Below, piece after piece: positions 1-34,125 of a stretch of 34,125 nucleotides of DNA. The notes beneath the pieces were generated by a model. That model made no database searches. It worked only from the letters and a program-made list of their open reading frames with translations, and was not told where the DNA came from. The DNA is from Lachnospiraceae bacterium (GTDB lineage Bacteria; Bacillota; Clostridia; Lachnospirales; Lachnospiraceae), in NCBI GenBank assembly GCA_017622795.1, contig JAGAQI010000088.1:1-34125 (forward strand), in the 5' to 3' direction. Positions within the stretch are counted from its first letter, which is position 1; every line of letters starts with the position of its first letter. Both the position numbers and the translations under genes were made by a program.

Positions 1-83
1 CAGGATAATGAAGGCTGGCTAACACATTTAACTTCGGGCGTATTGTCCCAATTCCAAATTTCGTAGGCCAATCACCTTCATTA

Positions 84-119
84 TAAAATAAAAGAGTGAA
101 GGCTGTTTAAACCTTCACT
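84..119 (-). terminator. Possible minus-strand terminator hairpin
   Basis: An 8-bp perfect inverted repeat (AGTGAAGG at 95-102, CCTTCACT at 112-119) encloses a 9-nt loop. Read on the minus strand the stem is followed by a T-rich tail (CTTTTATTTTATAAT), as expected of an intrinsic terminator for leftward transcription. No intact leftward gene lies just upstream, so it may instead be a repeat remnant. TGAAGGCTG also occurs at 9-17 and 98-106. Confidence 0.3.
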
Positions 120-139
120 TATATATTACGAATTCCAAT

Positions 140-790
140 TTGCTTGATGGGAAGCCTGTGAAGAGCTCTGAAGAAGAAAAGATGCTGAAAGAATATCAAG
201 ATATTCTTTTTGATTTACTTTATGAATGTAAGCTGCCGGATGACAGTGAAAGCGAAGTAGTATACCCGATTACACTTGACCGTTTTACTATCTGTGACGT
301 GGATTTTGACGGGAAGGATGAACTCATGATTCTTCATTCGGCTACCTACAGTGCACAGACCCGCACCTATATTTTAGAGTACCGGCCGGAGACGGGGACC
401 TTGTATGAAGAAGCAGTGATTTATCCGGGCTTCCGGGTGTTTGAAAACGGGATATTGACTGCTGTGTCGCTGTATAACCATTCTAATGCGGCAAGAGAGG
501 GCAGAGCACTTTGGCCGTACAGTTTATATCAATATGATGCAGAAAACGATACCTATGAATTTCTGTTTGAAATCTCTGCCTGGGACAAGTATTATCACCC
601 GGCACACTTCCCTGAAGATGCAGACAAAGATGGTGACGGTATGGTGTATCGTTTTACTGCGGATGGAATCTGGCAGGATGGCGCAGCTTATGAAGCTTGG
701 TTTGCGGAAACCTTCGGAAATCTGAAAGAGGGAGATATGTCCTGGAAAAACTTAACGGAGGAAGATATTAGTGCATTGATGAAAAACTAA
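140..790 (+). pseudogene. 5'-truncated gene, unknown secreted-type protein
   Basis: An open frame of about 216 codons with no recognised family. The only upstream start is a TTG at 140 without a ribosome binding site. The frame stays open back to 92 with no ATG, signal peptide or lipobox, so the 5' end appears lost. An internal ATG at 182 could give a 202-residue cytoplasmic product. The protein is acidic and has two Asp-rich loops, DVDFDGKDEL near residue 54 and DADKDGDG near residue 161, resembling calcium-binding loops common in secreted Lachnospiraceae proteins (inference). It ends 68 bases before a large palindrome that probably terminates it. It could be a real gene starting at 182, but a decayed lipoprotein is more likely. 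Confidence 0.5.
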
Positions 791-858
791 CACAGGCACT
801 TTCTGCGCATGGTGATGTGTGAATAATTAAGTTATTGACTTTATATACAACTTAACGT

Positions 859-934
859 AAAAGGAACCTCCAACTATATCGGAGGAGTACAGTGGTTTAC
901 CACGTACCCGGAGATATAGTTGGAGGTTCCTTTT
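859..934. terminator. Large palindrome, likely bidirectional terminator
   Basis: Two perfect 22-base arms (859-880 and 913-934) flank a 32-base centre, which itself contains a nested hairpin (GTAC-A-GTGG-TTTA-CCAC-GTAC, about 887-905). The arms begin with AAAA and end with TTTT, so a T-tract follows the stem in both directions. It lies between the convergent 140-790 gene and the regulator at 955-1878. Its size and perfection exceed those of a usual terminator, so a small palindromic repeat element is an alternative. Confidence 0.7.
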
Positions 935-954
935 AATTTGAAAAAAGTGAAAAT

Positions 955-1878
955 TTAATTATTCACATCTTCATAATATGCTTTTACGCATATGTCTTGG
1001 CTGTAATCGCCAAAGTACTGGCCGAACAGTGTGAGTCCGCCGCAGTTTGCTGTTTCCTTCGGTACGGAAAGCTTAAATTCGATGGAACTGTTGTAATCGA
1101 TATTTAAGTCGTCGATGGTGTACTTGGAAATGCGGTGGGTTCCGTCGATGTAGGTGCCGTCCTTATTGATAATCAGGGTCTTAAGCAGACCGTACTGATT
1201 TAAAAGATCCGGCCACCAGGCAGGAGAGAGCATGCCCTTGCGGACACCGTAGTCGCCCGGGCTGATCCACTTGCCGAGAGGAACACCGTTGATTTCGAAG
1301 TAAATGTCACTTGGATAGTCTTCGTTGACTTCCGGACATTCCGAAGAGATTTCAAAGGAAATCTGCAGTTCTGTTAAGCGCTGCCCTGCGTGGAGACGGT
1401 TTGGAAGAGTATATGTAATACTTCCCCAACCAATCCAGAGGATACCGGCATTGAAACGCTCCGGGAAGGAGAACATCTTCGGATTGTCTAATTCACCGAT
1501 GATGATTTGCGGAGATGCAAGTCCGCAGGTTGGATGCGCGTCGATGCTGGTGTAATGGCCAACAGATATGTCATCTTTGTAGCATGGCTGAGCCGGTGTC
1601 TGTGGTGCCAGGTCAACGATAAGTTTTTCATGGACCGGCTGGACAACTTTGCGGATGCCACGCTTGCCGGAGGTGGTCTTGATGGTTACCAGACCAGCAC
1701 CTTCCAGTTTTCCGACATGGAGGGAAATAGCACTGTTGGTAAGACCCAGAGCTTCTGCAAGGTCATTCAGACTCAGATTATTATTTTCATATACAAGCTC
1801 CAAAATGCGTAAACGCATCGGAGTACTGAGCGCCTTGAAGGTTTCTTCGGCTTCTTGTAAAGAATGAAGATAAAGCAT
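955..1878 (-). CDS. ArsR-type HTH regulator with C-terminal beta-rich domain
   Basis: Residues 10-85 form a winged helix of ArsR type: FKALSTPMRLRILELV, then LNDLAEALGLTNSAISLHVGKLE as the recognition region, then a basic wing (TTSGKRGIRK). There is no obvious metal-binding ELCVC motif, so metal sensing is unlikely. Residues about 100-307 are a second domain rich in aromatics and Gly (GKWISPGDYG, SPAWWPDLLNQYGLLKT, GGLTLFGQYFGDYSQDI) with a beta-sandwich look, plausibly an effector-binding module. It is transcribed divergently from the GH51 arabinofuranosidase operon and probably controls it. The ATG at 1878 is preceded by a perfect GGAGGAG at suitable spacing and by a promoter at 1973-2001 (minus strand). 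Such long ArsR proteins next to GH51 genes are known in Firmicutes, but the ligand is not known to me. Sugar sensing is inference. Confidence 0.85.
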   Translation of the reverse strand: MLYLHSLQEAEETFKALSTPMRLRILELVYENNNLSLNDLAEALGLTNSAISLHVGKLEGAGLVTIKTTSGKRGIRKVVQPVHEKLIVDLAPQTPAQPCYKDDISVGHYTSIDAHPTCGLASPQIIIGELDNPKMFSFPERFNAGILWIGWGSITYTLPNRLHAGQRLTELQISFEISSECPEVNEDYPSDIYFEINGVPLGKWISPGDYGVRKGMLSPAWWPDLLNQYGLLKTLIINKDGTYIDGTHRISKYTIDDLNIDYNSSIEFKLSVPKETANCGGLTLFGQYFGDYSQDICVKAYYEDVNN

Positions 1879-1972
1879 GGGACTCCTCCGTTTCTGTGGT
1901 TTTAAAGCGAAAACTAAAGGTTTGCGCTTTGGTTAAGTGAAAGAATAAAGTTTAAGTAAAAAGTTAATTCTT

Positions 1973-2001
1973 ATTATAAATGAAATGCTAAATTTAGTCA
2001 A
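1973..2001 (-). promoter_or_regulatory. Sigma-A promoter of the ArsR-type regulator
   Basis: On the minus strand, TTGACT (2001-1996) and a perfect TATAAT (1978-1973) are separated by 17 bases. The -35 box overlaps the palindrome CTAAATTTAG (1988-1997), which suggests autoregulation. The leader to the ATG at 1878 is about 90 bases. Confidence 0.75.
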
Positions 2002-2042
2002 TGGTTAAATGCTAAAGTTTTTACTAAAACGCATTTTAGTCA
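1983..2042. promoter_or_regulatory. Candidate operator cluster
   Basis: AAATGCTAAA occurs twice exactly 24 bases apart (1983-1992, 2007-2016). TTTAGTCA occurs twice (1993-2000, 2035-2042). ACTAAAA at 2023-2029 pairs with TTTTAGT at 2034-2040, and CTAAATTTAG at 1988-1997 is a perfect palindrome. Dyad A/T-rich sites near promoters are typical ArsR-family targets. That the adjacent regulator binds here is inference. Confidence 0.5.
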
Positions 2043-2055
2043 TATTGCACAAAAA

Positions 2056-2069
2056 TGTAAGCGCTTTTT
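2056..2069 (+). promoter_or_regulatory. Possible CcpA cre site
   Basis: TGTAAGCGCTTTTT matches the core of the catabolite-responsive element (TGNAARCGYTNNCA) except at its 3' end. It lies about 35 bases upstream of the -35 box of the arabinofuranosidase operon, where it could mediate catabolite control. Family consensus only; no test was possible. Confidence 0.45.
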
Positions 2070-2103
2070 TGACGTCTGAATGAAAAATTACTACTGTTAC
2101 CTC

Positions 2104-2133
2104 TTGACGTGATAGATGGGTTAGTGTTATAAT
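2104..2133 (+). promoter_or_regulatory. Sigma-A promoter of the arabinofuranosidase/transport operon
   Basis: TTGACG (2104-2109) and a perfect TATAAT (2128-2133) are separated by 18 bases. The predicted start near 2140 leaves a leader of about 130 bases before the ATG at 2273. The rest of the 1879-2272 gap holds the divergent promoter, candidate operators and a structured leader; no small ORF with a ribosome binding site is evident. Confidence 0.75.
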
Positions 2134-2160
2134 TTAAGAGAAAACGATAATAGTTGAGTC

Positions 2161-2215
2161 AAAACTGAAATACAAATCGACGAAAACGATTGAAAAAGTG
2201 GAGTGCTTCAGTTTT
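2161..2215 (+). promoter_or_regulatory. Structured 5' leader hairpins
   Basis: AAAACTGAA (2161-2169) can pair with TTCAGTTTT (2207-2215), enclosing a second inverted repeat AATCG/CGATT (2175-2179, 2187-2191). GAAAACGAT occurs twice in the leader (about 2139 and 2182). No T-tract follows, so this is not a simple terminator. It could be an operator or an mRNA-stabilising element. Confidence 0.35.
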
Positions 2216-2272
2216 TAGTGAAACTTAATTTGTTCGATATGTACAAAAAACGCCAAACGGAGGAGTCAGTTT

Positions 2273-3775
2273 ATGTTTAAATTATTTGTAAACACAAAAA
2301 GACAGATGGGTCACATCAACCCGGAACTTCAGGGTCACTTCTCAGAGCATCTGGGTCGTTGCATCTATGAAGGTATTTATGTAGGAGAAAATTCTGAAAT
2401 TCCTAATACAAACGGAATGAGAAATGACGTGGTTGCGGCCTTAAAGGAAATGAAGGTTCCTGTTCTTCGTTGGCCGGGCGGATGCTTTGCTGATGAATAT
2501 CATTGGAAGGATGGTATCGGTCCAAAAGAAAACAGAAAGAAAATGATTAACACCCACTGGGGCGGCGTAGTAGAAGACAACAGCTTCGGTACACATGAGT
2601 TTATGGAACTGTGTAAGCAGCTTGGCTGTAAGACCTATGTAAACGGTAACCTGGGTTCCGGTACCGTACAGGAAATGAGTGAATGGGTAGAGTATATGAC
2701 CTTCGACGGCGTTTCTCCAATGGCAAAGCTCAGAGAAGAAAACGGAAGTGCAGAGTCCTGGACCGTTGACTACTTCGGCGTAGGTAACGAAAACTGGGGC
2801 TGCGGCGGTAACATGACTCCAACCCACTATGCAAATGAATATAGAAGATATCAGACCTATGTAAGAAATTATCATAATGACCGCCCAATCTTTAAGATTG
2901 CCTGCGGACCAAACGTAGATGATTACAACTGGACAGACAAGGTAATGGATACCTGTTTCCAGGCGCCTGCATGGTTGCATGGTTTCATGGATGGTCTTTC
3001 CCTTCATTATTATACTCATCCGGGCGGATGGGAAAACAAGGGAAGTGCTACTGACTTCGACGAAGCAATGTGGTATCAGACCTTAAATAAGACCTTATAC
3101 ATAGAAGAGCTGATTAAACATCATGGTGCGATCATGGATAAATATGATAAGGAACACAAGGTTGGTATGATTATCGACGAATGGGGTACCTGGTTCGATG
3201 TAGAGCCGGGAACAAATCCGGGTTTCTTATATCAGCAGAACACCATGAGAGATGCTCTGGTAGCCGGAATTAACTTAAATATTTTTAATAAGCATTGTGA
3301 CAGAGTAAAGATGGCAAACATCGCACAGATGGTTAATGTATTACAGTCCGTAATCTTAACGGAAGGTGCCAAGATGATTCTTACACCAACTTACCATGTA
3401 TTTAAGATGTACAATTGTCATCAGGGTGCAGAACTGTTAGACAGCTATGTGGAAACTGTAAAGATTGGTACAGAAAAAGATCAGGTTCCAAACTTAACCG
3501 AATCCGTTTCCCTCGGTACCGACGGAAAGATTCACATCACTATGACAAACCTTTCCGTGAATGAAGCTTATGACATCGAGGGTCAGCTTGCTGAGGCAGA
3601 AGTAACCGACGTAAAGGGAACCGTTCTTGTGAACGAGATGCACGCCCACAATACCTTTGATGCACCTGAGGTTGTTAAGGCAGAAAGCTTTGATGGCTGC
3701 AAGGTAGTAGATAACAAGCTGGTGTTTACCATTCCGGCATGCAGTGTACTGCATCTGGAGGTTACTGTTAAGTGA
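2273..3775 (+). CDS. abfA: GH51 alpha-L-arabinofuranosidase
   Basis: A 500-residue cytoplasmic enzyme, the usual length for GH51, with no signal peptide. It removes terminal alpha-L-arabinofuranosyl units from arabino-oligosaccharides. The N-terminal half is the (beta/alpha)8 barrel: [16 protein letters not shown] near residue 21, [12 protein letters not shown] near 65, the acid/base Glu173 in GVGNENWG and the nucleophile Glu303 in IIDEWGTW. Residues about 385-500 form the C-terminal beta-sandwich. The ATG follows GGAGGAG at 2260-2265. It is the first gene of an operon that continues into transport genes with only 17 bases to the next ATG. It is probably induced by arabinose-containing glycans through the divergent regulator (inference). 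Confidence 0.95.
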
Positions 3776-3792
3776 TTTTAGGAGAAATAATT

Positions 3793-6768
3793 ATGAAGTA
3801 TAAATGGTTGAAAAAATCAATAGCGCTGGCAACAATGTCTGCCGTCCTACTGCAGCCTTGTACTTACGTGCAGGAGGCATTTGCGGCAGAGGAAAGCGGC
3901 ACTGTAACAGAAAACGTTTCTTCCACCGAGTACAGTGTGGAGCGTCTGGCTACCGGTTATACCAAGGTGAGTGCAGAGTATACCGCACCAAAGTATGAAT
4001 ACAAAGGAGGAAATGTAGAATTCCAAATTGATAAGGTACTGGATAAAACCTATAGTAATATGCTTACCTCTGAAAATAAGGGATATGCAAATGATGTAGT
4101 GCAGATGACAGTTGGAGACACCATCGGTCTTACCGTGGATGTACCGGAAACTGCACTGTACTGGATTAACTTTGATTACCTTTCCAATGACGACTCCATT
4201 CTTCCGATTGAGTTGTCCTTCAAGGTAGACGGAGAGTATCCGTTCTATGAAGCAAGAAACTTAAAGTTTGAGACTACCTGGATTTCTGACGGCAAGGCAG
4301 ATATGGACCGTTACGGCAACGAAATCGTTACCATGCCGGAAAAAGATAAGCGCTGGGAAAGCAAGTATTTAATGGATGCCAGCTACCGTTATACTGAGCC
4401 TCTTTTGGTTTATTTAACCGAAGGTTCCCATAGCTTCGAAATTGCCATGGGAGAAGGTACTGTATTACTTGGCAACATTTCTTTAGTTGCTCCGACAGAA
4501 ATTCCGGAATATGTGGTTTCCAAGGAAGCACCGGGAGAAAATATTATTGAAATTGAAGCGGAAGATTTCTTTGAAAGAAATGACTCCTCCATTCATGCAG
4601 CCGGTGAATATGATTCGGCATTAAGTCCTGTTTCTGCGAAAGAAAAGGTGTTAAATATTTTGGATGGTGATTCCTTCAAAACAGCCGGTCAGACAATTTC
4701 TTACCAGTTTAATGTGACTGCACCGGGCTACTATTACATCGGTATGAACTACCGTCAGGGCGACAAAAATGACTTCCCGGTTTATCTGGATGTAAAGATT
4801 GACGGTGCGATTCCAAACGAAGCGTTCCGTTCTTATCCGGTGGCTTCCACAAAGGAATATAAAAATTCCACTCTTACCGATGAACACGGAAGAAACTTAA
4901 GCGTTTATTTAGAAGCAGGAGTACATACTATTTCCTTTACCATCAGTGCGGAAGAATTACGTTTTGCACTGGAAGCGGTAGATGAAATCATGAATGCAGT
5001 CAATGACTTATCTTTGGAGGTTACCAAGGTAGCCGGCAGCAATAAGGATAAATACCGTGACTTAAAGCTTACCAGATACATTCCTGACGTAGAGCATCGT
5101 CTGTATTCCTGGGTGGACCGTCTGAACGGTTTACTGGAGCAGGCAGCCGGTCTTCCGGGTGTAGAAGCAGAGAACGGTTCCGAGGTTGCAGCTTTTGCTT
5201 ATCTCGGTATTGCGGCAAAACAGTTACAGACTCTGGCAGAAGAGCCGGATGAACTTATTTACCGCGTGGATGAGTTGTCCAACAGCTCCAACTCCATCAA
5301 CACACAGATTGCAAACTTTGTAGATATTATCAATGACAACATTCTTTCCATTGACCGTATCTACTTATATCAGGAAGAAGCAGAACTTCCGGACGGCCTT
5401 GGATTCTTCCAGTCCATCTGGTTGGCAGTTAAGAGATTTTTCTTCTCTTTCTTCGGCCAGTCCTATTCTGCAACTAACGTAAATAAAGAACATATCCAGG
5501 TTTGGGTAAACCGTCCTCGTCAGTATGTAGAAATCATGCAGAAGATGATTGATGAACAGTTTACACCGGCCACCGGTATTGAGGTTGACTTATCCTTAAT
5601 GACCGATGCCAACAAGCTGGTATTGTCCAATGCTTCCGGCGATACACCGGACATTGCCACCGGTCTTAACTACGCACTTCCGTTTGAGCTTGGTACCCGT
5701 GGTGCACTGGTTGATTTAACCAAGTTCGACAATTATAAAGAAGTATTCGGCAGATACAGCGAAGGTATGCTGGTTCCGAGTGTTATCGGCGACGGTCTTT
5801 TCTCCCTGCCGGAAACCATGAACTTCTACGTTATGTTTTATCGTACCGATGTTTTGGAGAAGATTGGTTTAGAAATTCCGGAAACTATGGATGAGTTAAT
5901 CGCCATGCTTCCTGACTTACAGATGCGAGGATTAAATGTCTGTTACCAGACAGCACCGATGGCTGCCATGAGAAACTACCATGGTACCACACCACTGATT
6001 TTCCAGAACGGTGGCCAGTTGTATGGCAGAACGGCACAGGATTTACTGCTTGACAGTGAAGAATGTGTAGATGGCTTAACACAGTTAACCGAGTTGTTTA
6101 CCTTGTATGATTTGCCGGTAGACGTACCAAACTTCTATCAGCATTTCAGAAACGGTGACTTACCGGTGGGCTTTGCTGACTTCAACTCTTACAACCTGAT
6201 TTTAAATGCGGCTCCGGAAATTGCAAACTCCTGGGGCGTTGCATTGGTACCGGGTATTAAAGATAAAGAAACCGGCGAAATCAACCGTTACATGGCGGGA
6301 GGCGCCGAAAGTACCATCATGTTTAAGTCTGATGATGAAAGAGAACAGAAGGCTTGGCAGTTTATGGACTGGTGGTCCAGCGCCCAGGTTCAGGCAGAGT
6401 TCGGACAGATGCTTCAGATTATGTACGGTGATGAATACATTTGGCCAACCGCAAACTTAGAAGCGTTTGCAATGCTTCCGTTCCCAACTGCCGATAAGGA
6501 AGTGGTTCTGGAGCAGGCAACCTACATCTTAGAAGCACCAAGATTACTTGGCGGTTATATGTTAGAGCGTGAAATGAGTAACATTTTCAATAATGTTGTT
6601 GTAGACGGCGAAAATCTTCGTTCCCGTATCGATGACGCTGTAAAAATCGTAAACCGTGAAACCAGCCGTAAGCTGGAGGAATTCGGCTATATCGACAGTG
6701 AAGGCAATGTTATCAAGGAATACATCGTACCGTCTGTAGACACCGTACGTGAAATTCTTGGTCGATAA
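3793..6768 (+). CDS. Very large extracellular solute-binding protein with CBM-like N-terminal modules
   Basis: A 991-residue exported protein. The first 35 residues are a signal peptide ending AFA-AEE, with no clear lipobox. Residues about 40-235 and 245-400 look like two beta-sandwich carbohydrate-binding-like modules ([15 protein letters not shown], then IEIEAEDFF and VKIDGAIP). Residues about 405-530 are helical. Residues 537-557 are an aromatic, amphipathic segment ([14 protein letters not shown]). From about 567 to the end comes a family-1 sugar-binding protein ([49 protein letters not shown]). It presumably delivers a glycan to the permeases that follow. Normal binding proteins of this class are 400-550 residues, so this is nearly double. 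The start at 3793 is chosen over an upstream GTG at 3772 because AGGAG lies at 3780-3784. Confidence 0.85.
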
Positions 6769-6788
6769 GGGCAGAGAGGGGAAAAACA

Positions 6789-7706
6789 ATGAGTAAAAAG
6801 AAAACCTGGTCCAAGGTAGCCAGAAAATCACAACAGAATAAAGCCGGCTACGCTTTTTTGGGACCATACACCATATTGTTTGCAATCTTCATTGTGGCGC
6901 CGGTTGTTATGGCAGTTATCCTGTCCTTTACAAACTTTGATACCATTCAGTTTCCAAGCTTTGTAGGCTTCCTGAATTATATCAACTTATTGACCAGTGA
7001 TGAAGTGTTCATGCAGTATGTTTTACCGAACACTGTAAAATATGCGATTATCGTCGGTGTGGGCGGATATGTATTATCCTTCCTGCTGGCGTGGGCACTG
7101 GCTAACTTAACCAAGTGGCCAAGAACTATTTTAGCCTTGATTTTATATTCTCCGAGTATGACGGCCGGTGTTGCCATGTCCGTACTTTGGAAAATTATGT
7201 TTACCGGTGACCAGACTGGTTACATCAACAGCTGGTTGATGGAAATCGGCATCATCAATGAGCCGATTATCTGGCTGACCAGCGGCCAGTACTTACTTCC
7301 AATCGTTATTATCATCGGTTTGTGGAGTAGTATGGGGGTAGGCTTCTTATCCATCTTAGCAGGTCTCTTAAACGTAGACGAAAGCTTATATGAAGCAGCT
7401 GCCATCGATGGTGTTAAGAACCGTTTCCAGGAAATGATTTATATCACTATTCCTAGTATGAAGCCGCAGATGCTGTTCGCGGCCGTAATGCAGATTGTAG
7501 GTGCATTCCAGAACGGTTCCGTCAGCACCATGCTTGCCGGCAACCCGACACCGGGTTATGCGGCACAGCTTATCGTAAACCATATCGAAGACTACGGTTT
7601 CATCCGTTATGAAATGGGTTACGCAGCAGCGGTTTCCGTTGTGTTACTGTTAATTGTTCAGATATTCTCCAAACTGAGCGGTAAGCTCTTTGGCGAAAAT
7701 GATTAA
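6789..7706 (+). CDS. ABC sugar permease, MalF/UgpA type (importer 1)
   Basis: A 305-residue membrane protein with about six transmembrane helices. The cytoplasmic EAA loop that docks the ATPase starts at residue 202 (EAAAIDG, ending TIPSMKP). The basic N-terminus ([16 protein letters not shown]) lies in the cytoplasm. It is expected to form the translocation channel with the product of 7724-8599 and to receive substrate from the large solute-binding protein just upstream. Gaps to its neighbours are 20 and 17 bases. No ATPase gene is present in the operon. Confidence 0.93.
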
Positions 7707-7723
7707 GGAAGGAGGAAAAACAA

Positions 7724-8599
7724 ATGGCTGCATATAAGGGACATAGAATGAATCCTGATAAATTTGAAAAAGGTCAGATTAAGCTGTATCTGTTTGTAGT
7801 TCCTTTGGCCCTGATTACGGGACTTCCGATTGTGTACATCATTTTCCACGCATTTAAGCCGATGGAAGAGTTGTTCGCATTTCCGCCAAAGTTTATTACA
7901 ACCAACCCAACCCTGGATAACTTCCGACAGTTATTTAAGGCTTCCCGCGCAGCGGGTATTCCGCTTAGTAAGTATCTGTTTAACAGTGTACTTATTACCG
8001 TAAGCGTTGTGTTCTCCTCCATGATTTTATCTTCTGCAGCAGCATATGCCATGTCGAAGTTAAAGTTCAAAGGAAGAGACCTTATTTTCAACATCAACCA
8101 GTTGGCGCTGATGTTCGTACCGGTAGCAGTTATGATTCCAAGATACTTAGTAGTTGAGTTCCTTGGACTTACCGATACTTACTGGTCCCAGATTTTACCG
8201 CTGATTCCGCTTCCGGTTTCCGTCTTCCTGTTAAAGCAGTTCGTAGACACCGTACCGGATTCCTTAATCGAAGCGGCTTACATGGACGGTGCAACCGAAC
8301 TCCATGTATACTTTAAGATTATTATTCCGATGATCAAACCGGCTCTGGCCACCGCTGCAATCTTAGTATTCCAGCAGGTATGGAGCAACCTGGAGGCATC
8401 CAACTATTATATTAGTGATGAAGGCTTAAAATCGCTGGTGTTCTACATGAATACCTTGGCAAGTGCCAATGGTAACAGCGTAGCCGGTCAGGGTGTTCAG
8501 GCAGCGGCATCCTTGCTTATGTTCCTGCCAAACTTAATCCTGTTCTGCTTCTTACAGAATAAGGTTATGAATACCATGGCTCACTCCGGTATTAAATAG
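7724..8599 (+). CDS. ABC sugar permease, MalG type (importer 1)
   Basis: A 291-residue membrane protein with six predicted helices. The EAA loop at residue 183 (EAAYMDGATELHVYFKIIIP) and the C-terminal NKVMNTMAHSGIK tail are typical of MalG-like subunits of carbohydrate importers. It follows its partner permease by 17 bases and is preceded by GGAGG. Substrate is inferred from the locus to be an arabinose-containing oligosaccharide. Confidence 0.93.
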   Translation: MAAYKGHRMNPDKFEKGQIKLYLFVVPLALITGLPIVYIIFHAFKPMEELFAFPPKFITTNPTLDNFRQLFKASRAAGIPLSKYLFNSVLITVSVVFSSMILSSAAAYAMSKLKFKGRDLIFNINQLALMFVPVAVMIPRYLVVEFLGLTDTYWSQILPLIPLPVSVFLLKQFVDTVPDSLIEAAYMDGATELHVYFKIIIPMIKPALATAAILVFQQVWSNLEASNYYISDEGLKSLVFYMNTLASANGNSVAGQGVQAAASLLMFLPNLILFCFLQNKVMNTMAHSGIK

Positions 8600-8616
8600 T
8601 AAAGAGAGGACGACAC

Positions 8617-10674
8617 ATGAACAAGAAAGTAAAACAGCTTTTCGTCTCATTGTTGGCACTTCTCTTAACAATGGGATTTTTTGCAGAACCGGTGGCTGCT
8701 TTGGCAGACTCCCCGTATAAAACCTATACGGTAGACGGTTATGGTTCTGTTATTGAAACACAGACAGCCTATCTTCCGTACGGTACCATCAATAAAATCG
8801 GTGATGAAACCTTAAAGGCCCCAACGGATTTTACCATCTTAAGTGACGGTACCATGTATATCTTAGACAGCGGTAATAAGAGAGTACTGGTTACCGATAT
8901 CGAAGGAAATTACTACGGAAGCTTCGGTGAAGATATTTTTGTAAACCCGAGAGGTATTTACGTAACAGAAGACAGAATCTGTTATGTGGCAGACCGTGAT
9001 GCCAAAATGATCTGGGTATTTGACGAAAAGGGTACCCTGATTGCTTCCTACGACAGACCAACCGAAGCAATGTACGGCGAAACCCAGGACTTCTTACCGC
9101 TCAAAGTAGTGGCAAATAAGTCCGGTACCATTTATGCAATTTGTGAATCCAATACCAACGGTATTGTACAGATTTCTCCGGTAGATGACGGAACTTTTCT
9201 TGGTTACTTTGGTACCAATGCAACAGATCCATCTCTTTGGAGAATCATCTGGAGAAGCATTTTACCGGATTCCGCAAGAGCAAAAATGCTTGGTAACATT
9301 CCATCCACACCGGATAACATGGCTATCGATGAAAAGGGTATTATCTACACCGTAACCAGAGGCGAAGGTATGGATACCTTAAAGCGTTTGAACATTGCCG
9401 GTTCCAATATGTTAGAGCTGGAAAACGACGCTTACGATGATGTGCCAGCAGCGGTAACCACCGGTAACCACGACAACGTATACGTTGTATCCCAGCAGGG
9501 TTACATTTACGAATACACCAACGAAGGTGAATTACTCTTCGTATTCGGCGGCAGTGACGACGGTATGCAGCGTATCGGTCTTTCTACCAAGGCAGAAGCA
9601 ATTCAGGTAGATGATAATGATAAGATTTACGTACTGGACTCTGATAAGAAGCAGATTATTATCTACACACCAACCGAGTTTACCAATCATTTACATGAAG
9701 CACTGTATTTATTCTCCAAGGGCCGTTACACCGAAAGTAAAGAGCCATTAACCGAAGTGCTTCGTATGAACAACCTGTTTGATTATGCTAACATGGCTAT
9801 GGGCAAGAATCTCTTTAAGGAAGAAAATTACGAAAGCTCCTTAGAGTATGCAAGACTTGCCAAGGACTATGAAACCTATTCCGATTCCTTCTGGGAAATC
9901 AGAAATGTGTGGTTAAAGCAGAATCTGGCAACCGTATTTATCCTTTGCATCGTATTGTTTGTTGCAGTAAAGGTAATCGGTGCCTTGGACAAAAAGAAAC
10001 ATATCTTAGATCCTGTCAGAGCTTTGATTGATAAAATCAGAAGCAAGAAGTTAATCAAGCAGATGGGATACATGTTCTTCTTCATGAGACATCCGATTGA
10101 CGGCTGCTACGGCATCCGTAAAGAAGGCAGGGTTTCCGTACTCAGTGCCAACTGTCTGTTGGTAATCGGTATTGTGGAATACATTATCAATAAGTATTTC
10201 TGTGGCTTCCTGTTTAAGGGAGTAAGAGAAGGTGAGTACGACATCTTATCCGATATCGGATTTATTGTACTGGTTCTCGTACTGGTAGTAAGCTGTAACT
10301 ACTTAATGTGTACCATCAATGACGGTGAAGGTAAATTTAAGCATATTTACTGTTCCCTCATTTACAGCTTTGGCCCGTACTTAGTAATCCAGCCGGCACT
10401 GTTTGTATTGTCCCATGTGGTAACCGAAAATGAAGCATTCTTTGTAAGATTCGGTAATACTGCAATGCTTGCCTGGATTGGCGTACTGATTTTCTTATCC
10501 ATTAAGGAAATCAATAACTATTCCGTAAAGGAAACGGTAAAAATTATTGTCCTGACAGTATTTACTATTTTGATTGTATGTCTGCTGGCATTCATCATTT
10601 ATGTATTATCCTCTCAGGTAATTGATTTCGTTGAGTCTATTTTCAGAGAGGTGGTGTACAAGATTGGCAACTAA
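8617..10674 (+). CDS. NHL beta-propeller, TPR-like and Yip1 membrane protein
   Basis: A 685-residue protein with four parts. Residues 1-30 are a signal peptide. Residues about 50-335 are NHL-type propeller repeats facing outward (DFTILSDGTMYILDSGNKRV, AIQVDDNDKIYVLDSDKKQI). Residues about 350-425 are TPR-like helices (YLFSKGRYTESKEPLTEVL, ANMAMGKNLFKEENYESSLEYA). A transmembrane helix at about 437-457 leads to a Yip1-type domain with roughly five helices (about 490-680; MRHPIDGCYGIRKEG marks its start). It lies 17 bases after the first permease pair and overlaps the next gene. Such genes accompany large solute-binding proteins in Lachnospiraceae and Paenibacillus loci, but their role is not established. 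A scaffold or substrate-handling partner of the importer is inference. Confidence 0.8.
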   Translation: MNKKVKQLFVSLLALLLTMGFFAEPVAALADSPYKTYTVDGYGSVIETQTAYLPYGTINKIGDETLKAPTDFTILSDGTMYILDSGNKRVLVTDIEGNYYGSFGEDIFVNPRGIYVTEDRICYVADRDAKMIWVFDEKGTLIASYDRPTEAMYGETQDFLPLKVVANKSGTIYAICESNTNGIVQISPVDDGTFLGYFGTNATDPSLWRIIWRSILPDSARAKMLGNIPSTPDNMAIDEKGIIYTVTRGEGMDTLKRLNIAGSNMLELENDAYDDVPAAVTTGNHDNVYVVSQQGYIYEYTNEGELLFVFGGSDDGMQRIGLSTKAEAIQVDDNDKIYVLDSDKKQIIIYTPTEFTNHLHEALYLFSKGRYTESKEPLTEVLRMNNLFDYANMAMGKNLFKEENYESSLEYARLAKDYETYSDSFWEIRNVWLKQNLATVFILCIVLFVAVKVIGALDKKKHILDPVRALIDKIRSKKLIKQMGYMFFFMRHPIDGCYGIRKEGRVSVLSANCLLVIGIVEYIINKYFCGFLFKGVREGEYDILSDIGFIVLVLVLVVSCNYLMCTINDGEGKFKHIYCSLIYSFGPYLVIQPALFVLSHVVTENEAFFVRFGNTAMLAWIGVLIFLSIKEINNYSVKETVKIIVLTVFTILIVCLLAFIIYVLSSQVIDFVESIFREVVYKIGN

Positions 10675-12886
10675 TATGAAGAAAAAACTGATTTGCTTCC
10701 TTCTCACCTTTGCCCTTGGTCTTGTACCTGCAGCAGCACAGGCGGGCTCCTTAACTGCTATGGCAGCAAAGGAACCGGTGGCAACTGTCACAGACTGGAA
10801 GGAAACTCATAAAAAAATTGCAGAAAACAGCAAGTTCAATCTTTATGTATGTGAAGATGATTTATCCCTTGTTGTAGAAGATAAGGCAACCGGTCATTAT
10901 ATGGAGTCTTCTCCAAGTTATGATGACGGCGCCAACAATAAAACCTGGCAGGCGTATCTGTCCTCCGCCATCGTAATTACCTATATTCAAGGTAATACCG
11001 ATACCAAGCAGGCAGACTTGGTTAAGGATAATGTAAACAAAAAGATTACTTATACCGACAACGGTTTTGAAGCAGAGCTTTACTGGACCAAGTATAAGTT
11101 CGGTGTTACTTTAAAGGTAGAGCTTACCGAAGACGGTCTTAAAGCAACCGTTCCGGATTCTTCCATTATCGAGAATAGTGATACCTACATCGGAACCTTG
11201 GCAATTTATCCATGTATGGGTGTCTCCTATCTAGATCAAAAAGAAGGTTACATGTTCATTCCGGACGGTAACGGTGCTTTGATTTATCTGGAAGATAACG
11301 AAAAGCGTTTCAACACCGGTTATTCTTCCATGATTTACGGTGACGATATCGGTTTTACCGAATCCTCCGTGGCAAACCTGCTTTGGGGCAGATACGAAAT
11401 GTTAAATGACCAGAACCTGACAATCGCTCCGGTATACGGCATTGCCCATACCGACGATGAACTGGCATATTTGGCTATTGTGGAAGACGGTGCAGAACGT
11501 GCCACCATCGAAGCTCAGCCAAACGGTGTAAATGTTCAGTACAATCGTGCTTATGCAAAGTTCTTACTTCGTAAGCGTTACACACAGCCAACCAGTAATA
11601 ATTCCACATCCGGTTCCTTCCATCTGGTGGAAGCGGACAGAAGCCACTCCGATTTAACCGTGCGTTTCCTGTTCTTAACCGGTGAGGATGCAAACTACTG
11701 CGGTATGGCGAATGCATATCGTGACTATCTGCTTGACAGAGGCGATTTAGTGGTTCAGGAGGATAATTCCTACCGCACCCGTATCGATTTTCTGGGCACC
11801 GAGAGAGAAGAATTCTTAATCGGAACTAAAGCAGTTGCAATGACTACCGTAGAAGATATTTACGGAATCTATGAAGATTTAGCCGGTGTTGGTGTCACCG
11901 ACTTGTTCTCCCTTTATAAAGGCTGGCAGAAGGGTGGTCTCTATGACCTCCCAATCACCAGCTACAAAGCTGACAAGAACATTGGAAGCACAAAGGAATT
12001 AACACAGTTAATTAAGGATGCGGAAAGTAAGAATATTTCCTTCTACCTTTATAACGAAGCCCTCCGTATCAATCCGGATGAGCAGAATGCTACCTTCAAT
12101 GTAGTAAAGAAGGTAAACAAGAAGGTATTTGAAGAAAGCACCTATAAGGAGGTTTACTCCACCTTCCGTTTCTTAACACCAACCAGAAGTAACACACTTC
12201 TTAACAAGTTTGCAAAGAGCTATACCAAGCAGGGAGTAGACAACATTGCTCTTGCAGGTATTACAAATAATCTGTTTACTTACACTTACAGCAACGTGCC
12301 TTACACCAGATTCCAGGCAGCCGACACTTATGTAAAGGCGGTAGAAGAGCTGGATGCTTCCACAGACCTTGTCATGGAAGAGCCGTTTGCTTATCTTTGG
12401 AAGAATACAAAGGCATTCCTTGATATGCCGGTGTATATGTCCAACTACTTATACGAAGATGAAAGCGTACCGTTCTTATCCATCGTATTAAAAGGTGTGA
12501 TGCCGGTTTACGCAGATTATGTAAACTTTGAAGCAAATAAAGAAGAATTCTTCTTAAAGCTGGTTGAGACAGGAAGCTATCCTTCCTTCTATATCACAAA
12601 GGAGAGTGCGGCAGACTTAATCTACACAAACTCTTCTGATATTTACAGCTCCCAGTACGACGTATACAAGGATGAAATTATTCAGTATACAAATGAACTG
12701 AAGGCTGTGTATGATGCGGTTGCGGGAGCAGTGATTACCGGTCATAAGATTTTAGATAACGGTGTCCGTATTGTTACTTACAGCAACGGTACTCAGATTT
12801 ACTTAAATTACAGCAGTGCAGCCCAGACAGTGGATGGCGTGAGCATTGATACAATGTCCTATAAGGTGGTGGGCGCTAATGAGTAA
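10664..12886 (+). CDS. Exported DUF5696-type protein
   Basis: A 740-residue exported protein with an N-terminal signal peptide (LLTFALGLVPAAAQAG). Its layout resembles a large glycoside hydrolase: a beta-rich N-terminal half with YMFIPDGNGALIYLED, a middle barrel-like part (FSLYKGWQKGGLYDLP, ISFYLYNEALRINPDEQ, VDNIALAGITNNLFTY), and a beta-rich C-terminus. I match it by eye to DUF5696, whose function is unknown. Start choice: TTG at 10664 has GAGAGGTGG nine bases upstream, whereas ATG at 10676 is 21 bases from it. The TTG start overlaps the preceding gene by 11 bases, implying translational coupling. Whether it is an active glycosidase or a non-catalytic binding protein cannot be told from the sequence. 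Confidence 0.78.
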   Translation: MATNMKKKLICFLLTFALGLVPAAAQAGSLTAMAAKEPVATVTDWKETHKKIAENSKFNLYVCEDDLSLVVEDKATGHYMESSPSYDDGANNKTWQAYLSSAIVITYIQGNTDTKQADLVKDNVNKKITYTDNGFEAELYWTKYKFGVTLKVELTEDGLKATVPDSSIIENSDTYIGTLAIYPCMGVSYLDQKEGYMFIPDGNGALIYLEDNEKRFNTGYSSMIYGDDIGFTESSVANLLWGRYEMLNDQNLTIAPVYGIAHTDDELAYLAIVEDGAERATIEAQPNGVNVQYNRAYAKFLLRKRYTQPTSNNSTSGSFHLVEADRSHSDLTVRFLFLTGEDANYCGMANAYRDYLLDRGDLVVQEDNSYRTRIDFLGTEREEFLIGTKAVAMTTVEDIYGIYEDLAGVGVTDLFSLYKGWQKGGLYDLPITSYKADKNIGSTKELTQLIKDAESKNISFYLYNEALRINPDEQNATFNVVKKVNKKVFEESTYKEVYSTFRFLTPTRSNTLLNKFAKSYTKQGVDNIALAGITNNLFTYTYSNVPYTRFQAADTYVKAVEELDASTDLVMEEPFAYLWKNTKAFLDMPVYMSNYLYEDESVPFLSIVLKGVMPVYADYVNFEANKEEFFLKLVETGSYPSFYITKESAADLIYTNSSDIYSSQYDVYKDEIIQYTNELKAVYDAVAGAVITGHKILDNGVRIVTYSNGTQIYLNYSSAAQTVDGVSIDTMSYKVVGANE

Positions 12887-13925
12887 AAAAGAGAAAAAAC
12901 AGAAAAAACCAAAAATCAAAGTAGGTAAGCTGGAGAAGAGAGAGGCCAGAGCCGGTTACTTCTTCACATTACCTTGGGTCATTGGTGTAGTTGCATTCCT
13001 GTTGGTACCGCTTTGTCAGTCCTTTAAATTCATGTGGTACAACATCCGTATTACACCAAACGGAATGATTTTTAATCCGGTCGGAATCGGAAACTTTGCC
13101 AATATCTGGCACGAAGATCCGGAATTCCCGCAGCAGATTGTAACTTACATCTGGCAAACCTGCTTAGAGGTACCGATTATCATCGTATTCGCTTTGATGA
13201 TTGCCATCATGTTAAACGGAAAAATCAAGATGAGAGCATTCTTCCGACTGATTTTCTTCTTACCGGTTATCATCGTAAGTGGTCCGGTTATGAACATGTT
13301 GGTAAGTGAAGGTGCGGCAACCATTCCATCCATGAATGTACAGTCCATCGTAGCTGCTTTTGACGTATTCTTCCCAACCAGCGTGGCAAATTCCATCGGT
13401 GAGATGTTCTCTAACATGATTATGACACTCTGGTATTCCGGAGTTCAGATTCTGATTTTCCTTTCTGCATTGCAGAAGGTAGACCCGGCTTTATATGAAG
13501 CAGCAAAAATCGACGGTGGTTCCGGATGGGAATGCTTCTGGAAGATTACACTGCCAACCATGAAGCCAATGATTCTGTTAAACGCAGTATATACCGTTAT
13601 CTTCTTATCCAGTAACGAGCAGAACGTGTTGATTACCATGATTGAATCCGCCATGTTCTCCGGTACTAAGGAAAAGGGTTACGGTTACGCATCCGCCATG
13701 GCGTGGATGTATGCTTTAGTAATTACCTTGATTGTCGGCCTGTTTGCGTTAATGCTTGGTTCCAAGAAGGACGTATACGATAAGAAGGCTAAGAAGTTCA
13801 AGAAGTTACAAAAGAAAGAAGAAAGAATAAAAAAACGTGTAATAAGGAGGGGAGAACGTCATGCCAAGAAAGTCGCGCGCAACAAGCACAAGTACACAAC
13901 CTATGACGGTAGCGGAGACTATTAA
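12879..13925 (+). CDS. ABC sugar permease, MalF/UgpA type (importer 2)
   Basis: A 348-residue membrane protein with about six helices, a Lys-rich N-terminus and a Lys/Arg-rich C-terminal tail. The EAA loop begins at residue 207 (EAAKIDGGSGWECFWKITLP). The ATG at 12879 overlaps the end of the DUF5696 gene by 8 bases, and AAGGTGG lies upstream. It pairs with the permease at 13861. This pair is diverged from the first pair, which argues for a separate importer rather than a recent duplication. No ATPase gene accompanies it. Confidence 0.92.
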   Translation: MSKKEKKQKKPKIKVGKLEKREARAGYFFTLPWVIGVVAFLLVPLCQSFKFMWYNIRITPNGMIFNPVGIGNFANIWHEDPEFPQQIVTYIWQTCLEVPIIIVFALMIAIMLNGKIKMRAFFRLIFFLPVIIVSGPVMNMLVSEGAATIPSMNVQSIVAAFDVFFPTSVANSIGEMFSNMIMTLWYSGVQILIFLSALQKVDPALYEAAKIDGGSGWECFWKITLPTMKPMILLNAVYTVIFLSSNEQNVLITMIESAMFSGTKEKGYGYASAMAWMYALVITLIVGLFALMLGSKKDVYDKKAKKFKKLQKKEERIKKRVIRRGERHAKKVARNKHKYTTYDGSGDY

Positions 13926-14862
13926 GAAGAAGTTTACTAAAGAAAAGCTGCATAAGTTCATATTTGGTACGAGAGAGCGCCAGGGTCTTGGACAGCAGAT
14001 TGCCGTATACGGTCTCCTGATTATTATCGGATTCATCTTTATTTACCCGATTCTTTACATGATAAGCACCAGCTTCATGGATAGAAACGATTTGCTCGAC
14101 AGTTCCGTAAAGTGGCTGCCAAGCTCTCTTTACATTCAGAACTACATTGATGCTGCCAAGTCCATGGATTTCTGGAAAACCCTTGGTAAGGGCATCATCA
14201 TTGCCGGCGTACCGACACTTTTTAATGTGTTAACCGGTATGATTGTCGGCTACGGCTTTGCAAGATATGAATTTAAGCTTAAGAAGCTGTTTATGGGTAT
14301 CCTGTTGTTCTCCTATATTTTACCGGACCAGGTTACCATGATTCCTACTTATGTACTCTACAATGACATGGGAATACTCGGTACTATTTGGACCTTTGTA
14401 CTCCCGGCATTGTTTGGTAACGGAATAAATTCAGCGATTTTTATCCTGATCTTTTATTCCTTCTTTAAGCAGGTACCTAAGGTACTGATGGAAGCAGCGT
14501 ATATTGACGGTGCAGGCCATTTCAAGGCCTTCTTCAAGATTGCTATTCCGTCTGCGGTTCCTGCAATTATCACCGTATTCCTGTTTTCCTTTGTATGGTA
14601 TTGGAATGAATCTTACTTAACTGAGATGTATGTACAGGGTCTGGCAACCAAGAGCGAATGGACCAACCTGGTAATCCAGTTAAAGAACTTCGACTCCAAC
14701 TTCAGTACAAGGGCAACCACAGGTGATATGGCGACCTCATTAAATGAGTCGGTACGAATGGCGGCAACGTCCTTAAGTATTCTGCCGTTGTTCCTGATGT
14801 ACTTAGTTCTTCAGAGACAGTTCATCGAAAGTATCGACCGAACCGGTATCACCGGAGAATAA
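13861..14862 (+). CDS. ABC sugar permease, MalG type (importer 2)
   Basis: A 333-residue protein with six predicted helices and the EAA loop at residue 211 (EAAYIDGAGHFKAFFKIAIP). It has an N-terminal cytoplasmic extension of about 45 residues rich in Ser/Thr and Lys. The ATG is supported by AGGAGGGG at 13845-13852 and lies inside the end of the preceding permease gene, overlapping it by 65 bases. It should work with the 12879-13925 permease and the binding lipoprotein at 15098. Confidence 0.92.
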   Translation: MPRKSRATSTSTQPMTVAETIKKKFTKEKLHKFIFGTRERQGLGQQIAVYGLLIIIGFIFIYPILYMISTSFMDRNDLLDSSVKWLPSSLYIQNYIDAAKSMDFWKTLGKGIIIAGVPTLFNVLTGMIVGYGFARYEFKLKKLFMGILLFSYILPDQVTMIPTYVLYNDMGILGTIWTFVLPALFGNGINSAIFILIFYSFFKQVPKVLMEAAYIDGAGHFKAFFKIAIPSAVPAIITVFLFSFVWYWNESYLTEMYVQGLATKSEWTNLVIQLKNFDSNFSTRATTGDMATSLNESVRMAATSLSILPLFLMYLVLQRQFIESIDRTGITGE

Positions 14863-14866
14863 AGGT

Positions 14867-15068
14867 AACCAAGCATGAGAAACGTTTGGTAGAAAGCAGC
14901 TACGAAAGCTTGCTTTCGATAGATGATTTCTAACAAATGTTTTGAGGGCGCAGACCCGCTGCTTGCGAATTCGAAGAATTCGCAAGACCGGCTTGATTAC
15001 AAAGTAACTTAATAACCTTTCACAACGATCTTTACCCGCTGCCGGAACGAAGGAGAGCGGCAGCGGGT
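14867..15068 (+). promoter_or_regulatory. Chain of intercistronic RNA hairpins
   Basis: Four inverted repeats fill the gap between the permease and the solute-binding lipoprotein: ACCAA/TTGGT (14868-14890), CGAAAGC/GCTTTCG (14903-14918) within a longer imperfect stem (14890-14932), an 11-bp perfect stem CTTGCGAATTC/GAATTCGCAAG with a 3-nt loop (14962-14986), and an 11-bp GC-rich stem ACCCGCTGCCG/CGGCAGCGGGT (15034-15068). None is followed by a T-tract, so these are better read as processing or stabilising structures than as terminators. Such elements raise binding-protein mRNA relative to permease mRNA in other sugar operons. Confidence 0.6.
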
Positions 15069-15097
15069 GCGGATAAAAAGCTTTAAGGAGGCTAATT

Positions 15098-16705
15098 ATG
15101 AGAAAGAATTATTGGAAGAAGCTGTTAGTGTCCATGACATTAGTAGCAAGCATGCTCATTGGCGTAGCAGGCTGTGGCGGTGATACCACCGGCGATGCAA
15201 CACCAACTCAGGGCGCAACAAGCGGGGAGACAACCAACGATAAGAAGGATGACACCGCGAAAAAGGATCCTGTTAAGGTAGATCCTGTTAACGTTTTCGG
15301 TGATTACTATGTAACAACCGATAACATTACCTTAACTTACTGGCACTATGAAGATCAGGGTATGGCAGACAGAATGTGTGAAGCATTCATGGAACTGTAT
15401 CCAAACATCACTGTTGAGAACAAGGTTATCTCCGATATGAGTACTGACCTGTCCGCGGCAGCTGCAGCAGGTACTTTCCCTGACGTATTCGAAGGTACTG
15501 ACTCCGATACTGCTCTTGCAAATATGTACTGGGCAGACATCACAGAGTACTGGAATGCAGACCCTGAAAACAAGAACTTAATGCCAACTATCGATGAATA
15601 CGGTATTGGTATGTTCGACACTTCCGTTCGTTTCGCAGCTCCGATGAGATACTGGCCAAGTGCGATATTCATTGACAGAAACGTAATCGAAACCCTCAAC
15701 CTTGACATGCCACGTACCGACTGGACATGGGAAGAAATGATCCAGCTCATCAAGGATGCTACTCAGTACGATCCTGATATGCAGTACTTCGGACTTGGTT
15801 ACTACAACAGACTTGACTCCTTATACGGCATTGCAGCTGTATCCAAGGATGTTAGACAGATCAAGGGTGAATTCGGTTTCAACGGCGAAGACTTCGACCT
15901 TCAGTACTGGGCAATCGGTGAGCAGCAGTTCTCCGACCTCAAGCTTGCAGGTTATGTAGCTCCTCAGCAGTCCACTCAGGAAATGGAAGACTGGACAGGC
16001 GACTGGGATACATGGTTTGGTGCAACCGGCCGTGTAGCAGTATTCTCCGAAGGTTTCTGGACATACCAGAACTTATGGGGCGTTGAAGGCTACCAGGAAC
16101 AGTATGGTCTTGATATCGTTCCTTACGTTACTCCAAACGTAATCGACGAAAAGGAACACAACGTTATTTCCACTATGTACATGGGTGGTGTATCCACTTC
16201 CTGTAAGTATCCTTTAGAAGCTTACTTACTTCTTAAGTTCATGGGTTGGGGTATCGATGGTTGGAAGGTTCGTAACGAAATTTACGCAGACACCACTATC
16301 ACTAACGACTCCGGCACACCATTAAAGAACGCACAGATGCCTGTGCCTCTTACTCTGGATGAAACTGTTTGGGCAGGCTACAAGGCTCTGTTCCCACAGG
16401 ATGAAGACAGAAAGCCTTACTGGGATGACTATTTTGCAAGTATTACCCGTCCGGTTCCTTACGGCTGGTACAACATTGCAGGTTACTGGAACTTCTGTGA
16501 CCAGTACTTCAACAGCATCGGTATCCATGACTTAGTAGATAACGGTACTGCAAAGGCTGCTGACTACACCGAAGAAGCTACACGTCAGGCTAACTACTAC
16601 CATGCAGACGCTATGATTACTTACTTCGGACCAAGCGGCTACAACGTATTATCTGATGCTGAGCTTGCTAAGTATCAGGCAGTAGTTGATTCCTTCTTAA
16701 ACTAA
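15098..16705 (+). CDS. Sugar-binding lipoprotein of importer 2
   Basis: A 535-residue solute-binding protein. The signal peptide ends in a lipobox with Cys26 (GVAGCGG), so it is membrane anchored. A Thr/Lys/Asp-rich linker (about 28-62) leads to a family-1 binding fold: LTYWHYEDQGMADRMCEAF, AAAAAGTFPDVFEG, ESWT-like AVFSEGFWTYQNLWG. It lies downstream of the second permease pair after a hairpin-rich spacer, with AAGGAGG at about 15084. It is probably the high-copy receptor of importer 2, with an arabinan or arabinoxylan oligosaccharide as likely ligand (inference from neighbours). Confidence 0.9.
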   Translation: MRKNYWKKLLVSMTLVASMLIGVAGCGGDTTGDATPTQGATSGETTNDKKDDTAKKDPVKVDPVNVFGDYYVTTDNITLTYWHYEDQGMADRMCEAFMELYPNITVENKVISDMSTDLSAAAAAGTFPDVFEGTDSDTALANMYWADITEYWNADPENKNLMPTIDEYGIGMFDTSVRFAAPMRYWPSAIFIDRNVIETLNLDMPRTDWTWEEMIQLIKDATQYDPDMQYFGLGYYNRLDSLYGIAAVSKDVRQIKGEFGFNGEDFDLQYWAIGEQQFSDLKLAGYVAPQQSTQEMEDWTGDWDTWFGATGRVAVFSEGFWTYQNLWGVEGYQEQYGLDIVPYVTPNVIDEKEHNVISTMYMGGVSTSCKYPLEAYLLLKFMGWGIDGWKVRNEIYADTTITNDSGTPLKNAQMPVPLTLDETVWAGYKALFPQDEDRKPYWDDYFASITRPVPYGWYNIAGYWNFCDQYFNSIGIHDLVDNGTAKAADYTEEATRQANYYHADAMITYFGPSGYNVLSDAELAKYQAVVDSFLN

Positions 16706-16717
16706 TTTAAACTATAG

Positions 16718-16760
16718 TCCGGAGGGTGGGACAGTTCCGCGGGAACTGTCCGGCTCCGGA
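16718..16760 (+). promoter_or_regulatory. Nested intercistronic hairpin
   Basis: GGACAGTTCC (16729-16738) pairs with GGAACTGTCC (16742-16751), and outside it TCCGGAG (16718-16724) pairs with CTCCGGA (16754-16760). The following bases are A-rich, not T-rich, so termination of the operon is not expected. It probably protects the 3' end of the binding-lipoprotein message or attenuates read-through. Confidence 0.55.
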
Positions 16761-16793
16761 TAAAATAAAAAACAATAATGAAGGAGAAATATT

Positions 16794-19754
16794 ATGAAAA
16801 AGAGATTGTTAAGCGTATTATTATGCGCAGCAATGGCAGTTTCCATGATGGCCGGCTGTGGTGACAAGACTCAGACAACTGATCCTACACCAACAACCGC
16901 TCCAACACAGGCAGCTGACCCAACAGAAGCTCCTGCTGACCCAACAGCGGCTCCAACAGAGGCTCCTGCTCCAACAGAAGCTCCGGCAGGCGAAGCACTT
17001 CCGGATCCTGTTTACTACTTCCCATTTGACGATGCTACCGGCTTAAGCCCAAGAATGAACGGTGCAGGTTCCACTATGGATGAAAGAGTTTATCTTGCAG
17101 AGGGTAAGGAATTCCAGTTCACTAACGGTGTTAAGGGTAACTGTTTATGGTTAGACGGTACCTTTGGTGCACAGGTAGATGGTATTGAACCTTTAAACAA
17201 GGAAACTTATACCATTTCCTTCTGGACATGGGCTTCCAGACTTTCTAACTACAGTACAACACTTCAGTATGGTAACGGTATGGCTACCGGTGCAACAGAG
17301 CACTGGCTCAGCTTTACTACACTTGATACATCTGTAGGTTATCCTGCTATTTGGTCCAGATGGCAGCCGGAAACCGGCAACGTACAGCCATTCCCTTACT
17401 ATAAGGAAGATGGTTTCTATGGAAGAAAGAAATGGGCTCATTTCTGTTTAGTAGTTGATGAAACTGAAACTGTAGAAAACAGCGGTGCTGTTATTCTTAA
17501 GGCTCAGCTCTACATCGATGGTGTTCCATCTGAAAATGAAATTCAGGTAGTTCCTGGTGTATTCACTGGTGATAAGACTACTACAGACTGGAGATTCTTA
17601 ATCGGCGTTAACCCATGGGATAAGATTTTCAAGGGCGCAATGGATGAATTATACATCTTTGATGAAGCTTTAACTCCTGGTCAGGTTGCTACTCTGTATG
17701 CAGATGGTGATGGTAAGTCCGTTCCTGAACTTTCCACACTTCCTGAACCTGAAGTAATCAGAGATTACTCCGCACAGGTTGCTTCCGGTACTATGATTGG
17801 TAATCCGGATGGTACTTCCAAGTACGGTGATGCTTACTCCGAAATCGTTGAAGTTCCTGTAGGTGCTACTGTAGCATTTAAGTTCAAGAACTACATCAGC
17901 AGTAAGTTAAATGATGCAGGCAAGAATATTTACAGCTTCGCAGATACCTTCTCCTTAATTCTTCAGAATGTAGCAGAAGGTCACTCCACAGCAGACAATG
18001 CTGATTATAAGGAATATGCTGTTATCGCAGGTAGTGAAGGTTACGAATGGGCAGCTAAGATTTCTGACTTAAACGTAACAAGAAATACTTTCGATCAGTT
18101 TAACCCTGAAAAGTATACTATGGCCGCTGATGCAGCTAATTATACAGTAGCTATTACAAACTATGGTACAACTGCTAAGGTTGCTATTAAGGCAACTTGT
18201 GCAGATGCTATTGCACGTTATATTGATGTAGAAGAAATTCCGGTTGACGGTCCTCTTTACTACACATTAACAACTGCCGGCTGTGCAATTGATATTGCAG
18301 CTGATGATGCGGCTTGGGGCTGGATTGTTGGTAACTCTGATTGTACAACAGCATTCTGGGGCGCTCATTCCGATACTATTAAGGTAGAAGCAGGCACAAC
18401 AGAAAAGCTTCACTTCAAGAACTATACAACAGGTCTTAACAACTGGAACAACTATGTAGTTGTATTACAGAACATTCCTGGTGCTCATGCAGCAACAGAT
18501 ACAAACGGTTATAAGGAATACGGCGTAGTACGTGCCGACAACTATGGTTGGGGCGCAGGCTATGACGGAATTGCAGTAGCAGAAACTAACGTAGCTGACT
18601 GGGATGTATGGCGTTCCGAAATGAACGGTGCAGATGTTATCTTAGAAGTAACCAACAATGGTACAACAGCAGATGTATTTGCAACTGTTTATACAAAGGG
18701 CGGCACTACTTATACTCAGAAGTATACAGGTGTTGCAGTAGATGGCGATCTGTACTTCTGCTTAACAGTAGATGGCTCCTATGTTGAAATTCTTGGTACT
18801 CCTGTTGGTAATCCTGATAACTCTACAGGTTTCTGGGGAACACATTCCAACCCTGTAAAGATTGAAACAGGTGCAACAGAAAGAGTATACTTAAAGAACT
18901 ACTCCACAGGTGCAAATAACTGGAACAACTATGTTCTTGTATTACAGAACATTGCAAAGGATCATGCAGCAACAGATACAAATGGTTATAAGGAATACGC
19001 AGTAGTACGTGCCGACAACTATGGTTGGGGTGCTGGCTACGACGGAATTGCAGTAGCAGAAACTAACGTAGCTGACTGGGATGTATGGCGTTCCGAAATG
19101 AACGGTGCAGATGTTGTTCTTGATATTACAAACAATGGAGCAACAGCAGATGTATTTGCAACTGTTTACACAAAGAGCGGCACTGTTTATACTCAGAAGT
19201 ATACCGGTATTGCAGTTGATGGTGACCTTTACTACTGCTTCACAGTAGACGGTTCCTTCATCGACATCGTTGGTTCTTCTCTTGGTAACTTAGATAACTC
19301 CACAGGTTTCTGGGGAGCACATTCTGAGCCAGTTAAGATTGAAACCGGCGCATCCGCAAACATCAAGTTAAGAAACTACACAACCTGCGCAAACAACTGG
19401 AACAACTACGTAGTAGTATTACAGAACGTTGCAAAGGCACACAGTGCAGATATGGATGCTAACTACAAGGAATATGCAGTAGTACGTGCTGACAACTATG
19501 GTTGGGGCGCAGGCTATGACGGAATTGCAGTAGCAGAAACAACAGTAGCAGATTGGGATGTATGGCGTGCAGATATGAACGGTGCTCTTGTTGATATTAC
19601 TATTACAAATAATGGTACAACAGCAGATATCGTTGCTAATGTTACAACTACAACAGGTGCTACATATACACAGAAGTATACCGGTATTGCAATTGATGGC
19701 GACCTTTACTACTGCTTCACAGTAGATGGCAGCTCCATCGTATTCTTCGAATAA
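16794..19754 (+). CDS. LamG-domain lipoprotein with four C-terminal repeats
   Basis: A 986-residue surface lipoprotein. The lipobox is MAGC with Cys22. Residues about 27-66 are a PTEAP-rich wall-spanning linker. Residues about 70-305 match a LamG/concanavalin-like fold (YYFPFDDATGL, YTISFWTWAS, GAMDELYIFDEALTPGQVATLY). From residue 334 there are four modules: a diverged one of 177 residues (334-510) and three close copies at 511, 670 and 829 with an exact period of 159 residues. Each carries NWNNYV, ADNYGWGAGYDGIAVAET, WDVWR and ITNNGTTAD motifs. No catalytic signature is visible. It is the last gene of the transport operon and likely a glycan-binding surface protein (inference). The module family is not one I can name. 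Confidence 0.82.
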   Translation: MKKRLLSVLLCAAMAVSMMAGCGDKTQTTDPTPTTAPTQAADPTEAPADPTAAPTEAPAPTEAPAGEALPDPVYYFPFDDATGLSPRMNGAGSTMDERVYLAEGKEFQFTNGVKGNCLWLDGTFGAQVDGIEPLNKETYTISFWTWASRLSNYSTTLQYGNGMATGATEHWLSFTTLDTSVGYPAIWSRWQPETGNVQPFPYYKEDGFYGRKKWAHFCLVVDETETVENSGAVILKAQLYIDGVPSENEIQVVPGVFTGDKTTTDWRFLIGVNPWDKIFKGAMDELYIFDEALTPGQVATLYADGDGKSVPELSTLPEPEVIRDYSAQVASGTMIGNPDGTSKYGDAYSEIVEVPVGATVAFKFKNYISSKLNDAGKNIYSFADTFSLILQNVAEGHSTADNADYKEYAVIAGSEGYEWAAKISDLNVTRNTFDQFNPEKYTMAADAANYTVAITNYGTTAKVAIKATCADAIARYIDVEEIPVDGPLYYTLTTAGCAIDIAADDAAWGWIVGNSDCTTAFWGAHSDTIKVEAGTTEKLHFKNYTTGLNNWNNYVVVLQNIPGAHAATDTNGYKEYGVVRADNYGWGAGYDGIAVAETNVADWDVWRSEMNGADVILEVTNNGTTADVFATVYTKGGTTYTQKYTGVAVDGDLYFCLTVDGSYVEILGTPVGNPDNSTGFWGTHSNPVKIETGATERVYLKNYSTGANNWNNYVLVLQNIAKDHAATDTNGYKEYAVVRADNYGWGAGYDGIAVAETNVADWDVWRSEMNGADVVLDITNNGATADVFATVYTKSGTVYTQKYTGIAVDGDLYYCFTVDGSFIDIVGSSLGNLDNSTGFWGAHSEPVKIETGASANIKLRNYTTCANNWNNYVVVLQNVAKAHSADMDANYKEYAVVRADNYGWGAGYDGIAVAETTVADWDVWRADMNGALVDITITNNGTTADIVANVTTTTGATYTQKYTGIAIDGDLYYCFTVDGSSIVFFE
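17793..19751 (+). repeat. Four tandem protein-module repeats
   Basis: Module starts are 17793 (diverged), 18324, 18801 and 19278; the last three are spaced exactly 477 bases. The central part of modules 2 and 3 (about 18526-18640 and 19003-19117) is almost identical in DNA as well as protein, and module 4 is close. This points to recent duplication or gene conversion. Confidence 0.85.
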
Positions 19755-19821
19755 TTCCTACGGGTTATGAAACAAGATTTAAGTAAAGTGAAAAGTAAAA
19801 AGTAAAGTTTAAGTGAATATT

Positions 19822-19862
19822 GCCTCTCCGGATGACGGATTCGGAATCCGGAGAGGCTTTTT
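19822..19862 (+). terminator. Intrinsic terminator of the transport operon
   Basis: A perfect 12-bp GC-rich stem (GCCTCTCCGGAT at 19822-19833, ATCCGGAGAGGC at 19846-19857) is followed directly by TTTTT. It lies 67 bases after the LamG lipoprotein gene and ends the operon begun near 2140. Confidence 0.9.
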
Positions 19863-19879
19863 CCTTAGGAAGGATGCAG

Positions 19880-19941
19880 GTTGAACTTTAGATATTGCAT
19901 TATTGGTGCTTATATCAGTGAGGCAATATGTGTAGTTGAAC
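19880..19941. promoter_or_regulatory. Symmetric motif upstream of the GH43 cluster
   Basis: GTTGAAC occurs at 19880-19886 and 19935-19941, bracketing an inverted repeat ATATTGC/GCAATAT (19892-19898, 19923-19929). It sits about 60 bases upstream of the GH43 gene at 20003. I see no convincing -35/-10 pair here, though a promoter must lie in 19863-20002 given the strong terminator before it. The motif is a candidate activator or repressor site. Confidence 0.35.
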
Positions 19942-20002
19942 ACAAACTGTAGAGGGAAAGTTAGATTGATTATTTCAGGAGGAAAACAGGGAGGATTAAA
20001 AA

Positions 20003-20986
20003 ATGGCAGAAGCAAGAAGAAACGGAGTATTAACAGATTTTAACATTCCATGGATTGAACAGCGTGCTGATCCGTATGTGTATAAGCATACAGACGGAAG
20101 CTACTATTTTACAGCATCCGTTCCGGCTTACGATAAAATTATTTTAAGAAAGGCGTCCACCTTAAACGGTCTGCGTGATGCAGAAGAAACCGTAGTTTGG
20201 ACCAAGCATGAGTCCGGTGAAATGAGCCGTCATATCTGGGCTCCGGAGTTACACTTCCTTTTTGGAAAATGGTATATCTATTTTGCAGCGGGAGAGCAGG
20301 ACGATATGTGGAAAATCCGTCCGTTCGTATTAGAGTGCCAGAGTGATGACCCGATGGCAGGTCCTTGGGTAGAAAAGGGCAAGATGCAGCGCAGTGATGA
20401 TGATATTTATTCCTTCGAGGCATTTTCTCTGGATGCAACTATTTTTGAAAACAAGGGTGAGTATTACTACATCTGGGCAGAAAAAGTAAGCGTTGGTATT
20501 CAGATTTCCAACTTATACATTGCAAAGATGGAATCCGCAACTAAGCTTTGTACCGCACAGGTGCTTCTTACCACTCCGGACTATGACTGGGAGCGAGTAG
20601 ATATCTGGGTAAACGAAGGTCCGGCAATTGTAAAGCATAACGGTCGTATTTTTATGGCATATTCTGCCAGTGCAACAGGCGAATGCTACTGCGTAGGTTT
20701 GATGAGCATCGATGAAAATGACGATATTTTAGACCCTAAGGCTTGGAAGAAGGAGCGCTATCCGGTACTTCGTTCCGACCGCGAAAAGGGATTCTACGGT
20801 CCGGGTCACAACAGCTTTACCAAGGATGAAAACGGTAAGGATGTTTGTGTATTCCATGCAAGAACTTATTTGGAAATCGAAGGCGATCCGTTATATGACC
20901 CGAACCGTCATGCTATGTTAATGAATGTAACCTGGGATGAAAAGGGTTATCCGGTATTTGACTATAATAATATGGTAAAATTCTAA
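20003..20986 (+). CDS. Cytoplasmic GH43 arabinofuranosidase-type enzyme
   Basis: A 327-residue single-domain five-bladed propeller enzyme without a signal peptide. The GH43 triad is visible: Asp23 (RADPYVYKH), Asp144 (FSLDATIF) and Glu205 (WVNEGPAIV). FTASVPAYDKIILR, HIWAPELH and KWYIYFAAG resemble exo-alpha-1,5-L-arabinofuranosidases, probably subfamily 26 (by recall). It would shorten imported arabino-oligosaccharides from their ends. The ATG follows AGGGAGG at 19988-19994. It is the first gene of the GH43 cluster, 10 bases before the next. Confidence 0.9.
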   Translation: MAEARRNGVLTDFNIPWIEQRADPYVYKHTDGSYYFTASVPAYDKIILRKASTLNGLRDAEETVVWTKHESGEMSRHIWAPELHFLFGKWYIYFAAGEQDDMWKIRPFVLECQSDDPMAGPWVEKGKMQRSDDDIYSFEAFSLDATIFENKGEYYYIWAEKVSVGIQISNLYIAKMESATKLCTAQVLLTTPDYDWERVDIWVNEGPAIVKHNGRIFMAYSASATGECYCVGLMSIDENDDILDPKAWKKERYPVLRSDREKGFYGPGHNSFTKDENGKDVCVFHARTYLEIEGDPLYDPNRHAMLMNVTWDEKGYPVFDYNNMVKF

Positions 20987-20996
20987 GGAGGACTTC

Positions 20997-23075
20997 ATGA
21001 AAAAGAAATTTTTAGGCATTTTCTTAGCAGCAAGTATATGTGTGGCTCTTGCGGCCTGCGGTGGTGATACAAAGACTGATATTATACCGACACCGGATGC
21101 GGGAGTGGCTGATGCAACGGCAACACCGGAACCGACGGAAGCAGCTCCTGCAGTGGATGAGGGCACATCCAATACAATGACGGAGGACATGTTCTCCATT
21201 ACCGTTTCCACCAATAAAACCTCTTATGAAGCAGGTGAAACAATTTACTACACTATTAAGGTGGAAAACAATCACGAGTTATATATTTTAAATAAATCTA
21301 CCATTGAATACAAAAATTCTGCCGGCTTAAAGGCAGTGAATAATCTCTCTATGCCGAAAGAACTTCCTCAGATTTTCTACGGAGAAAGCTACGAGATTCA
21401 TGGAGAGTTAATCGGTAATGAGTCTACCTTCCCTGTAACGGGAGAAGTTCCTGCAAGTGTGGCGCCGGAATACAGTGCAGACCCTTATAACGGAACCCAG
21501 ACCACAGAGAAAATTTCTGTTTTGAAAACCAATAAAACCGTAACACTTCGTCCGTTTGTTGAATTTATATACGGAGGAGAAAAGGTTATGGTCCGTGCTG
21601 TAGTTGAATTTACCTTGGGAATGGAAAAGGAGAAATTTGGTCTTTCCGAGCATGTAGGCGTAAAGCGTACTACCTGCCATGACCCATCCATTTTTAAGGA
21701 TTTTGACGGTACCTATTATATTTACGGTACCCATATGACACAAAGTTCCAGTAAAGATTTAGTAAACTGGGAAAAATTGGACCATGTATGGAAAAATGCT
21801 TTTGATGCTGCTACCAGAGATAAAATCAAAGAGTGGAATAAGGATTCCGGTTCCTGGGAGAGCTATCTTTGGGCTCCTGATATGATTTACAATGAAGCTA
21901 TGGGCAAGTATTGTTATTACTTAAGTGCGAATGGTGATACCTGGAAGTCTAATATTGTATTATTGACTTCTGACAGTGCCAACGGTCCGTTTGAGTATGT
22001 GGGTAGCATCGTATACGGTGGTTTTGATGAAACCAACTGGACTCAGACCGATGCAGATGAAGTGCTTGGTACCACAGAGCTTCCGCAGCGCTATATTAAG
22101 AACGGTATTAAGAATGGCAAGTGGGGCGATGAGTGGCCAAACTGTATCGACCCAACTGTATTTTACGATGACGAAGGTAAGTTATGGATGGCTTACGGTT
22201 CCTGGTCCGGCGGTATCTTTATGTTAGAACTGGATGAGCAGACCGGTCTTCGTGATTATAGCGTTGGTTATGATACTGATGCTCATTCCGATGCTTATTT
22301 TGGTAAGAAAATTGCCGGCGGTAAGTATGTATCCGGCGAAGCAAGCTACATTGAAAAGATTGGTGATTATTACTGGCTTTTTATTTCTTACGGCGGTTTA
22401 GAGGCAAAGAGCGGATATAATGTACGTGTATACCGTAGTGAAAATCCGGATGGACCATATGTAGATGCGTTAGGAAACAGCGCGTTGTATGATAAGTATG
22501 TATTCAACTACAATCAGGTGAACAAGGGTGTCCGCTTATTCGGCGGTTATCGTTGGAGAACCTTCGGTCAGGGTGAGGTTGCCCAGGGTCATAACTCTGC
22601 GTTTGTAGACGATGACGGCAGAGCTCATATTGTTTACCATACCAGAACTACCGATGGTACGGAAGGACATACCGTAAGAGTTCATCAGCTGTTCTTAAAC
22701 AAAGAAGGCTGGCTGGTAGCATCTCCGTATGCGACAGCAGAGGAAAAGCTGGATGCTTCCGTATGTACTGTGGAAAACTTCACAGGTAAGTATGAAGTAA
22801 TTCTTCATGAGCTGGATATTGATTATGAGAATCTGGATGTGAAGACACCGGAAGTTATTTACTTAAATGCAGATGGTACCGTAACCGGTTATTATGAAGG
22901 TTCCTGGTCCTTAGAGGAAGGTACCTCTTACATCAACGTAACCTTAAACGGCGTTACCTACAGTGGCGTTGCATTAGAGATGAATGTTGAGAACTTAACA
23001 AGAAAAACATTTGTATTTACTGCATTAGGAAAAGAAAACCAGCTTACCCTTTGGGGCAGTAAGATGACAGAATAA
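20997..23075 (+). CDS. Surface GH43 endo-arabinanase lipoprotein
   Basis: A 692-residue lipoprotein with Cys21 in the lipobox LAAC, then a Pro/Thr/Ala linker. Residues about 65-210 form an Ig-like module (YEAGETIYYTIKVENN). The GH43 catalytic domain spans about 222-575, with Asp229 (TCHDPSIF), Asp385 (NCIDPTVF) and Glu448 (VSGEASYI). LWAPDMIYN and MAYGSWSGGIFMLELD match endo-alpha-1,5-L-arabinanases such as Bacillus Abn2. Residues about 590-692 form a small beta-barrel C-terminal domain typical of those enzymes. It is expected to cut arabinan at the cell surface and supply the two importers. AAGGAGG precedes the ATG. Confidence 0.9.
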   Translation: MKKKFLGIFLAASICVALAACGGDTKTDIIPTPDAGVADATATPEPTEAAPAVDEGTSNTMTEDMFSITVSTNKTSYEAGETIYYTIKVENNHELYILNKSTIEYKNSAGLKAVNNLSMPKELPQIFYGESYEIHGELIGNESTFPVTGEVPASVAPEYSADPYNGTQTTEKISVLKTNKTVTLRPFVEFIYGGEKVMVRAVVEFTLGMEKEKFGLSEHVGVKRTTCHDPSIFKDFDGTYYIYGTHMTQSSSKDLVNWEKLDHVWKNAFDAATRDKIKEWNKDSGSWESYLWAPDMIYNEAMGKYCYYLSANGDTWKSNIVLLTSDSANGPFEYVGSIVYGGFDETNWTQTDADEVLGTTELPQRYIKNGIKNGKWGDEWPNCIDPTVFYDDEGKLWMAYGSWSGGIFMLELDEQTGLRDYSVGYDTDAHSDAYFGKKIAGGKYVSGEASYIEKIGDYYWLFISYGGLEAKSGYNVRVYRSENPDGPYVDALGNSALYDKYVFNYNQVNKGVRLFGGYRWRTFGQGEVAQGHNSAFVDDDGRAHIVYHTRTTDGTEGHTVRVHQLFLNKEGWLVASPYATAEEKLDASVCTVENFTGKYEVILHELDIDYENLDVKTPEVIYLNADGTVTGYYEGSWSLEEGTSYINVTLNGVTYSGVALEMNVENLTRKTFVFTALGKENQLTLWGSKMTE

Positions 23076-23079
23076 AACT

Positions 23080-23109
23080 AAGGGTGTGTTAGCAATAGCA
23101 CACCCTTTT
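23080..23109 (+). terminator. Internal hairpin terminator between GH43 genes
   Basis: A 12-bp stem with one G-T pair (AAGGGTGTGTTA at 23080-23091, TAGCACACCCTT at 23096-23107) closes on a GCAA tetraloop and is followed by only TTTTG. The short T-run suggests partial termination, reducing expression of the GH43 gene downstream. Confidence 0.65.
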
Positions 23110-23129
23110 GCAAAAGAATGGAGGACATT

Positions 23130-24464
23130 ATGCGTAAACCGGGGTTTATGTTAAATTTACACAGCCGTAAGGAGAATCCATGCTTTGAGTCCCACGACCC
23201 GGGCATGATGTACGACCCTGTCAGTGGTTATTGTTATTCCTACTCCACAGACGGTGGAATTACCACACCTTACTGTCAGGGAATTCAAATCCGCCGAAGC
23301 AAGGATATGGTGGATTTTGAATATGTGGGCATGGCATTATCTGAGGCTGCTATTGCGGAAGGCCGGGATAACGGTGAATTTCCGCCAACAAAGGGCTTTT
23401 GGGCACCGTATACCGAGTATGCAAACGGCGAATACCGCATGTATTATTCTGCCACTAAGGCATTCGGCAGTTCCGAGTCCCGCATTTGGCTGGCAGTGGC
23501 AGATAAGCCGGAAGGTCCGTTTGAAAACCGTGGTGTGGTGGCAGATACCTGGTTTACCACCGATGCAGAGCCGAATGCCATTGATGCCCATGTGGTGGAT
23601 ACTGCTGACGGCAGAAAATATTTGATTTACGGTTCCTTCTTTGGCGGTATTTTTGTAAAAGAGCTGGACCCTGCTAACGGGTTATGCTTAAATTGCAAAG
23701 CGAAGGATTTAGGCACCCGAATCGCAGTCAAGCCAAAGGATTCCTATATTGACGGACCGGAAGGCGCAGCAGTTATGAGAGTGGAAGATAAATATTATCT
23801 GTTCCTTTCTTACGGTTGGCTGGGCGATGATTATGATATCCGTGTGGGTGTCAGCGACAAGGTGGAAGGACCTTACCTTGACAGAGAAGGTAAGAGCCTG
23901 GATGGTGTTTCCCTTGGACAAAAGCTGGCAGGCAGTTATAAATTCGAGGCGGCAAATCCATACACTAATCCGAACAAAAAAGAAGATGACCCGTGGCAGT
24001 TCGGAGGATTCCGCGGTCCGGGACACGGTGTTCCGTTTTATCATGAGCCATGGAATAAGTACTTCTTTGTACACCACGTAAGAGACGGTGCCATGAATCT
24101 GCACCACGGTTCCGACAAGCCGGGGGACCGCATGACCTTTTTCATGCATTACATGGCGGTACGTCGCATGTATTTTGTGGATGGATGGCCGGTATTTGCA
24201 CCGGAACTGTATGCGGAAGAGCCATCTGCTGCAGAAGTAACCGCAGAACAGAGGACAGCCTGGAATCAGGACGGAAGCACCTGGGAAATCATCGAATTTT
24301 CTAATTTTAATAATAAAATAAAAGAAAGTGTGACAGGAAGTTTTCCTGCAAATTTCATCTGCGGTGTTACCGGCACGGCTTTCGACTACGAAAATGGTGG
24401 CGAATGTGAATTTGTATCCGGTTATTTAAAAAATAACAATGCGGTGTGGCTAAAGAGAAAGTAG
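23130..24464 (+). CDS. Cytoplasmic GH43 arabinan hydrolase
   Basis: A 444-residue protein without a signal peptide. The GH43 triad appears as Asp23 (ESHDPGMMY), Asp152 (NAIDAHVV) and Glu211 (DGPEGAAVM). KGFWAPYTEYANGEYRMYYS and YLIYGSFFGGIFVKELD are endo-arabinanase-like. Residues about 350-444 are an extension with a beta-rich end. The start is ATG 23130, since TGGAGG at 23119-23124 overlaps the alternative ATG at 23118. It probably processes imported arabino-oligosaccharides internally, together with the GH43 at 20003 and the GH51. Exact linkage specificity cannot be read from the sequence. Confidence 0.88.
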   Translation: MRKPGFMLNLHSRKENPCFESHDPGMMYDPVSGYCYSYSTDGGITTPYCQGIQIRRSKDMVDFEYVGMALSEAAIAEGRDNGEFPPTKGFWAPYTEYANGEYRMYYSATKAFGSSESRIWLAVADKPEGPFENRGVVADTWFTTDAEPNAIDAHVVDTADGRKYLIYGSFFGGIFVKELDPANGLCLNCKAKDLGTRIAVKPKDSYIDGPEGAAVMRVEDKYYLFLSYGWLGDDYDIRVGVSDKVEGPYLDREGKSLDGVSLGQKLAGSYKFEAANPYTNPNKKEDDPWQFGGFRGPGHGVPFYHEPWNKYFFVHHVRDGAMNLHHGSDKPGDRMTFFMHYMAVRRMYFVDGWPVFAPELYAEEPSAAEVTAEQRTAWNQDGSTWEIIEFSNFNNKIKESVTGSFPANFICGVTGTAFDYENGGECEFVSGYLKNNNAVWLKRK

Positions 24465-24472
24465 GTTTTAGT

Positions 24473-24715
24473 ATGGCAAGAGAAAGTAAGCATGAACCAA
24501 GAGATATTATAAAGGATATTATCTTTTTCTTTATCACGGTGGCAGGTACCTACGGATATGTTTTGTTTATCCTGTTACTATTCAGTTTAATTTTTTTAAG
24601 ATTTGTTTCCTTTCTCCATTTGGATTTTGAGCATATGCTGATTTATTCCGGTGTTGCTGCCGGAATTTCAGCGGTTTGGTACATTATAAAAATGATTCGG
24701 AAATATTTTTTGTAA
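24473..24715 (+). CDS. Small two-helix membrane protein
   Basis: An 80-residue protein not assigned to a family. A charged N-terminus (MARESKHEPRDIIKDI) is followed by two hydrophobic helices (about 15-42 and 48-69) and a basic end (KMIRKYFL), so both termini probably lie in the cytoplasm. ATG 24473 is preferred to a GTG at 24446 that lies inside the GH43 gene. The ribosome binding site (GTAGG) is weak. It is cotranscribed with the GH43 cluster, 8 bases after it, but its Phe/Leu-rich character gives no clue to a link with arabinan. Confidence 0.6.
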   Translation: MARESKHEPRDIIKDIIFFFITVAGTYGYVLFILLLFSLIFLRFVSFLHLDFEHMLIYSGVAAGISAVWYIIKMIRKYFL

Positions 24716-24744
24716 AAAAGACGTACTTAGAAAAAACTACCAGT

Positions 24745-24771
24745 GTATTAGAGGAACTTTTGCAAATACTA
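24745..24771 (+). promoter_or_regulatory. Possible sigma-G type promoter
   Basis: AATACTA (24765-24771) resembles the forespore sigma-G -10 box (CATNNTA), with GTATT (24745-24749) upstream at slightly short spacing. It precedes a spore-protein gene normally read by sigma-G. The match is weak. Confidence 0.3.
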
Positions 24772-24813
24772 CTAGCGTAACATCAAAACAAAATTATTTT
24801 GGAGGTATGAAAG

Positions 24814-25017
24814 ATGTCTAGTAGAAATCGTGTAGAAGTTCCTGAAGCAAAGGACGCTATGAACAGATTCAAGATGGAAGTTGCAAGTGAGCTTGGTGTG
24901 CCTTTAACAAACGGTTACAATGGTAACCTTACCAGCGCTCAGAACGGTTCCGTTGGTGGCGAAATGGTTCGTAAGATGATCAAGCGTCAGGAAGAGTCTA
25001 TGGCTGGTAAGCAGTAA
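24814..25017 (+). CDS. Alpha/beta-type small acid-soluble spore protein
   Basis: A 67-residue protein of typical SASP length that binds and protects spore DNA. FKMEVASELGVPL carries the site cut by the germination protease GPR, and GYNGNLTSAQNGSVGGEMVRKMI is the conserved DNA-binding C-terminal helix. GGAGG at 24801-24805 precedes the ATG. It is monocistronic, with its own terminator at 25056. Its presence implies that the organism, or a recent ancestor, forms endospores. Confidence 0.95.
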   Translation: MSSRNRVEVPEAKDAMNRFKMEVASELGVPLTNGYNGNLTSAQNGSVGGEMVRKMIKRQEESMAGKQ

Positions 25018-25055
25018 TTACTGCTTCAGACAAAAAGCTCAGGAGAGAGACGAGG

Positions 25056-25089
25056 GGGCATCGCATTAGCGGTGCCCTTTCTTTTATTT
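25056..25089 (+). terminator. Intrinsic terminator after the SASP gene
   Basis: GGGCATCGC (25056-25064) pairs with GCGGTGCCC (25069-25077), with one T-G pair and loop ATTA. It is followed by TTTCTTTTATTTTTAATTT. Confidence 0.88.
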
Positions 25090-25110
25090 TTAATTTTTTT
25101 TAATAAATGG

Positions 25111-25139
25111 TTGAATTTAGTTGAAAGATACGATAAACT
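25111..25139 (+). promoter_or_regulatory. Possible promoter of rsmD-coaD
   Basis: TTGAAT (25111-25116) and TAAACT (25134-25139) are 17 bases apart. The -10 box is an imperfect match. It is placed right after the SASP terminator and about 50 bases before the rsmD start. Confidence 0.45.
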
Positions 25140-25190
25140 AGAATAGATGTAGAAGAATTAATTTATTCGCAGACAAAAGGGGAATGCTGT

Positions 25191-25760
25191 ATGAGAGTAA
25201 TTGCCGGTTCCAGACGTCATTTAATTTTAAAAACGGTACCGGGTATGGCTGTCCGCCCAACCCAGGACAGAACAAAGGAAACATTGTTCAATATTCTGAA
25301 TCCATATTTGGCCGATTGTCGTTTTTTGGATTTATTCAGCGGTAGCGGAGCCATTGGCATAGAGGCATTAAGCCGCGGGGCAAAGGACGTGGTCATGGTA
25401 GAACAAAGCGCGGAGTCCCTTGCCTGTATAAAAGAAAATTTAAAAACTACAAAATTGACCGACGAGGCACGGGTGCTTGCCATGGATGTTTTTTGTGCTA
25501 TTCCGAAGCTGGAAGCAGAAGGTAAGCCTTTTGACATTATCTTTATGGATCCGCCGTATGATAATGAACTGGAAAAACGTGTCTTAACCATGTTGGCGGA
25601 TTCTTGTCTGATAAACGAAGAAACATTAATTGTGGTGGAAGCTTCCCTGCAAACCGATTTTTCTTATGCAGAAAACCTGGGGCTGGAAGTGTTCCGTGAA
25701 AAGAAATATAAGAATAACCAGCATGTGTTTATTCAGACTTTGGAAAATGAGCCGGCATAG
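25191..25760 (+). CDS. rsmD: 16S rRNA (guanine-966-N2)-methyltransferase RsmD
   Basis: A 189-residue cytoplasmic enzyme that methylates G966 of 16S rRNA using S-adenosylmethionine. The N-terminal signature [15 protein letters not shown], the SAM-binding [16 protein letters not shown] (about residue 44) and the catalytic DPPYD motif (about 122) are all present. Length is normal. It is followed after 29 bases by coaD, an order conserved across Firmicutes. Confidence 0.95.
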
Positions 25761-25789
25761 ACAGGTTCAGTAGAAATGGAGATACGACT

Positions 25790-26302
25790 ATGAGAATCGG
25801 GATTTATCCGGGCAGCTTTGATCCGGTAACCCAGGGACATCTGGATATTATTCTCCGGGCGTCCAAGTTGGTGGACAAGCTGATTATCGGTGTGTTAATA
25901 AACGGTGCAAAAAAGCCAATGTTTTCTATGGAAGAGCGTGTAGAACTGATTCGTCGTGTGACAAAAGATCTTCCTAACGTTGAAGTAGAAGGCTTTGACG
26001 GTTTACTGGTGGATTTTGCACAGCAAAAGGGAGCCAGCGTTTTAGTCCGTGGCTTACGAGCGGTAACAGACTTTGAATACGAACTTCAGATTGCCCAGAC
26101 AAACCATAAATTAAATCCTTTAGTGGATACCATATTTTTAACTACAAGTGTAGAATATTCCTACGTAAGTTCCAGCATTGTGCGTGAAATTGCATCTTAT
26201 GGCGGAGACATCAGTCAGTTTGTACCGGAATCCATCGTAGACGATATATATAAGAAGGCAGGAGAGGATAAATCCTCTGCCCGCATAAGTGGGCGAAATT
26301 AG
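25790..26302 (+). CDS. coaD: Phosphopantetheine adenylyltransferase CoaD
   Basis: A 170-residue enzyme of coenzyme A synthesis that transfers AMP from ATP to 4'-phosphopantetheine. The nucleotidyltransferase signature [10 protein letters not shown] (T14-Q15-G16-H17) and the later [12 protein letters not shown] and [11 protein letters not shown] motifs are intact. It is probably cotranscribed with rsmD. Confidence 0.96.
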
Positions 26303-26367
26303 GATTTCCTGCGGATACAGCAGAAATTTTCGTTTTCTGATTGTCAAGAAACAAGGAGGATTAGACC

Positions 26368-27024
26368 ATGAGTCAGAACAGAATTGAGCAGTTAATCGAA
26401 GAAATGTATGAATATATCGAAGGATGTAAGCCAAAGGGCTTCTCCACAACCCAGGTGGTTGTCATGAAGGAAGAAATCTACGACATTTTGGATGAAATGA
26501 AGTTAAAAATTCCGGAAGAAATTAAGCGTTGCGCAAAAGTGGTGGCTAACAAGGACCAGATTATTGCCAGTGCAGAAGAGCGTGCGGAAAAAATTATCGC
26601 AGATGCAAAGCGCCAGGCAGAAATGCTTGTTCAGGAAAGTGAAATCATGCGTCAGGCGTACTTACAGGCAAATGAAATGGTGTCCCGTGCAACGCAGCAG
26701 GCAGACACTATCTTCCAACAGGCAAGCAACGATGCAGAAACCATCAGTATGGGTGCTCTTCGTTATACTAATGAAATGCTTACCGAAGTTGAGCGTGTTA
26801 TTGCTTATACTTATGAGGAAGCAAAGGCAAAAACCGAGGCAATGCTTACTACTTTAGAAGAAAACTTAAAAATTGTCCAGGAAAACCGCAGAGAGTTAAA
26901 CGAGGAGGTTGTTCCGCAGGAAGTGCCAACCGCGACTGCGCAGGAGACAAAGCCGGAGCGCCGGGAAGAAGATGACGACCTGTACAATTTTGATGCTGAT
27001 GCATTTCTTGACAATATTGAGTAA
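26368..27024 (+). CDS. Coiled-coil protein, function unknown
   Basis: A 218-residue soluble protein. Residues 1-60 are helical and the stretch about 65-185 is a long Glu/Gln/Ala-rich coiled coil (SAEERAEKIIADAKRQAEML, QANEMVSRATQQADTIFQQA). The C-terminus is acidic (EEDDDLYNFDADAFLDNIE). Proteins like this sit beside coaD in Lachnospiraceae and are often labelled ATPase or ATP synthase subunit, a low-complexity match without a nucleotide-binding motif here. A DivIVA-like cell-division or envelope role is possible. AAGGAGG precedes the ATG. Confidence 0.7.
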   Translation: MSQNRIEQLIEEMYEYIEGCKPKGFSTTQVVVMKEEIYDILDEMKLKIPEEIKRCAKVVANKDQIIASAEERAEKIIADAKRQAEMLVQESEIMRQAYLQANEMVSRATQQADTIFQQASNDAETISMGALRYTNEMLTEVERVIAYTYEEAKAKTEAMLTTLEENLKIVQENRRELNEEVVPQEVPTATAQETKPERREEDDDLYNFDADAFLDNIE

Positions 27025-27076
27025 TATAATGGGGCGTTTGGCTAAATATTATTAAGTGAAGAATACGGATTATTAC

Positions 27077-27116
27077 AAGAGAAAGTGTTATTTTACACTT
27101 TCTCTTTCATTTTTTG
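27077..27116 (+). terminator. Intrinsic terminator after the coiled-coil gene
   Basis: A 12-bp perfect stem (AAGAGAAAGTGT at 27077-27088, ACACTTTCTCTT at 27095-27106) with a 6-nt loop is followed by TCATTTTTTG. It closes the rsmD-coaD-coiled-coil unit. Confidence 0.85.
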
Positions 27117-27197
27117 TTTTTGTATTGATATCGTGTTTTGGACACCATTTTGTTTAAAAATGGACCTCGGCGGGGACAGTTTTGGTACATCCTTATA

Positions 27198-27206
27198 TGC
27201 TATACT
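27198..27206 (+). promoter_or_regulatory. Extended -10 promoter of the accessory island
   Basis: TGCTATACT fits the extended -10 form (TGN then TATACT), with no good -35 box. Transcription would start near 27213, about 70 bases before the first island gene. The 27025-27282 gap otherwise holds only the terminator and a small CCATTTT/AAAATGG inverted repeat (about 27144-27162). Confidence 0.5.
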
Positions 27207-27282
27207 TACTTTGTGAAATTCTACATGTACTTTTTTTAGATTCATGTAATGTCAGAGGAAAATGAAAAGGAGAGCAGAAAAG

Positions 27283-28176
27283 ATGGAACAGAATGAAAAA
27301 CAGAAGAATAATGAAGGGAAATTTTTGAAATGGAAAAAAATATTACTTATTTGTGTTCCATGTTTGATTGTTGTTACCGCAATCATTATTATTCTCATCG
27401 CAGTTAGTGCGGTAAAAGAGTGTAAAAGTATTTATTATGATTCGAAAGCATTTGTTTCCAATTGGAATGAGAGAAGTCAGGAGTCAGATTTGTTAACAGG
27501 GGGAGAAAAAATATCAAATGAAAAAGGAGATCACTTTTATTTTTTGCCCAACGGATCTGAATTGAGTTACAAGGTACAAACGGTTTGGGGTTATCGTTAC
27601 CTTTCGGATATAACATTGGAGTTTTCGGAGGAAACACAAGAAGAAGCATATGAATTATCAAAACAACTGCTGACAGTAGTGCAAGAAATTGACGACAAAG
27701 AGTCAGTTTATAACAATGCAGTTATAAAGGTGGGCGAGAATGAGGTTTCTCATTTTGTGCTCCAGGCAAGAGGAAGTGCTGAGTTTTGGAAATCTGGCAC
27801 CGTGGGTCAGAATATCGGAAGTGAAGAAAATTCAGAAGATAGTATTCTTGGAACATGGGTTAAGGCGACGGGTGTGTGTTACAGTTTTGAGGCAGATGGG
27901 CATATGTCAGTATATCTTGTTCCGGATTATGACAGTTCGAAAGGAACAACGATGGATGGAAAGGAAGTCCTTTCCTTGGTGCAAGAGATAGAACGTAATT
28001 CACGTGTTATTCGGGGTGGTACATGGGAATATGTCGGCGTTGAAGATGGATATTCCACATACCGAATATACTATTGGAGTTCTAACTATGTTTGTGCTGT
28101 AAAAGGCGAAGAAATGCTGATGGGATTAGAATCAGGCATAGGAGATATCAGTTATTTGGCAAAAATTTCTGAGTAA
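27283..28176 (+). CDS. Membrane-anchored protein, paralogue A of the island
   Basis: A 297-residue protein not assigned to a family. A Lys/Asn-rich cytoplasmic N-terminus is followed by one transmembrane helix (about residues 17-40), so most of it lies outside. Residues about 48-150 match paralogue B at 29757 (FVSNWNERSQESD, KISNEKGDHFYFLPNG, ITLEFSEETQEEA, EIDDKES). Residues about 185-297 are a different, lipocalin-like tail (ILGTWVKATGVCYSFEADGH, GGTWEYVGVEDGYSTYRIYYW). ATG 27283 has AAGGAGAG 8 bases upstream and is preferred to ATG 27262. Codon use is more AT-rich than in flanking housekeeping genes. Confidence 0.75.
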   Translation: MEQNEKQKNNEGKFLKWKKILLICVPCLIVVTAIIIILIAVSAVKECKSIYYDSKAFVSNWNERSQESDLLTGGEKISNEKGDHFYFLPNGSELSYKVQTVWGYRYLSDITLEFSEETQEEAYELSKQLLTVVQEIDDKESVYNNAVIKVGENEVSHFVLQARGSAEFWKSGTVGQNIGSEENSEDSILGTWVKATGVCYSFEADGHMSVYLVPDYDSSKGTTMDGKEVLSLVQEIERNSRVIRGGTWEYVGVEDGYSTYRIYYWSSNYVCAVKGEEMLMGLESGIGDISYLAKISE

Positions 28177-28224
28177 GAGGATAGAAGCAGGATATCTTAG
28201 ATTAAATAGAAGGAGTGATGAACG

Positions 28225-29217
28225 ATGGAAGGAAAAAATAAAATTAAATTTTTGAAAACTCTCGAAATTATGCGAAAGACTGATGAAAATCATCCTCTAA
28301 CTATTGATGAGATTAGAAGAGAACTTGAAAAATATGGTATTGATGCAGAAAGAAAATCAATATCAAGAGATTTGAAAGTACTTGAAAATTCGGGCTATCA
28401 GATTGTTTTGTGTGAAAATCACAACGATGGTTGGTACATGATAGAGCATATCTTTCAGGATTTCGAACTAAAACTGATTGCAGATGCAATCGCTTCTACC
28501 AAAATTCTTACAATTGAGGATACTCGAAGTTTGATTAAAAGAATAAAAAGTTTTGCTACTTTGGAAGCAGAAAGTTTTATTGACAATACAGTAGTGCTTG
28601 ACTCGCTAATAAAGGAGAAGGAGCGTCGTTTATCCATTTATTTTGATTTAGTGATGAGAGCTATTGTTGCTAACAAAAAGATTACTTTTCAGTATATTGA
28701 CCGTATGAGCAGTGGAAAAGCGATTAGGAATAATGGAGAAGTAATTCGGGCTTCGCCATATTATCTTATTCCAACGTATGGAAAATATTATGTTGCCTGT
28801 TGTCCGGAAGATTCAACATCAGTGCATAATTACAGATTGGATCTGATGGTCAATATTCAAATGACGAATTTAGATGTCAGACCAAAGATACAGGTGGATG
28901 AGTTAAAAGAAATAGGTCACACAATGACAGATAGCGATTATCTGAGAATAAGCGCACATTCATGGACCGGATTAAAAGAAACAGTGACACTGGAAGGAAT
29001 AAATTGGTGCAGGCTTAATGTTTTCGATAAGTTTGGTAATGACATAATGATTCATAGCAAAGGAGAAGACAAGTTTATTGCTCATGTAAATGTTGCGGTA
29101 AATGAAGGATTTTATCAGTGGCTTGCAAGTTATGGAATAAATCTTAAATTACTCAGTCCGGAAAACAGGGTGGCCGAGTTTAAGGAATATATAAAAAGAA
29201 TATACGAGCAGTATTAA
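28225..29217 (+). CDS. WYL-domain transcriptional regulator
   Basis: A 330-residue regulator. Residues about 1-75 are a winged helix (HPLTIDEIRRELEKYG, then AERKSISRDLKVLENSGY). Residues about 150-245 carry the WYL fold (KKITFQYIDR, ASPYYLIPTYGKYYVACC, NYRLDLMVNI), and the C-terminal WCX-like end is GFYQWLASYGINLKLLSPE. WYL proteins respond to ligands or nucleic acids and regulate stress, DNA-repair or defence genes. Here the neighbours are surface proteins with no nuclease, so a defence role is not supported. It is the second gene of a four-gene unit and probably controls it. Confidence 0.9.
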   Translation: MEGKNKIKFLKTLEIMRKTDENHPLTIDEIRRELEKYGIDAERKSISRDLKVLENSGYQIVLCENHNDGWYMIEHIFQDFELKLIADAIASTKILTIEDTRSLIKRIKSFATLEAESFIDNTVVLDSLIKEKERRLSIYFDLVMRAIVANKKITFQYIDRMSSGKAIRNNGEVIRASPYYLIPTYGKYYVACCPEDSTSVHNYRLDLMVNIQMTNLDVRPKIQVDELKEIGHTMTDSDYLRISAHSWTGLKETVTLEGINWCRLNVFDKFGNDIMIHSKGEDKFIAHVNVAVNEGFYQWLASYGINLKLLSPENRVAEFKEYIKRIYEQY

Positions 29218-29233
29218 TACGGAGGTAGAGATT

Positions 29234-29707
29234 ATGAGAAAAATTAGTTGGAAAAAGGTTGTATTGGTTGCTTTGCTTGGCATGTGTATGCTTTTAGGTG
29301 CTTGTGGGAAAAAAGGACCTACGGAGTCTGAGCTGACAGAGGCACTATCCAATTGTAAATATAGCGTGTATTCGTTATCAATTAAAGTCGGAGTATTGGT
29401 AAATAATTGTGTTGCTGATTATGAGATATCCTATTATACGCCCTTGGAAGCAGTTGAAAAAGGATATATTAGTTCCGCTATGTCGGTGGTGACAGACGAT
29501 GAAATACGCGAGAATACATATGTTGCGTGTATTTCTGGCGGAGTAAGACCAAATTTGGAACTTCCGTCCTATACTGTGGATACAGAAAAAGCACTTGTAG
29601 CAATTTTGACATATGATGATGACGGTAATCTACTGGAATCAAGTGTTGAGTATATTAGTGATTATTTGAATGCAGCAGCTATCCAGTTGATGACAAGTCC
29701 GTATTAA
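29234..29707 (+). CDS. Small lipoprotein of the WYL island
   Basis: A 157-residue lipoprotein with Cys24 in the lipobox LLGAC. The mature part is short and mixed alpha/beta (SVYSLSIKVGVLVNN, DYEISYYTPLEAVEKGYIS) and matches no family I know. GGAGG precedes the ATG, 16 bases after the WYL gene, implying cotranscription. It may act at the outer membrane face with the two anchored paralogues. Confidence 0.75.
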   Translation: MRKISWKKVVLVALLGMCMLLGACGKKGPTESELTEALSNCKYSVYSLSIKVGVLVNNCVADYEISYYTPLEAVEKGYISSAMSVVTDDEIRENTYVACISGGVRPNLELPSYTVDTEKALVAILTYDDDGNLLESSVEYISDYLNAAAIQLMTSPY

Positions 29708-29756
29708 AGTAGAGCGGCATTTCCTGAAATGTGTGTCTACGAAAAAGGAGAAGAGT

Positions 29757-30968
29757 ATGGAAACGGAAAAGATGATAAAAGATACAGTAGAGCAGAAAAA
29801 CCAGAAAAAGAAAATTCTGTTGATATGTGTAATGACTGTACTTCTTATTGGTGTTGTTATTTGGGCAATTCAAGTAATCCCGGTAGCAAATCATTATAAA
29901 GAGGAACGCGGCAATGCCAAAGAGTTTGTTTCTAATTGGAATGCGAGAAGTAAAGAGTCTGATTCGCTGACAAAGGGAATAAAAATTTCAGCAGCAAGCG
30001 GAGACCATACATATTCATTAGAGAATGGTGTTACTTTAAAATATTCGATTAATTCATTTTGGTGGGTTAAGTATTTTTCAACAAGTGTTATTCTGGAGTT
30101 TTCTGAAGATGGACAGGAAGTGGTATTTGACACTTCGACGAAACTTCTTGAACTGTTTGATGAGATAGATGATAAAGAAGGAATGTTGGCAGATGCAATG
30201 GAAAAGGTAGAAGTAGACAAGCCAACTACTATTTCCAAATTTTCTGTATCGAAATACAACGGAGAATACAGTGCAAATTTTATTGAAGAGAAGATTTTGA
30301 AATCAAATTCTGCCATAGGATATTCATGGAATCTGACAATGGAGGAGTGGTGTGAGAATTTTAACAGTAATCTGAGTTTGGCGATAGAAGATGCAGCCCA
30401 GGCTGGCTATGACTGGCTATGTGATATAGGATTTGAGGCAGAAGTCGACGCAACTACTAAGGAGGAGCTTGTTGAAACATATACTCAACAATATCCATCA
30501 ATCAGCGTGGCTGATTTCAAAAAGGTGGACGTATGGACGGACGGCACACATGAATTTACATCATACGGATACCGCTATCCGAGTTGGGAAGATGTCCTAT
30601 GTCAGATATCGTTTTTTGTGGATGAAAACGGATATATTTTTGATGTAGAATGTTTGCTTGTGCAAGGCCTTCTTGATACGAATAATCAATATGTAGCCGG
30701 AGACAGACGATTCAATTTTATGGAGTTTTATGGTTACCCTGCATTGGCATGTGCCGGAACAGGGGTAACTTATTCTAAGGCATTGAACGGAGTGAATAGA
30801 TTTTATGATGAATCTGATTTGGCGACGATTAATTTGACGGACGAAGTAAGCGTAGGAGTGACAGTAACAAAGGATGGACTGGTTTTCATATGTCTGCCGA
30901 ACAAAGAAGGTAATTTTGACAGTTATTTATCCTTGCTGGATAGATGGACTTTAAAGTCAGCAGAATAA
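29757..30968 (+). CDS. Membrane-anchored protein, paralogue B of the island
   Basis: A 403-residue protein with one N-terminal transmembrane helix (about residues 20-42). Residues about 50-155 align by eye with paralogue A (FVSNWNARSKESD, KISAASGDHTYSLENG, VILEFSEDGQEV, EIDDKEG). The rest (about 175-403) differs from A and includes WNLTMEEWCENFNSN, AAQAGYDWLCDIGF and a beta-rich end. No family is recognised. ATG 29757 is chosen because AAAAGGAG lies 6 bases upstream; a GTG at 29733 lacks one. Confidence 0.75.
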   Translation: METEKMIKDTVEQKNQKKKILLICVMTVLLIGVVIWAIQVIPVANHYKEERGNAKEFVSNWNARSKESDSLTKGIKISAASGDHTYSLENGVTLKYSINSFWWVKYFSTSVILEFSEDGQEVVFDTSTKLLELFDEIDDKEGMLADAMEKVEVDKPTTISKFSVSKYNGEYSANFIEEKILKSNSAIGYSWNLTMEEWCENFNSNLSLAIEDAAQAGYDWLCDIGFEAEVDATTKEELVETYTQQYPSISVADFKKVDVWTDGTHEFTSYGYRYPSWEDVLCQISFFVDENGYIFDVECLLVQGLLDTNNQYVAGDRRFNFMEFYGYPALACAGTGVTYSKALNGVNRFYDESDLATINLTDEVSVGVTVTKDGLVFICLPNKEGNFDSYLSLLDRWTLKSAE

Positions 30969-30974
30969 AGTACA

Positions 30975-31005
30975 AAGAGAGTGTGTTTTTTTAACACACT
31001 CTCTT
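30975..31005. terminator. Bidirectional terminator
   Basis: A 13-bp perfect stem (AAGAGAGTGTGTT at 30975-30987, AACACACTCTCTT at 30993-31005) with a TTTTT loop lies between the convergent island and tmcAL genes, serving both directions. T-runs outside the stem are modest. Confidence 0.75.
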
Positions 31006-31045
31006 ATAATATATTGCAGTATTTTGCGATTTAATGACGTTGGCT

Positions 31046-32302
31046 TTAGATGAGTTCAATACTATGTTTCATATCGGTAACAAACGGTGTACCGAATTTG
31101 GAAGACACAATCCGGTTGTATAAATCTGCTGCCGCTACATCTTCAAAGAACATAGCAAGCGCAGATTCGCCTAACACCTTTCTTGCTTCGGCGGGTTTTG
31201 TAATAAACGGTATCTGAGAGTGCTCCTTAATCTCTTTCATGAGAGGGGAAGCGCTTTTTTTCATGGCAAGCAGGCGGGCATAAGGCACAAAAGGACTAGC
31301 AGTATTTTCGGAAGTTTTTTTCTCTTTTAATCCTAGTAAAATATGAATCAGTGCCCGGTTGATGCGGGCATAGGTGTACTGTTTATGCTTGATTGCTTCA
31401 ATCAATTCCGTAAAAGGCATAAATTCATCCCGGAAACTGTAGATGCGGTCTGCCAGTTCCTTCGGAACATCCAGGAAGGAGGCAAGGGAATTTTTTGTTT
31501 CTGTGGCAATCCGGGCGGAGAGCAGCAGGGAGAAATCATTTAGTGTAACCGGAGCAAAAATGCCGTAGCTTTCTGCAAATATGCGGTAGCTTTCCGACGG
31601 AAGTAAAGGCTGGGCTGCGGCAATGCTTCCTGCTTCTTTGGAAAGTGCGGCGCGGATGGCGCTTGCACTGGCAATCAGGGTGCCGGAGTCATTAGAAAAT
31701 GCAGTGTGTTCGTCGTGATAGCCGGTTCCGGTGCGGGTTATGGTGTGAGGCTTTATGGAGGAAGCCAGTTTTTTTATTGCTTTCAGATATTCCAGGCCAA
31801 GCAGATTGTTTGGCTTTTCCAAAAGTTCCGGTTCAATGTCTGAGGCGACACCGGACTCTTTCACAGCCAGGGCAAAGGCCTTTGGATAGGAGAGCCCTTC
31901 CCGTAAATTTTTCTGGATGGCATGTTGAAAGTCTTCCGGTTCGTTTAGAAGAAGGTCGGAGGCTTTGGTAAAATCGGATAATTTTCCGTACTCGCTGCCA
32001 AAACACAGGTAGTCCACGCAGGAAAGGGCGTTAAACAGTGATACAGCTCCCGTAGCGAAGAGTTCTGCACTGGCGGTGGCATAACGTACCGGCAGCTCAA
32101 AAACCGCATCTGCGCCGCAGGAAACCGCCATCTTAGCGCGGGTATGCTTGTCAGCAATGCCGGGAATGCCACGCTGGGTGAAATCACCGCTCATGACGGC
32201 AATTACGTAATCGGCACCGGTTTCTTCCTTTACTTTCTGAATCATATAGTCATGCCCGTTGTGAAACGGGTTATATTCTGCAATGATGGCTGCGATGGTC
32301 AT
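31046..32302 (-). CDS. tmcAL: tRNA(Met) cytidine acetate ligase TmcAL
   Basis: A 418-residue enzyme that makes N4-acetylcytidine at the wobble position of elongator tRNA(Met) from acetate and ATP. The N-terminal nucleotidyltransferase signature AEYNPFHNGH (H14-x-x-H17) is followed by VMSGDFTQRGIPGIADKHTRA and FGSEYG. The start is ATG 32302 with AAGGAG at proper spacing; an upstream start at 32362 lacks support. It uses acetate and lies next to pta-ackA, an order known in Firmicutes. Confidence 0.93.
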   Translation of the reverse strand: MTIAAIIAEYNPFHNGHDYMIQKVKEETGADYVIAVMSGDFTQRGIPGIADKHTRAKMAVSCGADAVFELPVRYATASAELFATGAVSLFNALSCVDYLCFGSEYGKLSDFTKASDLLLNEPEDFQHAIQKNLREGLSYPKAFALAVKESGVASDIEPELLEKPNNLLGLEYLKAIKKLASSIKPHTITRTGTGYHDEHTAFSNDSGTLIASASAIRAALSKEAGSIAAAQPLLPSESYRIFAESYGIFAPVTLNDFSLLLSARIATETKNSLASFLDVPKELADRIYSFRDEFMPFTELIEAIKHKQYTYARINRALIHILLGLKEKKTSENTASPFVPYARLLAMKKSASPLMKEIKEHSQIPFITKPAEARKVLGESALAMFFEDVAAADLYNRIVSSKFGTPFVTDMKHSIELI

Positions 32303-32413
32303 GGTAAACGGCTCCTTAACTTTTATATACTTTAGTATGTCCCATATTTTACAGTTTACCACGGGTCGGATAATAAGTAAATTGAAATACCGGAAGAAAA
32401 ATCATTTTTGCAC

Positions 32414-32442
32414 TTGTGAAATAATCGATTTTGGACTATAAT
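32414..32442 (+). promoter_or_regulatory. Sigma-A promoter of pta-ackA
   Basis: TTGTGA (32414-32419) and a perfect TATAAT (32437-32442) are separated by 17 bases. The leader to the pta ATG at 32496 is about 47 bases. Confidence 0.7.
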
Positions 32443-32495
32443 CTATAGTAGATTTATTCTGCGATAAAGCAGAGCAAAACGAAAGGAGAACAATC

Positions 32496-33491
32496 ATGGG
32501 TTTTATTGATGAAATCAAAGTTAGAGCCAGACAGAATATGAAGACAATCGTTCTGCCTGAGACAGAGGACAGAAGAGTACTTGAGGCAGCAGCTATTACA
32601 TTAGCAGAAGGTAATGCTAATATCATTTTAGTTGGTACTGACGAGGAAATCGATAAGAACGCAGAAGGTTTAGATATTTCCAAGGCTACCCGTATCAATC
32701 CTCACACAACAGACAAGCTTCAGAGCTACATTGACAAGCTGGTTGAGCTTCGTCAGGCTAAGGGTATGACTCCTGAAAAGGCAAGAGAAGCTCTTACCAC
32801 AGACTACACAACATTTGCGGTTATGATGGTTAAGATGGGTGACGCAGACGGCGTTGTTTCCGGTGCATGTCACTCCACAGCAAATACATTAAGACCTTGC
32901 TTACAGATTTTAAAGACTGCACCTAACACTAAGTTAGTTTCCGCATTCTTCGTTATCGTAGTTCCAAACTGCGAATACGGCGAAAACGGCACCTTCATTT
33001 TCGGTGACTCCGGTCTTGTTCAGAATCCAAATGCAGAAGAACTTGCAGCTATCGCAGGCAGCTCCGCAAAGAGCTTTGAGCTGTTAGTTGGTAAGGAAGC
33101 AAAGGTTGCTATGCTTTCCCACTCCACTATGGGCAGTGCAAAGCATGCTGACGTAGACAAGGTAGTAGAAGCTACCAAGATTGCTAAGGAATTATATCCA
33201 AACGTAAAGATCGAAGGCGAATTACAGCTTGACGCTGCTATCGTTCCTAGCGTTGGTGCTTCCAAGGCTCCTGGCAGCGACATCGCAGGACAGGCTAACG
33301 TTCTTATCTTCCCTGACCTTGATGCAGGTAACATTGGTTACAAGCTTGCTCAGAGACTTGCTAAGGCAGAAGCTTACGGTCCTATCACACAGGGTATTGC
33401 AGCTCCTGTTAACGACCTTTCCCGTGGCTGCTTCGCAGAGGATATCGTTGGTGTAATTGCCATCACATCCGTACAGGCACAGGCTCAGTAA
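32496..33491 (+). CDS. pta: Phosphate acetyltransferase
   Basis: A 331-residue cytoplasmic enzyme, the short single-domain form, converting acetyl-CoA and phosphate to acetyl phosphate. Signatures include [42 protein letters not shown] and [18 protein letters not shown] precedes the ATG. It is followed 16 bases later by ackA, forming the acetate-producing, ATP-yielding branch of fermentation. Confidence 0.96.
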
Positions 33492-33507
33492 GAAAGGAGA
33501 ATTAATC

Positions 33508-34125
33508 ATGAAGGTATTAGTTGTAAACTGCGGAAGTTCTTCCTTAAAGTATCAGTTAATCGATTCCGAAACCGAAAAGGCACTGGCTGTTGGTCTTTGC
33601 GAAAGAATCGGCATTGACGGCAGATTAAACCATACACCTGCCGGCGGAGAAAAGGTTGTTATCAACGATCCGCTTCCAAACCATGAAGTTGCTATCCAGA
33701 GCGTTTTAGCTGCTTTAACAGATGCTAACTATGGTGTAATCAAGTCCCTTGACGAAATCGGCGCTGTTGGTCACAGAGTAGTACACGGCGGCGAAAAGTT
33801 CGCTTCCTCCGTTGTTATTAACGACGAAGTTATCGCAGCAATCGAAGAGTGTAACGACTTAGCACCTCTTCACAATCCTGCAAACTTAATCGGTATCAAT
33901 GCATGTAAGACAATCATGCCCGGCGTACCAATGGTAGCTGTTTTCGATACCGCTTTCCACCAGACAATGCCAAAGGAAGCTTATCTTTACGGTCTTCCAT
34001 TTGAATATTATGACAAGTACAAGATCCGCCGTTACGGCTTCCACGGAACCAGCCACAGCTTCGTTTCCAAGAGAGCCATCGACGTAGCAGGTCTTGACGC
34101 AAAGAACTCTAAGGTTATCGTTTGC
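33508..34125 (+). CDS. ackA: Acetate kinase, 5' part only
   Basis: The first 206 codons, cut by the window end. The enzyme makes ATP and acetate from acetyl phosphate. The ASKHA-fold signatures [13 protein letters not shown] (residue 5), [30 protein letters not shown] and YGFHGTSH are all intact. ATG 33508 has AAAGGAG upstream and follows pta directly. Confidence 0.96.

Follow-up and report, generated by a model that had tools for sequence, protein, structure and literature searches.

An eight-part gene cassette widespread in Bacillota is a candidate two-part ABC importer for complex glycans

Gene organization

The window, a stretch of 34,125 nucleotides from a Lachnospiraceae bacterium that probably lives in the gut (contig JAGAQI010000088.1), carries a same-strand run of genes (2273-24464) that begins with a GH51-type alpha-L-arabinofuranosidase and ends with the third of three GH43-type proteins (Table 1). 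For the first of these genes we take the family number to be GH51. Between them lie, in order, genes for a solute-binding protein (SBP1), permeases P1 and P2, an NHL-Yip1 membrane protein, a DUF5696 protein, permeases P3 and P4, a second solute-binding protein (SBP2) and a repeat lipoprotein. The gene content, order and strand that an initial annotation had proposed for 3793-16705 are borne out by a Pfam scan, as is the absence of an ATP-binding subunit, with no ABC ATPase domain among the 20 window proteins scanned.

Table 1. Features of the window, numbered from its first base
Feature	Position	Strand	Evidence or remark
Winged-helix regulator, ArsR/MarR-type, divergent from cassette	955..1878	-	HTH_24, E 1.8e-9
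Promoter-like site TTGACG-18-TATAAT	2104..2133	+	11/12 match, with TG; possible cassette promoter
GH51-type alpha-L-arabinofuranosidase	2273..3775	+	Alpha-L-AF_C, E 2.1e-54
SBP1 (core component)	3793..6768	+	SBP_bac_1, E 4e-22
Aromatic/hydrophobic 19-residue segment of SBP1, ahead of SBP domain	5401..5457	+	Ser-Phe in second half nearly invariant (SBP1 alignment A2)
P1 permease	6789..7706	+	BPD_transp_1; dedicated subfamily; EAA loop
P2 permease	7724..8599	+	permease domain match; EAA loop; C-terminal SGIK tail
NHL propeller, TPR-like, TM and Yip1 membrane protein	8617..10674	+	NHL and Yip1 matches
DUF5696 protein	10664..12886	+	PF18952, E 1.9e-175
DUF5696 Gly codon, equivalent of GH129 nucleophile Asp	12257..12259	+	column assigned by eye
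DUF5696 Glu-Glu at GH129 acid/base motif columns	12377..12382	+	hhalign alignment
P3 permease	12879..13925	+	dedicated subfamily; EAA loop; long basic C-terminal tail
P4 permease	13861..14862	+	EAA loop; C-terminal TGI tail
SBP2 solute-binding lipoprotein	15098..16705	+	SBP_bac_8, E 1.2e-6; lipobox by eye
Repeat lipoprotein	16794..19754	+	5hon match, E 2.4e-9; three 477-nt repeats; lipobox by eye
Three GH43-type proteins	20003-20986, 20997-23075, 23118-24464	+	Glyco_hydro_43, best E 1.9e-63

The DUF5696 gene begins at a TTG (10664) preceded at a distance of 9 nt by AGGTGG, and it shares 11 nt with the Yip1 gene. The P3 gene begins at an ATG (12879) that has AAGGTGG at the same distance before it, and it shares 8 nt with the DUF5696 gene (both junctions read by eye). 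Both overlaps had been claimed in the initial annotation. An alternative DUF5696 start is the in-frame ATG at 10676, directly past the Yip1 stop.

Promoter-like sites of the type listed in Table 1 number 34 compared with 36.5 expected from shuffles, and the one preceding the cassette is therefore weak evidence taken alone. Upstream of it, at 2056-2069, is the sequence TGTAAGCGCTTTTT (found by eye), which we take to be cre-like and which suggests catabolite control. An RNA element was dropped as a candidate feature because a search with Rfam gave no match anywhere in the window. The divergent regulator consists of an ArsR-like winged helix fused to approximately 230 residues of no assigned family. 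Elsewhere in the window, the AT-rich region 27262-30968 (about 35-38% GC) shows strong GC skew and encodes a WYL-type regulator, a small lipoprotein, and two family-less proteins with similar N-terminal halves.

Distribution of the cassette

Using profiles that combine the window proteins with related sequences, we examined three sets of loci for an eight-part core, SBP1-P1-P2-NHL-Yip1-DUF5696-P3-P4. The first set holds 48 other DUF5696 matches above 300 bits from a draw of 150 family genomes, the second 55 other matches above 480 bits from a draw of 398 phylum genomes, and the third, a named collection, the best 80 of 487 DUF5696 records among the matches listed. The third set consists of the best matches to the window DUF5696 and so leans to the arabinan type; the titles of these best 80 of 487 include Lachnospiraceae, Oscillospiraceae, Ruminococcus albus and Aquibacillus salsiterrae. 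The arabinan cassette is also carried by Lachnoclostridium phytofermentans strain KNHs2131 (L155). Together the sets give 177 distinct DUF5696 loci, six of which occur in two sets. A locus was judged where at least 7.8 kb upstream and at least 2.6 kb downstream of DUF5696 were present, which leaves 132 distinct loci.

The whole core is found in 122 of the 132 judged loci. A further 15 loci are complete with shorter flanks and 30 are not judgeable. By set, 41, 34 and 68 cores are complete, 1, 9 and 0 incomplete, and 6, 12 and 12 not judgeable (the third set being the best 80 of 487). The ten exceptions comprise one locus with P3 in two pieces (L050), one with P2 in two pieces (L113), and eight that have no SBP1-P1-P2 nearby. 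NHL, Yip1 and P4 are present at all 132 judged loci, and so is P3, which is split into two ORFs at one. No DUF5696 gene occurs apart from permeases at any judged locus, and this possibility was dropped. The accessory genes might have turned out to sit mostly apart from permeases; the neighbourhood survey proposed in the initial annotation instead favours its inference that the accessory proteins belong with the importer. Gene order is altered in 7 of 137 complete distinct loci, all of which keep the set whole: six read NHL-Yip1-DUF5696-P3-P4-SBP1-P1-P2 and one has P3-P4 first. Another permutation, DUF5696-P3-P4-NHL-Yip1, is seen in the cassette at L294.

The same association is apparent across genomes. 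The same 31 of the 150 family genomes contain NHL-Yip1 (above 100 bits), SBP1, and DUF5696 (above 300 bits), and the best NHL match outside these 31 is 44.6 bits. In the phylum draw DUF5696 exceeds 480 bits in 37 genomes, every one of which also contains SBP1 above 600 bits. SBP1 exceeds 600 bits in 40 genomes, and the assemblies of three of them (G229, G253 and G303) have no DUF5696 match. Their SBP1 contigs are short (3,112, 3,788 and 4,307 bases), so the rest of the cassette may be unassembled; still, these genomes count against mutual dependence of the parts. Five more genomes of this draw match the SBP domain only, at 307-331 bits. These searches scored at most three DUF5696 and two SBP1 candidates per genome in the phylum draw and at most seven NHL-Yip1 and five SBP1 candidates in the family draw, and copy numbers per genome are taken from separate genome-wide counts, not from the presence searches.

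The arrangement is far beyond chance, and a chance neighbourhood was dropped as an explanation given the intact cores and the co-occurrence in both draws. Co-inheritance of the cassette genes can, however, mean co-regulation without contact. The parts belong to known families. We searched the open-access literature and found no account of a conserved double-importer architecture with a shared half and dedicated accessory proteins; the initial annotation had put the system forward as its best candidate for an undescribed machine.

Permeases, binding proteins and energy supply

SBP1 with P1 and P2, and SBP2 with P3 and P4, each have the composition of a CUT1-type ABC importer: a solute-binding protein with paired BPD_transp_1 permeases, an EAA loop in each permease for contact with the nucleotide-binding domain, and an ATPase elsewhere in the genome. 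The EAA loops are kept in all four permeases, with the Glu in 95-98% and the Gly in 99-100% of 160, 160, 181 and 175 sequences, some loci counted twice (for P1, 98% and 99%, n=160). In addition, P2 and P4 have C-terminal tails. In B. subtilis, EAA loops and the permease C-terminal tail are linked to MsmX docking, and one ATPase is common to several importers (PMC5730181). Most ABC operons of C. phytofermentans carry no ATPase according to PMC4452783, which proposes a multitask ATPase, and PMC12838199 describes an A. bescii strain that lacks msmK and fails to consume oligosaccharides. In the genome of the window, UgpC/MsmX-type ATPases are encoded on three other contigs: two that score above the NF008653 cut-off on C5, one below the cut-off on C56, and a partial one on C4. 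Dependence of the cassette permeases on a shared ATPase, of the MsmX-like kind that the initial annotation had noted for other importers, is plausible given the loops and the ATPases on other contigs.

P1 and P3 belong to dedicated subfamilies. In ten genomes the P1 type is present in 15 copies for 15 DUF5696 loci at 431-507 bits, with the next permease at 183 bits, and P3 types score 291-427 bits in cassettes, with the next permease at 159. Both types are restricted to cassettes in those ten genomes. Across 72 cassettes the best-conserved permeases are P1 and P2, with median identities of 52% and 47% compared with 36% and 37% for P3 and P4. In the same cassettes, identity correlations for P3 are 0.62-0.71 compared with 0.84-0.89 among SBP1, P1 and NHL, shared ancestry being uncontrolled in these values; the lower values for P3 count against a single machine.

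SBP1 is more than a plain solute-binding protein, as over 550 residues precede its SBP domain (residues 580-868). The protein consists of an N-terminal CBM35-like region, a helical region, an aromatic segment, and the C-terminal SBP domain, for which a profile search gives Lin1841 (5ysb, E 5.3e-32) as the closest structure. CBM_35 is matched in 4 of 13 SBP1 homologues and the window's own SBP1 has no match; a profile match also relates the N-terminal region of SBP1 relatives to 5x7g. The aromatic segment is a possible membrane or partner contact.

SBP2 is probably a substrate-specific solute-binding lipoprotein. Of ten SBP-sized genes that lie first or second past P4 in other cassettes, eight match SBP_bac_1 and were missed by the SBP2 profile, and two have no SBP match.

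Stand-alone modules and the case for two halves

The four genomes that hold the eight loci lacking SBP1-P1-P2 (G189, G211, G284 and G314), together with two that have contig-cut loci (G250 and G389), were followed by reading all strong SBP1 loci. G231 also has contig-cut loci of similar look and was left out of this six-genome reading. Each of the six genomes contains exactly one stand-alone SBP1-P1-P2 module (at L265, L270, L273, L277, L278 and L283). G211 has ten DUF5696 loci, three joined to SBP1-P1-P2 and seven not, plus its stand-alone module; G314 has eight, three joined and five not; and G389 has a single unjoined locus beside its module. The pattern is similar in G250, G284 and G189, although contig ends cut off part of it, and one locus of G189 (L263) consists partly of N. 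When SBP1, P1 and P2 of 34 loci are concatenated and placed in a tree (no support values), the stand-alone modules cluster with L118, a rearranged full cassette. The modules at L270 and L277 share a similar row of downstream ORFs (404, 233-261, 179 and 360 aa).

The simplest reading of these modules is that SBP1-P1-P2 would be a common half needed by substrate-specific halves. The stand-alone copies possibly do something else, in which case their retention beside module-less cassettes needs another reason. A broader alternative is that the cassette encodes two CUT1-type importers that work independently on different arabino-oligosaccharides and have only their regulation in common, with NHL-Yip1 and DUF5696 helping one or both and no cross-dependence. 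Both permease pairs look complete, with EAA loops in each and one solute-binding protein per pair, so each could work alone, and an ATPase common to several importers is known from B. subtilis (PMC5730181). The three phylum genomes with SBP1 and no DUF5696 match point the same way. However, independent importers are expected to be lost independently, and the retention of SBP1 in 37/37 genomes with strong DUF5696 and the modules that accompany module-less cassettes in 6/6 genomes both speak against this. The confinement of P1 and P3 types to cassettes in ten other genomes is likewise at odds with it. On balance we consider two independent importers unlikely.

Accessory proteins

Judging from profile comparisons, DUF5696 is an exported relative of the GH129 and GH101 glycosidases that does not conserve their catalytic pair. 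The profile built from 12 DUF5696 proteins matches 8rzk (E 3.4e-10), 5opq (E 3.7e-10) and 5wzn (E 6e-8). We compared it using hhalign with ten proteins from family genomes whose profile spans nearly all of 5wzn (E 1.3e-300) and which we take to belong to GH129, in agreement with their PF11308 matches. The alignment (Prob 98.4, E 6.4e-15, 575 columns) shows homology over the N-terminal, barrel and C-terminal parts. A hydrophobic segment is found at the N-terminus of 171 of 182 DUF5696 proteins; it is of mixed type, and those classed as lipoboxes were sorted only roughly, with false positives among them.

The YLDVFTC and SSEE motifs, which presumably supply the nucleophile Asp (in YLDVF) and the acid/base Glu in GH129, are kept in 10/10 of the GH129 relatives. 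In DUF5696 the nucleophile-equivalent column has Asp in 46/173 and Gly in 85/173 proteins, and the first acid/base position has Glu in 91/173. Asp and Glu occur together in 6/173, Asp with either Asp or Glu in 20/173. In 26/173, each column has a carboxylate no more than two residues away. The nucleophile column was obtained by shifting the automatic alignment by eye, a choice that favours the catalytic reading; the unshifted column is likewise not conserved. Acidic residues are kept in at least 85% of DUF5696 proteins at columns 215, 242, 288, 389, 613 and 649 (window ORF numbering).

DUF5696 thus retains the fold homology and seems to have lost the catalytic site, and since the pair is generally missing, the protein probably binds or positions glycan and does not cut it. 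Activity is possible in some members given the 20/173 with both acidic residues. That DUF5696 is instead an active tethered glycosidase with NHL-Yip1 as its docking site, which would make the cassette an importer plus one more enzyme, draws on the GH129/GH101 homology and on the Glu-Glu at the acid/base columns of the window protein. However, the window protein has Gly at the nucleophile column, where 46/173 members have Asp, and the motifs constant in the GH129 relatives are not conserved here; we consider this explanation quite improbable, and an active enzyme was dropped as the main reading.

Weaker matches to the DUF5696 profile sit in further genomes. Twelve were taken and ten scanned, those below 30 bits being left out; eight have Glyco_hydro_101 above cut-off and two are shorter DUF5696-like proteins (L212 and L213; 560 and 584 aa, 181 and 166 bits). 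An open-access literature search on DUF5696 found nothing.

In the NHL-Yip1 protein a signal-like N-terminus is followed by a propeller and a TPR-like part, and the C-terminal third carries hydrophobic segments. The NHL domain scores 33.6 bits against a cut-off of 20 and the Yip1 domain (PF04893) 38.1 bits against a curated cut-off of 28.6. NHL and TPR matches were also obtained among PDB structures, and a simple hydropathy scan marks five hydrophobic segments past residue 430. NHL and Yip1 are fused as a single gene at 123 places and NHL is a separate gene at 46, some relatives having two adjacent genes; the fusion too ties NHL to Yip1. Nothing relevant was found in the open-access literature on Yip1 with ABC transporters or NHL.

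Homologues of the divergent regulator are found at 40 of the 80 named DUF5696 loci (best 80 of 487) and at none of the 40 first family loci; their presence at the named loci makes it possibly an arabinan-responsive regulator. A further, quite improbable reading of the cassette is that SBP1-P1-P2 with NHL-Yip1 and DUF5696 acts as a sensor coupled to transport, which would signal that glycan is bound and thereby govern expression or the assembly of surface enzymes. The large extracellular binding parts and the adjoining regulator gene could be cited for it, but the regulator accompanies just those 40 named loci and no signalling domain was matched in the window cassette proteins.

Glycan substrate

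The window cluster appears to be an arabinan-type example of the cassette. The GH51 and GH43 proteins and a domain that resembles the C-terminal region of 5hon, an extracellular arabinanase, suggest arabinan as the substrate. This domain is located in the repeat lipoprotein, followed by three 477-nt direct repeats that are 73-88% alike. The lipoprotein looks like a glycan-binding protein, not a transporter part, and is a probable surface arabinan binder. CBM65 proteins adjoin some other cassettes.

Ten neighbours of other cassettes, picked by size, comprise three CBM65, two GH3, one GH10, one GH2 and one GH35 protein and two with no obvious link. These varied neighbours and the SBP_bac_1-type SBP2 proteins show one core deployed alongside genes for different glycans.

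Discussion

We consider it somewhat more probable than otherwise (roughly 0.6) that the cassette encodes one functional importer, widespread and built of eight core parts, in which a common and a glycan-specific ABC half would be assembled with an extracellular scaffold. This reading is based on the composition of the cassette, its near-perfect co-occurrence, the dedicated permease subfamilies, the stand-alone modules, the EAA loops, and the non-conserved catalytic residues. The common half would be SBP1 with P1-P2 and the glycan-specific half P3-P4 with the variable SBP2, each depending on the other. On the extracellular side the NHL-TPR propeller, with Yip1 as its membrane anchor, and DUF5696 would link the two; DUF5696 probably binds or positions glycan and does not cleave it. 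Surface hydrolases and the glycan-binding lipoprotein would make and hold oligosaccharides, which SBP2 and the CBM-bearing SBP1 might then pass inward to the permeases. MsmX-type ATPases encoded elsewhere would drive both permease pairs.

More tentatively, the four permeases and two shared ATPase dimers could form a two-engine supercomplex, in which an SBP1-P1-P2 motor plugs into interchangeable NHL-Yip1-DUF5696-P3-P4-SBP2 adaptors. A GH129-like barrel without catalytic activity and the propeller might then form a surface port, perhaps feeding long chains between the halves.

The closest known kind of system is the MsmX-dependent CUT1 importers of B. subtilis (AraNPQ, YtcQ-YtcP-YteP). In contrast to these, the cassette has two dedicated permease pairs, an SBP1 that carries a CBM, and NHL-Yip1 and DUF5696 as constant partners, and its common half is sometimes encoded apart. 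DUF5696 is homologous throughout to the GH129-type alpha-N-acetylgalactosaminidase (5wzn) and 3,6-anhydro-D-galactosidase (5opq). However, it is exported or anchored and does not conserve their nucleophile and acid/base pair, and the strong members examined sit in cassettes. The 4F2hc/SLC3 heavy chains of animal amino-acid transporters combine an inactive glycosidase-like ectodomain with an N-terminal membrane anchor and a transporter partner. The N-terminal hydrophobic segment of DUF5696, present in 171 of 182 and of mixed type, may be such an anchor, and its ectodomain may be inactive, judging from the residues. Any likeness would be an analogy of design only; 4F2hc is GH13-like, DUF5696 is GH129-like, and no kinship is shown. 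In SusCD-type uptake in Bacteroidota, surface glycan-binding proteins, hydrolases and an importer are encoded in one locus, as binding proteins, hydrolases and importer are in the window. However, SusCD relies on an outer-membrane TonB-dependent porin, whereas the window locus has ABC permeases; neither a TonB-dependent SusC nor a SusD lipoprotein family was found among the 20 window proteins scanned.

If the proposed reading is correct, a large set of Bacillota, among them fibre degraders of the gut and rumen, would import complex glycans by a shared multi-part importer that annotation shows only as separate permeases and proteins of unknown function. The DUF5696 and NHL-Yip1 proteins would gain a role, and such importers could be counted in metagenomes by a marker. 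It would also raise the question of why one ABC importer would need another.
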